Assembly: GCF_009827055.1 (NCBI RefSeq)
Contig: NZ_WUMK01000005.1
Location: forward strand, 186,001-250,000
Direction of reading: 5' to 3'
Length of the DNA: 64,000 bases
Origin: Shinella kummerowiae
Lineage (GTDB): Bacteria > Pseudomonadota > Alphaproteobacteria > Rhizobiales > Rhizobiaceae
A program made the translations under genes and the position numbers. This document shows positions 1 to 64,000 of this stretch, piece after piece. A model generated the notes under the pieces. It did not search any database, was not told the origin of the DNA, and was given only the letters and a program-made list of their open reading frames with translations. Each line of letters opens with the position of its first letter. The stretch's first letter is position 1.

Positions 1-1
1 T

Positions 2-517
2 CCGGAGGCGGCCAAGACGCTGCTGGCAGAGGCCGGCTACAAGGGCGAGGTGATCAAGATCCAGACCAACACCCGCTACCAGGGCATGTATGAGAACAGC
101 ATCCTGGTGCAGGCGATGCTGGCGGCCGCCGGCATCAATGCGGAACTCGAAGTGCTGGACTGGGCGGCCCAGCTCGACAACTATCTGGCCGGGAAATTCC
201 AGATGCAGTCCTTCGGCTATTCCGCCCGCCTCGATCCCTCGCAGTTCTATGGCGTCATCATGGGCGACAAGACGGTCGAGCCGACAGCGCAATGGGACAA
301 TCCAGAAGCCTGGCAGCTCTATATCAAGTCGACCAAGACCACGGATTTCGAGGCTCGCAAGGCGGTCTTCAAGGAAATCCACGCCCTGATGGCCAAGGAC
401 CTGCCGATCTTTGGGCTCTACTACGAACCGGTGGTCGCGGCTGTCGGCGCCAAGATCGAAGGCTTCGATGTCTGGGCTGCCGACAAGGAACGGGCCTGGG
501 GAGTGAAGAAGAACTGA
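2..517 (+). CDS. ABC transporter substrate-binding protein, oligopeptide (SBP_bac_5) type, C-terminal part
   Basis: The gene enters from the left edge; only the last 171 codons are present, open from base 2. The visible start of the frame reads PEAAKTLLAEAGYKG, which matches the stretch near the C-terminal lobe of family 5 solute-binding proteins (DppA/OppA/NikA), where such a helix precedes the final strand. The remainder (a segment on extended-conformation binding, then a tail with LPIFGLYYEP) also fits that family. These are periplasmic receptors for peptides, nickel chelates, opines or sugars, so the ligand cannot be told from this tail. The rest of its operon lies outside the window on the left. 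The gene downstream is a PLP enzyme, separated by a hairpin, so they may be separately transcribed. Confidence 0.85.
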   Translation, partial: PEAAKTLLAEAGYKGEVIKIQTNTRYQGMYENSILVQAMLAAAGINAELEVLDWAAQLDNYLAGKFQMQSFGYSARLDPSQFYGVIMGDKTVEPTAQWDNPEAWQLYIKSTKTTDFEARKAVFKEIHALMAKDLPIFGLYYEPVVAAVGAKIEGFDVWAADKERAWGVKKN

Positions 518-539
518 GTCCTGTCGTAGCGATTGGGAG

Positions 540-565
540 GGGGACGGCTCCAGCGAGCTGTCCCC
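540..565 (+). terminator. Hairpin after substrate-binding protein gene
   Basis: The arms ggggacggct (540-549) and agctgtcccc (556-565) pair over 10 bp with one G-U pair and a 6-base loop. It starts 22 bases after the stop codon and is followed by a T-rich but broken run (tcatcttct). It could be a terminator or a 3' mRNA-protecting stem. Confidence 0.6.
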
Positions 566-643
566 TCATCTTCTAGGAGGATAGCGACGCTTTGCAGAAA
601 GCGGCACACAGATGCAACAACCGCATTCTGCAAAGAGGGCCCT

Positions 644-1879
644 ATGACCGCCTATCCCATCGAGCTGATCCGCGCCTCCTTCCCCGCGTTGGAGAATTCC
701 GGCACTGCCTTTCTCGACAATCCGGCCGGAACGCTGGTTTCCAGGGTGGTTATCGAGGCCGTGGCCGAGGCGATGGCGACGGCCTCGTCCAATCTCGGCG
801 GGCGGTTTGCCGCCTCGCAGCGGGCGGATGCGGTCTGGCGCGCGGCGCATGAGGCGGCGGCGGAATTCGTCAATGCGACCTCCTGGCAGGAGATCGTCAT
901 CGGCCCGAACATGACGACGCTGGCCTTCCAGATGGCGCGGGTCATCGGCCAGACCTTCGCGCCCGGCGACGAGATCATCGTCACGCGCATGGACCATGAA
1001 GGCAATGTCTCGCCCTGGCTCTCGATGGCCGAAGCCTACGGCCTCGTGGTGAAGTGGTTGCCCTTCAACAAGGAAACGTGGCGCATCGAGCCGGAGGATC
1101 TCGCTGCTCTCCTGACGCCGCGGACAAAATTCCTCGCCCTCAACTATGCCTCGAACATGACCGGCAGCATCAACGACGTTGCCGCGCTGACGGCGCTGGC
1201 GCGGGCAGCGGGTGCGCTCGTCTGGATCGACGCGGTGCAACTCGCGCCGCACCGCCTGCCGGACGTGCAGGCGATCGGCTGCGATTTCCTCGTCTGCTCC
1301 TCCTATAAATTCTTCGGCCCACATCTCGGCGTGCTGTGGGGGCGTGCGGCACTGTTGCGCGACCTGCCGCCGCATCGTGTGCGCTGCCAGAGCGACGACA
1401 TCCCGGACCGCTTCTGCACCGGTACCCCGCAGACTGAACTTCTCGCCGGCCTCACCGCGACGATCGACTATCTCGCCTGGGCGGGCGAGACGACGGGGAG
1501 TTCAGGCACGCGGCGTGAGCGCATGGCAGGGGCCTACCAGGCTTTCGATGCCTATGAGGCGGGCCTGACGCGGCGCCTCGTCGGTGGGCTCACGGCACTG
1601 CCGGGCGTCCGGTTGGCCGGTATCGCCAATCCCAACCTCTTCGCCCATCGCGTGCCGACGATCTCGTTTACGCATGACCGCATCTCGACCCATCGTTTCG
1701 CCGATGCGCTTGCGGCCGAGGACATCAATATCTGGTCCGGCCACAATTATGCGCTGGAGCCGGCCCGCCATCTTGGTCTCTCCGAGGAGGAAGGGGTGGT
1801 CCGTATCGGTATCGCGCACTACAACACCGCAGATGAGATCGAGCGCGCGCTTGCAGCGATCGGCAAGCTTGTCGCGTAA
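644..1879 (+). CDS. Class V aminotransferase-fold PLP enzyme, VC1184-like (cysteine-desulfurase-related)
   Basis: A 411-residue fold-type I PLP enzyme. The PLP lysine is visible as SSYKFFGPHLG (K222), preceded by the WIDAVQ stretch that holds the cofactor aspartate. The overall pattern resembles the subfamily often labelled cysteine desulfurase-like, VC1184 type. The loop that carries the catalytic cysteine in SufS/CsdA (GHHCA) reads GHNYA here (H367, N368, Y369), so the persulfide-forming cysteine is missing. It is more likely an aminotransferase or lyase than a desulfurase. No Suf or Isc gene is nearby. Start chosen at ATG 644 with AGAGGG just upstream; a longer in-frame extension to 533 overlaps the hairpin and looks non-coding. 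Confidence 0.8.
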   Translation: MTAYPIELIRASFPALENSGTAFLDNPAGTLVSRVVIEAVAEAMATASSNLGGRFAASQRADAVWRAAHEAAAEFVNATSWQEIVIGPNMTTLAFQMARVIGQTFAPGDEIIVTRMDHEGNVSPWLSMAEAYGLVVKWLPFNKETWRIEPEDLAALLTPRTKFLALNYASNMTGSINDVAALTALARAAGALVWIDAVQLAPHRLPDVQAIGCDFLVCSSYKFFGPHLGVLWGRAALLRDLPPHRVRCQSDDIPDRFCTGTPQTELLAGLTATIDYLAWAGETTGSSGTRRERMAGAYQAFDAYEAGLTRRLVGGLTALPGVRLAGIANPNLFAHRVPTISFTHDRISTHRFADALAAEDINIWSGHNYALEPARHLGLSEEEGVVRIGIAHYNTADEIERALAAIGKLVA

Positions 1880-2001
1880 GGTTGGCTGCCGTAAGGGGGC
1901 GTGCAGCGCCACGCGTCATTCAGCATGCACGAAGGTCTCTGGAATGCTTTAAAGTTATGCAGTAACGAGCCGTTTCCCTTGGGAAATTCACAGATGGACT
2001 C

Positions 2002-2823
2002 ATGACCGAAACTGCCGCAGCCAGTTGGATCGCGCCCTTTGCGCACGCGCTCGACCGCTACGACCAGCCTGACAGCGTTGCGGCGCTGCTGGCGGCCATC
2101 GGCTCGGTTACGCGCTTCCATCTGGCCCTGTCGGTGGTTCATCGCAAGAATGGCGGCCCGAGCTACGTCTTCGACACGTTTTCCGGCCCGCGGGCGAAGC
2201 GCGCGGTGCAACTCTTCATCGCCGGCACCTATCTGCTCAACCCGTTCTATAACGCCTATCTCTCCGGCTTGCCGGCGGGCATCTATCTGATGCGCGATCT
2301 GGCGCCCGACGACTATCTCGGGTCCGATCTCTATCGCGGCCTCGACATCCGCCGCCATGAGGACGAGGAACTGGGCTACCGCACGCATGGCTGGCCGGAG
2401 GGCATGGAGGAACTGCTCATCGCTATGGACCTGCCGGGCGGTGAAATGGCGGAGATCAGCCTGTCGCGCATCCGCAGTGAAGGTGGTTTCGACGCGGCGT
2501 CCGTTGCCCGGCTGCGCGAGGCACACCCGATGATTGCCGCGGTCTTCCGGCGGCTCTGGTGCCACCTTTCGCGGAGCGACACGCCGCCGCAAGCACGTCC
2601 GATCGACCATCTCTTCAGTGATTTCGGCCGCGGCCTGCTCAGCCCGCGTGAGCGGGAGGTCGCCCTGCTGATCCTGAAAGGCCATTCCAGCGAGTCGATC
2701 AGCTATCACCTCGGCATTTCCATCGCGACGGTGAAGACGCATCGCCAGAAGCTCTATGCCAAGCTCAACCTCTCCACGCAGCAGGAACTGTTTTCCACGT
2801 TCCTGCGCAGCCTCAATCTTTGA
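2002..2823 (+). CDS. LuxR-type helix-turn-helix transcriptional regulator
   Basis: A 273-residue protein with a C-terminal GerE/LuxR DNA-binding domain at about residues 212-268 (LSPREREVALLILKG, then ATVKTHRQKLYAKL). The N-terminal 200 residues look like a GAF/PAS-like sensor with a YLLNPFYNAY stretch. The tryptophan/tyrosine/aspartate set of acyl-homoserine-lactone-binding LuxR proteins is not evident, so I do not call it a quorum sensor. It is monocistronic, converges on the aminotransferase gene and is separated from it by a strong hairpin. By position it may control the neighbouring amino acid uptake and aminotransferase genes; this is inference only. Confidence 0.85.
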   Translation: MTETAAASWIAPFAHALDRYDQPDSVAALLAAIGSVTRFHLALSVVHRKNGGPSYVFDTFSGPRAKRAVQLFIAGTYLLNPFYNAYLSGLPAGIYLMRDLAPDDYLGSDLYRGLDIRRHEDEELGYRTHGWPEGMEELLIAMDLPGGEMAEISLSRIRSEGGFDAASVARLREAHPMIAAVFRRLWCHLSRSDTPPQARPIDHLFSDFGRGLLSPREREVALLILKGHSSESISYHLGISIATVKTHRQKLYAKLNLSTQQELFSTFLRSLNL

Positions 2824-2827
2824 GGCG

Positions 2828-2850
2828 AGGGGCGAACCGGGTTCGCCCCT
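2828..2850. terminator. Bidirectional terminator-like hairpin between convergent genes
   Basis: The arms aggggcgaa and ttcgcccct pair perfectly around a short loop, directly after the LuxR stop codon and just before the aminotransferase stop codon on the other strand. A T-rich run follows only weakly on the plus strand. Confidence 0.7.
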
Positions 2851-2858
2851 TCCGTCGT

Positions 2859-3971
2859 TCATCCCTTGAGGTTTTCGCGGATCGCGGCCGAGATGGCGGC
2901 GAGGCCCTTGCGCAGTTCGTCCTCCGTCGGCCAGGCATAGCCGATGCGGAAATGCCGATCGCTCTGCTCGAACCAGCTGCCGCGGCCGACATAGGCCTGG
3001 TGGCGGCTATAGAGACTTTCGTGAAAGCCGGCGAGGTCGACATTCGCCGACGGCACGATGCGCGGGAAACAGACGCAACCGCCCGACGGTTCGATCCATT
3101 CGACGAGCGGCTCGGAGGCGATCCAGTCCTTGACGATGGCGAAGGCGCTGGCGATGCGGGCATTGTTGAAGGCGAGCCATTCGTCACGCTGGCTGAGCGC
3201 GACATAGGCGATGTATTCGTCCACCATGCTGCCGGAAATGCCGATCTGTTCGCGGGCGGCGAGGAATGTTTCCATCAGCCCTGCATCACGCGTGATCAGC
3301 CAGCCGATACGGATGCCGGGAATGCCATAGGTCTTGGAGAGCGAGGAGACGCTGATCACCCGGTCAGACAGGCTGGCGGCGACCGACAGCATCGGGCCGG
3401 AAGTCATTTCGCGGTAGGTCTCGTCGAAGAGCAGGCGCGTGCCCTTCCGCTCGATGAGGGCCACCAGCGCCTTCAGCTCGTCCTCGGAGATCATCACGCC
3501 TGTCGGATTGTGCGGATAGGTCACCGAGACATATTTCGTCTCGGGGCGGATCGCCGCCTCGATTGCCGTAAGATCGAGCCGGTAGCCGGTCTCGAAGGTG
3601 AGATCGACGATGCTCATGTCGGCGCCGATGGTGCGCGGCGTTTCCAGATTCGTGGCATAGTTCGGCCGGACCACGACGATGTGGTCGCCTGCGTCGAGCA
3701 TCGAGGTCGCTATGATGAACAGCGCGCCCGCCGCACCCGCGGTGACGAGCACGTCGTCGGCCGCGAGGCCATCGCCGGCGCCGGCGATCAGGCCGCGGAG
3801 ATCCGGCGCGCCGCGATGGTCGCCGTAGCACAACAGGATGTCGTCCAGCTTGAGGTTGAGCTCGCCCAGACGCCGGTCGGCGACCGAGCTTTCCGACAGG
3901 TTGTAGCGGATCGTGTCGTAGCCAAGCTGTTCCGGTGATTCCAGCTCGATGGGCATGCGGGCGTATTTCAT
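2859..3971 (-). CDS. Class I/II PLP-dependent aminotransferase
   Basis: A 370-residue fold-type I aminotransferase. Visible family marks are TAGAAGALF near residue 85, the NPTG motif (YPHNPTGVM), the cofactor aspartate region LFDETYREM, and the PLP lysine in SSLSKTYGIPGIRIGW at about residue 212. The substrate is not predictable, though an amino acid ABC operon starts divergently 185 bp away. Start taken at 3971, where AGGAGAG lies 6 bases upstream on the minus strand; a 9-codon upstream extension lacks a better site. Confidence 0.88.
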   Translation of the reverse strand: MKYARMPIELESPEQLGYDTIRYNLSESSVADRRLGELNLKLDDILLCYGDHRGAPDLRGLIAGAGDGLAADDVLVTAGAAGALFIIATSMLDAGDHIVVVRPNYATNLETPRTIGADMSIVDLTFETGYRLDLTAIEAAIRPETKYVSVTYPHNPTGVMISEDELKALVALIERKGTRLLFDETYREMTSGPMLSVAASLSDRVISVSSLSKTYGIPGIRIGWLITRDAGLMETFLAAREQIGISGSMVDEYIAYVALSQRDEWLAFNNARIASAFAIVKDWIASEPLVEWIEPSGGCVCFPRIVPSANVDLAGFHESLYSRHQAYVGRGSWFEQSDRHFRIGYAWPTEDELRKGLAAISAAIRENLKG

Positions 3972-4027
3972 GGGGCTCTCCTCTGGCCTGTATGGCACAG
4001 GGCTAGATCAACCTGATGTCACATTCC

Positions 4028-4074
4028 ATCCACCCCGAGGGTGATGCCGGCCATCATCCCTTGGGTGGATTTTC
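4028..4074 (+). promoter_or_regulatory. Long imperfect stem-loop in the leader of the amino acid ABC operon
   Basis: Outer arms atccaccc (4028-4035) and gggtggat (4063-4070) pair perfectly, and inner arms gatg (4043-4046) and catc (4052-4055) pair around ccggc. A short T run (gattttct) follows. It lies about 85 bases before the substrate-binding-protein start. It could be an attenuator, or simply a terminator stopping read-through. Confidence 0.4.
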
Positions 4075-4156
4075 TCCCCCTCCTTGCCAGCGCATCGTTG
4101 CCCTTCGCCGGTGTGAGGACCGTCGCAAGGACTGACCTAACAAAAAGGGGAATGCC

Positions 4157-4969
4157 ATGAAATTCATGATCGGTCTGCTGTCTGCCGCAATCGTCGGGCT
4201 TGCCGGGGCCATGCCCGCCCAAGCCGAAACGCTGCGCGTCGGCATGGAATGCACCTACGCACCCTTCAACTACCGCACGCCCGAGGGCGAGATGGCGGGC
4301 TACGACGTCGACGTCGCCAAGGGCATCGCCGAGCGCATCGGTGTGGAACTCGACTATGTCTGCCAGGAATGGGACGGCATGATTCCGGCGCTGCTTGCCA
4401 GCAAGTTCGACCTGATCGTCGCCTCCATGTCGATTACCGAGGAGCGCAAACAGAAGATCGATTTCTCGGTTCCCTATCGCGTCTCGCTCGGCCGCATCCT
4501 CGGTTCCAAGGACGCCGCGCTGAAACTGTTCGACGCGGACGGCAAGCCGATCCCGGATGCCTTCAATGGCCTGCGCTTCGGCGTGGAACGCGCCTCGACC
4601 TATGCGAAATGGGTGGAAGCCAAGCTGCCGGGTGCAGAAATTGCGCTCTACGACGGTGCACAGCCTATGCTGCTCGACCTGCAGAACGGCCGCATAGACA
4701 TCGCCATCACCAATCCGATGAAGGCCTATCTCGACTTCCTCAGCAAGGAGAATGGTTCAGGCTTCGAGTTCGTCTCGCCGCCGATCGACGAGGTCGAATA
4801 TTTCGGTCCAGGCGTCGGTGTCGGCCTGCGCAAGGGCAATGAGGCGCTGCTTGCCAAGATCGACACGGCGCTCGAGGCGATGATCAAGGACGGCTCGCTT
4901 GAAAAGTTCAGCCTGAAATACTTCCCCTTCTCCATCCAGCCGCAAAACTGGAAGGGCGTTGGCCAGTAA
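4157..4969 (+). CDS. Polar amino acid ABC transporter substrate-binding protein (SBP_bac_3)
   Basis: A 270-residue periplasmic receptor. Residues 1-23 form a Sec signal peptide ending in PAQA. The mature protein starts ETLRVGMECTYAPFNY and has the family signature GYDVDVAKGIAERIGV followed by WDGMIPALLASKFDLI, as in the HisJ/LAO/ArgT group. It therefore probably binds a basic or polar amino acid or an opine-like derivative. AGGGGAATGCC upstream of ATG 4157 gives a clear ribosome-binding site. It is the first gene of an operon with two permeases, an ATPase and an inositol-monophosphatase-family gene. Confidence 0.92.
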   Translation: MKFMIGLLSAAIVGLAGAMPAQAETLRVGMECTYAPFNYRTPEGEMAGYDVDVAKGIAERIGVELDYVCQEWDGMIPALLASKFDLIVASMSITEERKQKIDFSVPYRVSLGRILGSKDAALKLFDADGKPIPDAFNGLRFGVERASTYAKWVEAKLPGAEIALYDGAQPMLLDLQNGRIDIAITNPMKAYLDFLSKENGSGFEFVSPPIDEVEYFGPGVGVGLRKGNEALLAKIDTALEAMIKDGSLEKFSLKYFPFSIQPQNWKGVGQ

Positions 4970-4979
4970 CCATCACCTC

Positions 4980-5006
4980 CGGGCGTCGCTTAAGCCGCGG
5001 CGCCCG
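4980..5006 (+). promoter_or_regulatory. Intercistronic hairpin after the binding-protein gene
   Basis: Arms cgggcgtcgc and gcggcgcccg pair over 10 bp with one G-U pair and a 7-base loop, 10 bases after the stop codon. No T run follows, which fits a 3' mRNA stabiliser rather than a full terminator. Confidence 0.6.
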
Positions 5007-5034
5007 ATCTGCATGAAGAGTATGGAGGTATGGC

Positions 5035-5730
5035 ATGTCGATGCTCGACGGCTGGTGGGATGATTTCTTTTTCGGCCTGGTGACGGTGTTACAGGTCTTT
5101 TCGGTGTCGCTGGTGATCGCGGTCGTCTGCGGTCTCCTCGGCGCTTCGGCAAAACTCTCCAAAAGCCGCGTCCTTCGCGGCATCGCCCAAGCTTACACCA
5201 TCGTGTTTCGCGGTGCGCCGGAGCTTCTGGTCCTGCTGCTCTTCTATTTCGGCATGGCGATTGCGCTCACCCAGGTGGTCCAGCTCTTCGATCCCTCGGT
5301 GAAGTTCATCGATCTTCCGCCGTTCTGGGCAGGATCCATCGCCATCGGCCTGATCGTCGGCGCCTATATGACGGAGACCTTTCGCGGCGCCTTTCTCGGC
5401 GTCGACCGCGGCCAGATCGAGGCGGCGCGGGCACTCAGCCTGAAACGGCATCAGATCTTCCGCTATGTGCGGTTTCCGCAGATGTGGCGGCTCGCTCTGC
5501 CGAATTTCGGCAACCACATGCTTTCCATCATGAAGGATACGGCGCTCGTTTCCATCATCGGCCTCGAGGAAATCCTCTTCGTCGCCAAGATGGCGAACTC
5601 CCTCATACACCGTCCCTTCCTGCTCTACATGACCGTGGCGCTGATCTATCTCGCGATAACGACGGTGATCACCCTCGCCGTGGGTTGGCTGGAGGTGCGC
5701 GCAAACCGCCATCTGAGAGGTGCCCGATGA
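5035..5730 (+). CDS. Polar amino acid ABC transporter permease (HisQ-like)
   Basis: A 231-residue inner-membrane protein with about five hydrophobic segments. The EAA loop that docks to the ATPase is visible as GVDRGQIEAARALSLKRHQIF (within residues 120-142). The N-terminal half carries the family motif TIVFRGAPELLVLLLFYFG. A GGAGG ribosome-binding site sits 6 bases before ATG 5035. It overlaps the next permease by 4 bases (ATGA), so the two are translationally coupled and probably form a heterodimer. Confidence 0.92.
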   Translation: MSMLDGWWDDFFFGLVTVLQVFSVSLVIAVVCGLLGASAKLSKSRVLRGIAQAYTIVFRGAPELLVLLLFYFGMAIALTQVVQLFDPSVKFIDLPPFWAGSIAIGLIVGAYMTETFRGAFLGVDRGQIEAARALSLKRHQIFRYVRFPQMWRLALPNFGNHMLSIMKDTALVSIIGLEEILFVAKMANSLIHRPFLLYMTVALIYLAITTVITLAVGWLEVRANRHLRGAR

Positions 5731-6419
5731 GCTTCGACCTGTCGCTGATCGCCTCCAGCCTGCCGAAGATCCTGCAGGGATTGGGGTTGACGCTCAATCT
5801 TCTCGCGGTCTCCACCCTGTTCGGGCTGATCCTGGCCGTAGGCATCCTTCTGATGCGATTGTCTCGCCGCGCCTGGCTGGTCTGGCCGGCCAGGGCCTAT
5901 ATCTATTTCTTCCGCGGCACGCCGTTGCTCGTGCAGCTCTTCGTCATCTATCACGGCCTGCCGCAGTTCGGTTTCATCCGGCAGAGCGTCTTCTGGCCGA
6001 TCCTGCGCGATCCCTATTGGTGCTCGGTGATCGCGCTCTCTCTCAACACGGCAGCCTATGTCTCGGAAATCCTGCGCGGCGGCGTGCTCGGCGTCGACAA
6101 GGGCTTCATCGAGGCGGGTAAGGCACTCGGCCTTAGCAAGTTCCAGAGGACGACGCGCATCACCGCGCCGCTCGCCGTGCGGCTGGCGCTTCCCGCCTAC
6201 AGCAACGAAATCGTCTCGATGCTGAAGTCGACCGCGCTCGCCTCCACCGTCACGCTGATGGAAATGACGGGCGTTGCCCGCACCATCGTCGCCGACACCT
6301 TCGCCCCCTACGAGATATTCATCGCCGCGACGATCATCTATCTCGTGCTGGTCTGGATCATCCAGACGGCCTTCACGCTGATCGAAACCTATACAAACCG
6401 CCATGTGAGGAAGATCTGA
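5727..6419 (+). CDS. Polar amino acid ABC transporter permease (HisM-like)
   Basis: A 230-residue membrane protein, partner of the preceding permease. Family marks are [19 protein letters not shown] and the EAA loop [19 protein letters not shown]. The start at ATG 5727 overlaps the upstream stop codon by ATGA coupling; the longer upstream frame is inside the previous gene. The ATPase gene follows with a 1-base stop/start overlap. Confidence 0.92.
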
Positions 6420-7156
6420 TGGCCGATATCATTGTCCTCGAAAAGATGAACAAGTTCTACGGAACCTATCACGCGCTGAAGGACGTCAATCTCACGATTG
6501 CCAAGGGCGAGAAGGTCGTGGTCTGCGGCCCCTCGGGTTCGGGCAAATCGACCATGATCCGCTGCATCAACCGGCTCGAGGAGCACGACAGCGGCCGTAT
6601 CATCGTCGCCGGCGAGGAACTGACCGACGACGAGAAGAAGATCGACCGCGTGCGCCGCGAGGTCGGCATGGTGTTCCAGAGCTTCAATCTCTTCCCGCAC
6701 ATGACCGTGCTGGAGAACCTGACGCTGGCGCCGCGGCTGGTGCGGAAGACCGCGACGGCGGAGGCCGAAGCCATCGCCATGAAATATCTCACCCGCGTGC
6801 GCATCCCCGATCAGGCACACAAATATCCCTCGCAACTGTCCGGCGGCCAGCAACAGCGTGTCGCCATCGCCCGCGCGCTCTGCATGAACCCGGAAGTGAT
6901 GCTGTTCGACGAGCCGACCTCCGCGCTCGACCCGGAAATGATCTCCGAAGTGCTCGACGTCATGACCGACCTTGCCCAGGAGGGCATGACGATGGTTTGT
7001 GTGACGCATGAAATGGGTTTTGCCCGCTCGGTCGCCGACCGCATCGTCTTCATGGACCACGGCGAAATCGTCGAGGTCGCCAAGCCGTACGACTTCTTCG
7101 CATCCCCCAAATCCGAGCGGGCCCGCACCTTCCTCGGCCAGATCCTTGCCCATTGA
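6419..7156 (+). CDS. Polar amino acid ABC transporter ATP-binding protein (HisP/GlnQ-like)
   Basis: A 245-residue ATPase with Walker [10 protein letters not shown] (about residues 38-46), Q-loop in [10 protein letters not shown], signature [15 protein letters not shown], Walker [16 protein letters not shown] and switch histidine in CVTHEMGFA. All residues needed for ATP hydrolysis are present. It energises import by the two permeases immediately upstream. Confidence 0.95.
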
Positions 7157-7164
7157 GAGCTGAC

Positions 7165-7953
7165 ATGACCGACCCTACCGAAACCTTCCTCGCCTTCTCC
7201 GAAAAACTTGCCGACAGCTCGCGCGCCCTGCTTCTGTCCGCCGCTGCTGAAGCGCCACGGGTCGATCTGAAACAGGATGCGAGTTTTGTCACAGCCACCG
7301 ACCGCGCCGTCGAGGCGCGGCTGCGCGAACAGATCCGCGCCGCTTTTCCCGATCACGGCATCATGGGCGAGGAGCACGGCAGCGAGCGGCTCGACGCCGA
7401 ATTCGTCTGGGTGCTCGACCCGATTGACGGAACGGCCGCTTGGGTGGCCGGCATTCCGGTCTATGGCACGTTGATTTCGCTGGCGCACGGCGGCAAGCCG
7501 TTGCTGGGCGTGATCGATCTTCCCGCGACCGCCGAGCGCCTGACCGGTATTTCCGGCCGTGGCGCGTGGCACAACGGAAAACCGATCCGCTGCCGCAAAG
7601 GCACCGCACTTTCCGATGCCTACATGACCTCCTCGAACCCCCGCTTCGTCCCCGAAGCGGACCGCGCGCCCTTTGCGCGCCTCGATGCGGCGGTGCAGTT
7701 CACCCAGTATGGCGGCAGTTGCTACAGCTATGCCTGCCTTGCCCGCGGCCGCACCGACCTCGCCGTCGATGCCGGTTTCGATGCCTACGACCTTTTCGCC
7801 CCCACGGCGATCATCGAAGGCGCCGGCGGCATCGTGACCGACTGGGAGGGCCAGCCGCTCGATCTCGGCTGGCAAGGCCGGGTGATTGCGGCTGGCGACA
7901 GAGCCCTGCATGCCGCAGCCCTCGAGCGTCTTGGCCCTCGAATATCCGGGTGA
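7165..7953 (+). CDS. Inositol monophosphatase family phosphatase
   Basis: A 262-residue metal-dependent phosphatase of the IMPase/HisN/CysQ family. The metal-binding residues are seen as MGEEHG (the motif I glutamate), LDPIDGTAAWV (motif DPxDGT) and the late aspartate in AYDLFAPTAIIEGAGGIVTDW. The family acts on inositol phosphate, histidinol phosphate, fructose bisphosphate or adenosine bisphosphate; the sequence does not separate these. It is 8 bases after the ATPase stop and thus belongs to the amino acid uptake operon. ATG 7165 is preferred over a TTG four codons earlier. Confidence 0.87.
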   Translation: MTDPTETFLAFSEKLADSSRALLLSAAAEAPRVDLKQDASFVTATDRAVEARLREQIRAAFPDHGIMGEEHGSERLDAEFVWVLDPIDGTAAWVAGIPVYGTLISLAHGGKPLLGVIDLPATAERLTGISGRGAWHNGKPIRCRKGTALSDAYMTSSNPRFVPEADRAPFARLDAAVQFTQYGGSCYSYACLARGRTDLAVDAGFDAYDLFAPTAIIEGAGGIVTDWEGQPLDLGWQGRVIAAGDRALHAAALERLGPRISG

Positions 7954-7967
7954 GGACGAGGGCCAAG
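7930..7967. terminator. Hairpin between convergent phosphatase and SIS-domain genes
   Basis: Perfect 11-base arms cttggccctcg and cgagggccaag flank a 16-base loop that contains the phosphatase stop codon. There is no T run on either side, so it may be a convergent-gene barrier or an mRNA-end stem rather than a classic terminator. Confidence 0.5.
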
Positions 7968-7981
7968 GCAGGGTAGTGCCG

Positions 7982-9034
7982 TTATTCGACGATCGTGATT
8001 TTCGAGCCGTTGAGGAATTTTGCGGGCTCATATCCGCGCGCGATTGCCATCGGCACCATGAGGAGCTGGATGGGCAGAATCTCGAGAACGGGCAGGAGGC
8101 CGGTGGCGACGGCGGGAAGAGCGATGGCCATCTCTTCAACGCCCGAAACAGCGCTCGCCGGCGCGATCGTCAGGCAGCGTCCGCCGAAACTGGCGATATC
8201 CGCCACGGTCTTGGCGTTCAGTTCCTGCGTCGAGGCCTGGTCTCCTGTGAACATCACACTGCAAAATCCGTCGCGAACCAGTTCCAGCGGGCCGTGGCGG
8301 AACTGCCCGCCAGACAGCGCCTGCGTCGGCGCTTTGGCGGCTTCGGCGGTGACCAGCGCCGCCATCATCGCACTGCCGTAGCTGCCACCGCGGCCAATGA
8401 AGGTGAGGGGTTTGTCGTGGCCGAGGAAGGTCAGCATCTCGCCGGTTTGCGCCGGCAGGTCGGCAAGAAGGCTGGCGACCGCATCTGCGAGCGTTGCGAT
8501 CTCGGCCCCAAGCGCTTCGCCGTTGCCGACAAGCAGTTGCTCGAAAATGTAGAGTGCAACGAGGCCGGCGGTGTAGGTCTTGGTGGAGACGGTCTGCTCC
8601 GGACCGACTTCCGTAGCGAGAGAGAGCGACGACCAGCGCGACAGGCTGTTGTCGGCTGTGTTGGTGATGGCGACCTTGATGCTGACGCCACCATCCAGCT
8701 CCGTCATGCGGCGCAGCTCGACGCTTTCGCCGGACTGGGAAATTGCCACGACAAGGGTACCCTTGCGCAGGACGCCCGGCGCTTGCTGAATGAGTTCGGA
8801 ACTGTCCCACAGCGAGACGGGAACCGGCAGCGACTGGCTGAGCCGCAGCCATGTGCCGTAGGCGCTGAACAGGGAACCGCCCATGCCCGTGAGGATGACG
8901 TGGTTTACCTCACCCTTGTCGATGGCCGTGCGGATGGCCTGCACGTCGGCAATGAGCCACGGCGTTATGAGGCTGGCGAGCTTGCGAATGCCTGCGGGCT
9001 GTTCTGCGATTTCATCGAGGTAGGATTGGGACAC
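7982..9034 (-). CDS. SIS-domain sugar isomerase/deaminase (GlmS isomerase-domain-like)
   Basis: A 350-residue protein with two SIS folds. The first has VVAISQSGESVEL near residue 100, the phosphate-binding SIS motif. The second has the FIGRGGSYGSAMMAAL stretch followed by GGQFRHGPLELV, as in the isomerase half of GlmS. No glutaminase domain precedes it, so it resembles AgaS/FrlB/NagB-II-type enzymes that deaminate or isomerise sugar phosphates. Start chosen at GTG 9034, with GGAG five bases upstream; a longer in-frame extension overlaps the kinase gene and has low-complexity shadow composition. It is third in the GntR-ROK-SIS operon, which fits amino-sugar or fructosamine catabolism. Confidence 0.85.
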   Translation of the reverse strand: MSQSYLDEIAEQPAGIRKLASLITPWLIADVQAIRTAIDKGEVNHVILTGMGGSLFSAYGTWLRLSQSLPVPVSLWDSSELIQQAPGVLRKGTLVVAISQSGESVELRRMTELDGGVSIKVAITNTADNSLSRWSSLSLATEVGPEQTVSTKTYTAGLVALYIFEQLLVGNGEALGAEIATLADAVASLLADLPAQTGEMLTFLGHDKPLTFIGRGGSYGSAMMAALVTAEAAKAPTQALSGGQFRHGPLELVRDGFCSVMFTGDQASTQELNAKTVADIASFGGRCLTIAPASAVSGVEEMAIALPAVATGLLPVLEILPIQLLMVPMAIARGYEPAKFLNGSKITIVE

Positions 9035-9044
9035 GAAAACTCCA

Positions 9045-10013
9045 TCACGGTTTGTTGGCAAGAAAGATCTGTGCGGCGGCGCCGATGATGCCGGCCTCGT
9101 TGCCGAGGGAAGCGAGCGAGAAGCGCACCGGCGCGAGATACATGTCGAGGCCGCAAGCACGCGCCTCCTTTTCCAGCGGCTCCAGCAGCATGTCGCCGGC
9201 GGCACTCAACCCACCCCCGAGAAGGATGACGTCCGGGGCGAAAATCTGCGCCCAGGTCGCGGCGCCGCGGCCGAGCCACCGTCCGACATCCGTCAGCATC
9301 GCTCTCGCAGCGGGGTCGCCCTCAAATGCGGTGACGATAACGTCCGAGGCATCGGCCTCCCGTCCGAGGTCGCGCGCCCGCGCGGCCAGCGCGCTGGCAG
9401 GGACTTCCGCGCAGTAGCGCCGGGCGATGCCGTTCAACGCATCGCCGGACGCCAGCGATTCCAGACAGCCAATGCAGCCCTGCCGGCAGGGTTGGCCTTC
9501 CGTGCCGTGAATGATGAGCTGTCCGGCATTGCCGAGGCCACCACCCGACGTGATGAAGGGTTTTCCGTCGATGGTGAGCGAAACGCCGATGCCGGTTCCT
9601 GCTGCGATCAACAGAAGGCGTTGGGCGTCCCTGTCCCTGCCGAACATCGCTTCCGCAAGCCCGGCCGCGGTCCCATCGTTTTCCATCTGGGCGGGGAGCG
9701 AGAACAATTCGCCGAGGCGCTCGGCCAGTGGAAAGTCGTCGAGCGCGGGGATGTTGCCGAGGTTGCCGGACAGGTTGTCCGGGTGGATGCGTCCCGGAAA
9801 ACCGATGCCGATGCCCAGCGGTCTCTCCTGCGGATGGGCGGCCGTGATGTCGCGGATAGCCTCCGCATAGCGACCGACGATGGCGTCGGCGCCATCGCTG
9901 CTATCGACGACGATGCGACGCCGCGCGACGATGTCACCGCCAGCCGAGACCAGGCCGATCTTGGTGCTGCCGCCGCCGATATCGACGCCGATTGCGAAAT
10001 CCTGCTGCGGCAC
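9045..10013 (-). CDS. ROK family sugar kinase or kinase-like protein with altered sugar motif
   Basis: A 322-residue ROK protein without a DNA-binding domain. Residues near the N-terminus carry the phosphate motif DIGGGSTKIGL, then ENDGTAAGLAE with the probable catalytic aspartate, and AAGTGIGVSL. In most ROK kinases the sugar is held by GExGH and zinc by CxCGxxGC. Here the corresponding stretch reads NAGQLIIHG and PCRQGCIGCLE, two residues shorter, with the glutamate changed to glutamine and one cysteine moved. The kinase core looks intact, so a different sugar is more likely than inactivity. It lies 11 bases after the regulator stop and 10 before the SIS gene start. Confidence 0.85.
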   Translation of the reverse strand: MPQQDFAIGVDIGGGSTKIGLVSAGGDIVARRRIVVDSSDGADAIVGRYAEAIRDITAAHPQERPLGIGIGFPGRIHPDNLSGNLGNIPALDDFPLAERLGELFSLPAQMENDGTAAGLAEAMFGRDRDAQRLLLIAAGTGIGVSLTIDGKPFITSGGGLGNAGQLIIHGTEGQPCRQGCIGCLESLASGDALNGIARRYCAEVPASALAARARDLGREADASDVIVTAFEGDPAARAMLTDVGRWLGRGAATWAQIFAPDVILLGGGLSAAGDMLLEPLEKEARACGLDMYLAPVRFSLASLGNEAGIIGAAAQIFLANKP

Positions 10014-10024
10014 GGCGTCTGCTC

Positions 10025-10783
10025 CTAGAGGCGATAACGGTTGACGTTGAGCATGAAGCCGTCGCCCTTGTAGACGGACTTCACATATTCGATGGCCTGA
10101 TCGGTGTCGGTGACGGTCACGCGCCAGACGATAAGGATGGGTGCGCCGGGCTCGATCCGAAGATGGCCGGCTTCTTCCGCCGTCGCAGCCGCCGGTTCAA
10201 ACAGCGCGTCCGTCCAGGTGGGAACGATGCCCCAGGTCGCCGTCATTTCCGTATAGAGCGAAGCGCCCTCGAACATGGCGCGGTTCGCCGACGGATAGAG
10301 CGCCATCGGCAGATAGGCGTCCTCCAGCGCGACCGGGTCGCCATCGATCGTGCGTACCCGGCGCAGAACGATGAAATCCGGCTTGCTCTCGCCCTCGGTC
10401 TGGAGGTGCTTGCGGAAGGCGGGCGGGAGCGGCTGTTTTTCGTCATAGGAGACGATGGTCGATCCCGGTTTGCCGCCGAGCTTTTGCACTTCCCTGGTAA
10501 AGCTGTGGAAACCCGAGACGCCGCGCATGCGCGAGGCGGTGCTGAAATAGCCGCGGCCATGTTCGCTGTAGATCACGCCGCGCGTTTCCAGTTGCTTGAG
10601 CGCCTGGCGGATGGTGACGCGCGAGACACCGAATTCCCGCGACAACTCCCCCTCGGACGGCAGGGCGAAATGCGCGCCGTTGCGCGACTTCACCTCCGTA
10701 TCGAGGATCTCCGCCACCTGCGCATACATGGGCACGGCGCCGCTTTTGCGGATCGGTTTTTTCTTCAGCCAGGTTTCGGTCAT
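10025..10783 (-). CDS. GntR family transcriptional regulator, HutC/UTRA type
   Basis: A 252-residue regulator. A winged helix at about residues 18-75 contains LPSEGELSREFGVSRVTIRQALKQLETRGVI in broken form; the UTRA effector domain follows at about 95-245. UTRA domains usually sense phosphorylated sugars or small acids. It leads the GntR-ROK-SIS operon and is also next to a GMC oxidoreductase and a sugar ABC operon. A GGAGG site 7 bases upstream supports ATG 10783 over an 8-codon extension. Confidence 0.9.
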   Translation of the reverse strand: MTETWLKKKPIRKSGAVPMYAQVAEILDTEVKSRNGAHFALPSEGELSREFGVSRVTIRQALKQLETRGVIYSEHGRGYFSTASRMRGVSGFHSFTREVQKLGGKPGSTIVSYDEKQPLPPAFRKHLQTEGESKPDFIVLRRVRTIDGDPVALEDAYLPMALYPSANRAMFEGASLYTEMTATWGIVPTWTDALFEPAAATAEEAGHLRIEPGAPILIVWRVTVTDTDQAIEYVKSVYKGDGFMLNVNRYRL

Positions 10784-10818
10784 CGATGTCCTCCTTTTCG
10801 ACGGCACTCAGGTCCCTA

Positions 10819-10837
10819 GTCTCTAACATGTCGAGAC
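10819..10837. promoter_or_regulatory. Candidate GntR operator
   Basis: gtctc and gagac arms flank taacatgtc, about 36 bases upstream of the GntR start. The core TAACATGT recurs at 12618-12625, in front of the sugar ABC operon. This suggests autoregulation plus control of the transporter; there is no direct proof. Confidence 0.4.
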
Positions 10838-10878
10838 AAGCGGGCAAGAATACCGCCTGTGGAGCGTACCTTTCCGGT

Positions 10879-12477
10879 TCAGCCTCGCGTCATGGCCGCA
10901 GCGATCTTTTCGGCGGCCATGATGATCGGGGCGTTGATATTGGCGGACGGAACGCGCGGCAGGATCGAACCATCGACGATGCGCAATTTCTCCAACCCGT
11001 GGACGCGTCCTGCCGAGTCGGTGACGGCGAGGTCATCCGAACCCATGCGGCAGGTGCTGGTGGGGTGATGTTCGGTGTTGGCGACGGTGCGAAGCCATGC
11101 CTCAATTTCGGCGTCGGACGCCGTGCGCTCCGGCGTATCGACCGCTGCACCCTTGTAGCGCAACCAGGCGGACTGGTTCGCCATGTCCAGCGTCTTGCGG
11201 ACGCCGTCCACCATTTCGAGAGTGTCGCGCCGGTCGGTCAGATAATTGAAGCGGATGGACGGCTTTGCTGCGGGGTCGGCCGATTTAAGCGCGATCCGGC
11301 CGCGGCTATAGGGCCGCATCTGGCTGACGAAGTACTGAAAACCCTCCGAGATGGTCACCTTGCCGGACTGGAAGTCCGCCAGGAACGGCAGGAATTCGTG
11401 CTGCATGTTGAAATAGTCGATGGCGTCGCTGCTTTTGAAGAAGGCGCCGACCTCGAAAAAGTTGGTGGCGCCGAGGCCGCGCTTGAACAGCAGCCATTCG
11501 ATGCCGAGCTTCAGCCGGCCGACCATATTCAGTTGCCGGCGGATGGAGACGCCGCCGGGCGAGGTGAAGCGCAAGGGGGCGACGACATGGTCCTGCAAGT
11601 CGGCGCCGACGCCCGGCAGGTGCGCGGTGCTGGCAATGCCGTGCTCGTTCAGTGCTGTACGGTCACCGATACCGGAGAGCATCAGGAGATGCGGCGAACC
11701 GACCGTTCCGGCCGACAGGATGGTTTCGCGCGCTGCACGGATCATCTTGCGTTCGCCACGTTGGGAAAGGGTGACCCCGCCGGCCGTGCGGCCATCGACA
11801 AGAATTTTTTCCACGAGGCATCCGGTCATCACCGTCAGGTTCGGGCGGCGACGTGCCGGTGCGAGATAGGCGAGGCTGGTGCTGCAGCGCACGCCGTCGC
11901 GGATGGTCGCCTGGGTAATATGGACGCCATCCTGTTCACCGCTGTTGTAGTCGCCGGCATCGCGAAGGCCGAACTCCTGGCCGGCCGAAAGGAAGGCGCG
12001 GTAGAGCGGATGATCGGCCTTGCTGCGCACCACGCTGATCGGGCCTGAACCGCCACGCATCGGATCACGGCCGCCCTCAAAGCTCTCCAACTTCTGGAAA
12101 TAGGGCAGGCAATCGTCGAAATCCCAGCCTTCGACACCGAGACTGCGCCAGCTGTCGTAGTCCTGCCGTGCGCCACGCACATAGACCATGCCGTTGATGG
12201 AGGAACTGCCGCCAAGCCCGCGGCCGCGCGCTTGTCCTATGCTGCGGCCGTGCAGTTCCGGCTCGGGCTCGCTCTCGAATTTCCAGTTGTAGCGATCGCT
12301 TTCGATGGGGAATGTCAGCGCCGCCGGCATCTGGATGAAGATGCTGCGGTCGCTCGGGCCGGCTTCGAGCAGGCAGACGGAGACGGCCGGATCTTCCGAT
12401 AGGCGATTGGCCAGCACGCAGCCCGCCGAGCCGGCGCCGACGATGACATAGTCGAATTCCTGGGTGCTCTTGATCAT
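10879..12477 (-). CDS. GMC family oxidoreductase, choline-dehydrogenase-like
   Basis: A 532-residue FAD enzyme. The dinucleotide motif VGAGSAGCVLANRL is at residues 12-25, followed by the GMC signature GRGLGGSSSINGMVYVRG around residue 83. The C-terminal catalytic region shows EHHPTSTCRMG (active histidine) and SANINAPI (second active position). The family oxidises alcohols or sugars. It has no Tat or Sec signal, so it acts in the cytoplasm. It is divergent from the sugar ABC operon, so its likely substrate is the imported sugar or its aglycone. Confidence 0.88.
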   Translation of the reverse strand: MIKSTQEFDYVIVGAGSAGCVLANRLSEDPAVSVCLLEAGPSDRSIFIQMPAALTFPIESDRYNWKFESEPEPELHGRSIGQARGRGLGGSSSINGMVYVRGARQDYDSWRSLGVEGWDFDDCLPYFQKLESFEGGRDPMRGGSGPISVVRSKADHPLYRAFLSAGQEFGLRDAGDYNSGEQDGVHITQATIRDGVRCSTSLAYLAPARRRPNLTVMTGCLVEKILVDGRTAGGVTLSQRGERKMIRAARETILSAGTVGSPHLLMLSGIGDRTALNEHGIASTAHLPGVGADLQDHVVAPLRFTSPGGVSIRRQLNMVGRLKLGIEWLLFKRGLGATNFFEVGAFFKSSDAIDYFNMQHEFLPFLADFQSGKVTISEGFQYFVSQMRPYSRGRIALKSADPAAKPSIRFNYLTDRRDTLEMVDGVRKTLDMANQSAWLRYKGAAVDTPERTASDAEIEAWLRTVANTEHHPTSTCRMGSDDLAVTDSAGRVHGLEKLRIVDGSILPRVPSANINAPIIMAAEKIAAAMTRG

Positions 12478-12617
12478 CTCGTTCCCTTCATGCCCGCGGT
12501 CTGCCGGATAGTCTGCCGCGTCCTTCGGTCCGGCGAAACATCCAGGCCGGCTTTCTTGTCGGTCGTCGTTTTGGCCCGGGCACTAGACAGCGCTACCGGC
12601 CTGTGTTAGCTGGTGTT

Positions 12618-12653
12618 TAACATGTAGTAACAAGTTGTCAAGCGAACAACTTG
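12618..12653. promoter_or_regulatory. Candidate operator region of the first sugar ABC operon
   Basis: TAACATGT (12618-12625) matches the core of the candidate operator at 10819-10837. Next to it, caagttgt (12631-12638) and acaacttg (12646-12653) form a perfect inverted repeat with a 7-base spacer. It ends 34 bases before the binding-protein start, a typical regulator site. Confidence 0.45.
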
Positions 12654-12687
12654 CTGCATGCCGCTAAAACCAACCGGGAGCAGAACA

Positions 12688-14019
12688 ATGAAACGAAGGG
12701 GATTTCTCACGCTGACAGCCGCATGGTCGGCTTTAGCCCTCTCCACAAGCGCCTTTGCGATGGACTGGAAACAGCAGTCCGGCCAGGAAATCACGGTTCT
12801 CCTGAGCGAGCACCCGTGGACGGCCGAGCTGCGCAAACATGTCGGCGCGTTCGAAGCCGAGACCGGCATCAAGGTCAAAATCGACGCCTTCGCGGAAGAT
12901 CTCTATTCCGACCGCATGAACCTCGCGGTCCGCTCGGCGGAATCCGTCGCGGACGTCTACATGGTCCAGATGGACTCCGCGCTCTATACGCAGTGGGAAG
13001 CTGGCGCCGTCGAGCCGCTGACGCCCTATCTCGACGACGCAGCCAAGACGGATGCGGCCTATGACCTCGCCGACTATCCGGAAGGTTTTCGCGCGGGTGC
13101 GTCGTTCCCTGTCGGTCAGCCTGATCCGCAGCTCTACGCGATCCCGATCTCCTTCGAGGCCTATACGCTGTTCTACAACAAGGAGTTGGTCGAAAAATAT
13201 CTCGGCGGCAAAGTGCCGGCGACGATGGATGAGCTGATTGCAGCCGCGGGCGACATCAGCGCCAAGGGCGAGGGCAAGATTTTTGGCGCCTCGATGCGTG
13301 GCAAGCGCTCCGCCGAACTGGTCGATACCATGACCGGCATCGTGCTCGACGCCTGGGGCAGCGAGCCGGCAAGCCTTCCCTACAACATCTGGTTCGACGG
13401 TGACTGGTCGAAGCCGCGTTTCAACGATCCGCGCATTGCCAAGGGGCTTTCCTATTATGCCGGCCTGTTGAAAGCCGGGCCGCCGAGCGCATTGTCCTAT
13501 GGCTGGGAAGATGCGAGCCGCTTCTTCTCGCAGGGCAATGCCGCCTTCTTCGTCGACGCTTCGGTCTTCGGTCCAGGCTTCGAGGATGCGAAGACCTCGG
13601 CGATTGCCGGCAAGGTCGGCTACGCGCCGCTGCCGGCGTCCACCGGGGACATCGGCTATAGCGGCCATTGGTCCTGGGGCATTTCGATCGCCAAGAATTC
13701 GGCGAAGAAGGATGCCGCCTGGCTGTTCGTGCAGTGGGCGACCAACAAGAAGATGACGGCAGCGCTGGGCGTGGCGACAGGCGGCGCACCGCGCGATTCC
13801 TCCTGGGCCGACGCTGATTACGTCAAGGCCCTCGATGCCGGTTATGTCGCGGCGGTGAAGACCCAGATGCAGCACACGCGGCCGACCTCGGTCTTCCGCC
13901 AGGGCTGGAGCGATGTGGTGCTCCTGGTCGTCGATGCGATCCACCAGATCTATCAGGGCACCGCGCCCGAAGACGCCGTGGCGGAGCTTCAGACGAACGT
14001 TCAGGACACGCTCGAATAG
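12688..14019 (+). CDS. Sugar ABC transporter substrate-binding protein (SBP_bac_1)
   Basis: A 443-residue periplasmic sugar receptor. MKRRGFLTLTAAWSALAL and the following small residues to AFA form a signal peptide. The mature part has the family 1 layout: EITVLLSEHPWTAEL at the start, then NKELVEKY (about residue 165) and AWLFVQWATNKKM near residue 350. Ligands of this family are oligosaccharides, glycosides or polyols. GGGAG before ATG 12688 supports this start rather than an ATG ten codons earlier. It heads an SBP-permease-permease-ATPase operon. Confidence 0.9.
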   Translation: MKRRGFLTLTAAWSALALSTSAFAMDWKQQSGQEITVLLSEHPWTAELRKHVGAFEAETGIKVKIDAFAEDLYSDRMNLAVRSAESVADVYMVQMDSALYTQWEAGAVEPLTPYLDDAAKTDAAYDLADYPEGFRAGASFPVGQPDPQLYAIPISFEAYTLFYNKELVEKYLGGKVPATMDELIAAAGDISAKGEGKIFGASMRGKRSAELVDTMTGIVLDAWGSEPASLPYNIWFDGDWSKPRFNDPRIAKGLSYYAGLLKAGPPSALSYGWEDASRFFSQGNAAFFVDASVFGPGFEDAKTSAIAGKVGYAPLPASTGDIGYSGHWSWGISIAKNSAKKDAAWLFVQWATNKKMTAALGVATGGAPRDSSWADADYVKALDAGYVAAVKTQMQHTRPTSVFRQGWSDVVLLVVDAIHQIYQGTAPEDAVAELQTNVQDTLE

Positions 14020-14029
14020 GCCGATTTCG

Positions 14030-14057
14030 CGGGGCCGGCATGCCCGGCCCCGTTTTT
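14030..14057 (+). terminator. Terminator-like hairpin between binding-protein and permease genes
   Basis: Arms cggggccgg (14030-14038) and ccggccccg (14044-14052) are followed by five T. It sits 10 bases after the binding-protein stop and 24 before the permease start, so it should terminate part of the transcripts and protect the 3' end of the rest. Confidence 0.75.
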
Positions 14058-14080
14058 CCCAAAGCAGGACCCTACCGACC

Positions 14081-14944
14081 ATGCACCGAGACAAACATAT
14101 CCGTTGGCTGATCGCGCCGGCCTTGCTGCTGCTGGCCGCAGGAACGCTCTATCCGGTGATCTATGCCGGCTATCTCTCGCTCCTCCAGTGGAACTGGGGT
14201 TCCGAGGCCAAATTCGTCGGGTTCCGCAATTTCGTGCGCATCCTCTCGGGCACCGGTTTCCCGAAGGCTTTGTTCAATACCTTCTATTTCGCCGTCTTTG
14301 CCGTGGTTATCGAGACCCTGCTCGGTCTCGGCCTGGCGCTTGCCATCAACCGCATCCGCATCGGTGCCGGCCTGATCCGCACGCTGATGATCCTGCCGCT
14401 GATGGTCTCAGGCATCGCCGTCTCGCTGATCTGGAAGGTCATGCTCGATCCGACGCTCGGCATCGTCAACTATCTCTTGTCGCTTGTCGGCATTGTCGGC
14501 CCCGCCTGGCTCGGCACGGTGCCGACCGCCATGCCGTCGATCATCATGATCGATACCTGGTGGCAGACGGCCTTTACCTTCATCATCCTGTCGTCCGCGC
14601 TGAAAAGCCTGCCGACCGAGCCGTTCGAGGCCGCAAGGCTGGAGGGAGCGACGCCGTTCCAGACCTTTCGCCACGTCACCCTGCCGATGCTGAAGCCGGT
14701 GCTGATCACCGTCATCATCTTCCGCACCATCGATACGCTGAAGGTTTTCGACATCATCTTCGGCACAACCGGCGGTGGGCCGCTCAGAGCTACGGAAAGC
14801 GTGCAGACGCTCGCCTACCAGACGGCCTTCAAATCCTACAAGTTCGGCGAGTCCGCGGCGATTGCGGTGGTTTTCTCGCTGATCATCCTCACCCTGTGCA
14901 TCATCTACCTGATGATCGATACCGACGACGGAGAAAAGGCATGA
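14081..14944 (+). CDS. Sugar ABC transporter permease (MalF/UgpA-like)
   Basis: A 287-residue membrane protein with six hydrophobic segments. The EAA motif appears as EPFEAARLEGATPFQTFRHV. It begins at ATG 14081 just beyond the intercistronic terminator. The stop overlaps the next start (ATGA). It forms the membrane channel with the next gene product. Confidence 0.92.
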   Translation: MHRDKHIRWLIAPALLLLAAGTLYPVIYAGYLSLLQWNWGSEAKFVGFRNFVRILSGTGFPKALFNTFYFAVFAVVIETLLGLGLALAINRIRIGAGLIRTLMILPLMVSGIAVSLIWKVMLDPTLGIVNYLLSLVGIVGPAWLGTVPTAMPSIIMIDTWWQTAFTFIILSSALKSLPTEPFEAARLEGATPFQTFRHVTLPMLKPVLITVIIFRTIDTLKVFDIIFGTTGGGPLRATESVQTLAYQTAFKSYKFGESAAIAVVFSLIILTLCIIYLMIDTDDGEKA

Positions 14945-15768
14945 GCGCCTCCGCTTCCTTCCGCCGCAAGCTCTGGCCCTATGCGGTTGCTGTCGTGGCC
15001 GTTGCCGTGTCGGTCTTTCCGATCTTCTGGATCCTGACCATCGCGCTCAAGACGCGGGTCGATGCCTTCGCCATGCCGCCGGTCTGGTTCTTCTCGCCGG
15101 TCTGGGAGAATTTCGGCAAGGCCTGGTCGGCGACCGGTTTCTCCGGAGCCTTCTTCAACAGCCTGATCGTCTGTGCGCTCGGCAACATCCTCGCGCTCGC
15201 CGCCGGCATTCCCGCCGCCTATTATCTCAACAAGCGGCATGTGCCCGGGCGGCGGACGATCCTGATCTGGCTGCTCATCTCCTACATGCTGCCGGAATTC
15301 CTGTTCATCGTGCCGATGTACGTGTTGTTCCAGAGCATCGGCCTCTACGACACGGTGATCGGACTGGCGCTGATCTACCAGGTCTTCACGCTGCCCTTCA
15401 CGATCTGGCTGCTGCGCGCCTTCTTCGCCGATATCCCGGAAGCGCTCGCCGAGGCGGCGCGGCTCGAAGGGGCGGGGACGTGGCGCATTGTCTGGACGAT
15501 CTATGTGCCGATCGCCGCCCCCGGCATCGCCGCCACCGTCATCCTCAACAGCATCAAGATGTGGAACGAACTCACCATCGCGCTCGCGCTGACCTTCGAC
15601 AAGGCGCAGACCGTGACGCTCGCCGTCGCCGGTTTCCGCGGCTATGCCTCCATCGACTGGGGCGCGATGTCGGCGGCGTCCATCATCATCATCCTGCCCA
15701 TGGCGCTGTTCGCCATCCTGGCACAGCGGCGCATCGTCCAGGGGCTCAGCCTCGGCGCGGTGAAGTAA
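14941..15768 (+). CDS. Sugar ABC transporter permease (MalG/UgpE-like)
   Basis: A 275-residue membrane protein with about six hydrophobic segments. The EAA loop is EALAEAARLEGAGTWRIVW. Start at ATG 14941 overlaps the stop of the preceding permease; the long upstream frame is a shadow. Confidence 0.92.
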   Translation: MSASASFRRKLWPYAVAVVAVAVSVFPIFWILTIALKTRVDAFAMPPVWFFSPVWENFGKAWSATGFSGAFFNSLIVCALGNILALAAGIPAAYYLNKRHVPGRRTILIWLLISYMLPEFLFIVPMYVLFQSIGLYDTVIGLALIYQVFTLPFTIWLLRAFFADIPEALAEAARLEGAGTWRIVWTIYVPIAAPGIAATVILNSIKMWNELTIALALTFDKAQTVTLAVAGFRGYASIDWGAMSAASIIIILPMALFAILAQRRIVQGLSLGAVK

Positions 15769-15803
15769 GCTGCATCCAGTAATCAGATCAAGGATCGCAA
15801 AAC

Positions 15804-16880
15804 ATGTCTGCCGTCTCCCTTCAAGGCATCGATATTTCCTATGGCTCCGTCGATGTCGTTCGCAATCTCGATCTCGATATCAAGTCGGGCGAGTTCGTCG
15901 TGTTCGTCGGACCGTCTGGCTGCGGCAAGTCGACGACGTTGCGGCTGATCGCGGGCCTCGAGGAAGGTCGCTCCGGCCGGGTTTCCATTGGCGACAAGGT
16001 CGTCAACGATGTCGACCCCGCCAAGCGCGATGTGGCCATGGTGTTCCAGAATTATGCGCTGTTCCCGCACATGTCGGTCGCCGACAATATTTCCTTCGGG
16101 ATGCGGCTGCGTGGTGAGCCGAAGGAGAAGATCCGCGCGAATGTCGCGGATGTTGCGCGCATGGTGGGACTGAGCGACCATCTGCACAAGCGGCCGGGCG
16201 CGCTTTCCGGCGGCCAGCGCCAGCGCGTGGCGCTCGCCCGCGCGATCGTTCGCAAGCCGGCCGTCTTCCTGTTTGACGAGCCTCTGTCAAACCTTGATGC
16301 AGAGTTCCGTGCCGCCATGCGCTCCGAACTGAGCCGGCTGCATCGCGAGCTGGGCTCGACGATGATCTATGTCACCCACGATCAGGTGGAAGCGATGACG
16401 ATGGGTGACCGCATCGCCGTGCTCGCGCCTCTCGCACAGACCGGGCATTCCAACCTCATGCAGTTCGGCACGCCGGAAGAGGTCTATCACCGTCCCGCCA
16501 ATCTGTTCGTCGCGAAGTTCATCGGCTCGCCGCCGATGAACCTGTTCGACGGCCGCGCCGACGAGGGTGGTATCCGGTTCGGTGAGATCCGCCTGCCGAT
16601 GGAAGGCCAGGTGCCGGCCGCGATTACTGTTGGCGTCAGGCCGGAACATGTTCTTCTCAACACAGGGGAAGGGCCCTTCATGACGGGAACGGTCGAGGGC
16701 ACGGAAAATCTCGGCCATGAAAAGCTGTGGTTCTTCGCCACGGAGATCGGCCGCATCGTCGCCCGAACGCCCGATACCGGCAACTTCAGGCTGGGTGAGG
16801 CCGTAAACCTGCGTTTCCCAGCGGAGCGACTGCATCTGTTCGATGCGGCCACGGGCGGGCGTCGCGAAGCCCGCACCTAG
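15804..16880 (+). CDS. Sugar ABC transporter ATP-binding protein (UgpC/MalK-like)
   Basis: A 358-residue CUT1-type ATPase: Walker [10 protein letters not shown], signature [15 protein letters not shown], Walker [13 protein letters not shown], switch histidine in YVTHDQVEAM, then a C-terminal OB/TOBE domain from about residue 240 (RPEHV). The helix after Walker B reads DAEFRAAMRSEL, where most relatives have KLR. It ends 4 bases before the convergent epimerase gene, so the two transcripts overlap at their ends. Confidence 0.94.
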   Translation: MSAVSLQGIDISYGSVDVVRNLDLDIKSGEFVVFVGPSGCGKSTTLRLIAGLEEGRSGRVSIGDKVVNDVDPAKRDVAMVFQNYALFPHMSVADNISFGMRLRGEPKEKIRANVADVARMVGLSDHLHKRPGALSGGQRQRVALARAIVRKPAVFLFDEPLSNLDAEFRAAMRSELSRLHRELGSTMIYVTHDQVEAMTMGDRIAVLAPLAQTGHSNLMQFGTPEEVYHRPANLFVAKFIGSPPMNLFDGRADEGGIRFGEIRLPMEGQVPAAITVGVRPEHVLLNTGEGPFMTGTVEGTENLGHEKLWFFATEIGRIVARTPDTGNFRLGEAVNLRFPAERLHLFDAATGGRREART

Positions 16881-16884
16881 CCCT

Positions 16885-17769
16885 TCACGCCGGTATCAAG
16901 CGCTCCATGAGCGCCTTCAGGTCGCTGGCGACGGCAAAGCTGTTGTCCTGATGCTGACGGTTGCAGAACAGTTCGCAGCTCCACCATCCGGCATATCCGG
17001 TCGACTTCACGGCACCCACCCAGCTTTGAAGGTCGAGAACGCCCCGTCCGGTGGGGACGTCGCGCAGCACCGGTTCGTTCGGAATGCCGCCGGTATAGAG
17101 CAGGGAGTCGCACAGATGCACGCCATAGATCAGCTCCTTGTCCAGGCGTGCGATGCGCTCCGGTGTGTCTCCGGACGTGTAGGCGTGCCAGAAGTCGACG
17201 ACGATCCGCACATTGTCGCCTTTGCAGCGGTCGAGGACGCGCAGTTGCGCGTCCATGGTGTTGAGCGGGGTCCAGGACAGGGCCTCAAGGTAGACCAGCA
17301 ATCCATGCGACGCAGCGATATCCGCGACCGCCTGGAGGTTGGCGGCCGTCAGCTCGCTCTGGGTGTCGGTCGGCAGATCGACAAGGCCCCGATACAGCTC
17401 GGGGTAGCGTGCGGCAGCGCCGGCCTCGTAGATCCGGATGTCCAACGGACCGGTGATGGCTTCGATGCCTTTCGCGCCGGCCGCGGACGCGAGAACGCAG
17501 AGCTCTTCGGCTTCGCGAAGCATCTGCCGGCGGGCATCACCCTGCCGTTCGAGGTCGATCAGGAAGCCGATGCCGGGGAGGAAAAGGTGACCAAGACGCG
17601 TCTTGAGATCCTGCGTCGTGAAGCCGGCATCGAGAAACGCCTTGATCTTGTTGCCGGAGGTTTCGAGGCCGTCGAAGCCGAGGCGTGTTGCAATCTCGAT
17701 ATCGATCGCCAGCGTGTTCGGCCTGGAGGCCATCGAATGGAAGATGAGCTGGTTCTGGGTGCGGGGCAT
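16885..17769 (-). CDS. Sugar phosphate isomerase/epimerase-type TIM barrel (AP endonuclease 2 superfamily)
   Basis: A 294-residue protein with the pattern of the xylose-isomerase-like TIM barrel superfamily: GFDGLETSG near residue 31, a glutamate in YLEALSWTPLNT (about residue 160), IVVDFWHAYTSG with the metal-binding DxxH (about 188), and HLCDSL near residue 218. Such proteins epimerise or dehydrate keto sugars, often beside Gfo/Idh/MocA proteins, as here. The metal ligands E, D, H and a late E (WWSCELFC) are all in place. It lies 30 bases after the Gfo/Idh gene in the same direction. Confidence 0.85.
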   Translation of the reverse strand: MPRTQNQLIFHSMASRPNTLAIDIEIATRLGFDGLETSGNKIKAFLDAGFTTQDLKTRLGHLFLPGIGFLIDLERQGDARRQMLREAEELCVLASAAGAKGIEAITGPLDIRIYEAGAAARYPELYRGLVDLPTDTQSELTAANLQAVADIAASHGLLVYLEALSWTPLNTMDAQLRVLDRCKGDNVRIVVDFWHAYTSGDTPERIARLDKELIYGVHLCDSLLYTGGIPNEPVLRDVPTGRGVLDLQSWVGAVKSTGYAGWWSCELFCNRQHQDNSFAVASDLKALMERLIPA

Positions 17770-17799
17770 GGCTTTGGGCCTCTCGTGTTCGGTCGTGCG

Positions 17800-18798
17800 T
17801 CACTGGCCGCCAACGGCGACAGGGCGTTTTTTTTGGGCGGCAGAGACCGCTTCTGCGGTGCGCAGGGCAATGACGTTGTCGTCGCCGAGCGACATCCATG
17901 TCGCGGGGGTCTGCGGCAGGGCGAGGAAGGCTTCGATCGTCGTGACGTGCGGATCGCGGTCGCGTACGGGAATGAGTTCGTTGCGGCCGTTCAACCGGCG
18001 CACCAGCGTGCCGGATCCCTTTCCGCTGAGGGTCCCGTGGGCGATGAGCGTTCCGCGATCGCCGGCGAGCATGACGATGCTCTCGAATTCCGCGGTGGTG
18101 AAACTTTCATAACATTGGAAGATCGCGCCACCGGACATACCGATCGCATAGGACGACTGGTCGGCCTCGGTACCCGGCGGTGCGGCCGAAAGGGCGGTCA
18201 CCGTCGCCGGTTCCTGGCCGGTCACGAACCGCGCCAGGTCGACGCTGTCGACGGCCAATTCGAAAAGTGCATCGCTTCGGTCGGCACGCTCGTCGAGATG
18301 CCGGTTCGGCGGGGGCTGGTACGGCGCGCCGCGGGCGATGAGAAGCGACTGCACCGTGCCGATCTCGCCGTCCTGCGCCAAGCGGCGCATGGTCCGATGG
18401 GGCGCCATCGTGCGAAAGGGCTGGTTGAGCGCGAGAATGATGCCCGCCGCCTTGCATGCCTCGACGAGGGTGGCGGCCATGCGGCTCGTGCCGGCAATCG
18501 GGCCGTCGCAAAGAACGTGTTTGTGTTCCGCCGCAGCCGCGAGAATGTAGTGCTTGCGGCGGTCGCGAACCGCGCTGACATAGGCAAATCCGATGCGTGG
18601 GTCCCGCAGGGACCGCCGTGCGTCGACGGCGATGCCGGGGATCTGCATGTCCTGCGAAAAGTCCGTCGCATAGTGCCTGTTCCGGCTGACGACCCACAGG
18701 GGGTGATGTCCGGCCGAACGGATCGCCGCAACCATATGCTCGGTCGCGATGGTGCCGGTTCCCATGACCGACCATCCGGGTTCTTGCCTGGAATGCAC
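17800..18798 (-). CDS. Gfo/Idh/MocA family protein lacking the EKP lysine
   Basis: A 332-residue NAD(P)-Rossmann protein. The N-terminus is WSVMGTGTIATEH, a nucleotide-binding turn, followed by the family's second strand HPLWVVSRN. The hallmark EKP (VLCEKPLA) is DGP here (D98, G99, P100 in VLCDGPIAG), so the conserved lysine that helps hydride transfer is absent. The downstream pattern ALNQPFRTMAPHR fits the family. GTG 18798 has a GGAGGA site about six bases upstream. It forms an operon with the TIM-barrel epimerase, a pairing known from pathways through 3-keto sugars. Whether it is a working dehydrogenase is open. Confidence 0.85.
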   Translation of the reverse strand: MHSRQEPGWSVMGTGTIATEHMVAAIRSAGHHPLWVVSRNRHYATDFSQDMQIPGIAVDARRSLRDPRIGFAYVSAVRDRRKHYILAAAAEHKHVLCDGPIAGTSRMAATLVEACKAAGIILALNQPFRTMAPHRTMRRLAQDGEIGTVQSLLIARGAPYQPPPNRHLDERADRSDALFELAVDSVDLARFVTGQEPATVTALSAAPPGTEADQSSYAIGMSGGAIFQCYESFTTAEFESIVMLAGDRGTLIAHGTLSGKGSGTLVRRLNGRNELIPVRDRDPHVTTIEAFLALPQTPATWMSLGDDNVIALRTAEAVSAAQKKRPVAVGGQ

Positions 18799-18928
18799 GG
18801 CGCGTCCTCCTCTTGATCATCCGGAGATTGACCCGTCGCCGCGCGCTCTACAACTTCGCAGACGATTGAAGTCATTAGCGATATGAAGTAGATTGAGCGT
18901 CACAATGCGTCATATATCGGAAGTTGGG

Positions 18929-19753
18929 ATGGATCAGTTGGGACGAGACGGCGCCGCGCTGGCGGCAAACCTAAAAACGCTTTGCGAGCAGCACGGCTCG
19001 GTCGCGGCCGTCTGCCGCAAGATCAACGTGAACCGGCAGCAGTTCAACAAGTACCTGTCCGGCGCTCATATTCCGTCGGCCACCAACCTGCGGATCATCG
19101 CGAACTATTTCGGCCTCAGCGTGCCCTTGCTCTTTACGGAGCCGGATGAGTTCCGCACGCTGGTGGAAGGCAATTTCTTTCACGCCATGGCGACGGCACG
19201 CCAGTTGCCGGAGTTTTCGCGTTTCGTCTCGGAGATGATCGTCGAGAACAATGCCGACCACAACGATATCGTCGGCATTTACGATCGCTACCAGTTTTCC
19301 TCGATCTACAAGGGGTTCGTGCTGCGGTCCGCGCTCTGCATCTACCGCAACAAGGAGTTTCTGCAGCACTATTATGTCGAGCGGTTCCCGAGCTTCGATG
19401 ATCCGAAGAAGACGGAATATGTCTTCAAATATTACGGGTTCTGCTTTCCCCTGGCCGACCGCCTCTTCACGGCGGATTTCGAGGGCATCCAGTCGAACGA
19501 ACTGACGTTCGGCGTCTATGCGCAGGTCAAGCGGAACTCCAAGAAGTTCATGTTCGGCATTTCCAGCGGCATTGCCGCGACGGTCTTTCGCCAGCCCTAT
19601 TCCACGAAGGTCGCCTTGCACTATCGAGGTCCAGGCCTGCTGCGTCGAGAGCACCTCAAGGACCTGACAGTCCTTGATCGCAATGACCCGGCAATCCCGC
19701 GCGAGGCGCTGCAATATCTGGGCGACGGATCGGATATGATCCAGATGAGCTAG
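18929..19753 (+). CDS. XRE family transcriptional regulator with large C-terminal sensor-like domain
   Basis: A 275-residue protein. A helix-turn-helix of XRE type lies at about residues 10-62 (AVCRKINVNRQQFNKYLSG, then TNLRIIANYFGLS). The remaining 200 residues carry no domain I can name; they are rich in aromatic residues and contain FVLRSALCIYRNKEF and YGFCFPLADRLF. The long domain suggests ligand sensing. It is divergent from the Gfo/Idh gene and convergent with the cupin-like gene, so by position it may regulate either block. Start 18929 has GGAAG close upstream; ATG 18905 is a possible alternative. Confidence 0.85.
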   Translation: MDQLGRDGAALAANLKTLCEQHGSVAAVCRKINVNRQQFNKYLSGAHIPSATNLRIIANYFGLSVPLLFTEPDEFRTLVEGNFFHAMATARQLPEFSRFVSEMIVENNADHNDIVGIYDRYQFSSIYKGFVLRSALCIYRNKEFLQHYYVERFPSFDDPKKTEYVFKYYGFCFPLADRLFTADFEGIQSNELTFGVYAQVKRNSKKFMFGISSGIAATVFRQPYSTKVALHYRGPGLLRREHLKDLTVLDRNDPAIPREALQYLGDGSDMIQMS

Positions 19754-19784
19754 GCCGAAGCACCGGCATTGGCCGGCGCTGTCG

Positions 19785-20474
19785 TCAGGGGTGGAGTTCG
19801 ACGGCGAGCCAGACGCTGTCCGTGTCCGCATAGTAGCGGTGCCATGGATAGGTCCACTGGTTTTCACCCGTCACCCGGCAGAACGGATCGTGCGAGTAGC
19901 CGATCGGCATCACGACATCCTCATAGAGGCTCGCCTCGTCGCGCTGCCTGAATTTCTGCATGCGGCCCAGCCCGTAAATCTGTGTGTGCGTTTCCAGGAA
20001 GGGGTGCTCGTTGTGAATGAAGCAATCGGTATCGCCGGGTGACCACCAAAGATTGAGCTTCATCGTGAAGGTTTGCGGCGCCTCGGCCGCGGCACGCTCA
20101 TTGGTGAAAACCCGCGGGTCGATGGTGACCGTGCCGATTTCGTCCTGCGGCGAGATGTAGAGCGGGGTGTCGCGCGGGAAGCTGCGGATTCTGTTGCCCA
20201 GCCAGTCCCAGCCGCGGAACATGCAGCCGCCGAGATTGGTCGGCTTGACGACCTTGATGATCGCCACGCGCTCCGCCGAGCGAATGCGGCCACCTTTCAG
20301 CCAGGTGGATTTCCATGCCGGCACGATGGCGGGGTGCTCGTCGCCGGTAATCATCGGGGATGGGCTGATGTTGACCACGACGGCATCTGCCACGTCGTAG
20401 TCGGAAACGTTCTCAACCAGCTGAGCGGAAATGAACTCGTCCGCGAAGGCCAGGTCTCTGGTAAGGTTCTGCAC
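19785..20474 (-). CDS. Cupin-like protein of unknown function
   Basis: A 229-residue protein that I do not recognise as a named family. The second half has a run of histidines and an acidic residue of the kind seen in cupins: IHNEHPFLETHTQIYGLG, then IGYSHDPF and YPWHRYYADTDS. This suggests a metal-binding beta-barrel, which is inference. GTG 20474 is used because GGGGGG lies 7 bases upstream; a 31-codon upstream extension runs over an operator-like palindrome and is unlikely. It is divergent from the ThDP enzyme gene and may share its regulation. Confidence 0.65.
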   Translation of the reverse strand: MQNLTRDLAFADEFISAQLVENVSDYDVADAVVVNISPSPMITGDEHPAIVPAWKSTWLKGGRIRSAERVAIIKVVKPTNLGGCMFRGWDWLGNRIRSFPRDTPLYISPQDEIGTVTIDPRVFTNERAAAEAPQTFTMKLNLWWSPGDTDCFIHNEHPFLETHTQIYGLGRMQKFRQRDEASLYEDVVMPIGYSHDPFCRVTGENQWTYPWHRYYADTDSVWLAVELHP

Positions 20475-20875
20475 GGTGGTGCCCCCCGAATTCTGCAAGT
20501 GTCCCAATGGAGCAAGCCACAGGGTGCGTCCCGGAGAAAGTGCGCGGCGCACTTTATTTATTCGCATCTTGGCGCGGTTGGTGCTTCATGCTGCGAATAG
20601 GCATCCGCTTGGCTTGGCATCCCGGCAGCAAACGCCGGCGGCGAATTGTTCCTATTTCACCTCCCGAAATCGGACAGCCGGGCAACGCCACGGCCCGGCT
20701 TCCGGCAAGCGGCGAAGCAGAACAACGCGTGTCCTGCGTCAGGTCGCGTCACCGTTTCGATGGATGCGAACTTGCGGCTCGCAGCGCCTCGTCGAACAAT
20801 AAGCCCATCGCTGGAAGAGCTCCAATCGTTTGGTCTCCGGCACACAACGATAACGAGATTAAAGAGGGTCGATCC
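20475..20875. other. 401-bp divergent promoter region
   Basis: It separates the cupin-like gene from the ThDP enzyme gene. It contains a 19-base perfect palindrome at 20537-20555, listed separately. Otherwise I see no gene, RNA or repeat. Frames that run through it from the ThDP gene have no supported start. Confidence 0.7.
20537..20555. promoter_or_regulatory. 19-base palindrome, candidate operator
   Basis: aaagtgcgc and gcgcacttt form perfect 9-base arms around one central G. It lies 63 bases upstream of the cupin-like gene start and about 320 upstream of the ThDP gene. An AT-rich run (tatttatt) follows, so a hairpin/terminator reading is possible, but no gene ends here on the plus strand. 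Confidence 0.5.
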
Positions 20876-22678
20876 ATGAAGTTGACAGGTGGCCAAGTCG
20901 TCGCGAAGGCGCTCAAGGAATACGGCGTCGAGTATGTTGCCGGCGTGCCGGGGCACGGCATCTGGTCGTTGTTCGACGCGTTCCTGCAGGAGGGATCCGA
21001 GATCCCGTTCATCCAGGTAATGCACGAGCAGAGCGCCGTCCACATGGCCGATGGCTACTATCGCGCTTCCGGCAAGCCGATGGCCTGCTCGACCTCCGTC
21101 GGTCCGGGCGCCGCCAACACGATCATCGGTCTGGCGACCGCCTATTGCGACTCCACCTCGCTCTTTTACGTCTCCGGCTCGCCACAGACCTACATGCATG
21201 GGCACGGCACCATGCAGGAGCTGGAACGCCAGCAGGACAACGCCTTTCCGCGCATTACAGAGCAGGTGACGAAGCGCGCCTGGCAAGCAAATTCGGTGCA
21301 GGTCCTCCCAAGCATTATGCACCGTGCCTTCAGCGAAATGCTGACGGGCCGTCCGGGTCCGGTCCATGTCGAAGTGCCGATGAACGTGCAGGTCGAGGCG
21401 GCGGATGTCACGATCCATCCGCTGCAGAAGCGGCTGCCGGTCGGTATCGCCTACCCGGACCCGAAGGCCATCGAGGCGGCGGTGAAGGTGCTGATGAGCG
21501 CCAAACGTCCGGTCATCGTCGCCGGTGGCGGCGCAATTACCGCGAATGCGTCCGCTGAACTCACGCGTCTCGCCGAAAAGCTCGGTGCCGCCGTCTCCAT
21601 CACCTGGAATGGCAAGGGCGCCATCTCCGAGGATCACGCGCTGTTCATCGGCGCTGTCGGCCAGACCGGCACGACCTGCGGCAACACGATCACAGCTTCC
21701 GCCGACGTTGTTGTTTCCGTCGGCTGCCGCTTCACCGACTGGTCGGCCTCCTCCTATGCCAAGGGCGTCTCATTCTCGATCCCCTCGGCCAAGCTCATCC
21801 ACATCGATCTCGACCCGCGCGAGATCGGCAAGAACTACGAGACGGAAGTCGGCATCGTCGCCGATGCGAAGGTGACGTTGGAGGCGATCCTGTCGCTAAT
21901 TTCCGACGCGGACTCGCAGAAGATGCTGTCGCGCCGGGAGACATTTATCGCCGATGTGCAGAAGGCCAAGGCCGACTGGCGCGCGCTGGTCGAACCGCGC
22001 GAAAACAGCCAGGAAACACCGTTCACCTCGCAGCGCCCGCTGATGGCTTTGCGCAAGGTTTTGGATCGCGATGGCATCGTCGTCGTCGGCTCCGGTAACA
22101 CGCAGGGCTCGGTCAAGCAGAGCTTCCCGATCTACGACCCGCGCACGCATCTCACCTCCGGCTCCTATTCGCCGATGGGCTGGGCAGTGCCGGCGGCACT
22201 CGGCGCGAAACTCGCCTGCCCGGATCGCCAGGTCGTCGCCATCGTCGGTGACGGCGACTTCATGATGTCGCTGCCGGAAATGGGCACGGCCGTCATGAAC
22301 GGCATCAACGTGGTGTTCCTGGTGCTTAACAACCAGGGCTACATGTCGATCCGGGGTGGCCAGCGCAAGTTCATGGGCCGCCACATCGCCTCCGAGTTCA
22401 ACCATCACGCCGGCAATGGCGCGCCTTACTCGGCCGACATTACCGCCTCTGCCCGTGCCTTCGGCCTCCAGGCGTGGAAGGTCGAGAAGAACGAGGATCT
22501 CGAAAGCAGCCTGAAGGCGGCGCTGGAGTGCGGCGGCCCGGCCCTCGTCGAAGTCATCGTCTCGCGCGATGCCGCAGGTCCCTTCGCCACCGGTTGGTGG
22601 GACTTCCCGTCGCCGGCCTACTACGAGAAGGAGCAGGCCGCATACGAAGACATGCGCGCCCGCGAACAGCACCTCTAA
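20876..22678 (+). CDS. Thiamine diphosphate-dependent enzyme, acetolactate synthase-like
   Basis: A 600-residue ThDP enzyme with the three usual domains. The catalytic glutamate is E51 in MHEQSAVHMADGYYRASG. The ThDP/magnesium motif starts at about residue 457 (IVGDGDFMMS) and ends at NNQGY about 30 residues later. The middle domain has GGGAI and VVSVGCRFTDW. It resembles the acetolactate synthase large subunit, but no small subunit or other branched-chain amino acid gene is nearby. It heads an operon with a HisD-type dehydrogenase and a sugar ABC system. A role in carboligating or cleaving a keto acid from catabolism is likely. Start at ATG 20876, with AGAGGG upstream. Confidence 0.87.
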   Translation: MKLTGGQVVAKALKEYGVEYVAGVPGHGIWSLFDAFLQEGSEIPFIQVMHEQSAVHMADGYYRASGKPMACSTSVGPGAANTIIGLATAYCDSTSLFYVSGSPQTYMHGHGTMQELERQQDNAFPRITEQVTKRAWQANSVQVLPSIMHRAFSEMLTGRPGPVHVEVPMNVQVEAADVTIHPLQKRLPVGIAYPDPKAIEAAVKVLMSAKRPVIVAGGGAITANASAELTRLAEKLGAAVSITWNGKGAISEDHALFIGAVGQTGTTCGNTITASADVVVSVGCRFTDWSASSYAKGVSFSIPSAKLIHIDLDPREIGKNYETEVGIVADAKVTLEAILSLISDADSQKMLSRRETFIADVQKAKADWRALVEPRENSQETPFTSQRPLMALRKVLDRDGIVVVGSGNTQGSVKQSFPIYDPRTHLTSGSYSPMGWAVPAALGAKLACPDRQVVAIVGDGDFMMSLPEMGTAVMNGINVVFLVLNNQGYMSIRGGQRKFMGRHIASEFNHHAGNGAPYSADITASARAFGLQAWKVEKNEDLESSLKAALECGGPALVEVIVSRDAAGPFATGWWDFPSPAYYEKEQAAYEDMRAREQHL

Positions 22679-22771
22679 ACATCCCGAGCAGGGGAGGCGC
22701 ACGCTTCCCTTGCCCCCCAGGACCCTTGATAGCGCGGCGCCGACGGCGGCCGTGAACGAAGAGACTTTGTC

Positions 22772-24085
22772 ATGATCCGGCACATCAAAACAGCCAAGGC
22801 TTCCATCGAACAGGGCGGTACCGACAGCGCAGTCACCAGGGCGGTCGAGGGCCTTCTTGCACAGATCCGGGACGGTGGCGACAAGGCGGTTCGCGCGCTG
22901 TCGGTGCAGTTCGACAAGTTCGATCGCGAATCCTACCGGCTGACGAAGCAGGAAATCGAGGCCTGCATCAACGCGCTGACGGCCCGGGAGCGCGAGGACC
23001 TTGATTTCGCGCAGGACCAGATCCGCCGCTTTGCCGAAGCGCAGAAGGCCGCGCTGAAGGATATCGAGATCGAGACGCTACCGGGTGTCGTGCTCGGCCA
23101 CAAGAACGTGCCAATCCAGAATGTCGGCTGCTACGTGCCAGGCGGCAAATACCCGCTGCTCGCCTCCGCCCACATGACCGTGCTGACGGCGCGTGTTGCA
23201 GGCTGCGAGCGGGTGATCACCTGCGCGCCGCCCTTCCAGGGCAAGATTGCCGACAAGATCGTCGCGGCGCAGGCGCTTGCGGGCGCAGATGAAATCTACT
23301 GCCTCGGTGGTGTCCAGGCGATCGCCGCGATGGCGTATGGTACGGAAACGATCGCTCCCGTCGACATGCTGGCCGGCCCCGGCAACGCCTATGTCGCGGA
23401 GGCCAAGCGGCTGCTTTTCGGACGCGTCGGCATCGACCTTTTCGCCGGCCCGACGGAAACGCTGATCATTGCCGACGACAGCGTCGATGGCGAACTGGTG
23501 GCGACCGACCTGCTCGGGCAGGCCGAACACGGCATCAACTCGCCAGCGGTTCTCATCACCAATTCGGAGAAGCTGGCGCGCGATACGCTTTCGGAGATCG
23601 AGCGCCTGCTCGACATCCTCCCCACGGCGGCCGTCGCCGGCAAGGCCTGGGAAGACTTCGGCGAGATCATCCTTTGCGACACGATCGAGGAGATGCTGAC
23701 GGAAGGCGACCGTGTGGCGTCGGAACATGTGCAGGTCATGACCCGTGACCCGGACTACTTCCTCGACAACATGAAGAATTATGGCGCGCTGTTCCTCGGC
23801 GCCCGCACGAACGTCGCCTTCGGCGATAAGGTGATTGGCACCAATCATACGCTGCCGACCAACAAGGCGGCCCGCTATACCGGTGGCCTCTGGGTCGGAA
23901 AATTCCTGAAGACCTGCACCTACCAGAAAATCCTGACCGACGAGGCGTCCGCGATGATCGGCGCCTACGGCTCGCGGCTTTGCCTGATGGAAGGCTTCGC
24001 CGGGCATGCCGAGCAGGCCAACATCCGCGTGCGCCGCTATGGCGGCCGGAACGTCGGCTACGCGATGCCCGCAGACCCCGTTTAA
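22772..24085 (+). CDS. Histidinol dehydrogenase family enzyme, catabolic (HpsN-like) type
   Basis: A 437-residue NAD-linked dehydrogenase. The catalytic pair is in ASEHVQVM (E, H). The zinc ligands of HisD are all visible: GQAEHG (Q and H), [14 protein letters not shown] (D) and EGFAGHAEQ (H). The fold landmark [11 protein letters not shown] is near residue 115. No other his gene is present. From memory, the sequence is close to the sulfopropanediol dehydrogenase (HpsN) branch, which oxidises a primary alcohol to an acid in two steps. That assignment is by subfamily resemblance; the substrate here is unknown. It lies 93 bases after the ThDP gene. Confidence 0.87.
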
Positions 24086-24148
24086 CGAATGCGCACAAGA
24101 GCCCGCCAGGGGCCGCGATCAAAAAACCCAACCAGAGAGGACCAAGTC

Positions 24149-25396
24149 ATGTCGAAATTTATTGCTACTGTTCTTGCGGCGACCATGCTCGTGCCCGTTG
24201 CGGCCCGGGCCGAGGGCGAGATCGAAGTTCTGCACCACTGGGTCTCGCAAAGCGAGGTCGATGCCCTCAACGTCATCCGCAAGGAGCTTGAGGCCAAGGG
24301 CTTCACATGGAAGGATTCCGCCGTCGGCGGCATGAGCGGCGCGAATGCACAGCAGGCGCTGCGCTCGCGTCTCACGGCGGGCAACCCGCCGGGCGCCATG
24401 CAGTTTCTCGGCTGGGAAGGCGTGCAATGGGCCGAGCAGGGCGTCGTTCGTGACCTGAACGACCTTGCCAAGACCGGCGGCTGGCGTGAAGCGCTCGCGC
24501 CTCAGCTTCTCCCGTTCGTGACGTCGGGCGACGCCTTCATTGCGGCCCCCATCAACATGCACCGGCAGAACTGGGTCTGGGCCAACAAGAAGATCTTCGA
24601 CGATGCCGGTATCGCCGTTCCGAAGTCGTGGACGGAACTGATCGCGGCCGGCCAGAAGCTTCAGGAGAAGGGCATCGTTCCCATCGCCATGGGCGATGAG
24701 CCGTGGCAGATCGGGATCATCTTCGATGCCCTCCTGTCGGACGTCAACGGCCCGGAATTCTACCAGAAGACGGCGATCGACCTCGATCCGGAAGCGCTTG
24801 GCAGCCCGGAGATGGTCAAGGTGTTCGATACGCTGCGCGAAGTGCGCGGCCTCGTCGACAACAATTTCGTCGGCCGTGACTGGGCGGTTGCCACCGGCAT
24901 GGTCATCAACGGCGAAGCCGCCATGCAGTTCATGGGCGACTGGGCGAAGGGCGAGTTCCTGGCGAAGGGGCTGAAGCCCAACCAGGACTTCTACTGCTTC
25001 GCGACGCCCGGACAGGTGACCTCCTTCCAGTACCTGATCGACAGCTTCGGCATGTTCACCGTCAAGGACGAGAACGTGCAGAATGCCCAGACGGCGCTTG
25101 CCGAGACCATCATGGACCCGAAGGTCCAGAAGGGCTTCAACCTGATCAAGGGCTCGATCCCGGCCCGTAGCGACGTGTCGGTCGATGACTTCGACGATTG
25201 CGCCAAGCTCGGCTACCAGGAGCGGGCAACGGCCATCGAGAAGGGCAGCATGCAGGGCGCCATGACGCACGGTTTTGCCGCCAAGCCGGAATTCGCCTCC
25301 GTCTTCAGCGACGTCGCCGCGCAGTTCTTCGTCGGCACCATGAGCTCGGAAGACGCGGTCAAGATGCTGGTCTCCGGCATCGATAACGCGCGTTAA
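24149..25396 (+). CDS. Sugar ABC transporter substrate-binding protein (SBP_bac_1, glucose/mannose type)
   Basis: A 415-residue periplasmic receptor. The signal peptide is MSKFIATVLAATMLVPVAA with cleavage after ARA. The mature N-terminus EIEVLHHWVSQSEVDAL and the later NKKIFDDAGIAVPKSWTE resemble the glucose/mannose-binding proteins of rhizobia and Thermus. AGAGAGGACC precedes ATG 24149; a 20-codon upstream extension has no site. It begins the transporter part of the operon, 63 bases after the dehydrogenase. Confidence 0.9.
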   Translation: MSKFIATVLAATMLVPVAARAEGEIEVLHHWVSQSEVDALNVIRKELEAKGFTWKDSAVGGMSGANAQQALRSRLTAGNPPGAMQFLGWEGVQWAEQGVVRDLNDLAKTGGWREALAPQLLPFVTSGDAFIAAPINMHRQNWVWANKKIFDDAGIAVPKSWTELIAAGQKLQEKGIVPIAMGDEPWQIGIIFDALLSDVNGPEFYQKTAIDLDPEALGSPEMVKVFDTLREVRGLVDNNFVGRDWAVATGMVINGEAAMQFMGDWAKGEFLAKGLKPNQDFYCFATPGQVTSFQYLIDSFGMFTVKDENVQNAQTALAETIMDPKVQKGFNLIKGSIPARSDVSVDDFDDCAKLGYQERATAIEKGSMQGAMTHGFAAKPEFASVFSDVAAQFFVGTMSSEDAVKMLVSGIDNAR

Positions 25397-25412
25397 AGCT
25401 CAACTGCCAACC

Positions 25413-25439
25413 GGAGGAGCCGCTTATATCGGCTCCTCC
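25413..25439 (+). promoter_or_regulatory. Intercistronic hairpin after the binding-protein gene
   Basis: Perfect 10-base arms ggaggagccg and cggctcctcc with a 7-base loop, 16 bases after the stop codon. It has no T run and probably stabilises the upstream message. Confidence 0.65.
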
Positions 25440-25465
25440 CCCATACCCGCCATCGGAGCTGACCC

Positions 25466-26359
25466 ATGAGCGCCTCTACGCGCATGTCATCGCGATTGGC
25501 AGCCTGGCTTCCGCGCCTCGTCGTCGCTCCCAGCCTGCTCGTCGTCATCGTCGCCGTCTATCTGTTCATTCTGTGGACGGGACTGATTTCCGTCACCTCG
25601 TCGAAATTCGTACCCACCTACGATTTCGTCGGGCTCGAGCAATATGTCCGTCTCTGGGCCACGCCCCGGTGGCATACCGCCGTCGCCAACCTGTTCATCT
25701 TTTCCGCCCTCTTTCTCGCGTTGTCGACGGGGCTGGGTCTGCTCATGGCGATCCTTCTCGACCAGAACATCCGCGCTGAGGGAGCCTTGCGGGCGATCTA
25801 CCTCTATCCGATGGCGCTGTCGTTCATCGTGACGGGAACCGCCTGGAAGTGGATCATGAATCCCGGCCTCGGTATCCAGCGCGTGGTGAACGATCTCGGC
25901 TGGACAGACTTCCGGTTCGACTGGATCACCAATCCCGACATGGCGATTTATACGGTCGTGGTGGCCGGCGTCTGGCAATCGTCGGGCTTTGCGATGGCGA
26001 TCTTCCTCGCCGGTCTTCGCGGCATCGACAATTCCGTCATCAAGGCGGCACAGATCGAAGGCGCCACGCTGCCGCTGATTTATCGTCAGATCATCATTCC
26101 CATGCTGCGCCCGGCCATGCTGAGCGTGATCGTCCTGCTCAGCTATATCGCCATCAAGAGCTTCGATCTGGTTCTGGCGCTGACGAATGGCGGCCCCGGC
26201 ACGGCGACCGAACTGCCCTCGACTTTCATGTTCTCCGCCACCTTCCGGCGAAACCAGATGGGTGTCGGCGCGGCAAGTGCGGTGATGATGCTCATGACCG
26301 TCGCGGCGATCATCATTCCCTACCTCTATTCCGAGCTTCGGGAGAAAAACGATGGCTGA
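25466..26359 (+). CDS. Sugar ABC transporter permease (MalF-like)
   Basis: A 297-residue membrane protein with about six hydrophobic segments. The ATPase-docking loop reads NSVIKAAQIEGATLPLIYRQ. GGAG lies 7 bases before ATG 25466. Its end overlaps the next permease by 8 bases, so the two are translated together. Confidence 0.92.
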   Translation: MSASTRMSSRLAAWLPRLVVAPSLLVVIVAVYLFILWTGLISVTSSKFVPTYDFVGLEQYVRLWATPRWHTAVANLFIFSALFLALSTGLGLLMAILLDQNIRAEGALRAIYLYPMALSFIVTGTAWKWIMNPGLGIQRVVNDLGWTDFRFDWITNPDMAIYTVVVAGVWQSSGFAMAIFLAGLRGIDNSVIKAAQIEGATLPLIYRQIIIPMLRPAMLSVIVLLSYIAIKSFDLVLALTNGGPGTATELPSTFMFSATFRRNQMGVGAASAVMMLMTVAAIIIPYLYSELREKNDG

Positions 26360-27227
26360 AGCACTCTCCCAATCCAGCAAGATGCGGCTCGGCCGTCTCG
26401 CCATCTACGCCTGCCTTGTCATCGTCGCTGTACTCTACCTGATGCCGCTGTGGGTGATGGTCACGACCTCGCTGAAGCCGCTCGACGAGATCTATGGCGG
26501 CTCGTTCATCGGCCTGCCCAAGGTGGTGACGCTCGACGCGTGGCGGGCAGCGTGGTCGCAGGCCTGCATCGGCACCGAATGCACCGGGCTGAAACCCTAT
26601 TTCGTCAACTCGCTGCTGATGGTGATCCCGGCCGTTGCGCTCTCGACGGGGATCGGCGCCATCAACGGCTACATCCTCACGAAATGGAAATTTCCCGGCG
26701 CCAACTTCGTGTTCGGCCTCATGCTGTTCGGCTGTTTCCTGCCGTACCAGGCGATCCTCATTCCCATGGCGCGCACGCTAGGGCTGCTGGGGCTCGCCGG
26801 GTCCATCCCCGGACTTGTCGCCGTGCATGTTTCCTACGGCATCTGCTTCACGACACTGTTCTTCCGCAACTATTTCGTGTCGCTGCCGGATGAACTGACG
26901 AAGGCGGCGATGGTGGATGGCGCGGGCTTCTTCCGCATCTTCTGGAGCGTTATCCTGCCGACCTCGATCCCGATCATCGTCGTGTCCTGCATCTGGCAGT
27001 TCACGCAGATCTGGAACGATTTCCTGTTCGGCGTGTCCTTCACCTCCGGCTCCAGCAGCCCCATCACGGTTGCGCTCAACAACATCGTCAACGTGACCAC
27101 CGGTCGCAAGCAATACAACGTCGACATGGCTGCCGCCATGATCGCCGCCATCCCAACCTTGGTCGTCTACATCGTCGCAGGCCGATATTTCGTCCGCGGC
27201 TTGACGGCCGGCGCCGTGAAAGGCTGA
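26352..27227 (+). CDS. Sugar ABC transporter permease (MalG-like)
   Basis: A 291-residue membrane protein. The docking loop reads [21 protein letters not shown], and [13 protein letters not shown] closes the protein, typical for MalG-type permeases. GGGAG inside the preceding gene serves ATG 26352. Confidence 0.92.
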
Positions 27228-27231
27228 GGCT

Positions 27232-28332
27232 ATGTCCACTCTTGAAATCGATCGCGTCCGCAAGGCCTACGGCCATCTCGAGGTGCTGAAGGAGGTTTCG
27301 ATCTCCATCGGCACCGGCGACTTCCTCGTGCTGCTCGGCCCTTCCGGCTGCGGCAAGTCCACGCTTCTCAACATGATCGCCGGCCTGGAAACGATCACAG
27401 GCGGCGAAATCCGCATTGCCGGGAAGGCCGTAAACGATCTCTCGCCGAAGGATCGGGACATCGCCATGGTGTTCCAGTCCTACGCGCTCTATCCAACGAT
27501 GACCGTGCGGCAGAATATCGAATTCGGCATGAAGATCCGCAAGGTCGCCCAGGCCGATCGCGGCAGGGCCGTGAAAACCGCATCGGACCTGTTGCAGATC
27601 ACCCATCTGCTTGATCGCAAGCCGTCGCAACTGTCCGGTGGCCAGCGCCAGCGCGTTGCCATGGGCCGGGCGATCGTGCGTGAGCCGAAACTGTTCCTGT
27701 TCGACGAGCCGCTGTCGAACCTCGATGCCAAGCTGCGTGTGGACATGCGCACCGAGATCAAGCGCCTCCACGCCCGCCTCGGCACGACGATCGTCTATGT
27801 CACGCATGACCAGATCGAAGCCATGACGCTCGCCACCCGCGTGGCGGTCATGAAGGACGGCGTCGTGCAGCAGTTGGACGAGCCCCAGGCCGTCTATGAC
27901 CGGCCGGCCAATGTCTACGTCGCGCGTTTTGTCGGCTCTCCCGCCATGAACATCGTGCCGGCGGTTCTGGAGGCAGAGGGCGCGACGGTCACCGCCGTCA
28001 TCGACATTGCCAACCGGCCGCCGGCCCGCATCGCTGGCATCACCCTCTCGCCGGAGGCCGTGCGACGCTACGCAGGCAAGAAAGTGCTTGTCGGAATACG
28101 GCCCGAGAATTTCTCAATCGCGAGTGGCGATATCCCTCCGTCGCTGACCATCGACTTCGACGTGGTCGAGCCGACGGGGCCAGACACGCTCGCCGTCTTC
28201 CAGCTTGGCGGCGTGGAAGTCACAGCCCGTCTTCCGCCCAAGCAGGCGCATGCCGGGCAGGAAGCCGCCCTGTCCGTCGATACGTCGAAAACCGTGCTGT
28301 TCGACATCGATACCGAAACGCGCATCGACTGA
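27232..28332 (+). CDS. Sugar ABC transporter ATP-binding protein (MalK/UgpC-like)
   Basis: A 366-residue CUT1-type ATPase with Walker [10 protein letters not shown], signature [15 protein letters not shown], Walker [17 protein letters not shown], switch histidine [10 protein letters not shown] and a C-terminal TOBE regulatory region. It is the second complete carbohydrate ATPase in this window. Confidence 0.94.
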
Positions 28333-28340
28333 AAGACATC

Positions 28341-29840
28341 ATGACCCAGACCGCAGACATCGTCATCATCGGCTCCGGCATCGGCGGTGCGTCGCTCGCC
28401 CACAGCCTGGCGCCCTCCGGCTTGCGGATCGTCATCCTCGAACGCGGCGATCACCTGAAGGACAGCCCGCAGGCGCGTGATGACCGCGCGATCTTCCAGA
28501 AGGGGTTTTATCGGTCGTCGGAGGAGTGGCTTGGCACGGACTGCGAGAGTTTCCTTCCCGGCAACTACTACTATGTCGGCGGCAATTCGAAGTTCTTCGG
28601 CGCCGTCATGTATCGCTACCGCCGCGAGGACTTTGCGCCGCGACCGCACATGGACGGTGCATCGCCGGGCTGGCCAATGTCCTACGAGGATTTGTCGCCC
28701 TGGTACGATGCGGCGGAGAGCATATTCCGGGTGCGTGGCTCCGTTGCCGGTGATCCGACTGAGCCGGCGCACGCCAAGCCCTATGCCTATCCGCCGGTGC
28801 CTGACGAGCCGGCGATCGCCGCAGTCCGCCGTAGGCTGGAGAAGGCGGGGATCCACCCGGCAGCGCTGCCGCTATCGATCGATATCGACGCCTGGCTGAA
28901 ACGGGCGCCGACGGGCTGGGATGCGTTTCCGAACACCGGCGCCGGCAAGATCGATGCGGAGGTCGGCCCGCTTGCCAGTGCGCTTACGCATCCTAATGTC
29001 AGCCTCGTGACCGGCGCCAGCGTGACGCGCCTTGAAACGGACGAGGCGGGCCGCCGGGTCGTCGCCGCCATCTATGTGAAGGACGGGGCCGAGCAGCGCA
29101 TTTCCGCGGATCGTTTTGCCGTGGCGGCGGGCGCGGTCCAGAGCGCAGCACTTCTCCTGCGCTCTCCCAGCAAGGCCCATCCGACCGGCCTCGCCAACAG
29201 CTCGGATCAACTGGGCCGTAATTTCATGAACCACAACACGACGGCGATGCTGACGATCGATCCCTTCGCCGCCAACACCTCAGTCTACCAGAAGACCATC
29301 GCCTTCAACGATTTCTACAACGCGGACAACGACGACGGCGCGCCGCTCGGCAACGTCCAGCTTCTCGGCCACATCACCGGCAACATCCTCAAGGCCAATC
29401 TTCCCTTTCCGGCGCCGACCTGGGTTGCAAGGCTGATCGCCCGCTACGCCTATGGTTGGTTCCTGACGAGCGAAGACCTGCCCAATCCGGAAAGCCGCGT
29501 GATGGTGCGCGACAACCGCATCGTCATGCACTGGATCCGCTCGAACATGCGCGCGCATGAGGCGCTGATCACCAAGACGCGTGCTGTCATGCGCAAGGCC
29601 GGTTTCCCGATCGTGCTGACGCACACCTTCGGCCGCAAGACAACGTCGCACCAATGCGGCACGGCGCGCATGGGCAGCGATCCGCAGACCTCGGTCGTCG
29701 ATCTCGATTGCCGCAGCCACGATGTCGAAAACCTCTACATCACGGATGCGTCCGTGCTGCCGACATCGGCTGCCGTCAATCCGGCTCTGACCATTGCTGC
29801 CCTCGCGATCAAGGCCGGCAGCGCCATTTCAAGGGGGTGA
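28341..29840 (+). CDS. GMC family oxidoreductase, sugar dehydrogenase type (gluconate 2-/glucoside 3-dehydrogenase-like)
   Basis: A 499-residue FAD enzyme. The N-terminal nucleotide motif is IIGSGIGGASLAHSL (about residues 8-22). The C-terminal catalytic region reads TSHQCGTARMGSD with the active histidine, then AAVNPALTIAALA. HQCGT and the NPALT block are typical of the branch with gluconate 2-dehydrogenase, fructose dehydrogenase and glucoside 3-dehydrogenase large subunits. The protein lacks a signal peptide, and no small subunit or cytochrome gene is beside it. It begins 8 bases after the ATPase stop, so it acts on the imported sugar. Confidence 0.85.
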   Translation: MTQTADIVIIGSGIGGASLAHSLAPSGLRIVILERGDHLKDSPQARDDRAIFQKGFYRSSEEWLGTDCESFLPGNYYYVGGNSKFFGAVMYRYRREDFAPRPHMDGASPGWPMSYEDLSPWYDAAESIFRVRGSVAGDPTEPAHAKPYAYPPVPDEPAIAAVRRRLEKAGIHPAALPLSIDIDAWLKRAPTGWDAFPNTGAGKIDAEVGPLASALTHPNVSLVTGASVTRLETDEAGRRVVAAIYVKDGAEQRISADRFAVAAGAVQSAALLLRSPSKAHPTGLANSSDQLGRNFMNHNTTAMLTIDPFAANTSVYQKTIAFNDFYNADNDDGAPLGNVQLLGHITGNILKANLPFPAPTWVARLIARYAYGWFLTSEDLPNPESRVMVRDNRIVMHWIRSNMRAHEALITKTRAVMRKAGFPIVLTHTFGRKTTSHQCGTARMGSDPQTSVVDLDCRSHDVENLYITDASVLPTSAAVNPALTIAALAIKAGSAISRG

Positions 29841-29842
29841 TG

Positions 29843-31489
29843 ATGGGACTTCGAGACATGGGATCGGCGCGCCACGGCATCATGCCCAAGCATCCGGCAG
29901 AAATCTCGACATTCGACTATATCGTGGTCGGTGGCGGCTCGACCGGTTGTGTTGTCGCCTCGCGTCTTTCCGAGGACCCGGCCGTCAATGTCCTGCTGAT
30001 CGAGGAGGGGCCACGCGACCGCAACCCCTACATCCACATTCCCGGTGCCTACTACAAGACCGCGCAGGGCGATCTCTTGAAGCGCATCCCCTGGGAGCCG
30101 ATGGAAGAGCAGGAGCGCACGGAAACACCGACCATGGTGCAGGCCCGGGTTCTCGGCGGCGGCAGTTCGGTCAACGCGATGATCTACATCCGCGGCGTGC
30201 CGGCCGACTATGAGCAATGGGTCGGGCTTGGCGCCGAAGGCTGGGGCTACGTCGATGTCCTGCCCTTCTTCAAGCGTGCCGAGGACAACAACCGCTTCTG
30301 CAACGCGGCCCATGGCGTCGGCGGCCCGCTCGGTGTCTCCGACATCGACTACATCCACCCGCTGACCCGCGCCTGGCTACAGGCCTGCCAGCAGGCGGGC
30401 CTGCCCTATAACCCCGACTTCAACTCCGGTAATCCGGAAGGGTGCGGTCTCTATCAGATCACGGCCCGCAACGGCCGGCGCAGCTCGGCCGCTGTCGCCT
30501 ATCTCAATCCCGCGCGCAGGCGGCGCAACCTCCGTATCGAGACCGGCACCATGGTCACGCGCATCCTTGTTGAGAACGGACGGGCAGTTGGTGTCGAATG
30601 CGTCAAGGGCAAACGCACCGTGGTCTACAGGGCGGACCAGGAAGTCGTGGTGTCAGCCGGGGCGATCGCCACGCCAAAACTCCTGATGCTGTCGGGCATC
30701 GGGCCTGCGGAGCAGATCCGTCGGCAGGGCATCGCGGTGCATGCCGATCTACCGGGCGTTGGCCAGAACCTGCAGGACCATATCGAGATTTCACTCGTCT
30801 ACCAGCTCAACGGCCCGCACAGCTACGACAAGTACAAGAAGCCGCACTGGAAGGCGCTTGCCGGCTTGAACTATGCGCTGTTCCGCAATGGCCCCGCATC
30901 CTCCAATCTCATCGAGGGCGGCGCCTTCTGGTGGGGCGACAGGAACGAGGCGAGCCCGGACATCCAGTATTTCATGGTCGTCGGCGCCGGGATCGAGGAG
31001 GGCGTCGATGCGGTTCCGGGCGGCAACGGCTGCACGGTCAATCTTGGGCAGATCCGGCCGCGCTCCCGTGGGGAGGTTACGCTGCTGAGCGCCGATCCGG
31101 CGGCACATCCCCGTGTGGCGCCCCGCTATTTTTCCGATCCCTACGATCTCGAAGCCATGACCGATGGCGCAATGGCGGCAATCGATATCATGGCGCAACC
31201 GGCGATCGCAAAATTCGTGGCGGCACGGCACGCGCCCTCGCCATCCCTCACGACCCGCGAGGAGATCAGGGCCTTCTGCGTCAAGGATGCGCATGCAGCC
31301 CTTCATCCCGCCGGGACATGCCGGATGGGCGTCGATGACATGGCCGTGGTCGATCCGGAACTGCGCGTGCACGGCATCGAACGGCTGCGCGTTGCCGATG
31401 CGTCGGTCATGCCCACGCTGATTTCCGGCAACCCGAACTCCGTCTGCATCATGATCGGTGAGCGGGCCGCAGACTTTATGCGTTCCTAG
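29843..31489 (+). CDS. GMC family oxidoreductase, choline-dehydrogenase-like
   Basis: A 548-residue FAD enzyme, different from its upstream neighbour: IVVGGGSTGCVVASRLSED near residue 26, GMC signature VLGGGSSVNAMIYIRG around residue 105, and catalytic HPAGTCRMGVDD with ISGNPNSVCIMIG at the end. It is closer to the GMC protein at 10879-12477 than to the one just before it. Two ATG codons lie in tandem; the second is used because AAGGGGG is 5-6 bases away. It is the last gene of the operon. Confidence 0.87.
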   Translation: MGLRDMGSARHGIMPKHPAEISTFDYIVVGGGSTGCVVASRLSEDPAVNVLLIEEGPRDRNPYIHIPGAYYKTAQGDLLKRIPWEPMEEQERTETPTMVQARVLGGGSSVNAMIYIRGVPADYEQWVGLGAEGWGYVDVLPFFKRAEDNNRFCNAAHGVGGPLGVSDIDYIHPLTRAWLQACQQAGLPYNPDFNSGNPEGCGLYQITARNGRRSSAAVAYLNPARRRRNLRIETGTMVTRILVENGRAVGVECVKGKRTVVYRADQEVVVSAGAIATPKLLMLSGIGPAEQIRRQGIAVHADLPGVGQNLQDHIEISLVYQLNGPHSYDKYKKPHWKALAGLNYALFRNGPASSNLIEGGAFWWGDRNEASPDIQYFMVVGAGIEEGVDAVPGGNGCTVNLGQIRPRSRGEVTLLSADPAAHPRVAPRYFSDPYDLEAMTDGAMAAIDIMAQPAIAKFVAARHAPSPSLTTREEIRAFCVKDAHAALHPAGTCRMGVDDMAVVDPELRVHGIERLRVADASVMPTLISGNPNSVCIMIGERAADFMRS

Positions 31490-31509
31490 GTCCTTAGGGG
31501 TGCCGCATA

Positions 31510-31583
31510 AATTCGCACACCCAATGTGCTTTTTATTGCCTATATGTGCGTTTTCATGCATTGTTAGAATCAATTCGCGCACA
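31510..31583. promoter_or_regulatory. Repeated TTCGC(G)CAC motifs upstream of the HAD-DeoR operon
   Basis: aattcgcacac (31510-31520) and aattcgcgcaca (31572-31583) are near-direct repeats about 62 bases apart, with inverted tgtgcg at 31545-31550 between them. DeoR-type regulators often bind spaced repeats like these. The binding protein is inferred from the encoded DeoR regulator. Confidence 0.4.
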
Positions 31584-31597
31584 AAGAGGCAAGTTAC

Positions 31598-32227
31598 ATG
31601 AAACCAAATGTTGTGGTATTCGATATCGGCGGCGTCCTGATCGACTGGAATCCCGCCTATCTCTATCGCAAGCTGTTGCCGGACGAGGCGGCTGTGTCGG
31701 CCTTCCTGAGTGAGGTCTGCACGTCGGCGTGGAACGAGCAGTTTGACGCAGGCGTGCCGTTTGCGGACGGCATAGCCGACCTCGCCGGGCGTCACCCCGA
31801 CCATGCGGCCCTCATCGAAGCCTACTGGCTGCGCTGGCACGAAATGCTGGGGGGGGAAGTGCCCGGGACGGCTGGTGTTCTCGGGCGCTTGAAGAACGCG
31901 GGCGTACCGGTGCACGCCATTTCGAACTGGTCAGCCGAGACGTTTCCGCGGGCAAAGGAGATTTATCCTTTCCTCGGTGCATTCGACGTTCTGATCGTCT
32001 CCGGCACGGAGAGGCTGGTGAAGCCGGATGCTGCGATCTTCGAGCGCTTCCTGGAGCGGGCAGGTGTCCGCGCCGAGGAGTGCATCTTCATCGATGACAA
32101 CGCGGCAAACATTGCCGCTGCCGCCGCCCTCGGCTTCCACACCGAACACTTTAGCACGGCCGAGGCGCTGGAAGCGCGGCTGGCCGCGCTTGGACTTCTT
32201 GCGCAGGCAGAGAAGGCCAGCGCATGA
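31598..32227 (+). CDS. HAD-superfamily phosphatase (YihX-like, HAD-IA)
   Basis: A 209-residue hydrolase. Motif I is VFDIGGVLIDWNP with the nucleophile aspartate at residue 9; the usual second aspartate is a glycine, as in YihX-type enzymes. Motif II is AISNWSAET, motif III includes KPDAAIF, and motif IV is CIFIDDNAANI. Such enzymes often remove phosphate from sugar phosphates. It overlaps the DeoR gene by 4 bases, so the phosphatase and regulator may share an effector. AGAGG lies upstream of ATG 31598. Confidence 0.88.
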   Translation: MKPNVVVFDIGGVLIDWNPAYLYRKLLPDEAAVSAFLSEVCTSAWNEQFDAGVPFADGIADLAGRHPDHAALIEAYWLRWHEMLGGEVPGTAGVLGRLKNAGVPVHAISNWSAETFPRAKEIYPFLGAFDVLIVSGTERLVKPDAAIFERFLERAGVRAEECIFIDDNAANIAAAAALGFHTEHFSTAEALEARLAALGLLAQAEKASA

Positions 32228-33006
32228 GCGCGGACAAGGTGGAACTGGCGGCGCTTTCGCCGGAGGAACGGCAGGCTCTCATCCTCGACAAGGTCAATGC
32301 CGCAGGGCGAGTCCTTGCCGCCGGGCTCGCGCAGGAATTCGGCGTGTCGGAAGATTCGATCCGCCGCGATCTGCGCGACCTCTCTGATGCCGGCCTCGTG
32401 CAACGGTTTCACGGCGGCGCGGCGCGACTCGTGACACCGGCGCTCGATTTCCAGCGGCGCGAAGCATTGCATGCGGGAGAAAAGCAGCGGATCGGCCGCG
32501 CCGCTGCGGCATTGATCCCGGACGGCGCGACGCTGCTGGTCGATTCCAGCACGACGGTCGTGCAGTTCGTGCGCAGCCTGCCGCCGACGCTGTCGCTGCG
32601 CATCATCACGACCGCCGTCGATGTGGCCGCCGCGGCGCTCGACCATCCGCTTGCCGAGGTGATCATGCTGGGCGGCCGGCTGGGCAGGCTGACGCGCAGC
32701 GCGACGGGCGCCGGCGCGGTCGATGCCGTCCGGGCCCTGCGGGTCGATTATTGTGTTCTCGGCACCTGCGGCGTCGATCATGATCTGACGCTCCGCGCCG
32801 ATGATTTCGAAGATGCCCATCTGAAGGCCACGATGATCCGGGCGGCAAACAAGACCCTGCTCCTGGCGACGGCCGACAAGCTTGGACAGGCCGCAACCTA
32901 CGAAGTGGCGCCGATCACGAGCGTATCGACTCTTTTTACCAGCAGCACGGACGCGGCCATCCTCACGTCCATCCGCGAGGCGGGTGTCGATGTCGAAGCC
33001 GTCTGA
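32224..33006 (+). CDS. DeoR family transcriptional regulator
   Basis: A 260-residue regulator with an N-terminal winged helix (residues 12-68: ILDKVNAAGRVLAAGLA, then SEDSIRRDLRDLSDAGLV) and the C-terminal phosphosugar-sensing fold with LLVDSSTTVVQFVRSL and IMLGGRLG. The ligand should be a sugar phosphate. ATGA overlap with the phosphatase gene couples the two. Confidence 0.9.
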   Translation: MSADKVELAALSPEERQALILDKVNAAGRVLAAGLAQEFGVSEDSIRRDLRDLSDAGLVQRFHGGAARLVTPALDFQRREALHAGEKQRIGRAAAALIPDGATLLVDSSTTVVQFVRSLPPTLSLRIITTAVDVAAAALDHPLAEVIMLGGRLGRLTRSATGAGAVDAVRALRVDYCVLGTCGVDHDLTLRADDFEDAHLKATMIRAANKTLLLATADKLGQAATYEVAPITSVSTLFTSSTDAAILTSIREAGVDVEAV

Positions 33007-33038
33007 CAACGCCCAGTTTCTTATCTACGGAGACAATC

Positions 33039-34043
33039 ATGAGCTTTTCACCGGATCAGGACGCCAGGGCGATCCTTCTGCCCGCCTTTGACACGTTCGA
33101 TTTCATGGACGTCATGGCGCTCTTTCTTGAAAAGGGTGGTTGTTCCGTTCTGCTCGGGGAGAGCCGTTCGGAATATGTCGCGCGGTCCATGTCGGCGGAA
33201 CGGCTTGCCGGCGAGACGGCGGATGTCTTTCGCGCGCCCATCGCACGCCTGAAAGCCATTTGCCCCCAGTTGATCGTCGCCGTGGATCAGGAACTCGGCG
33301 GTATCCAGAGGCTGCAGGGGTTGGTCCCAAATCTTCCATCGCTTGATGAAGCGCATGCTCTTTCCGATGAGGCCCTTGCGGAGCGATGCCGTGTGACGGC
33401 CATGGCGGCGCGCGAGCTCGGGGTGTCGATGTTCCTCGCGCCGATCGCCGATGTGATCGACGGCCAGAATCCCTGGCTGCGTGGCCGGACGATGGGGACT
33501 TATCCGGAGGCCGTGGCAAGGCTGGTTTCGGCCTTCGTGACGGGGGTCCAGAGCGCCGGGATCACGGCGGTGACCAAGCACTTCCCCGGTTTCAACGATC
33601 TGGAGCAAGATCCGGCACTGGTGGATGTCTCTTTGCACACGCCGCTGGATCGTCTTCTCCACAACGCGCTGCCATTCAAGGCGGCGATCGCTGCCGGAAC
33701 CAGGGCGATCATGACAGGACCGGCGCCTGTTGCCGCTATCGACAGGGAGAATGCCGCCAGCACGTCGCCTGCGGTCATGACGATGCTGAGGGATGCGTTC
33801 GGGTTCAAGGGCCTGATCGTCAGCGACGATCTGGATGCCCCGGCCACCATGCGCGGTCGCTCGCTGCTTGAAACCGCCATTGCCGCGGTGAATGCGGGGG
33901 CGGATCTGCTGCTCGTGGGAGGAGGGCCGCACCTCGAGGCGCTGTGCGATGGTCTTGCCGCAGCGGCACAATCCGGGCAGATATCGCCGGATCGTCTGGC
34001 GGAAGCTGCGACGCGCGTAAGGCGCAATGCTGTCGGCCTGTAA
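33039..34043 (+). CDS. Glycoside hydrolase family 3 protein (NagZ-related)
   Basis: A 334-residue single-domain GH3 protein. Marks are AVDQELGGIQRLQGL (active-site start), VTKHFPGFND and the nucleophile aspartate in LIVSDDLDAPAT at about residue 266. In true NagZ the KHFPGHGDT motif continues to a DSH loop that carries the acid/base histidine; here it reads KHFPGFNDLEQDPALVDV, with no histidine in that place. It is therefore GH3, but not safely beta-N-acetylglucosaminidase. It lacks a signal peptide and would act inside the cell. GGAGA precedes ATG 33039. Confidence 0.85.
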   Translation: MSFSPDQDARAILLPAFDTFDFMDVMALFLEKGGCSVLLGESRSEYVARSMSAERLAGETADVFRAPIARLKAICPQLIVAVDQELGGIQRLQGLVPNLPSLDEAHALSDEALAERCRVTAMAARELGVSMFLAPIADVIDGQNPWLRGRTMGTYPEAVARLVSAFVTGVQSAGITAVTKHFPGFNDLEQDPALVDVSLHTPLDRLLHNALPFKAAIAAGTRAIMTGPAPVAAIDRENAASTSPAVMTMLRDAFGFKGLIVSDDLDAPATMRGRSLLETAIAAVNAGADLLLVGGGPHLEALCDGLAAAAQSGQISPDRLAEAATRVRRNAVGL

Positions 34044-34085
34044 GAGAGCAACCCGCAAAGATCAGCTACAGGAAACCGTCTCGAA

Positions 34086-35297
34086 ATGGCGTCCAACCCC
34101 AGCACAATCAGCGGACGTCGCATGTCGAGCCGGCTGCACTGCAATTTCTTCTTCCTCGCCGCCGGCATCGGCATTGGCGCGTGGGCGTCCAGCCTTCCGC
34201 TTCTTGCTGCCGGCGTCGGGCTGAACAAGGGGCAGCTCGGAACGGTCCTTCTCTGCTTTGCCCTCGGCGCCATTGTCCTGATGATCAATGTCGGGCGCTA
34301 TATCGACCGGGTGGTCAGCAACCAGGTGCTGAGCCTCTGCGGCAGCGTCATCTTCGGCGCTGCCTTTCTGGTCATTCCCTTCATCGAAAATCCGATCGCC
34401 CTCGGTGGATGCGTGTTCGTCGCCGGCGCGGCGTTCGGAACGCTCGATGTGGCGATGAACACCGAAGCATCGCAAATCGAACTGGAGACCGGCCGGCACC
34501 TGATGTCGTCGTTTCATGCGGTCTTCAGCATCGGCAACCTGGCCGGCGCATTCCTTGTGGGCCAACTGATCGGCCATGGCGGCGGCCTGCAGGTTTGCCT
34601 CGGGGCGGCCGGTCTCCTCGTCGTGGCCCTTGCGCTGTCAACCCGGATGATCGCGCCGAATGCCGCCCATCGATCAGGGGGCCTGCGTCCCGAAGGCATG
34701 CCGGCCGCCAACACGTCGCTCGATGCCGCGCAACGTACCCTTATTCTCGTGCTTGGAGGCATTGCGTTCCTGGCTTTGCTTGCAGAGGGGGGGATGATGG
34801 ACTGGACGGCGATCTACATGATCGACATTCTCGGCGCCTCCGAGAGCCATGGCGCCTATGCGTTCGCCATCTTTGCCGGCGCCATGGCGGGTGGGCGTCT
34901 CGTCGGGGATGCGGTGACGCGGCGCGTGGGGCATGTGCCGTTGATCAGGATCGGTGGCGTGCTCTGCGCCGTGTCGGTCGCCATTCTTCTGTTTGCAAAC
35001 AGTGCGGTATTGTCGCTGGCCGCTTTGGCGCTTTGCGGCCTCGGTGTCGCGAACATGGTGCCGGCCGTCTTTGCAAGTGCTGGCAATGTCGGCGGTGCGG
35101 CCGCGGGCAGGGCGATTTCCATCGTCACCACGATGGGTTACAGCGGGCTTTTGCTCGGCCCCGCTTTGCTCGGTTTCCTTGCGCAGGCAACGAGCCTTGT
35201 CGTCAGCTTCGTCCTGATCATGCTGGCATTCCTGCTCATCGCAGCCGTCACCTTCCAGCTGGGCCATCGATTGAAACAGCGCCAGGCGGGCCTTTGA
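34086..35297 (+). CDS. Major facilitator superfamily transporter
   Basis: A 403-residue membrane protein with about 12 hydrophobic segments. The cytoplasmic loop 2-3 carries NVGRYIDRV, the MFS position 2-3 signature in weak form. General type resembles the FucP/YbjJ-like sugar transporters, but the ligand is not shown. It is the last gene of the phosphatase-DeoR-GH3 run, 42 bases after GH3. Confidence 0.85.
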   Translation: MASNPSTISGRRMSSRLHCNFFFLAAGIGIGAWASSLPLLAAGVGLNKGQLGTVLLCFALGAIVLMINVGRYIDRVVSNQVLSLCGSVIFGAAFLVIPFIENPIALGGCVFVAGAAFGTLDVAMNTEASQIELETGRHLMSSFHAVFSIGNLAGAFLVGQLIGHGGGLQVCLGAAGLLVVALALSTRMIAPNAAHRSGGLRPEGMPAANTSLDAAQRTLILVLGGIAFLALLAEGGMMDWTAIYMIDILGASESHGAYAFAIFAGAMAGGRLVGDAVTRRVGHVPLIRIGGVLCAVSVAILLFANSAVLSLAALALCGLGVANMVPAVFASAGNVGGAAAGRAISIVTTMGYSGLLLGPALLGFLAQATSLVVSFVLIMLAFLLIAAVTFQLGHRLKQRQAGL

Positions 35298-35322
35298 GGC
35301 GCTGCTCGGCCGGTTCAGATCC

Positions 35323-36384
35323 TCAAACCAGGCCGAGATCGGAATAGCTGTCGTGCAAGGTCAGGTCGGCCGGGCTGAAACGGTCCTTGGCAAAATTGTG
35401 CTGGTGCCAGTAGGGGTAGAGATAGGCGGGACGGCTGACCTTGTTGAGAATATCCAGTTCCTCTGCGGTAAGCGTCAGGTCGACGGCGGCGATATTGTCG
35501 CGAAACTGCGCTTCGCTGAGGCCGCCGACGACGAGGCTTGCCACGGCGGGACGCGATAGCGTCCAGGCCAGCGACACCTGCGCGACGGAGACGCCACGGG
35601 CCCTGGCAATGACGTCCAGGGCATCGACGATCGTCCACAGGCGTTCTTCGTCCCGGATAGGCGGCTCGCTCCATCCGGCAGCCTGACGGGAACCCGCCGG
35701 TGACCTGTCCCGGCCGAAGGCGCCGGACAGCAGGCCGGCAGCCAAGGGGCTCCAGACCATGGCGCCGAGGCCTTGATCGATGGAGAGAGGCAGGAGTTCG
35801 TATTCGGCCTCCCGGGCTTCCAGCGTGTAGTGGATCTGCTGGGTGACGAAGCGCGGCAGGTTTTTCGCCTCGGCGACCCCGAGCGCCTTCATGATGTGCC
35901 AGCCGGAATAGTTCGAGCAGCCGATGTAGCGGATCTTTCCCTGCTGCCGCAGCGTATCGAGGGCAGACAATGTCTCCTCGACCGGAGTCACGCCATCCCA
36001 TTCGTGCATGAAGTAGACGTCGATGTGATCGCGGCGCAGGCGCTTCAGGCTGCGCTCGCATTCGCGGATCAGGTGATACCGCGACAGGCCCTCATCGTTT
36101 GGGCCATCACCGATGCGCATGCGCGCCTTCGAGGAGATGAGCACCTGGTTGCGCTTGTCGCCAAGGGCCTCGCCGAGGATTTCTTCCGATCGGCCGAGCG
36201 AATACATGTTGGCGGTATCGAAGAGATTGATGCCACCATCGATGCAGCAATCGACGAGGCGGCGGGCCTCCTCGACGCCCTGATTTGCGACGCGCGCAAA
36301 AGCGCCGACGCCGCCGAAGGAGAAGGTGCCCATGGCGATGGCCGAAACCTTGAGCCCCGAACGGCCGAGTGTCCTGTATTCCAT
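35323..36384 (-). CDS. Aldo/keto reductase
   Basis: A 353-residue NADPH-type reductase. The catalytic set is visible: D and Y in LFDTANMYSLGRSEEILG, K in ISSKARM and H in VYFMHEWDG. The nucleotide phosphate site near the C-terminus is not resolved. It reduces an aldehyde or ketone, or runs in reverse. It lies 82 bases after the LacI gene on the same strand, so it is likely read from that promoter and may belong to the same sugar or polyol pathway. ATG 36384 has GGAG 7 bases upstream; a TTG two codons earlier is less likely. Confidence 0.88.
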   Translation of the reverse strand: MEYRTLGRSGLKVSAIAMGTFSFGGVGAFARVANQGVEEARRLVDCCIDGGINLFDTANMYSLGRSEEILGEALGDKRNQVLISSKARMRIGDGPNDEGLSRYHLIRECERSLKRLRRDHIDVYFMHEWDGVTPVEETLSALDTLRQQGKIRYIGCSNYSGWHIMKALGVAEAKNLPRFVTQQIHYTLEAREAEYELLPLSIDQGLGAMVWSPLAAGLLSGAFGRDRSPAGSRQAAGWSEPPIRDEERLWTIVDALDVIARARGVSVAQVSLAWTLSRPAVASLVVGGLSEAQFRDNIAAVDLTLTAEELDILNKVSRPAYLYPYWHQHNFAKDRFSPADLTLHDSYSDLGLV

Positions 36385-36466
36385 GTGCAAACTCCTGCGG
36401 GAAAGGATGGTCGAATTGGGCGTTCGTCAGGCGGCGCGCGGGTAGTGCCGGGCATGCGGGCAGAGG

Positions 36467-37552
36467 CTACTCCGCCGGCTGCCGGACAGTCTTCTGCAGC
36501 CGGCTCCGGGTCGGCTTCCACAGGCCGCGTTCATGGCTCGCGCGCAGGACGAGGTCGGCACCGACGAGAATCTTGACCGGCGGCTGCGGCTCGGCGGCAG
36601 CGATCAGGTCGTTGAGGATCGTCACCGCGAGATTGCCGATCTTGCGCTTCGACACGTCGATCGTCGTCAGGCCGGGCTCCATGGTGGCACTCTGCGGCAG
36701 GTTGTCGAAGCCGATGATCGAGACGTCGTCCGGTATGGCAACGCCGTGCTCGCGAAGCGCGCGGATGAAGCCGTAGGCGATGATGTCGTTCGTGCAGAAA
36801 TAGCATTCGGCAAGGTCGAGACCGGTCGACAACAGGGCGCGCGTATCGAGATAGGCGCCGTCATAGGTCGATTCCACCGAAAGGATGTCGGCTTCGTTCA
36901 CCGACAGGCCGAGCCGCGCCATGTTCTTGAAGAAGGCTTCGCGGCGCAGACGGAAGTTTGTCGTGTCGACGTGGGACGCGACGAAACCGATGCGCTGAAA
37001 ACCCTGTTGCTGGAAGCGGGACAGGACCTTGTAGACGGCATCCTCGTTGTTCATGTCGACGAAATTGGCATCGAGGACATCGTAGAACGTGTCGATGAAG
37101 ACGGTCGGCAGGCCGAGGCCCTGGATCAGCCGGATATCGGCCTCCGTCAGCTCCGTGCCGAGCGCGATGACGCCGGAAATGGGCGCACCCGCAAGCGATT
37201 CCGCAACGGTGCTGATCGGCTGGCCCTCGAAACTCACGACTTCGAGCGTGTAATTGCGCCGCGTCGCCTCCGCGGACATGCCGTCGATATAGTCGGAAAT
37301 GAAGACGCTGTGGTCGCGGTTGACGGTGTGGCCGTGCTTGGCGATCTTCAGGAAACGCAGCGTTTCACCGGGCTCCGCGCTGCTTCTTGCCGCGCGTGGC
37401 ACATAGTTCAGGCTTGCCACCGCCTCCAGCACGCGCGCCCGCGTCACGCCGGAAATTTCCCCCTTGCCGTTCAGGACAAGCGAAACGGTTGCCGGTGAGA
37501 CGCCGGCGGCCTCCGCGATGTCCCTGATGGTCAGTTTTCCCGGTTTCTTCAT
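36467..37552 (-). CDS. LacI family transcriptional regulator
   Basis: A 361-residue regulator. The N-terminal helix-turn-helix and hinge are complete: TIRDIAEAAGVSPATVSLVLNG at residues 8-29, then YVPRAARSS. A periplasmic-binding-like sensor follows, ending near residue 340 (LRASHERG). It is divergent from the ribose-type ABC operon. Two matching 11-base palindromes of the GTTTAxTAAAC form lie in the intergenic space, so it likely represses both directions until a sugar is bound. Confidence 0.92.
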   Translation of the reverse strand: MKKPGKLTIRDIAEAAGVSPATVSLVLNGKGEISGVTRARVLEAVASLNYVPRAARSSAEPGETLRFLKIAKHGHTVNRDHSVFISDYIDGMSAEATRRNYTLEVVSFEGQPISTVAESLAGAPISGVIALGTELTEADIRLIQGLGLPTVFIDTFYDVLDANFVDMNNEDAVYKVLSRFQQQGFQRIGFVASHVDTTNFRLRREAFFKNMARLGLSVNEADILSVESTYDGAYLDTRALLSTGLDLAECYFCTNDIIAYGFIRALREHGVAIPDDVSIIGFDNLPQSATMEPGLTTIDVSKRKIGNLAVTILNDLIAAAEPQPPVKILVGADLVLRASHERGLWKPTRSRLQKTVRQPAE

Positions 37553-37590
37553 GCGGAACTGCAGGCCCTTTTTGCTGCGACTGCGAACAA

Positions 37591-37601
37591 GTTTACTAAA
37601 C
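37591..37601. promoter_or_regulatory. LacI-type operator 1
   Basis: gtttactaaac is a palindrome with arms gttta/taaac around one base, 39 bases upstream of the LacI start. It is the same motif as the longer site at 37718-37736, suggesting autoregulation and possible looping. Confidence 0.7.
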
Positions 37602-37717
37602 GATTTAGGTCATCTTCGTGAGACCTAGGCCAATTCCATGGCGTTCGCAACCGATTTGCTCGGCAAACGGGGCTTGTCAGCGCAAATTTCCTTTGCTAGC
37701 GTTTTAGTGAAGTCAAG

Positions 37718-37736
37718 GTTTGTTTAGTAAACAAAC
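37718..37736. promoter_or_regulatory. LacI-type operator 2
   Basis: gtttgttta and taaacaaac form perfect 9-base arms around one G. The inner 11 bases match the site at 37591-37601 except for the central base. It ends 11 bases before the permease start, overlapping the ribosome-binding site region, where a bound repressor would block transcription. Confidence 0.75.
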
Positions 37737-37747
37737 GGGAGGGGAAT

Positions 37748-38770
37748 ATGCGAAACACCGGCGGACAGCTGGCGATGCTGGCTGTCATAAACGGCCTTTT
37801 GCTTGTTGCGGGAGCTTTGATCTCCGGCGGTTCCTTTCTGTCTATTTTCAATCTTCAGTCCATGGCGAGCCAGGTGCCGGAGATCGGTCTCCTGGCCATC
37901 GGTGTCATGCTGGCCATGTGCGCCGGCAATGGTGGCATCGATCTGTCAGGCATCGCGCTGGCCAATCTTTCCGGCGTGCTTTCCGCCGTTATCGTGTCGT
38001 CTTTCCTGTCAGCGAACGACAGCGGAACGGCTTTCAGCGTCGCCTTCATTGCAGGCGCCATCCTCACCGGCCTTGCGGGCGGGGTGATCAACGGCCTTCT
38101 CATTTCGCGGCTGAACATCACGCCCATTCTCTGCACGCTCGGCACGCAAATGGCCTTCATGGGGCTTGCCGTCGTGGTGTCGGGCGGCAAGGCCGTGATG
38201 GTCGGCAGTCCGGCGCTGCTCTCGAGCATCGGCAATGACATGCTGTTCCAGATCCCGATCAGTTTCCTGCTCTTCGTGGTCATTGCTGGCGTGGTCGCCG
38301 CGTTGCTGAAGTTCACGCCCTACGGCCTGTGGCTGATGCTGATGGGCACCAATCCCAAGGCCGCACTCTATGCGGGCTTCCCGAAGAATGGCGTGCTCGT
38401 CGCGACCTATGCGATCTCGGGCATGCTGTCCGGCCTTGTCGGCGTCATCATCGCGGCGCGCAACGTCAACGTGAAGTATGACTACGGCAGCACCTACCTG
38501 CTCATCGCGATCCTCATCGCCGTGATGGCCGGCGTGAAGCCGGAGGGTGGTTACGGCCGCGTCATCTGCGTCGTGCTCAGTGCGATTGCCCTGCAGCTCA
38601 TGTCGAGCCTGCTCAATTTCGGCGGCCTCTCCAATTTCGTGCGCGATTTCGCCTGGGGTCTGCTGCTGCTCACCTTCCTGGCCGTCGGCCGGTACGACAT
38701 CGCGGGCTTCCTGTCGCCGGGTCGCCGCTCTCAAAACCCTTCGGTGCCTGTCCCTCAAACGCCGAAGTGA
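37748..38770 (+). CDS. Ribose-type ABC transporter permease (RbsC-like)
   Basis: A 340-residue membrane protein of the BPD_transp_2 family with about eight to ten hydrophobic segments. The family landmark AGAILTGLAGGVINGLLI is near residue 102, and ILIAVMAGVKPEGGYGR is near residue 257. It is one of two permeases in this operon (the second at 41451), which is common in CUT2 transporters of this type. GGGAGGGG precedes ATG 37748. Confidence 0.92.
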   Translation: MRNTGGQLAMLAVINGLLLVAGALISGGSFLSIFNLQSMASQVPEIGLLAIGVMLAMCAGNGGIDLSGIALANLSGVLSAVIVSSFLSANDSGTAFSVAFIAGAILTGLAGGVINGLLISRLNITPILCTLGTQMAFMGLAVVVSGGKAVMVGSPALLSSIGNDMLFQIPISFLLFVVIAGVVAALLKFTPYGLWLMLMGTNPKAALYAGFPKNGVLVATYAISGMLSGLVGVIIAARNVNVKYDYGSTYLLIAILIAVMAGVKPEGGYGRVICVVLSAIALQLMSSLLNFGGLSNFVRDFAWGLLLLTFLAVGRYDIAGFLSPGRRSQNPSVPVPQTPK

Positions 38771-38800
38771 AACAGCGAGGGAAAATTAGTGGAGGAAAAC

Positions 38801-39811
38801 ATGACGTCATTTTCGAAGAAGATGCTCGCGGGAACCGCGGTTGCCGCTGTTGCACTCGTTGGTTCCATCGGCACGCTGGTCGCGCAGGAAAAGCCGGTCA
38901 TCGCCACCGTCGTCAAGATCAGCGGCATTCCGTGGTTCGACCGCATGAACACCGGCGTCGTCGCCTACCAGGAAGCCAACCCGGATGTGGTTGCCAGCCA
39001 GAGCGGCCCGGCGACGGCGGATTCCGCCCAGCAGCTCCAGATCGTCAACGACCTCGTCGCCAAGGGCGTTAACGCATTGGCCGTCGTGCCGATGGATCCG
39101 GCCGTTCTCGAAGGCACCTTCCAGCGCGCCATGGAGCGCGGGATCGTCGTCGTCACCCATGAGGCAGACAACCAGACGAACACGCATGCCGACGTCGAGG
39201 CCTTCGACAATGCCGATTACGGCGCGGCGCTGAATGAACGCCTGGCCGAGTGCATGAACAAGGAAGGCAAATGGACGACGTTCGTCGGTTCGCTCGGCAG
39301 CCGCACGCACATGCAGTGGGTCGGTGCCGGCGAGGAGAATGCCAAGAAGTATGCCGGCATGGAGCTCGTCGATCCGAACAACGAATCCTTCGACGACGCC
39401 AACGGTACCTATGAAAAGGCGAAGGAAATCCTGCGCAAGCATCCCGATCTGAAGGGCTTCCAGACGTCTGCTGGCAACGACGTGCTCGGCGTCGGCCGCG
39501 CGATCGACGAAGCGGGCCTCAGCGGCAAGGTTTGCCTCGTCGGCACCGGTCTTCCGAACCCGTCCGCCGATCTTCTCGAATCCGGTGCCATCACCGCGAT
39601 CGGCTTCTGGGATCCGCAAAAGGCCGGCATGGCGATGAACGCCGTCGCCAAGCTGCTGCTGGAGAAGAAGGAAATCACCGACGGCATGGACCTCGGCGTC
39701 GAGGGCTACAACAAGGTCTCCGTCAAGCAGGGGCCTGGCAAGGGCCTGCTCATTCTCGGCAACGGCATGGTTCTCGCAGACAAGGCGACCTACAAGGAAC
39801 ACATGTTCTAA
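38801..39811 (+). CDS. Ribose-type ABC transporter substrate-binding protein (Peripla_BP_4)
   Basis: A 336-residue periplasmic receptor with a signal peptide (about residues 1-28). The mature part starts PVIATVVKISGIPWFDRMNTG and has GVNALAVVPMDPAVLE. The pattern resembles LsrB/RhaS/RbsB receptors for tetroses, pentoses, deoxy sugars or autoinducer-2; the ligand is open. ATG 38801 is preferred over GTG 38789 because GGAGG lies between them. Confidence 0.9.
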   Translation: MTSFSKKMLAGTAVAAVALVGSIGTLVAQEKPVIATVVKISGIPWFDRMNTGVVAYQEANPDVVASQSGPATADSAQQLQIVNDLVAKGVNALAVVPMDPAVLEGTFQRAMERGIVVVTHEADNQTNTHADVEAFDNADYGAALNERLAECMNKEGKWTTFVGSLGSRTHMQWVGAGEENAKKYAGMELVDPNNESFDDANGTYEKAKEILRKHPDLKGFQTSAGNDVLGVGRAIDEAGLSGKVCLVGTGLPNPSADLLESGAITAIGFWDPQKAGMAMNAVAKLLLEKKEITDGMDLGVEGYNKVSVKQGPGKGLLILGNGMVLADKATYKEHMF

Positions 39812-39826
39812 TCCGACATCCGTCAG

Positions 39827-39854
39827 CCGGCCGGGGGTTTTGCCCTCCGGCCGG
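39827..39854 (+). promoter_or_regulatory. Intercistronic hairpin after the binding-protein gene
   Basis: Perfect 8-base arms ccggccgg/ccggccgg flank a 12-base loop, which can add two more pairs. It lies 15 bases after the stop codon. A TTTT sits in the loop, not after the stem, so it is more likely a stabilising stem than a terminator. Confidence 0.6.
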
Positions 39855-39900
39855 AACGATCCGGCGCGGCAGCGTCCCGGTCAGCATGAGGACAATTTCC

Positions 39901-41454
39901 GTGGCGGCACAAGACAATTCCGCGCAGCACTCGGCGGCGCTCCTTGAACTCAGAAACATCCAGAAATGGTTCGGCGGCGTCCATGCCCTGCGTGGCATCG
40001 ACCTGACGCTCCAGCCGGGTGAGGCCTATCATCTGCTTGGCGAGAACGGCTGCGGCAAGAGTACCGTCATCAAGATTATGTCGGGCGCGCATGCGCCGAC
40101 GTCCGGAGAAATCGTCCTTGGCGGCGAAACCTTCGCGTCGCTGACGCCGATCCAGTCACTGGCCGCCGGCATAGAGACCGTCTACCAGGATCTGTCGCTG
40201 CTGCCCAATCTGACCGTCGCCGAAAACGTCGCGCTGAATGAACAACTGGTCGGCGCCAATGGCCGGCTGGCGCGCCTCTTTGATCGCAAGAGGTTGAAGG
40301 AGACGGCGGAAAAGGCTCTTGCCGCCGTTGGACTTCCAACGGACCGCGCCTTTCTCAACACGATCGTGTCCGACCTGCCACTTGCCTCCCGCCAGCTCGT
40401 CGCCATCGCGCGGGCGATTGCGACACGCGCCAAGCTCGTCATCATGGACGAGCCGACCACGTCGCTGACGCGCCGCGAGGTCGATAATCTCATCCACGTC
40501 GTCGAGCGGCTGCGCTCCGAAAATGTCGCCGTGCTGTTCGTTACGCACAAGCTGGACGAATGTTACCGCATCGGCGGGCATGCGGTGGTCTTCCGCGACG
40601 GACAGTGCGTTGCCCAGGGACCGATCGAGACGTACAGCAAGAAAGAGCTCGCCGAGCTGATGACCGGCCGGTCCATCGATGCGCAGCGTTATCGCACCGG
40701 AAAACCGTCCGACACCGACCGCCTCAAGGTGGACCGCCTCGTCGCCCATGGCGTGCGGGAGACAAGCTTCTCCGTGAAGAAAGGCGAGATCCTCGGCATT
40801 ACGGGCCTTGCCGATTCCGGCCGCAACGAACTTGCCATGGCCTTGACCGGCGTCGTCCCGGCAACCGGTGGTGCGCTGACGCTGGACGGCAAGGCTGTCT
40901 CCGTGCGCTCGCCTGCCGAAGCGATCCAGCAGGGCATTGGCTATGTGCCGGAGGACCGGCTCGCCGAAGGCCTCTTCCTCGACAAGTCGATCTTCGAAAA
41001 CGAAATCGCGCTCATCGTCGCGCGCCTCAGCAATTCGTTCGGCGTCGTCGACCGGGAGGAGGGGCGCAGGATTGCTTCCCGCCTTTCCGAAGAGATGCGG
41101 TTGAACACCAGGGATATCGACCTTCCCGTCGGGGCGCTTTCCGGCGGCAACCAGCAGCGCGTGCTGATCGGCCGCTGGCTGAGCATCGCACCAAAACTGC
41201 TCGTGCTGCACGGCCCGACCGTGGGTGTCGACGTCGGATCCAAGGATACCATCTACCGCGTCATCCAGACGCTTGCCGAAGCGGGCATGGGCCTCGTCAT
41301 CGTCAGCGACGACCTGCCCGAACTCCTTCAGAACGCAGACCGCATCCTCGTCATGAACAGCGGTCGGGTGGTTGCCGAAATGGATGCGGAGCAGGCGACC
41401 GAAGACCAGCTCTACAAGGCAATGCTGACGACCACGACGGAGACTGTGCAATGA
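39901..41454 (+). CDS. Ribose-type ABC transporter ATPase, two nucleotide-binding domains, second one degenerate
   Basis: A 517-residue RbsA-type protein. Domain 1 is complete: Walker A LLGENGCGKST near residue 43 and Walker B LVIMDEPTTSLT near residue 183. Domain 2 has the expected altered P-loop GLADSGRNE, but its Walker B reads LLVLHGPTVGVDVGSK, with H437-G438 where DE is normal, so this domain probably does not hydrolyse ATP. GTG 39901 is preferred because GAGGA is 8 bases upstream; ATG 39886 has no visible site. It overlaps the next permease by ATGA. Confidence 0.88.
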   Translation: MAAQDNSAQHSAALLELRNIQKWFGGVHALRGIDLTLQPGEAYHLLGENGCGKSTVIKIMSGAHAPTSGEIVLGGETFASLTPIQSLAAGIETVYQDLSLLPNLTVAENVALNEQLVGANGRLARLFDRKRLKETAEKALAAVGLPTDRAFLNTIVSDLPLASRQLVAIARAIATRAKLVIMDEPTTSLTRREVDNLIHVVERLRSENVAVLFVTHKLDECYRIGGHAVVFRDGQCVAQGPIETYSKKELAELMTGRSIDAQRYRTGKPSDTDRLKVDRLVAHGVRETSFSVKKGEILGITGLADSGRNELAMALTGVVPATGGALTLDGKAVSVRSPAEAIQQGIGYVPEDRLAEGLFLDKSIFENEIALIVARLSNSFGVVDREEGRRIASRLSEEMRLNTRDIDLPVGALSGGNQQRVLIGRWLSIAPKLLVLHGPTVGVDVGSKDTIYRVIQTLAEAGMGLVIVSDDLPELLQNADRILVMNSGRVVAEMDAEQATEDQLYKAMLTTTTETVQ

Positions 41455-42512
41455 GTGTTTCACGGACCGAAGACCTTTCCGGGACCGCCGCGCAGTCTCG
41501 TTCCTTCAGCCTCGGCGAACTCGTGCGCCGGCGCCCGGAAACCATCACCTTCACGCTTCTGGTCGCGATCTGCGTGATCGTGACGATCGTCAACCCGGCT
41601 TTCCTGCAGCCGTCGACACTTATCGATATCGGCCGCGCGAGCGTGGTCATGGGGCTTTTCGCACTCGGCGTCTTCGTCATCCTGGCAGCGGGCGGCATCG
41701 ACGTCTCGTTCACGGCGATTGCAGCCTTCACCATGTATTCGATGACCGTGTTGGTGCAGACCTATCTGCCCAATCTGCCGATCGCCGTCGTCATTCTCAT
41801 GGCGATGTTCGGAGGCGTGGCGCTCGGCGTCATAAACGGCCTGCTTGTCCATCACCTGAAAGTGCCGTCGCTGATCGTCACGATCGGCACGCAATATCTG
41901 TTCCGCGGCTTTCTGCTCTCCTTCATCGGCACCGTCTGGATCATGTCGCTGCCGCCGCAGATGGGCGCCTTCGGCCGCATGCCGCTGTTCCAGATCGAAG
42001 CCGCCAATGGCGCGCTCATCACACTGCCATTCTACTTCCTCGTCCTGCCGATTGCCGCGGGCGTGACCTGGTGGATCCTCAACCGCACGCTGATGGGGCG
42101 CGCCATCTTCGCCGTCGGCGGCAATGCCGATATTGCAAGCCGCCTCGGATACAGCCTGCGCACGGTGCATGTCTTCCTGTTCGGTTATGCTGGTGCGCTC
42201 GCCGGCCTGGCCGGTATCATCCATGTCTGCGCCAACCGTCAGGCCAATCCCTTCGATCTGGTCGGCACGGAAATCAACGTGATCGCCGCCGTCGTGCTTG
42301 GCGGGGCGCGCATCACCGGCGGCACGGGCACGGTTCTCGGCACCATTCTCGGCGTGCTGCTGATCGTCGTCATCAACAGCGTGCTCGTCATGGTCGGCAT
42401 TCCCAGCACATGGCAGAGGCTCGTCGTCGGAAGCTTCATCCTGCTGGCCGCCGCCTTCTTCGTCACGCGTCAGCGCAAGAAACAACCATCCATTTCCGGA
42501 GAAAACCCATGA
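41451..42512 (+). CDS. Ribose-type ABC transporter permease (RbsC-like), second
   Basis: A 353-residue membrane protein of the BPD_transp_2 family. VGLFALGVFVILAAGGIDV-type N-terminal half and EINVIAAVVLGGARITGGTGT near residue 275 are family marks. It forms the channel with the permease at 37748 or as a homodimer. It overlaps the ATPase at its start and the DhaK gene at its end. Confidence 0.92.
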   Translation: MSVSRTEDLSGTAAQSRSFSLGELVRRRPETITFTLLVAICVIVTIVNPAFLQPSTLIDIGRASVVMGLFALGVFVILAAGGIDVSFTAIAAFTMYSMTVLVQTYLPNLPIAVVILMAMFGGVALGVINGLLVHHLKVPSLIVTIGTQYLFRGFLLSFIGTVWIMSLPPQMGAFGRMPLFQIEAANGALITLPFYFLVLPIAAGVTWWILNRTLMGRAIFAVGGNADIASRLGYSLRTVHVFLFGYAGALAGLAGIIHVCANRQANPFDLVGTEINVIAAVVLGGARITGGTGTVLGTILGVLLIVVINSVLVMVGIPSTWQRLVVGSFILLAAAFFVTRQRKKQPSISGENP

Positions 42513-43510
42513 AGAAGTTCCTGAATGATCCCGCTAGCTTCGTCGATGAAATGCTGGAGGGCATCTACAAGGCGCACCCCGCCGTCACCTACACGGCCGA
42601 TGACCTGCGCTGCCTCGTCACGGCGAAGACCAAGCCCGGCAAGGTCGGCATCGCGACCGGCGGCGGCTCCGGCCACCTGCCGACCTTCCTCGGCTTTGTC
42701 GGCGATGGCATGCTTGACGGTGCCGCTGTCGGCGGCGTCTTCCAGTCGCCCAGTGCCGAACAGATGTACCAGGTGACCAAGCATATCGATCAGGGTGCCG
42801 GCGTCCTGTACATCTACGGCAACTACACCGGCGACATCATCAATTTCGACATGGCGGCGGAACTGGCCGATCTCGATGGCATCGTGGTCAAGCAGGTCGT
42901 CGGCAATGACGACGTTGCCTCCTCGGTGGTCGGCGAAGAACACAAGCGCCGCGGCGTCGCCGGCATCTTCTTCATCTACAAGGCAGCCGGCGCAGCTGCC
43001 GCCGAAGGTCTTTCACTCGACGAGGTGACGCGCCTCGCCGACAAGGCGCGGCTGCGCACCCGCACCATGGGCGTTGCCCTTTCGAGCTGCGTCGTTCCGG
43101 AAATCGGCCACGCCACGTTCTCGATCGGCGCGGACGAGATGGAAATCGGCATGGGCATTCACGGCGAGCCCGGCATCAGCCGCAAGAAACTGGCACCGGC
43201 CGATGCGGTCGTCGACGAGATGATGGAGCGTATTTTTGCGGAAACGGACTACAAGCAGGGCGACACCGTTGCCGTGCTGATGAACGGGCTGGGCGGCACG
43301 CCGCTGGAAGAACTCTATATCTTCTTCCGCCGCGTCTCGCAGCTTCTCGAAGCGCGTGGCGTCACGGCCAAGCATGTCTGGATCGGCGAGTTCGCCACCT
43401 CGATGGAAATGGCCGGCGCCTCGATCTCGATCCTGCACCTCGACGAGGAACTCGACCGCCTCGTCGCTGCCCCGGCCAACACACCGTTCTTTCAGCACAT
43501 TGCGGGGTGA
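42509..43510 (+). CDS. DhaK-like kinase subunit (dihydroxyacetone kinase family)
   Basis: A 333-residue DAK1-domain protein that binds the keto sugar. It has [21 protein letters not shown] near residue 50, and the substrate-linking histidine in [13 protein letters not shown] near residue 218. The family also phosphorylates erythrulose and other small ketoses. The usual GSGHEP reads GSGHLP here. It pairs with the DhaL gene and follows the ribose-type ABC transporter in the same operon, so it probably phosphorylates the imported ketose or a product of it. GGAG precedes ATG 42509. Confidence 0.88.
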
Positions 43511-43514
43511 TGGC

Positions 43515-44162
43515 ATGAGCAAGCAGACATTGAACGCCGCCGACCTGATCGACCTCTTCAAGAGCTGGAAGGCACTTTTTGCCGAACAGCGCGAATTCCT
43601 CATCGCGCTCGATGGCAAGGTGGGTGACAGCGACCTCGGCATCACCATGAGCAAGGCCTTCGCTGCCGCCGCCGAGGCGCTCGAGGCGGAAGGCGCGGAG
43701 GCGGGCATCGCCAAACTGCTGCGCACCGCCGGGGCGACCATGGCGCGCACCGCGCCCTCCACCATGGGCACGTTGACGGCGACGGGTTTCCTGCGGGCCA
43801 GCAAGGCGGTGGAGGGCAAGGACGACCTCGGGACGGCAGAGCTTGCCGCTTTCTGGCGCGCCTATCGCGATGGCGTGGCCGAGCGTGGCAAGGCTAAGGT
43901 GGGCGACAAGACATTGCTCGACGTTCTCGACCCCATTGCGGTAACGCTGGAGGCACAGGCGGCAAGCAATGCGGCCCTTTCCGACGCGCTGGCGGCAACG
44001 TCGCAGGCAGCCGAGCAGGCGCTGGAAGCCACGAAATCCATGCTTGCGCAACACGGCAAGGCGGCGGCATTCCAGCAAAAGACGGTCGGCCTGCAGGATG
44101 CCGGAGCAACGGTCGGCTATTTCCTCATCCGCCGCTTGGCCGAGTTTCAGGCCTCCCGGTAG
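43515..44162 (+). CDS. DhaL-like kinase subunit (ATP-binding) with variant motif
   Basis: A 215-residue DAK2-domain protein. The magnesium-ATP aspartates are visible in DGKVGDSDLG (D33, D38, D40). The usual GGaSG motif is replaced by APSTMGTL (residues 80-87). This variant fits DhaL partners in non-dihydroxyacetone systems such as erythrulose kinases; that link is from memory and needs a search. It is last in the operon. Confidence 0.85.
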   Translation: MSKQTLNAADLIDLFKSWKALFAEQREFLIALDGKVGDSDLGITMSKAFAAAAEALEAEGAEAGIAKLLRTAGATMARTAPSTMGTLTATGFLRASKAVEGKDDLGTAELAAFWRAYRDGVAERGKAKVGDKTLLDVLDPIAVTLEAQAASNAALSDALAATSQAAEQALEATKSMLAQHGKAAAFQQKTVGLQDAGATVGYFLIRRLAEFQASR

Positions 44163-44219
44163 AATGTTCGAACGTGGGTGGCGGCGTCAGGTCATAAGAT
44201 GGCTTGCCCGCCGCCGTCT

Positions 44220-45284
44220 TCATCGACGTCTGTGTCGGAACTCGCTCGGTGAACTCTGGTATTTCTTCCGGAATGCCGTCGCCAGATGGGCTGAATCGGA
44301 AAAACCCGTTTCATGGGCGATCGCCGTGACGGGCAGCACGCTGTTGTCGAGCAGGAAGCGCACGTAGCGCAGCCGTGTCTCCAGAATGAAATGTTTCGGC
44401 GTCATGCCGATATGCGCCTGGAACAGGCGTATGAACTGGCGGGGCGACAGGCCGATCGTGCCGGCGATGCGCTCGGGCGAGACGTCCCGGCCCTTGCGGC
44501 TCTCGATCAACACGATGGCCCTTTGCACGCGGGCGTCCCCGACATGCCGGAATGCGGAGACGCGTTCGTGGTCGAAGGCGCTCATGGTCTTCTGGTCGGT
44601 CAGGGAAAGCTGGTAGACGGCCTTCGCCGCACGGTCCGGGCCGCAATGTTTGCGGATGAGTTCGGTCATCAGGGACAGCACCGATACGCCCCCCGGCACG
44701 GTGACGCGACCGTCTTCGATGAGAAAATCGTCCCGCGTGGAAAAGGGCTGTCGCGGAAACGCCACCCGGAAATCCTCCGCGTGGAAGGGGTGGATGGCGG
44801 CCTTACGCCCGACGAGCAATCCTTCCTGGGCAAGAACGAAGGCGCCGGTGCAGGCGCCGATGATGGGAACGCCGGCGGACGCGGCAACGCGGATGTAGTC
44901 GCGGTGCGAGGCCGGCGCGGCCTGGAGATGCGGAAGCAGGCCGCCGATGACGACGATATAGTCGAAGTCGGTGGGGTTGATATAGGGCGCGTCGGCGCAG
45001 ACGCGGATACCGCAACTCGCCACGACCCCATCGCCGGGTCTGCCCATGATCGACCAGCGACAGTGGATCGGGCGGGAATTGTCGGCGAAATCCGCCGCAT
45101 GGCGCAGCGGCTCCACGACACCGGTCAGCGACATCATCGGGAAGGTTGGCCACAGCAGGATGCCGACGGAAATATCGGGTTTGCGGTCGCGTGCGGCAAG
45201 CAGCCGTTCTGCCCAAAGACTATCCAGCCAACGGATGTAGTCCGCGTCGGTCTCATTGCGGGCAACATCGTCTTGTGCAGCCAT
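44220..45284 (-). CDS. GlxA family transcriptional regulator (DJ-1/PfpI + AraC)
   Basis: A 354-residue protein. Residues about 35-205 form a class I amidotransferase-like domain with the nucleophile elbow GACTGAFVLAQEG. The C-terminal AraC-type DNA-binding domain follows (ERIAGTIGLSPRQFIRLFQAHIG, then FSDSAHLATAFRKKY). Members such as ArgR/GlxA/CdhR regulate amino acid or quaternary amine catabolism. It is divergent from the amino acid ABC operon at 45457, its most likely target. MAAQ at 45284 has GGAAGGAG upstream and is preferred over a 14-codon extension. Confidence 0.9.
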   Translation of the reverse strand: MAAQDDVARNETDADYIRWLDSLWAERLLAARDRKPDISVGILLWPTFPMMSLTGVVEPLRHAADFADNSRPIHCRWSIMGRPGDGVVASCGIRVCADAPYINPTDFDYIVVIGGLLPHLQAAPASHRDYIRVAASAGVPIIGACTGAFVLAQEGLLVGRKAAIHPFHAEDFRVAFPRQPFSTRDDFLIEDGRVTVPGGVSVLSLMTELIRKHCGPDRAAKAVYQLSLTDQKTMSAFDHERVSAFRHVGDARVQRAIVLIESRKGRDVSPERIAGTIGLSPRQFIRLFQAHIGMTPKHFILETRLRYVRFLLDNSVLPVTAIAHETGFSDSAHLATAFRKKYQSSPSEFRHRRR

Positions 45285-45456
45285 GGGGGCGCTCCTTCCG
45301 GGCTCACTATGAAGGCCCCGTGTCATTTTTCAAAGAAAAAGTCTGTTTTTTAAAATCCATCCGATCGCATCGGTGGCAACATCCCTTGCGTTGAATGCAA
45401 CACCGGCCCGCCAACGCGGCCGGTCAGGGGAACCAATAACTTCAAGGATCGAACAG

Positions 45457-46338
45457 ATGACACTTTCTCTTTCGAGAAGGCTGGTGGTGTGCGCGCTGCT
45501 GGCAGGCGGGAGCTTTTCGCTATTTTCCTCCACGGCACAGGCTTTCGACCTCGCCGAGCAGGGTAAATTGACGGTCGCCTTCACCGGCGACATGCCGGGC
45601 TCCGGCTGGCAGGATGGCAAGCTGATCGGCTATGACGGCGAGATCATGCAGAAGGTGGCCGAAAAACTTGGTCTCCAGGTTCAGCCGGCTCTGATGGAGT
45701 GGTCTGGCACCATTGCCTCGGTCGAGGCGAGCCGCGTCGATGTGATGCTCGGCACGATGGGCTGGACGGAAAAGCGCACCCAGATCATGAGCCTTTCCGA
45801 ACCGATCCACTACTTCAAGAACGGCATCATGCAGTCTTCGAAGACCAACTGGGACAAGCTCTCCGACCTGGAAGGCAAGAAGGTCGGCACCATCACCGGC
45901 TTTTCGTTCGTGCCCGAACTGAAGAAGATTTCAGGCCTGGAACTGTCGCTTTACGACACATCCGATGCCGCCGTGCGCGATCTCATCGCCGGCCGCATCG
46001 ATGCCGTCATCGGCGATCCGCCGGTCGTTTCCTATGCGATCAAGCAGAATCCGGACTGGAACATGCATTTCCTCGCCTTCACCGACACAAGTCCCGACTT
46101 TCCCCTGCTGACGGGCCTCGGGCAGGTGGTCTACGGCTTCAACAAGAAGAACGACGACCTGCGCCAGAAGGTGGACGGCATCATCGCCGAGATGTGGAAG
46201 ACCTGCGAGATGAAGGCGATCGGCGAGCGCTACGGCCTTTCCGCCGATGTCTGGTATACGCCTGCCGGTGAGAATTTCCGGGCCGGCGTCGACCGCGCCG
46301 CGGATTACAAGCTGCCATCCTGCGCAGCCGGTGGCTGA
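45457..46338 (+). CDS. Polar amino acid ABC transporter substrate-binding protein (SBP_bac_3)
   Basis: A 293-residue periplasmic receptor. Residues 1-28 form a signal peptide ending in AQA. The mature protein has LTVAFTGDMPGSGWQDGKL and GYDGEIMQKVAEKLG, then IGDPPVVSYAIKQN near residue 187. It is the first gene of an operon with an ATPase, two permeases, a hydrolase-Rid fusion and a flavin oxidoreductase. The ligand is likely an amino acid or gamma-glutamyl or amine derivative, judged from those enzymes. AAGGATC lies before ATG 45457. Confidence 0.9.
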   Translation: MTLSLSRRLVVCALLAGGSFSLFSSTAQAFDLAEQGKLTVAFTGDMPGSGWQDGKLIGYDGEIMQKVAEKLGLQVQPALMEWSGTIASVEASRVDVMLGTMGWTEKRTQIMSLSEPIHYFKNGIMQSSKTNWDKLSDLEGKKVGTITGFSFVPELKKISGLELSLYDTSDAAVRDLIAGRIDAVIGDPPVVSYAIKQNPDWNMHFLAFTDTSPDFPLLTGLGQVVYGFNKKNDDLRQKVDGIIAEMWKTCEMKAIGERYGLSADVWYTPAGENFRAGVDRAADYKLPSCAAGG

Positions 46339-46345
46339 CGCGATC

Positions 46346-46376
46346 CGGGCGGTGGCCGCACCATGGCCGCCGCCCG
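46346..46376 (+). promoter_or_regulatory. Intercistronic hairpin after the binding-protein gene
   Basis: 12-base arms cgggcggtggcc and ggccgccgcccg pair with one G-U pair around a 7-base loop. It starts 7 bases after the stop codon and 28 bases before the ATPase start. It is the strongest of the post-binding-protein stems in this window. Confidence 0.7.
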
Positions 46377-46404
46377 ACGGTCTCTCAATCATAAGGGGAA
46401 TGCC

Positions 46405-47157
46405 ATGAACCCGCTGCTGAGCGTGACGGGCCTGACGAAGAGCTATGGTCCGGTCGAGGTGCTGAAGGGGATCGATTTCGACGTGGCGGCGGGCGAAAAG
46501 ATCGCCCTGATCGGCCCCTCCGGGTCGGGCAAGTCGACCTGCCTGCGCTGCCTGAACTTTCTGGAAAAGCCAAGTGCCGGTGAAATCCATCTCGACGGTG
46601 AACGCATCGGCGTTCGCCTCGACCGGCCGATGAACGACCGGCAGCTTGCGCCGCAGCGCGCCGAAATGGGCATGGTCTTCCAGCTCTTCAATCTCTGGCC
46701 ACACCTCTCGGTCACGGAAAACGTCGCGATTGCCGCACGCAAGGTGCGGGGCCTGTCGGCAAGGGAGGCACGCGAACTGGCGCTCGATATGCTGGCGAAG
46801 GTGCACATGACCCATCGCGCCGACGCGTCGCCGCTGGAGCTTTCCGGCGGTCAGCAGCAACGCGTCGCCATCGCCCGGGCGCTGGCCCAGAAGCCCAAGC
46901 TGATGCTGTTCGACGAGCCGACCTCGGCGCTCGACCCCGAACTGGTGCACGAAGTGCTGAAGGTGATGGAGGAACTCGCCGCAGAGGGGCGCACCATGCT
47001 GATCGTGACGCATGAGATCGCCTTTGCCCGCGATATCGCCGACCGGGTGCTGTTCCTGGATGGCGGCAGGATCGTCGAGCAGGGGCCGGCGCGCGATCTG
47101 ATCCTGTCTCCACGCGAGCCGAGAACCCAGGCGTTTCTCCGCCAGATCCGGCATTGA
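46405..47157 (+). CDS. Polar amino acid ABC transporter ATP-binding protein (GlnQ/HisP-like)
   Basis: A 250-residue ATPase with Walker [10 protein letters not shown], signature [15 protein letters not shown], Walker [16 protein letters not shown] and switch histidine IVTHEIAFA. AGGGG lies before ATG 46405; an earlier frame extension runs into the hairpin. Confidence 0.94.
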   Translation: MNPLLSVTGLTKSYGPVEVLKGIDFDVAAGEKIALIGPSGSGKSTCLRCLNFLEKPSAGEIHLDGERIGVRLDRPMNDRQLAPQRAEMGMVFQLFNLWPHLSVTENVAIAARKVRGLSAREARELALDMLAKVHMTHRADASPLELSGGQQQRVAIARALAQKPKLMLFDEPTSALDPELVHEVLKVMEELAAEGRTMLIVTHEIAFARDIADRVLFLDGGRIVEQGPARDLILSPREPRTQAFLRQIRH

Positions 47158-47167
47158 GGGGCGTGGT

Positions 47168-47827
47168 ATGATCGGGTCATCAACCTTCACCCTGATTTTG
47201 CAAGGACTGCTCACCGGGGCTGGCGTCACCGTCGTTGTCACGCTGGTGTCGTTGTTGCTGAGCCTATCCCTCGGCTTCGGTCTCGCTCTCGTCCGCCAGT
47301 TCGCAAAGCGCCGCGGGCTGCACGCCATGATCGACCTCTATTGTGAGATCATGCGCAACATTCCAGCGTTGACCCATCTGTTCATCCTCTATTTCGGGCT
47401 GGCCAGCATCGGATTCCGGCTCTCGTCCATGGCCGCCGCGATCCTCGGCCTGGGGCTGATCGGCGCCGCCGTCACCTGCGATCTTTTTCGCGCGGGTTTT
47501 GCGGCCCTGCCGAAAGGCCAGGCCGAGGCCGCGCTTGCGGTCGGCTTCACACCCTCCCAGACGATCCTCGATATCCTCACCCCGCAGGCCATGCGCCTCG
47601 CGCTGCCGTCGCTTGGAAACTATGCCGTGCAGCTTTTGAAAGACACATCCATCGTTTCCGCCATCGCCGCGCCGGAGATCATGTTCTACGCCCGCTCCCT
47701 GGTGACCTCGTCGTTCCAGACCACACTGATCTACACCATGGTCGCCGTGCTCTACCTCGCGCTCGCCCTGCCGCTGATGCAGGCGATCCGTGTTCTCGAA
47801 ACCCGATACGGAAAGCTGAAGGCATGA
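47168..47827 (+). CDS. Polar amino acid ABC transporter permease
   Basis: A 219-residue membrane protein of the HisM/GlnP family. The N-terminal motif MRNIPALTHLFILYFG and docking loop LPKGQAEAALAVGFTPSQTI are visible. GAGGGG lies 8 bases before ATG 47168. It overlaps the next permease by 4 bases. Confidence 0.92.
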   Translation: MIGSSTFTLILQGLLTGAGVTVVVTLVSLLLSLSLGFGLALVRQFAKRRGLHAMIDLYCEIMRNIPALTHLFILYFGLASIGFRLSSMAAAILGLGLIGAAVTCDLFRAGFAALPKGQAEAALAVGFTPSQTILDILTPQAMRLALPSLGNYAVQLLKDTSIVSAIAAPEIMFYARSLVTSSFQTTLIYTMVAVLYLALALPLMQAIRVLETRYGKLKA

Positions 47828-48486
47828 TCAGGTTCATCCAGCCCTACATCGACCATGCCGGCGAATGGTTGCCGCTGCTTCTGGAGGCGATGGGCAAGAC
47901 GGCATTGCTTTCGGTCTCGGCCTTCGCCTTGTCGCTGGTGTTCGGACTTCTGCTGGCGCTCTGCCGCAACACGCGGTGGCGGGCGCTGGAGCGCGGCGTG
48001 GCGTTTTACGTCACGGCCGCGCGCGGGGTGCCGCTTCTCGCCATTCTTTTCCTGCTCTATTTCGGACTGCCGGGTATCGGCGTCACCTTCGACGCCTTCA
48101 CCGCGGCCATCCTCGGGCTGGCGCTCGCCTTCGCCGCGCAGGTGGCGGAACTGTTTCGCGCCGGCCTGATGGCAATCCCCGCCGGCCAGCGTGAAGCCGC
48201 CCTTGCCGTCGGTTTCACGCCCTATCAGAGCTTTACGCTGATCGTGTTGCCGCAAGTGGTGCGCATCAGCATTGCCCCGCTCATTGTCACCTTCGTCTCG
48301 CTGCTGAAGGACTCTTCTCTCGCATCGCTGATCACGGTCGACGAACTGGTGCTGACAGGCCGGGCCATGGCGACGGAATACTTCCTGCCTTTGCAGATCT
48401 ATGTCGCCGTGGGCGTCTGCTACTTCCTGATCGCCTGGCCCTTTTCGCTTCTCTCCAGGCGTCTCGCGCCTACCGCGGCCCGCTAA
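47824..48486 (+). CDS. Polar amino acid ABC transporter permease, second
   Basis: A 220-residue membrane protein of the same family (AARGVPLLAILFLLYFG, docking loop IPAGQREAALAVGFTPYQSF). It pairs with the preceding permease; the ATGA overlap couples them. Confidence 0.92.
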   Translation: MIRFIQPYIDHAGEWLPLLLEAMGKTALLSVSAFALSLVFGLLLALCRNTRWRALERGVAFYVTAARGVPLLAILFLLYFGLPGIGVTFDAFTAAILGLALAFAAQVAELFRAGLMAIPAGQREAALAVGFTPYQSFTLIVLPQVVRISIAPLIVTFVSLLKDSSLASLITVDELVLTGRAMATEYFLPLQIYVAVGVCYFLIAWPFSLLSRRLAPTAAR

Positions 48487-48507
48487 CATCCATCGAAAGA
48501 CAAGACA

Positions 48508-49707
48508 ATGATACCTCCTTCCCCTGAAGGCCGCCCGACCCGGCGTGCCATCATCCTCCTGACGCCGGATATCGACGACCCGGTCGGCCCCTCCACCGAG
48601 AGGACCTATGCCGTGCGGGCCAACTATGCAGCGGCGATCAGCGAGGCGGGCGGTGTTCCGCTGATCCTTCCCTATGAAACGCAGGCGCTTGCCGCGGCGC
48701 TTGATCTCGCCGATGGCGTGCTGATAACGGGTACGATCCCCGGCACGGAAGGGGCGGCCGAGAGACGGTCGTTCGAATTGAAGCTCATCGAACATGCGAT
48801 CACGGCCGGAAAACCGCTGCTTGGCATCTGCCATGGCATGCAGCTGATCGGCGAATGGCTGGGCGGCACCTTTACGAGGAGCCTGCCCGCGTCACACAGT
48901 AAAACCGTCGATCACATGCCGAGTGCGGTTGCGGATCGGATCGCCCACGACATAGCGGTGGAGCCGGGAAGCGTGCTTGCCGACATCTCCGGTGGCGGCA
49001 CGGCCCAAGTGAACAGCCTGCATCGGCATGCCCTGACCGGTGTCGGCCGGTTCCGCGTCGCCGCCCGCGCCCGGGACGGGGTGATCGAGGCCTTCGAGGG
49101 GGAAACGCCGGGCTTTTGCCTCGGCATTCAGTGGCACCCCGAATATCGCCTGACGGATTTTGACCGCGCGATCTTCCGCATGTTCGTGGTGCGAAGCGCC
49201 GCGCGAGGGGCGAAGAGTGGGCCTGCGACACTGCATTGCTCGGTGCGGGGCCGTCTTGCCGCGCTCGGTCTTGCCCTGCCGGAAGTCTCCGAACCGCCTG
49301 GCGCCTTTGTCGGTGCGGTCAGGACTGGCGATATCGTGACGGTATCCGGCCAGGTGCCCTTGAAGGACAGGACCGTTCTTCGAACGGGCCATCTGGGAAA
49401 CGGCGTGTCTCTCGAGGACGGGCGCGAATGCGCCCGCTGGGCATGTCTCAACGCGCTCGCGCAATTGGAGCGGATCGCCGGGCGGTTCGACCGGGTGAAG
49501 GGATTCGTCCGGCTTGCCGGCTATGTCGCCGCCACTGCCGATTTTACGCAGCACGGGGCGGTGGTTGATGGTGCCTCCGAATTGCTGCGCGAGATTTTCC
49601 CGGCCTGCTGGCCGCATGCCCGTCTCGCCGTGGGCGTCGGATCGCTGCCGCGCGGCGTGCCGGTGGAGATCGAGCTGACGGCGCTGCTTGGCGACGCGGA
49701 GGGCTGA
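48508..49707 (+). CDS. Fusion of gamma-glutamyl hydrolase-like (peptidase C26) domain with a Rid/YjgF domain
   Basis: A 399-residue two-domain protein. Residues about 12-230 are a class I glutamine-amidotransferase-like C26 domain: nucleophile C108 in LGICHGMQ, and H210/E212 in IQWHPEY complete the triad. This is the PuuD-like layout, where gamma-glutamyl amines are cleaved. Residues about 245-395 are a Rid (YjgF) domain: VTVSGQVPL, then an arginine in HARLAVGVGSLP (R372), the residue that fixes the carboxylate in RidA. Rid proteins hydrolyse reactive enamines/imines. The combination in one chain, next to a DadA-like flavoenzyme, suggests hydrolysis followed by safe disposal of an imine. It lies 21 bases after the last permease. 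Confidence 0.85.
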   Translation: MIPPSPEGRPTRRAIILLTPDIDDPVGPSTERTYAVRANYAAAISEAGGVPLILPYETQALAAALDLADGVLITGTIPGTEGAAERRSFELKLIEHAITAGKPLLGICHGMQLIGEWLGGTFTRSLPASHSKTVDHMPSAVADRIAHDIAVEPGSVLADISGGGTAQVNSLHRHALTGVGRFRVAARARDGVIEAFEGETPGFCLGIQWHPEYRLTDFDRAIFRMFVVRSAARGAKSGPATLHCSVRGRLAALGLALPEVSEPPGAFVGAVRTGDIVTVSGQVPLKDRTVLRTGHLGNGVSLEDGRECARWACLNALAQLERIAGRFDRVKGFVRLAGYVAATADFTQHGAVVDGASELLREIFPACWPHARLAVGVGSLPRGVPVEIELTALLGDAEG

Positions 49708-49711
49708 GGCG

Positions 49712-50920
49712 ATGCACATCGGCGTTATCGGGGCGGGCGTGGTCGGCGTTTCGTCGGCCTATCTGCTGGCGCGGGCCGGACACAGCGTCACCTTGATCGA
49801 TGCGGAGATGGCACCGGGAAGGGGGGCGAGTGCGGCCAATGCGGGCCAATTGTCCTGGGCCTATGGCGATGCCATGGCCTCGCCCGCCTTGCTGCGGCAT
49901 CTGCCGGCCATTGTCGCGCATCGCGATCCGGCATTTCACGTCCGCCTGCGGCTCGATGCGGATTTTCTGCGCTGGGGTCTCCGGTTTCTGGCCAACGCGC
50001 CGGCGCGGCGCTGGTGGAAGAACACCAGCGCCATTCTGCAACTCGCCAAGGAATCCCGACAGGAAATGGCAATGCTTCTGGCGGAGGCGGATCTGGCTTT
50101 CGACTACCGCGTTGCCGGCAAGCTGCATCTCTATCCGGATGCGTCGAGCCTTGCCGCGGCCCGCCCGACCGTCGAGCGCAAGCGGCAGATGGGCCTTGAC
50201 CAGCGCATGCTGTCGAGGGCCGAAGCCGAAGTCGTGGAGCCGGCGCTGAGAACCTATCAGGGTGAGATAGCCGGCGCCGTCTACACCCCGGATGATGCGC
50301 TCGGCGATGCGGCGGCATTTTGCCGGCAACTAACGGACTTGATGGTGCGCCGTTCTGCCGTGTCGACGGCTTTCGGAAGGAGGGTCGTGGGGTTCGAGCA
50401 GCATGCCGGGCGCCTGTCTACCATCCGGTTTGCGGATTGCGAACCGCTGCCTGTCGATGCCGCCGTCGTGACAGCCGGCCCGCTGATCCGGACGCTAACT
50501 TCCGCCCTGCCGGAAGCACGGGCGATCCAACCCGTTGCCGGTTATTCCCTGACCGTGCCGTGGACACAAGGGGCGCCGCGCGTCAGCCTGACGGACGTGA
50601 AGCGCAAGCTCGCCTTCGCGGCGATCGGCGACCGGTTCCGCGTCGCGGGCCTTGCCGACATCGTGGCGCCCGGCTCGGGTTTTGCGCCGGATCGCTTCGC
50701 AATTCTGCGGGAAACCGCGTGCGCCGTGCTGCCCGATTGTTTCGGTCAGGCGGAATGGGCGCTGCGCTGGTCCGGTGAGCGCCCGGTGACACCAGCCTCC
50801 CACCCGACCATAGCCCCATCCCGAAAAATCCGCGGCGTCTACGTCAACGCGGGGCATGGCATGCTGGGCTGGACACTCGCGCTCGGATCCGCGAGGCGAC
50901 TGGCCGAAATGCTCGCCTGA
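49712..50920 (+). CDS. FAD-dependent amino acid oxidoreductase (DadA-like)
   Basis: A 402-residue DAO-family flavoprotein. The nucleotide motif IGVIGAGVVGVSSAYLLARAG lies in residues 3-23, and the C-terminal FAD-binding segment reads VYVNAGHGMLGWTLALGSA. It resembles the small subunit of D-amino acid dehydrogenase and may take D-amino acids, sarcosine-like or N-substituted amino acids. It starts 4 bases after the fusion gene, and GGAGGGCTGAGG gives a strong ribosome-binding site. Its imine product is a fitting substrate for the upstream Rid domain. Confidence 0.88.
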   Translation: MHIGVIGAGVVGVSSAYLLARAGHSVTLIDAEMAPGRGASAANAGQLSWAYGDAMASPALLRHLPAIVAHRDPAFHVRLRLDADFLRWGLRFLANAPARRWWKNTSAILQLAKESRQEMAMLLAEADLAFDYRVAGKLHLYPDASSLAAARPTVERKRQMGLDQRMLSRAEAEVVEPALRTYQGEIAGAVYTPDDALGDAAAFCRQLTDLMVRRSAVSTAFGRRVVGFEQHAGRLSTIRFADCEPLPVDAAVVTAGPLIRTLTSALPEARAIQPVAGYSLTVPWTQGAPRVSLTDVKRKLAFAAIGDRFRVAGLADIVAPGSGFAPDRFAILRETACAVLPDCFGQAEWALRWSGERPVTPASHPTIAPSRKIRGVYVNAGHGMLGWTLALGSARRLAEMLA

Positions 50921-51079
50921 ATGCTCTGGCACCATCGGCATGGGATGGGGGAGTGGAACTGCGGTTCAGCCTGGGACGGGCGTTGCGACTGTTGCGAAAC
51001 CTCCTATCTATCGGGGGCGCGAAAACCGGGTGAAGAGCCATCGGTTTCGTCGGGAATTCGGGAATTGGAAAGCAACAGC

Positions 51080-51367
51080 ATGCTCAAGGTCATCGCACAG
51101 GATTTCATACGAGCCGAGGCAATCGGCATCGTGACACCGCTCTATCGAGAGCTCGTGGAACTCACCCGCCGGGAGCCGCTGTGCATGGGCTATGACCTCT
51201 TCACGGACCAGAAGGACCCGGGCCACTTCATCTTCATCGAAACGTGGCCCGATCGTGCAGCGTTGGACCTTCATTGCGCCACCGAGCACTTTCGCCGGCT
51301 TGTACCGCAGATTGACGCCCACCTGCGGGAAAGGGGGACCTACATCCTGATGGACGTTTTTGCCTGA
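51080..51367 (+). CDS. Antibiotic biosynthesis monooxygenase (ABM)-fold protein
   Basis: A 95-residue protein with the small ferredoxin-like fold of YgiN/ABM proteins: MLKVIAQDFIRAE at the start, CMGYDLFTDQKDPGHFIFIETW in the middle and a terminal histidine-rich helix with CATEHFRRLVP. Such proteins are dimeric quinone or heme-related monooxygenases, or act in small-molecule clean-up. The start is ATG 51080 with GGAAAG about 8 bases upstream. It stands alone. Confidence 0.8.
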   Translation: MLKVIAQDFIRAEAIGIVTPLYRELVELTRREPLCMGYDLFTDQKDPGHFIFIETWPDRAALDLHCATEHFRRLVPQIDAHLRERGTYILMDVFA

Positions 51368-51380
51368 GCCGTCCTTGCCA

Positions 51381-51956
51381 TCAGAAGAGGCGTCCCGCAT
51401 CCAGGGCCTCTTCGGCATCCTCGATCGGCATGGACAGGATGGTTTTGCCGATGTCGAAGCCGAAGCCTGCCCTGGCAAAGGCGGAGAGCTCCTTGGCTTT
51501 CCGCTTGTCATCGAGCGCCACCTTCCGGAAGGGGCCAAACGCTCGTTTGCGGGCAAGGACGAGGGCTGCATAAAAATCGTCGATTGCGGCGACGGCCTCG
51601 GCTGCCGTATCCTTTGCAACGCCCTTTTGTGAGAGCTTCTGCGACACTGCGCGCCGGGATTTTCCGCTGCGCATGCCGGAGCGGCTGCTTGTCTCGGCAT
51701 AGGCGCGGTCGTCGAGCGCGTTGATATCGTAGCCGAATGTCACCGCCGAGTCGGCGAGCGCCTTGACCTGCGCATCGGTGATGTCCTCGAACTTTTCGCG
51801 CGCCTTGCGCGCAACGGCGTCATACAGCTGCTTTTCCGTATGCATGCTGCGCCCGAGGCGGTAGATCGCCGAATTGCGCGCCCAGGACAGCATGCGCGGC
51901 GACGGCGTGTCGGGGGGTGTCGTATCGTCGTGTATGTCTGAATCAGGCTCGGCCAT
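51381..51956 (-). CDS. recX: RecX family regulatory protein
   Basis: A 191-residue helical repeat protein. RMLSWARNSAIYRLGRSMHTEKQLYDAV (in pieces) and the second repeat with SGKSRRAVSQKLSQKGV fit the three-helix RecX repeats. RecX inhibits RecA filaments. No recA is in view, which is common in rhizobia. The first 20 residues are acidic and low-complexity. Function is by family; the match is moderate. Confidence 0.75.
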   Translation of the reverse strand: MAEPDSDIHDDTTPPDTPSPRMLSWARNSAIYRLGRSMHTEKQLYDAVARKAREKFEDITDAQVKALADSAVTFGYDINALDDRAYAETSSRSGMRSGKSRRAVSQKLSQKGVAKDTAAEAVAAIDDFYAALVLARKRAFGPFRKVALDDKRKAKELSAFARAGFGFDIGKTILSMPIEDAEEALDAGRLF

Positions 51957-52021
51957 TCGTCACTGCGATCGCGTTTATCCGCGTTATGATTTGCCGCAAT
52001 GGTATTCCGATCGTTCGGTGA

Positions 52022-52105
52022 AAGACAAGGTTCAGGCGACGACGTCCTTGTCTTGCCAATCTCGCGGCCTGCTGTGCACTGGAGGGACTTGTCGCGGTGA
52101 CAAGT
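52022..52105. promoter_or_regulatory. Two inverted repeats with GACAAG/CTTGTC arms
   Basis: aagacaagg (52022-52030) and ccttgtctt (52046-52054) form perfect 9-base arms with a 15-base loop. acttgtc (52087-52093) and gacaagt (52099-52105) form a second palindrome with a 5-base spacer. All four half-sites share GACAAG or its complement. They lie in the leader of the DHDPS-family gene, ending 57 bases before it. Confidence 0.45.
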
Positions 52106-52162
52106 GGTTGATCGCCTTCAGGATCGCCCGCGGGCTATAGAATTTGCGGCAGGAGAACCACA

Positions 52163-53053
52163 ATGACCCTTTTCAGCGGCCTTTCGGCCTTTTCCATCAC
52201 CCCGACGGATACCGCAGGACGCGTCGATACGGCAGCACTCGCCCGTCTGCTCGAACGCATCTGCACAGCCGGCGCTCATTCGATCGGTCTTCTCGGCAGC
52301 ACCGGCGGATATGCCTTCCTCTTGCGGGAAGAACGGCGTCGCGCGGTGGCCGCCGCCGTGGAGAGCGTCGAGGGCCGGATTCCGATCATCGTCGGCGTCG
52401 GCGCGCTGCGCACGGACGAAGCCGAATTGCTGGCGCAGGACGCCAGCAAGGCCGGGGCGACAGGGCTGCTGCTCGCACCCATGTCCTATACGCCGCTGAC
52501 GGAGGAGGAGGTCTTCCAGCACATGTCCGCCGTCGCGAAGGCGGGCGACCTACCGCTCTGCATCTACAACAATCCGGGCACCACTCGGTTCGTCTTCAGC
52601 GACGACCTCATCGTGCGGCTCGCCGAGGTGCCAAACATCGCCGCCATCAAGATGCCTTTGCCGGCCGATGGCGATTTTCGCGGCAAACTCGGCCGTCTGC
52701 GCGCGCGGTTGCCGGCGGATTTTGCCATTGGCTACAGCGGCGATTGGGGTGCTGCCGGTTCGTTGCTAGCGGGCGGTGACGCCTGGTACAGCGTTGTCGC
52801 CGGCCTTCTGCCAGCCGAGGCATTGGCGCTCACCCATGCGGCGATGGCCGGCGACCGGGCACAAGCCGAGCGGCTCGACCAGGCATTCCAGCCGCTCTGG
52901 AACCTGTTCAAGGAATTCGGCAGTTTCCGCGTGATGTATGCCATCGCGGGCATCCTCGGCCTTTGCCAAGTCGATCCGCCGCGCCCCATCCTGCCCTTGC
53001 GCTCCGATGACGTGGCACGTGTGAGGGTTGCGGTTGATCACCTTCGAGCGTGA
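52163..53053 (+). CDS. Dihydrodipicolinate synthase/N-acetylneuraminate lyase family protein
   Basis: A 296-residue TIM-barrel aldolase. The Schiff-base lysine is in IAAIKMPLP (about residue 172) and the tyrosine in CIYNNPGTTRF (about residue 134). The GTTGE loop reads GSTGGY here, with the threonine pair as S-T. The family condenses or cleaves pyruvate-linked acids; dapA function is not assumed. AGGAG precedes ATG 52163. It is a stand-alone gene. Confidence 0.88.
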   Translation: MTLFSGLSAFSITPTDTAGRVDTAALARLLERICTAGAHSIGLLGSTGGYAFLLREERRRAVAAAVESVEGRIPIIVGVGALRTDEAELLAQDASKAGATGLLLAPMSYTPLTEEEVFQHMSAVAKAGDLPLCIYNNPGTTRFVFSDDLIVRLAEVPNIAAIKMPLPADGDFRGKLGRLRARLPADFAIGYSGDWGAAGSLLAGGDAWYSVVAGLLPAEALALTHAAMAGDRAQAERLDQAFQPLWNLFKEFGSFRVMYAIAGILGLCQVDPPRPILPLRSDDVARVRVAVDHLRA

Positions 53054-53441
53054 TGGGCGCAAGTGTCGTTGCCGCTGGTGCGTTTCTGCCCGCAGTACTA
53101 TGCAAAGGGTGAGGCAACAAAAACGAGCATTTTTTCTGAAGCAATAAACCAAGAGTATATCTATGATAGGCGCACTCGCCTTGGTGTAGATTCTGAAAAT
53201 AAAAGTACTTGCGGTTGATATTTAGGAAAAGTATTGGATTTTTTAGGATTGTTGTCGGCGGATAACAGTAAAATTCAGTGATGATGTTGGAGTTATCAAT
53301 TCGATAACTGCTTTAAAGTATTGATTCCCAGTATTCCGGCGATGCGGCCGGATATTGCACTCATGTGCGGCATGACTTCATGACGGCAGAAATGAGTTCG
53401 GCGCGGCAGAAGAGGCATGTCCACGCCAGGAAATGTCCATC
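53054..53441. other. AT-rich intergenic region upstream of a chemoreceptor gene
   Basis: 388 bases without a gene. The stretch 53120-53330 is clearly richer in A and T than the rest of the window. It contains agttatc (53291-53297) and gataact (53303-53309), an inverted repeat with a 5-base spacer. No RNA gene or consensus promoter could be fixed. Confidence 0.6.
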
Positions 53442-55460
53442 ATGAGAATCAAGACGCAATTCATCGTCCTCGCATCGGCCACGGGCGTCGCGATCGCGGG
53501 GCTTGTCGGCAGTCTGTGGGGTTATGCCGGCGCGGCCGGCGACGTTACCGGCGCCTATGACCAGAAATACAAATCCTATCTGCTGGCCGACGGTTTTCGT
53601 CAGTCTTCCGACGATTTGACCCGCCTTGTGCGAACCTACGCTGAGACGGGCGACCCGTCATTCAAGGACCAGTACAACGCCGTCATCGAGATCCGCAACG
53701 GAACGCGGCCGCGCCCACAGGACTATCATCGTATCTACTGGGATTTCGTCGCAGGTGGCGAAGCAAAACCGCGCCCTGACGACGCGGCCGTTTCCATGCA
53801 CGACCTGATGAAGCAGGCCGGCTTCACCGACGAGGAGTTCGCCCTGCTGGACGAAGCCAGCAAGCGCTCCGATGCGCTCGTCAAGATCGAGACCGAGGCG
53901 ATGGCCCTCGTGGACAATATCGCCGCGCTCGGTCCCGACGCCAAGGCAAAGGCCACGGCGATGTTGAATTCGCCCGACTATCACGCGTTCAAGGCACAGA
54001 TCATGAAGCCCGTCGACGACTTCTTCGTGAAGTTGGAGCAACGCACCCAGGGCGCCGTCGACGAGGCGAACGTGCGCGCTTCGTTCTACTGGACCCTCAT
54101 CACCATCGCCATGTCCGCGCTCGTTCTGATGCTCGGCATCGTCGGTATCGTCACTTTCAAGCGCATCATTGGCGGCATGGACACGCTGCGCAAGTCGATG
54201 GGGCTCGTCGCCGACGGCGAACTGGATACACAAATTGCCCTTGCGAAGAACAATGACGAAATCGGCGACATGGGCAAGGCGCTCGAGGTGTTCCGCCAGG
54301 GCGCCATCGCCAATCGACGGCTGGAACATGAAGCGGAAGAAGGCCGCAAACGGGCGGAAGCCGAGCGTATCGCCGTGCAGGAGAAAGCCGAAGCCGACGC
54401 GGCCGAGCGGCTGCGGGTCGCGACCTCCGGCCTAGCCGACGGCCTGAAGCGCCTGGCGGGCGGCGACCTTGCCTTCCAGCTCAACGATGTTTTCGCCCAG
54501 GATTTCGAGGCGCTGCGGCACGATTTCAACCGGTCGGTCGCCCAGCTCGGCACGACAATGGGGGAGATTTCCGGCTCTATTGCGACACTCGACAGCGGCA
54601 CGCGCGAGATTGCCAGCGGCACGGACGACCTTTCCAGACGTACAGAACAACAGGCGGCCTCACTTGAGGAAACTGCGGCGGCGCTCGATGAAATCACCGT
54701 CAACGTGGCCAATTCCTCGAAGCGGACCGAGGAGGCGAAGAACGTCGCAAGCCGTGCGAACCATTCGGCCGCCGAATCCGCTGACGTGGTGTCCCACGCG
54801 GAGGAGGCGATGCGCAAGATCGAGGAAAGCTCGCAGCAGATTTCCAACATTATCGGCGTTATCGACGAAATCGCCTTCCAGACCAACCTGCTCGCACTGA
54901 ATGCCGGCGTCGAAGCCGCGCGTGCGGGCGAAGCCGGCAAGGGCTTTGCCGTCGTTGCCCAGGAAGTGCGCGAGCTTGCCCAGCGCTCTGCCCAGGCGGC
55001 CAAGGAGATCAAGGGACTGATCCACAACTCTTCTACCGAAGTCGGGAACGGCGTGAAGTTGGTGCGGGATGCCGGTGCGGCGCTGAAGACCATCAGCGCC
55101 TTCATCGTCGAGATCAATGCACATATGGAATCGATCGCGACCTCGGCGAAGGAACAGTCGGTCGGGCTGGCCGAGGTCAACGTCGCTGTCAACGCAATGG
55201 ACCAGACGACGCAGCAGAATGCCGCGATGGTGGAGCAGTCGAACGCAGCCTCCAACACGCTTGCCAACGAGGCGGTCCGCCTGCGGGAACTCGTCAGCCA
55301 GTTCCGCGTCGAGGGGGCTGCCGCGCCTCAGGCGGCCCGCTCTGCCCGGCCTGCTGATGTTGCCCACGCCTCTCCCGCCCGCGCCCTGGGTCGCAAGGTC
55401 GCTTCCGCCTTCAATGGCAATGCCGCGCTTGCCACCAGGAACGACTGGGAGGAGTTTTAA
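53442..55460 (+). CDS. Methyl-accepting chemotaxis protein with C-terminal CheR-docking peptide
   Basis: A 672-residue transmembrane chemoreceptor. TM1 is at about residues 7-30, a periplasmic helical sensor follows, and TM2 is at about 210-235. HAMP regions come after TM2 and again near LADGLKRLAGGDLAFQL. The signalling tip is complete (FQTNLLALNAGVEAARAGEAGKGFAVVA). The chain ends in NDWEEF, matching the xWxxF pentapeptide that recruits CheR/CheB. ATG 53442 is chosen over ATG 53433 because AGGAAA is better spaced from it. A strong terminator follows. Confidence 0.93.
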   Translation: MRIKTQFIVLASATGVAIAGLVGSLWGYAGAAGDVTGAYDQKYKSYLLADGFRQSSDDLTRLVRTYAETGDPSFKDQYNAVIEIRNGTRPRPQDYHRIYWDFVAGGEAKPRPDDAAVSMHDLMKQAGFTDEEFALLDEASKRSDALVKIETEAMALVDNIAALGPDAKAKATAMLNSPDYHAFKAQIMKPVDDFFVKLEQRTQGAVDEANVRASFYWTLITIAMSALVLMLGIVGIVTFKRIIGGMDTLRKSMGLVADGELDTQIALAKNNDEIGDMGKALEVFRQGAIANRRLEHEAEEGRKRAEAERIAVQEKAEADAAERLRVATSGLADGLKRLAGGDLAFQLNDVFAQDFEALRHDFNRSVAQLGTTMGEISGSIATLDSGTREIASGTDDLSRRTEQQAASLEETAAALDEITVNVANSSKRTEEAKNVASRANHSAAESADVVSHAEEAMRKIEESSQQISNIIGVIDEIAFQTNLLALNAGVEAARAGEAGKGFAVVAQEVRELAQRSAQAAKEIKGLIHNSSTEVGNGVKLVRDAGAALKTISAFIVEINAHMESIATSAKEQSVGLAEVNVAVNAMDQTTQQNAAMVEQSNAASNTLANEAVRLRELVSQFRVEGAAAPQAARSARPADVAHASPARALGRKVASAFNGNAALATRNDWEEF

Positions 55461-55503
55461 GACGAAATCCGCTCCATCGGGAGACGGCTAGTCCTTTGAT
55501 AGG

Positions 55504-55536
55504 AACCCACCCGCGTATTCGCGGGTGGGTTTTGTT
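55504..55536 (+). terminator. Rho-independent terminator of the chemoreceptor gene
   Basis: Perfect 12-base arms aacccacccgcg and cgcgggtgggtt with a 4-base loop, followed by ttgtttt. It is the clearest terminator in the window. Confidence 0.93.
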
Positions 55537-55561
55537 TTCCAGCTCCGAGCCGATGCGCGTT

Positions 55562-56467
55562 TCAGGCGATGCCTTCTTCCCAATAGGGCGGATCGCCGAA
55601 GGCCGTCTTGAGGTGGTCGGCGAGCGCGCGCAGCTTGACGGATGGTCGGCGGCCTTCCGGGTGAGCGAGGTAGATGAACTCCGGCGTGGGACGGACGCCG
55701 ACATCGACGACCGTGAGGTTGCCTGCCCGAATGTCCGGCCCGGCGATGAAGAGCGGGAGCAGGGCGATGCCGAGGCCGGCAATCGCCGCATCCCGCAGCA
55801 TGTCGCCGTTGTTGACCCGAAGTCCCACATGCGCGCGAATGATCTCAACTCCGGCGGGGGTGGCGAAACGCCAGTCCGCTATGCCTCTGTTCGTGTAGAA
55901 AATGCCCTTGTGGGCATCGAGTTCGGCTGTTGTTGCCGGCATGCCAAGGCGGGTGAGGTAGTCGTGCGAGGCAACGAGCACGCGGCGGCTGGGCGCAAGG
56001 CGCCATACCATCAGCCGGGAGTCTTCGATCACCCCGTGGCGCACGACCCCGTCATAGATGCCGGAGGCGATGTCGACCCGGCGGTCGTCGACGTCGAGCG
56101 CCATCTCGATCTTGGGATTGGCGGCCAGGAACGGATACAGCGCTGGACCCAGATGCAGCCGGCCGAAGGTGACGGGTGCGGAGATTCGCATGGGGCCGGC
56201 GAGGGTGCCGCGTCGCTCGGCGAGATCCGTGGCCGCTTCCGAGACTTCGCGCAGGATGCGCCGGGCGTGCTCGAGGAAGGCCGCGCCGTCCTCCGTCACC
56301 GACATTCGGCGGGTCGTTCGGTGGAGCAGCGTGGCGCCGAGGCTGCGTTCCAGTTCAGCCAGCCGCTCGCTCACCACCGACTTCGACAGCCGCAATGCCC
56401 GTGCCGCCTCGCTGATGGAGCCTGCTTCGGCAACCGCCACAAAACTTGTTATGCCGTCGAGTTTCAT
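55562..56467 (-). CDS. LysR family transcriptional regulator
   Basis: A 301-residue regulator. The N-terminal winged helix is at residues 5-63 (FVAVAEAGSISEAARALRLSKSVVSERLAELERSLG in pieces), and a periplasmic-binding-like effector domain follows (residues 90-295). It is divergent from the SDR gene with 108 bases between the two starts, the usual LysR arrangement, so the SDR is its probable target. Confidence 0.92.
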   Translation of the reverse strand: MKLDGITSFVAVAEAGSISEAARALRLSKSVVSERLAELERSLGATLLHRTTRRMSVTEDGAAFLEHARRILREVSEAATDLAERRGTLAGPMRISAPVTFGRLHLGPALYPFLAANPKIEMALDVDDRRVDIASGIYDGVVRHGVIEDSRLMVWRLAPSRRVLVASHDYLTRLGMPATTAELDAHKGIFYTNRGIADWRFATPAGVEIIRAHVGLRVNNGDMLRDAAIAGLGIALLPLFIAGPDIRAGNLTVVDVGVRPTPEFIYLAHPEGRRPSVKLRALADHLKTAFGDPPYWEEGIA

Positions 56468-56575
56468 TGTTCGGTTTTTCCGGAAGATAGGTTCTTATTC
56501 GGCATTCTAGTGCGAACGTTCGGCCTGCGCCATAGTCCGTTTCACCAATCCAACCCCAGGAAAAGGAACATCATC

Positions 56576-57325
56576 ATGGACAGGCTCAAAGGCAAACGCG
56601 CTCTCATCACCGGCGGCACCAGCGGCATCGGTCTGGAAACGGCGCGGCAATTTCTCGCTGAAGGTGCGCGCGTCGCCGTCACCGGCACCAATCCGGAGAC
56701 ATTGGAGGCCGCACGCAAGGAACTCGGCGAGGGCGTGCTGGTCATCCGCTCCGATGCCGCCGATGTGGCCGGCCAGAAACAGGTGGCGGCCGCCATCACC
56801 GAGGCCTTCGGTGGCCTCGACATCCTCTTCGTCAATGCCGGCATTGCGCTGCTGAAGCCCGTCGATGCCTGGGATGAAGCCGGCTTCGACCGTGTCTTCG
56901 ACATCAATGTCAAAGGCCCTTATTTCCTGATCCAGGCGCTTCTCCCGATCCTCGCCAATCCGGCATCGATCGTGCTGAACACCTCGGTCAATGCCCATGT
57001 CGGCATGCCCAATTCCAGCGTCTATGGCGCCTCGAAGGCGGCGCTGCAATCGCTCATCCGCACGCTGTCGGGTGAGTTGATCAGCCGCGGTATCCGCATC
57101 AATGCGGTTTCGCCGGGACCGGTCTCGACGCCGCTCTACGGCAAGCTCGGCTTCAGCGAGACGGATTTGAAGGCCGTTGCCGAGAACATCAAGGGCCTCG
57201 TTCCCGCCGGCCGGTTCGGCACGCCGTCGGAAATCGCCAAAACGGTGGTGTTCCTCGCATCCGACGAGGCCGCCTATACCGTTGGCAGCGAAATCATGAT
57301 CGACGGCGGCATGGGCACGCTCTAG
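56576..57325 (+). CDS. Short-chain dehydrogenase/reductase (SDR)
   Basis: A 249-residue classical SDR. The cofactor site is TGGTSGIG (residues 13-20), NAGIALL is at about 86, and the catalytic YxxxK is in VYGASKAAL near 148. The C-terminal IMIDGGMGTL is normal for the family. Substrate unknown. AGGAAAAGGA lies before ATG 56576. Confidence 0.9.
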   Translation: MDRLKGKRALITGGTSGIGLETARQFLAEGARVAVTGTNPETLEAARKELGEGVLVIRSDAADVAGQKQVAAAITEAFGGLDILFVNAGIALLKPVDAWDEAGFDRVFDINVKGPYFLIQALLPILANPASIVLNTSVNAHVGMPNSSVYGASKAALQSLIRTLSGELISRGIRINAVSPGPVSTPLYGKLGFSETDLKAVAENIKGLVPAGRFGTPSEIAKTVVFLASDEAAYTVGSEIMIDGGMGTL

Positions 57326-57586
57326 GCGGGCAAACACGTGCATCGATGGCGAGCGGGGCATTCGCGCGCCATCGGTGCCAATGCAGCTTGCGCGTTCCGT
57401 CGACATGGTGAAATAATCGGATGGCGGTTACGCAGGGGAGGGGGAAAGGCTCGGAATTCCGCCCGGAAAGCCGAAAAGAAAACCTCTGCGCCAGCGTAAC
57501 GTCGACGTCGCGTATCCATGACAGGTTCACGAAGCCCTCGGACTCTTTTCCGCTCGGCTTTGCAGGCTGCAGAGGTTTCGAAAGCC

Positions 57587-59905
57587 ATGGCAACATTCCG
57601 CGCCGCGCTGCATTGCAAGGCCTTTTGCATGGCGGTCATCCTGCTTCTCACCGGCTTTGCCCTGCCCGCGCAAGCACAGGAGGCCGGAGCGCCGCCGGCC
57701 GACAAGCTGCGCGAGATTTCCCGGTTGCTTGCCGATCCCGCCGTGGCTGCGTGGCTCAACGGTGCGCAGGCGGGTGAAGCCAAGGCCGAGCAGACGCCGG
57801 CCCCTGACGCCGAGGCCGACATGCAGTCGGGCTATGTCGCGGAAAAACTCGGCCTGATCCGCGACAGGATCGACACTGCCATGCAAGGCGGCATGGAATT
57901 CGGCCCCGGCGCACATACCGCCATGACCAGGCTTGAGGCCGAAGTGATGCAGCGAGGCCCGCTGCGCTTCTTGCTGCTGCTGCTTCTCGTGCCCCTGTTG
58001 GCCATCGGGGCCGAGCGATTGTTCAACCGTCTTTCAGCCCGGCACTGGCGCCGTCAGGCAGTGGGTTCGGCGGCCGATCCGGTGGGCGTGGTGCCAATCG
58101 GCCTTCACGCCTGCGGCCAGGCCGTGAGCTTTGCACTCGGCGCGCTGCTTCCGCTCGCCCTCGTTGCCTGGCCACCGCTTTTGGAGCGCACCGCGCTCAT
58201 TCTGGCCATAGCAGCCATTGTCATCCGCTTTTCCGGCCTTCTCGGCACCTATATCGTCTGGTTGCTCGAACAACCGGTCGATCGAGCACCGCCTGCCGCG
58301 GAGGCGCTGCCAGATGTGGCGCCTGTTCCGGTGGAAACCGCGGCGGCGATCGAGGTGCCGCCGTCCGATCTGGTCGTCCCCACTGAAGGTAACGCCGCGC
58401 CGGTCGGGCCCGAAGGAAACGCTTCAGCGCAGACGGCGATACCTGAGCCAGTCGGCAACAGCGACGCGCAACCGCGCGTGACGCCGGAGCGGGTCCGCTA
58501 CTGGTTCTCCCGTTTCCAACGAGGCCTGCGTCTCTTCATCGTTGGCTGGACGGTGGTGGAACTCATGCGGTTGTTCGGCTTTTCTCAGGGCGCGTTGCTG
58601 CTCGTTATCTTCGCCTTCGATCTCGCGCTCTTCGCCATTGCCGTCGATGCGTTCTGGCGTCGCCCGTACCGCGCTGACCAGAGCGAAACCGCCCGCAAGA
58701 TCTGGTCCTGGCTGGCGACGGTGGCCTTCATCCTGCTTCTGGTCGTGTGGATGGCGGGGCTACGCCTGCTGTTCTGGGTCGGCGTGCTCGCCCTGCTGCT
58801 GTCGCCTCTCTTACGGCTGACGACCGCCGTCGTCACCCGGCTGCATGGCGGGAGCGAGACCATGCGCCCGACCAGCATGGGCTTCGTCATCGGCGAACGG
58901 GGCGCACGCGCGCTTGTGATCATCCTCTCCGCGTGGTGGGTCGCGGCCGCTGCGGGCGTCGATGCCGCCGGCATGATGATGGGGGCCGGCGATACGGCAG
59001 TCAGCCGCATCGCCCATGCCGTCACCCAGGCGATCGCCGTTCTTCTGGTGGCCGACATTCTCTGGCAGTTCATCAAGTCCGAAATCACCGTGCGCATGGC
59101 CGACGAGCCGGTCGGCCGTCGCCTGAGCGACGAGGAGCGCAGCCGCAACGCCCGCATCCGCACATTGATGCCGATCCTGCGCAACATCCTTTCCATCACG
59201 CTCGCCATCGTGGCCGTCATGATGGCGTTGACCAGCCTCGGCGTCGATATCGGTCCGCTAATCGCCGGCGCCGGTGTAGCGGGCGTCGCTATCGGCTTCG
59301 GCGCGCAGACCATCGTCAAGGATCTGATCTCCGGCATCTTCTATCTTTGGGACGATGCTTTCCGGATCGGCGAATATATCGAGACCGGTAAATACAAGGG
59401 TGTGGTCGAAAGTTTCTCACTGCGATCGGTCAAGCTGCGCCACCATCGCGGGCCGCTCACCACCGTGCCCTTCGGCGAGCTTGGCGCGGTGCAGAACATG
59501 AGCCGCGACTGGTCGGTCACCAAATTCAACATCTCCGTTCCCTATGACACCGACCTTGAAAAATTGCGCAAGGTCATCAAGCGCATCGGCACGGAGATCG
59601 CCGAGAAGCCCGAATACAAGGAAAGCCTGCTGGAGCCGCTGAAGATGAAGGGCGTGGGGGAATTCGGCGAGTATGCCATCGTCGTGCGCGTCGGCTTCAC
59701 CACAAAACCCGGCGAGCAGTTCATGATCCGCCGTGAGATCATGAATCGCATCAAGCTCGAGTTCAAGGCGAACGGCATCCAGTTCGCCTCGCCGACCGTC
59801 CAGGTTGGCGGGCATCATAGCGATGCCGATACCGACGCGGCTGTCGCCGAAGCCCACCGTCGGCGCCAGGAGGCGCTTGCTGCTGCCAACGGGACGAATG
59901 CCTAG
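57587..59905 (+). CDS. MscS-family mechanosensitive ion channel (large)
   Basis: A 772-residue membrane channel. The first 31 residues form a signal peptide (TGFALPAQAQ). Several hydrophobic segments follow, with a long linker rich in proline, alanine and glutamate near residues 225-290. The MscS core starts at about 555: LGVDIGPLIAGAGVAGVAIGFGAQTIVKD is the pore helix, followed by the beta domain GVVESFSLRSVKLR and TVPFGELGAVQN. Such channels release solutes on hypo-osmotic shock. ATG 57587 is favoured; ATG 57518 in frame is an alternative. Confidence 0.88.
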   Translation: MATFRAALHCKAFCMAVILLLTGFALPAQAQEAGAPPADKLREISRLLADPAVAAWLNGAQAGEAKAEQTPAPDAEADMQSGYVAEKLGLIRDRIDTAMQGGMEFGPGAHTAMTRLEAEVMQRGPLRFLLLLLLVPLLAIGAERLFNRLSARHWRRQAVGSAADPVGVVPIGLHACGQAVSFALGALLPLALVAWPPLLERTALILAIAAIVIRFSGLLGTYIVWLLEQPVDRAPPAAEALPDVAPVPVETAAAIEVPPSDLVVPTEGNAAPVGPEGNASAQTAIPEPVGNSDAQPRVTPERVRYWFSRFQRGLRLFIVGWTVVELMRLFGFSQGALLLVIFAFDLALFAIAVDAFWRRPYRADQSETARKIWSWLATVAFILLLVVWMAGLRLLFWVGVLALLLSPLLRLTTAVVTRLHGGSETMRPTSMGFVIGERGARALVIILSAWWVAAAAGVDAAGMMMGAGDTAVSRIAHAVTQAIAVLLVADILWQFIKSEITVRMADEPVGRRLSDEERSRNARIRTLMPILRNILSITLAIVAVMMALTSLGVDIGPLIAGAGVAGVAIGFGAQTIVKDLISGIFYLWDDAFRIGEYIETGKYKGVVESFSLRSVKLRHHRGPLTTVPFGELGAVQNMSRDWSVTKFNISVPYDTDLEKLRKVIKRIGTEIAEKPEYKESLLEPLKMKGVGEFGEYAIVVRVGFTTKPGEQFMIRREIMNRIKLEFKANGIQFASPTVQVGGHHSDADTDAAVAEAHRRRQEALAAANGTNA

Positions 59906-59970
59906 CTGGTGATGCTGCCGGCGAGCCACGCCTGCGAGCCTCGGTCGCGATGGCGGCTCCGGACAGAAAA

Positions 59971-59994
59971 CCCTGCGGCGGTGTCGCCGCAGGG
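59971..59994. terminator. Hairpin between MscS and amphi-Trp genes
   Basis: Perfect 10-base arms ccctgcggcg and cgccgcaggg with a GTGT loop. A TTTT run follows on the minus strand (gaaaa in plus orientation), so it terminates the amphi-Trp gene transcript, and may also end MscS. Confidence 0.75.
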
Positions 59995-60035
59995 CCCGTA
60001 ACCTTCAGCGTTGCCCCAGTGGCGCGCGGGCGGCT

Positions 60036-60317
60036 TTAAGCCGCCGCCTCTTCGTTCTCGTCTTCGTCCTTGCCGTCATTCTCGGCATCGCCTTCGGCTT
60101 CACCGGCTTCCCAGGTCAGCTGGAATTCGATCTCGGCGCGGCCGTCTTCGATCTCGTAGGCGATCGAGGCGATGGCGTGCTCGGGAACCTGGATGTCTTC
60201 TTCATCGATCTGGATCGAGAAGCGCTCGTTCGATTCCAGCGTGTCTGCCAGACGGCGGAGCTCTGCAACAAATTCCGTCAGCGAATAGTCTTTTTCGATT
60301 TCGCGGTTGGCATCCAT
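60036..60317 (-). CDS. Amphi-Trp domain-containing protein
   Basis: A 93-residue acidic protein. Residues about 10-70 fit the amphi-Trp domain (LTEFVAELRRLADTLESNE, then AYEIEDGRAEIEFQLTWE). The last 20 residues are almost all D, E, G, N and A. The domain is named for its amphipathic strands ending in tryptophan; its function is unknown. GGAGAGAG precedes ATG 60317. Confidence 0.8.
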   Translation of the reverse strand: MDANREIEKDYSLTEFVAELRRLADTLESNERFSIQIDEEDIQVPEHAIASIAYEIEDGRAEIEFQLTWEAGEAEGDAENDGKDEDENEEAAA

Positions 60318-60446
60318 GTTCTCTCTCCTGTTTAAGAGTTGCAGTGCAATAGAAGCATGGATTTGTAATGCCGAGATGACCGTATAATTGTAAGTTCGTG
60401 ACGGTTTATTCTGTGTAATGGCTCATACCGGGAATGTGTTTATAGT

Positions 60447-61619
60447 TTATCTTGGGTCATCTCGGTGAACATCGTGCACGGTCATGCCGATGCATTCCGG
60501 CGGCTTTTCCAGCCAGCGAGGATGTTTCAGGGTCTTGCGGGTGTCCTGGTAGCCGGAGTCCCAGTGCTCGCGCATCGACGTGCCGGAGAACTCGTAGTCC
60601 TTGGCGTCGCTTTCATAGATTTTCTGCTGGTAGATGAGGTGGACGATGTTGATCTGCGGCACGTCCTCCATGGCGGCGAGGAAGGCCCGGTCGTCGTCGG
60701 TCAAGGCTTCCGGAGGCACGCGCAGCAGGGCCTGATGCAACTTCAGGCGCAGGTTATGCATGCGGCGGAACGTGTCCGTGTTGTTGCGCGTGCGGCTGGA
60801 ATAGAGGATGTCCTTGTGCCGGGCGAGCACGTCGGCCATGTCGCGGGGCAGGATGCCGCGCGCGCTGAAAAGATCGACCTGGAACACCAGCGTGTCGCGC
60901 ACATCCTCCTGCTCCAGGAGATATTGCAGCGGCGTGTTCGAGACGATGCCGCCGTCCCAGTAATATTCGTTTTCGATCAGCACGGCCGGGAAGGCGGGCG
61001 GCAGGGCGCCGGACGCCATGACATGCTCCGGGCCGATCACCTCGATATGGCTGTCGAAATAGCGGTAATTGCCGGTCTGCACATTGACGGCGCCGACGCT
61101 GAGCCGCTGGCGGCGGTCATTCAGGACCTCCCAGTCGATCAGGCGATTCAACGTGGTTTTCAGTTCGGACGTGTCGTAGAAGCTGGTCGCGGTGGAAGCG
61201 CCCGGCGGCTGGAACCACGGATTGATCTGGTGGGGCGAAAAGAAACCGGGCAGGCCCGATGTCATCGTCATCAGGGCGCTCGCCTGGTTGCGCATCCTGC
61301 GGAAGACGTCACCTTCCGGCGTGAAGTGCCAGATCTTGCGGGCGGAAATCGTCTCCCAGAAGTCGCGCAGCCGGTCGAGCCGGTTGCCCTTGCTGTTGCC
61401 GGCGATGATTGCGGCATTGACCGCGCCGATCGAGACGCCGGACAACCAGTTCGCCTCGATACCGGCTTCATCCAGCGCCTGAAAGACGCCGGCCTGGTAC
61501 GCGCCAAGCGCGCCGCCGCCCTGGAAGACGAGGCCCACTGCCGGATAGCCAGCGACGACATCGGCGATATCAGGCGTTTCGGATTTGCGTTTCGGCTGCA
61601 ACCTGACTTGCTTGTCCAT
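60447..61619 (-). CDS. Patatin-like phospholipase family protein
   Basis: A 390-residue esterase/lipase. Glycine-rich loop VFQGGGALGAYQAG near residue 31, nucleophile serine in SGVSIGAVNA (GxSxG), and the catalytic aspartate in YWDGGIVSNTPL near residue 205. The C-terminal third is typical of the proteobacterial patatin group. It is the last gene in a 3-hydroxybutyrate/acetoacetate operon, so it may act on lipid or on stored polyester; that is inference. Start at MDKQ (61619), with GGACGAG upstream. Confidence 0.87.
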   Translation of the reverse strand: MDKQVRLQPKRKSETPDIADVVAGYPAVGLVFQGGGALGAYQAGVFQALDEAGIEANWLSGVSIGAVNAAIIAGNSKGNRLDRLRDFWETISARKIWHFTPEGDVFRRMRNQASALMTMTSGLPGFFSPHQINPWFQPPGASTATSFYDTSELKTTLNRLIDWEVLNDRRQRLSVGAVNVQTGNYRYFDSHIEVIGPEHVMASGALPPAFPAVLIENEYYWDGGIVSNTPLQYLLEQEDVRDTLVFQVDLFSARGILPRDMADVLARHKDILYSSRTRNNTDTFRRMHNLRLKLHQALLRVPPEALTDDDRAFLAAMEDVPQINIVHLIYQQKIYESDAKDYEFSGTSMREHWDSGYQDTRKTLKHPRWLEKPPECIGMTVHDVHRDDPR

Positions 61620-61630
61620 GATCTCGTCCT

Positions 61631-62374
61631 TCAATCCGGTTCGCCCATATAGTCGTGCACCACTTCACCGAGCCCCAGCGTGAGGTCGGCGACAAAATGG
61701 GCAGCCGAGACGACCTCCAGCACCGGCAGGCGGGCGACGTCGGCGATGACATGGCGGAAGAGCTGGAGGTCGGCCGGCCCCGTCCAGGCGCCCTTCACGG
61801 TGATGTCCTCGAGATGATAGCGCACCAGTTCGCAGATGCGAGGCGTCGCATCGACATGCGGGATGATCTTGACGAGGAAATTCGGCTTGGCAAGCGAATG
61901 GGCAACTTCGGCGACGTCGAGTGGACGATGCTTGTAGCCCATGGTGGCGCTGGCGCACAGCACGGAGCCGTAATGCAGCGTACCGACGATCACCTCGCCT
62001 TCATGCACCAGCTTGGGAAACGCGAGCTTCTTGGGAAAGCCCCAGATTTCCCGTCCGCCGGCGATGGGCGCGTCGTCGTCGAGATACATGGCGTGCACAT
62101 AAACGCCCTCTTCGCCCTCGAAGCGGACCGGAATGACCTGGCCGGATTCCGTGTAATCGCCGAAACCGGTGGAATCCGGCATCTTGATGAATTCGTATTT
62201 GACGATGGGATCGATGATCTCCAGCGGCTCCGGTACAACGGCACGCAGCGCATCGGGATCCGTACGGTAGCTGATGATGACATATTCGCGATCGATGAAG
62301 CGGTAGGGACCCGGCGGATAGGCGGGGTTCGTGAGCGGCATGGCGTAGGCGTTGCGGACGTCGGTGGCCTTCAT
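61631..62374 (-). CDS. adc: Acetoacetate decarboxylase
   Basis: A 247-residue protein. The Schiff-base lysine pair lies in [13 protein letters not shown] near residue 115, and the active-site lining VVPEPLEI and [11 protein letters not shown] are present. It converts acetoacetate to acetone and carbon dioxide. It follows the 3-hydroxybutyrate dehydrogenase gene by 40 bases, so the pair takes 3-hydroxybutyrate to acetone. The start at MKATD (62374) has CAGGAACG upstream; a longer extension is not supported. Confidence 0.9.
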
Positions 62375-62414
62375 GTCAGTCGTTCCTGCAGGAGAAAAAG
62401 AGGGCGGGCGGCGC

Positions 62415-63221
62415 TCAGTGCGCCGTCCAGCCGCCGTCGAGCGAAAGGATCGCACCGGTCATCGAGGCCGCCTCCTCGCTGGCGAGGTAGAGGGCGAGGC
62501 CGGCGACCTGATCGACCGTCACGAACTGTTTCGTCGGCTGTGCCTCGAGCAGCACGTCATGGATGACCTGCTCCTTGGTCAGCCCGCGGGCGGCCATCGT
62601 GTCGGGGATCTGCTTTTCGACGAGCGGCGTCCAGACATAGCCAGGGCAGATGGCATTGACGGTGACACCATCTGTTGCGGCTTCGAGCGCTACGGTTTTT
62701 GTCAGGCCGGCAATGCCGTGCTTGGCCGCCACATAGGCGGATTTGTAGGGCGAAGCGACGAGCGCATGGGCGGAGGCGATATTGATGATGCGGCCGAAAC
62801 CGTGCTCTTTCATCGCCGGCAGCGCAGCCTTGATGGTGTGGAACGCGGCGACGAGATTGATCTGGATGATCGCCTGCCATTTGTCATCCGGAAACTCCTC
62901 GATCGGCGCGACATGCTGGATACCCGCATTGTTGACGAGGATGTCGCAGCGTCCAAAAGTGTCGAGCGCGAGCTTCACCATTTCGCCGATTTCGCTTCCG
63001 GACAGCATGTTGGCCGGCGAATAGAGGCAGCGCACGCCATAGTCCGCCTCGATGCCGGCGCGCTCCGTCTCGATTGCGGCCGCATCGCCCAGCCCGTTGA
63101 TGACGATGTTCGCCCCCGCGGCGGCAAAGCGGCGGGCGATGGAAAGCCCGATGCCGCTGGTGGAACCGGTGACGATGGCAGTTCGGTTGCTGAGGGTTTT
63201 CGGCTGGGAGGCGTCGTTCAT
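62415..63221 (-). CDS. bdhA: 3-Hydroxybutyrate dehydrogenase (SDR)
   Basis: A 268-residue SDR. Cofactor motif [10 protein letters not shown] near residue 18, [15 protein letters not shown] near 97, catalytic [20 protein letters not shown] near 150-170. The IQHVAP and QFVT-rich C-terminal part match 3-hydroxybutyrate dehydrogenases, which link 3-hydroxybutyrate and acetoacetate with NAD. It leads the operon bdhA-adc-patatin. GGAG is 7 bases before ATG 63221. Confidence 0.9.
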
Positions 63222-63492
63222 CGGGAATCTCCATCGGACGTGGCGCGGGGCGCGTCGCTGGTTTGGAGCACGCCGACATTTCACGCAGATGACAGTCGAC
63301 CCGCAGCGATTGTGGCGAGGCCGCCAATATTGTCATGTGCCCGTCAAGCAAACTTAATAGTAAAGAATGGCTGAAAACGCAGTTTGCTAATTTATGTCTT
63401 ATGGTCATGCGCATTTTCGCGCCTGGCAGTCTGTGATGACTGTCGGGACGGCCTTCCGTTGTCTGAAGGTGCGCATCGACGAGGGGAGATTC

Positions 63493-64000
63493 ATGATGAA
63501 TGCATTCCAACCCCTTGCCCGCAATATGTGGAGCAGGTTTGCGCTGCTGCTTGGCGCAATCATTTTTTCCGCCGCCAGCACCCAAGCCGAGCCCATTCGT
63601 GGGGCCGGATCGACCTTTGCCGCGCCGATCATCCAGCTCTGGTCGCGTGACTATGAGGCGATGCGCACGGATGGCGGCGACTTCACGTCGCCGGATTGGC
63701 GCGTCGACTACGAGCCGGTCGGCTCGCTCGCCGGCGTGATGCGCCTCGGCCAGATCGAAACGGATTTCGCCGCGACGGATGCTCCGCTGCCGGCCGAGGA
63801 ACTGAAGACCCGCAACCTTCTCCAGTTCCCTATCGTCATGGGCGGCATCGTCGTCGTCGCCAATGTCGATGGCATAGGGGCCGGGGCGTTGCGCCTGTCG
63901 GGTCCTGTTATCGCCGATATCTATCTCGGCAAGGTCACCAAATGGTCCGACCCGTCCATCAAGGCGTTGAACCCTGACCTGGCCCTGCCGGACATGACGA
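63493..64000 (+). CDS. Phosphate ABC transporter substrate-binding protein, PstS-like (N-terminal part)
   Basis: The gene runs off the right edge; 169 codons are visible. It begins MMNAFQPLARNMWSRF with a signal peptide ending near TQA. The mature start EPIRGAGSTFAAPIIQLW is the PstS phosphate-binding loop (GAGSTF). Later VGSLAGVMRLGQIETDFAATDAPL also fits, with residues that line the phosphate site. GAGGGGAG precedes ATG 63493 (63496 is possible). A pst transporter operon probably continues to the right. Confidence 0.88.
   Translation, partial: MMNAFQPLARNMWSRFALLLGAIIFSAASTQAEPIRGAGSTFAAPIIQLWSRDYEAMRTDGGDFTSPDWRVDYEPVGSLAGVMRLGQIETDFAATDAPLPAEELKTRNLLQFPIVMGGIVVVANVDGIGAGALRLSGPVIADIYLGKVTKWSDPSIKALNPDLALPDMT

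Follow-up and report, generated by a model that had tools for sequence, protein, structure and literature searches.

In the Puu pathway, the glutamyl ligase PuuA and the aldehyde dehydrogenase PuuC are found beside PuuB and the gamma-glutamyl hydrolase PuuD. Two described operons pair an amino acid oxidase with a Rid protein. In the dad operon of Pseudomonas aeruginosa, the imine that the DadA-type enzyme releases in D-amino acid oxidation is hydrolysed by the Rid protein DadY (PMC9714295), and in the dbu operon of Pseudomonas putida the same step is carried out by DbuB, a Rid encoded beside the D-amino acid oxidase DbuA and the transporter DbuC (PMC12724383). Niehaus et al. looked for Rid fusions and describe tandem Rid repeats; the abstract and sections 5 and 6 of their paper name no C26 fusion (PMC4433059). 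In the matching passages of a gene-fusion survey (PMC4921024), Rid is named in the reference list only, and none of the papers listed in searches of the open-access literature, judged by title and start of abstract, concerned a fusion of a C26 hydrolase with a Rid domain.

Such a fusion is encoded in a window of 64,000 nucleotides from Shinella kummerowiae, the whole stretch of DNA analysed here. As in dbu and dad, a DAO-family oxidase and a Rid are encoded in one operon, and with dbu the locus also shares an importer and a divergent regulator. Unlike dbu as presented in PMC12724383, it has a C26 hydrolase and a fusion, a predicted Rid1-type domain rather than a Rid2 protein, and an AraC-type regulator instead of an XRE repressor. 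It differs from dad in that the latter has a Rid2 and an alanine racemase, and the account of that operon in PMC9714295 describes neither a C26 enzyme nor a fusion. We regard the component enzymes as known and the joined C26-Rid form as a new arrangement within the known oxidase-Rid operons (dad, dbu).

One chain with a C26 and a Rid domain

The original prediction, made from the sequence letters alone, was a single chain of 399 residues carrying C108, H210, E212 and R372, and in coordinates as in residues it agrees with the open reading frame at 48508-49707 (Table 1). Both families that it named were found by Pfam in this one chain: Peptidase_C26 covers residues 33-212 (E 5.7e-41; PF07722 score 141.1 bits, curated cut-off 20.5), while YjgF_endoribonc (residues 248-374, E 9.1e-18) and Ribonuc_L-PSP (264-393, E 1.1e-11) mark the Rid half. 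A model of the fusion monomer (mean pLDDT 79.7, pTM 0.60; weak at the N-terminus and at residues 129-133, 238-243 and 262-267) matched SpuA, PuuD and Lin1909 with its C26 half and SO_1960, Atu1372, PA0814 and ACIAD3089 with its Rid half. Existing annotation covers one half only, either as 'Atu1372/SO_1960 family' (L100, L102) or as 'gamma-glutamyl-gamma-aminobutyrate hydrolase family' (L101).

Table 1. Features of the fusion operon, numbered by position in the window.
Feature	Position	Strand	Basis
AraC-type regulator, divergent, N-terminal DJ-1/PfpI domain, GbdR-like	44220..45326	-	profile matches
Periplasmic substrate-binding protein family 3 (SBP_bac_3, polar amino acid type)	45373..46338	+	profile matches
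ABC transporter ATPase, GlnQ/HisP type	46363..47157	+	profile matches
ABC permease 1	47168..47827	+	profile matches
ABC permease 2	47824..48486	+	profile matches
C26-Rid fusion gene, 399 aa	48508..49707	+	reading frame, Pfam, structure model
C26 / class I glutamine amidotransferase-like domain, residues 12-227	48541..49188	+	triad C108, H210, E212
Linker, residues 228-247, variable in length and sequence	49189..49248	+	low model confidence at 238-243
Rid1-type domain, residues 248-396	49249..49695	+	key arginine R372
GGAGGG, Shine-Dalgarno-like, within the end of the fusion gene, 8 bases ahead of the DAO start	49698..49703	+	sequence
DadA-like FAD-dependent amino acid oxidoreductase (DAO), 402 aa	49712..50920	+	Pfam DAO E 1.9e-53

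The fused set comprises 24 distinct sequences in 27 rows, that of the window included. It was drawn from 17 of the 79 loci of a genome-contig scan (the best 80 of 204 relatives gave these 79 loci), from four of 12 plasmid records with both halves (ten were examined by sequence, H9 and H11 judged from annotation alone) and from further whole genomes. Rows L154, L111 and L112 are identical to L017, L005 and L009 and were excluded from trees; L081 was excluded as the same record as L109, and other repeats were treated likewise. All 24 sequences keep one frame, and the stop codon or frameshift between the domains that had been named beforehand as a refutation is absent from every one of them. The other fused sequences are 57-86% identical to that of the window, with linkers of differing length that are 16-47% identical. 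For seven pairs, some sharing a sequence, dN/dS was 0.10-0.28 in the C26 domain, 0.09-0.18 in the Rid domain and 0.16-1.30 in the short linker; both domains are under purifying selection. That the fusion is an artefact of sequencing or assembly, or that one of its halves is dead, is next to impossible in the face of 24 distinct in-frame sequences with invariant triad and R372 and with selection acting on both halves, and we rejected this explanation.

The distribution of the fusion is patchy. It was found in 6/394 genomes of a sample of the family (own genome included), in 2/397 of the order (own genome and G073), in 1/289 of the class (own genome only) and in 2/398 of the phylum (again own genome and G073); these four samples overlap, as the recurrence of G073 illustrates, cannot be treated as independent of one another and had only part of the candidates in each genome scored. 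All named hosts belong to the Rhizobiales, G302 and G146 to the family of the window. In the plasmid collection, four plasmids carry fused copies, one of them the Ti plasmid pTiCFBP4996 (L102). Viral contigs gave a single weak C26 match, and a survey of 240 genomes of the class for the binding protein at E 1e-90 returned the own genome only. One genome with a whole copy also contains a second piece of the fusion, partial and interrupted by a stop (L157, G430:C15:12000-12407).

The fusion gene had also been placed in an amino acid importer operon, and this is borne out by the genes for a binding protein of the SBP_bac_3 family, an ABC ATPase and two permeases upstream of it. The true start of the binding protein may lie downstream of 45373, and that of the ATPase may be a later ATG than 46363. 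Regulator, binding protein, ATPase, both permeases, fusion and DAO occur together at 22 of the 24 fused loci. In one of these (L013), permease 1 is reduced to residues 78-218; at positions 6105-7262 the ATPase is continuous with this permease, which lacks roughly its first third, either by deletion or by a fault of assembly. The exceptions are L004, which lies at a contig end, and L155, which lacks this importer. Rhizobium strain 3841 is among the carriers of the operon (L007). A homologue of the regulator was found within 6.5 kb at 23/24 loci, L004 being cut by the contig end; in L155, the copy lies downstream of the DAO gene.

Several neighbouring genes were recorded in addition. Genes with Dak1 and Dak2 domains (dihydroxyacetone kinase type, 42515-44162) end just ahead of the regulator gene, and two importers related to that of the window (L218, L219) also adjoin a dihydroxyacetone kinase gene. 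The operon is followed by genes of the ABM (51080-51367) and DHDPS (52163-53053) families, which are absent from the other fused loci compared. Two GMC oxidoreductase genes of the window (10882-12477 and 29654-31486) appear ordinary.

The two halves and the flavoenzyme

Among solved structures, the C26 half comes closest in fold to 7d53, 7d50 and 6vtv (Foldseek, E 4.5e-20 to 2.1e-19), that is, the PuuD/SpuA fold, and these matches include PuuD and crystals of SpuA with glutamate or a glutamyl-thioester bound, according to the structure titles. The fusion shares the Cys-His-Glu set with these gamma-glutamyl hydrolases, and C108, H210 and E212 are intact in 24/24 fused sequences. It differs from them in a loop near the nucleophile, between G75 and R86, which we devised as a marker in this analysis and which is not a published definition. 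This loop comprises 10 residues in all 24 fused C26 domains and in both C26-only operons described below (L018, L206; 26/26 in total) versus 23-28 residues in 72/72 other sampled C26 rows. The residue following the catalytic cysteine is H in this C26; R is commonest among the others (40/72). A further difference from SpuA and PuuD lies in the surroundings: Pfam scans of nine proteins of the operon and its neighbourhood detected neither a PuuA-type glutamyl ligase nor a PuuC-type aldehyde dehydrogenase. Judged by the loop, the fused C26 domains are not ordinary enzymes of the PuuD/SpuA type, and because the loop is shorter and a histidine follows the cysteine, the acyl group that they act upon may be other than gamma-glutamyl.

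The best PDB matches of the Rid half are PA0814, Atu1372, SO_1960 and ACIAD3089. With the RidA model TIGR00004 it reached only 26.8 bits, versus a cut-off of 106.25, and it appears closer to members of Rid1 than to RidA. PA0814 and ACIAD3089 are classed as Rid1; in their presence, less semicarbazone forms from several imino acids, iminoarginine excepted (PMC5619798). They are the nearest Rids with published assays and share the key arginine with the fusion; they are stand-alone proteins, whereas the Rid domain studied here is part of a chain of 399 residues. R372, the equivalent of Arg105 of RidA, falls within the stretch aligned to PA0814 and is retained in 27/27 fused rows (24 distinct). As trimers are the typical form of Rid proteins (PMC4433059), the fusion gene probably yields a trimer bearing three C26 units.

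An amine-oxidising flavoprotein had been predicted to follow after 4 bases, and its ATG at 49712 is indeed separated by 4 bases from the stop codon of the fusion gene, the last base of which is 49707. Together with the GGAGGG inside the fusion gene, this spacing suggests translational coupling. The DAO protein carries an N-terminal GxGxxG motif and scored 319.2 bits with PRK00711 (DadA, NCBIfam), under the cut-off of 383, so that by this measure it appears DadA-like and is not a canonical DadA. In a tree that leaves out L004 (cut by the contig end) and L103 (DAO in two frames), the DAO proteins of 23 fused rows and of seven rows in which C26 and Rid are unfused form a single clade with a support of 99, separate from 23 other DAO proteins of the sampled genomes.

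Relatives with the enzymes apart

The same three enzymes are encoded by separate genes at eight loci of rhizobia (L020, L103-L108, L138), and all eight have M20, C26, Rid and DAO in this order. These split rows share the order of the three enzymes and a related DAO with the fused operon; they differ from it in their separate genes, the long loop of C26 (23 residues in 7/8, the eighth being the decayed copy of L107), the added M20 deacylase, their other importers (of NMT1 type in L020) and the LysR regulator that adjoins several of them, where the fused operon has an AraC-type protein. The M20 protein of L106 is ArgE/DapE-like. In this same locus, the Rid gene begins in frame one codon past the stop codon of C26, which shows how short a step leads to a fusion. 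As to a possible direct descent of the fusion from such a split C26-Rid pair, the position of the split set in trees of C26, one of which used the best 36 of 63 background rows, shifts with the rows included; for the Rid domain, fused and split sequences as one clade gave an AU p of 0.073.

Two split loci have a damaged gene. In Sinorhizobium fredii CCBAU 83666 (L107, 9046-9618), C26 has apparently decayed, with K at the position of E212, a loop of 4 residues and an annotated CDS of 246 bases. The neighbouring Rid and DAO genes are whole, so that C26 seems dispensable there. In Rhizobium gallicum M101 (L103, 7812-11390), the DAO gene, perhaps along with the start of M20, is spread over two frames.

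Kinship of another sort links the fusion operon to two operons, the only ones of this type found, in which regulator and importer are followed by a stand-alone C26 gene. One stems from a metagenome-assembled genome of the Beijerinckiaceae (L018), the other from another family of the class (L206, genome G1326), and their binding proteins share 70% and 76% identity with the one in the window. In the 16.6 kb of L018, nothing matched Rid or DAO better than E 0.05, and in the 11.1 kb of L206, where the contig ends 2.8 kb past C26, nothing did so better than E 0.24. An integrase gene follows C26 in L206 and may have displaced what once stood there; elsewhere in this genome, DAO and Rid have best matches of 30% and 42% identity, respectively, as is the case for general members of these families. 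With regard to a possible secondary loss of Rid and DAO in L018, its C26 protein fell inside the fused clade in two trees and outside of it, without support, in a third, and a constraint that keeps the fused set together was not rejected (AU p 0.29).

The C26 proteins of L018 and L206 have the same importer and the same loop of 10 residues as the fused ones. The short-loop C26 thus travels with this importer; Rid and DAO were either added to the pair or have gone missing on two occasions. In both cases, no other enzyme has as close a tie to the imported compound as C26. Because no Rid or oxidase stands beside C26 in these two operons, the imported compound is most likely first cleaved by C26, and the other two enzymes would act on a product. 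The two operons could also be taken to mean that C26 scavenges amides in the manner of a glutaminase, with no link to the oxidase step, and is fused to Rid merely for co-expression. We hold this to be very improbable, as the three enzymes are neighbours in one and the same order in both the fused and the split sets, despite the differing lengths of the C26 loop.

A predicted catabolic pathway and its proposed substrate

We prefer, and give about an even chance to, a reading in which the operon serves the breakdown of an amide-linked D-amino acid, with a gamma-glutamyl conjugate as the likeliest substrate, by hydrolysis, D-amino acid oxidation and imine hydrolysis. The ABC importer would bring in the conjugate, possibly gamma-glutamyl-D-alanine or a relative of it from plants or decaying cells. 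The C26 half would cleave the amide bond by means of its cysteine and release the amino acid, the DadA-like flavoenzyme would oxidise the released D-amino acid to an imino acid, and the Rid half would hydrolyse the latter to keto acid and ammonia. In this scheme, the fusion would ensure that the first and the last enzyme are made in a fixed ratio. The original prediction had arranged import, de-glutamylation, oxidation and imine hydrolysis in this order. The order gains support from the C26-only operons, the split rows and the published oxidase-Rid operons, while the removal of a gamma-glutamyl group stays conditional in view of the loop of 10 residues versus 23-28 in 72/72 other C26 rows.

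We infer a gamma-glutamyl-linked D-amino acid because of the SpuA/PuuD-like fold, the transporter of L155, the neighbours of related importers, the precedents of oxidase-Rid operons and a compound of pea: a gamma-glutamyltransferase of this plant that produces a gamma-glutamyl-D-alanine compound is cited in PMC7432710 (its reference 59). In L155, the amino acid importer is missing; fusion and DAO are kept, the regulator lies downstream, and a divergent transporter of the peptide class adjoins. For its ATPase and its binding protein, the best-scoring models are those of the glutathione importer, GsiA (793 bits, cut-off 1077) and GsiB (113 bits, cut-off 594), respectively. Dipeptide, OppF, staphylopine and nickel models are matched by the ATPase above their cut-offs; the top models of the permeases are general oligopeptide and nickel ones. 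With the GsiA and GsiB scores below cut-off and these other models passed, 'peptide-class importer' is the safe reading. The divergent transporter, at 1103-8352 of this locus, has a gene for an M81 (microcystinase-like) peptidase between its own genes.

The surroundings of the fused set in L155 also bear on a different assignment, in which the acyl part of the conjugate is itself D-glutamate. Peptidoglycan would be one source of such a compound, which might be a gamma-D-glutamyl peptide, D-glutamine or D-isoglutamine. D-glutamate would then be freed by C26 and oxidised by DAO, and Rid would hydrolyse the imine to 2-oxoglutarate. DguA of Pseudomonas (dguABC) oxidises D-glutamate. The compound to be oxidised would come straight from C26, whose best fold matches are SpuA crystals with glutamate, and the M81 peptidase gene adjoins the fused set in L155; stereochemistry, however, is something that sequence cannot reveal, and we consider this assignment unlikely.

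Importers related to that of the window offer a further view of possible substrates. Twelve plasmid records contain a binding protein less than 60% identical to that of the window, and five of them (39-56%) were examined. Each of the five adjoins a gene for a FAD oxidoreductase, and in L220 a DSD1-family PLP enzyme stands alongside as well. The three oxidoreductases that were scanned are SoxB/ThiO-like or N-methyltryptophan-oxidase-like and not DadA-like. These neighbours, the Ti plasmid pTiCFBP4996 that carries one fused operon, the affiliation of the host with the Rhizobiaceae and the nopaline-binding proteins among the lower-ranked PDB matches of the binding protein (7.3e-12) would suit the catabolism of opine-like or N-substituted amino acids. 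A secondary amine, either an opine or a lactam, would be imported, C26 would open the amide or lactam, DAO would cut the C-N bond, and Rid would clear the imine. Against this stands the DAO of the window's operon, which is nearest to DadA and not of the SoxB type. A search of the open literature with mannopinic and agropinic gene names as a lead gave nothing useful among the matches listed. We rate opine-like catabolism as distinctly unlikely.

The preferred reading, a gamma-glutamyl or other amide-linked D-amino acid, can be taken further, to a dedicated rhizobial operon for plant gamma-glutamyl-D-amino acids such as the gamma-glutamyl-D-alanine of legumes. The short-loop C26 would in this case be an enzyme of new specificity, linked covalently to the imine deaminase; a single trimeric protein would thus carry out both the first and the last step, and the flavoenzyme would dock between them. 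We judge this extended form to be rather unlikely as a whole.

Proteins of Rid1 to Rid3 show deaminase activity in vitro, and a 2022 paper calls their relevant substrate undefined (PMC9714295); Rid2 cases have been described since. With a hydrolase fused to it and one oxidase retained as its neighbour, a Rid1 domain provides a direct handle on the imine that it acts upon. Were the substrate a gamma-glutamyl-D-amino acid, the operon would also show how a legume metabolite first described decades earlier is used by rhizobia.
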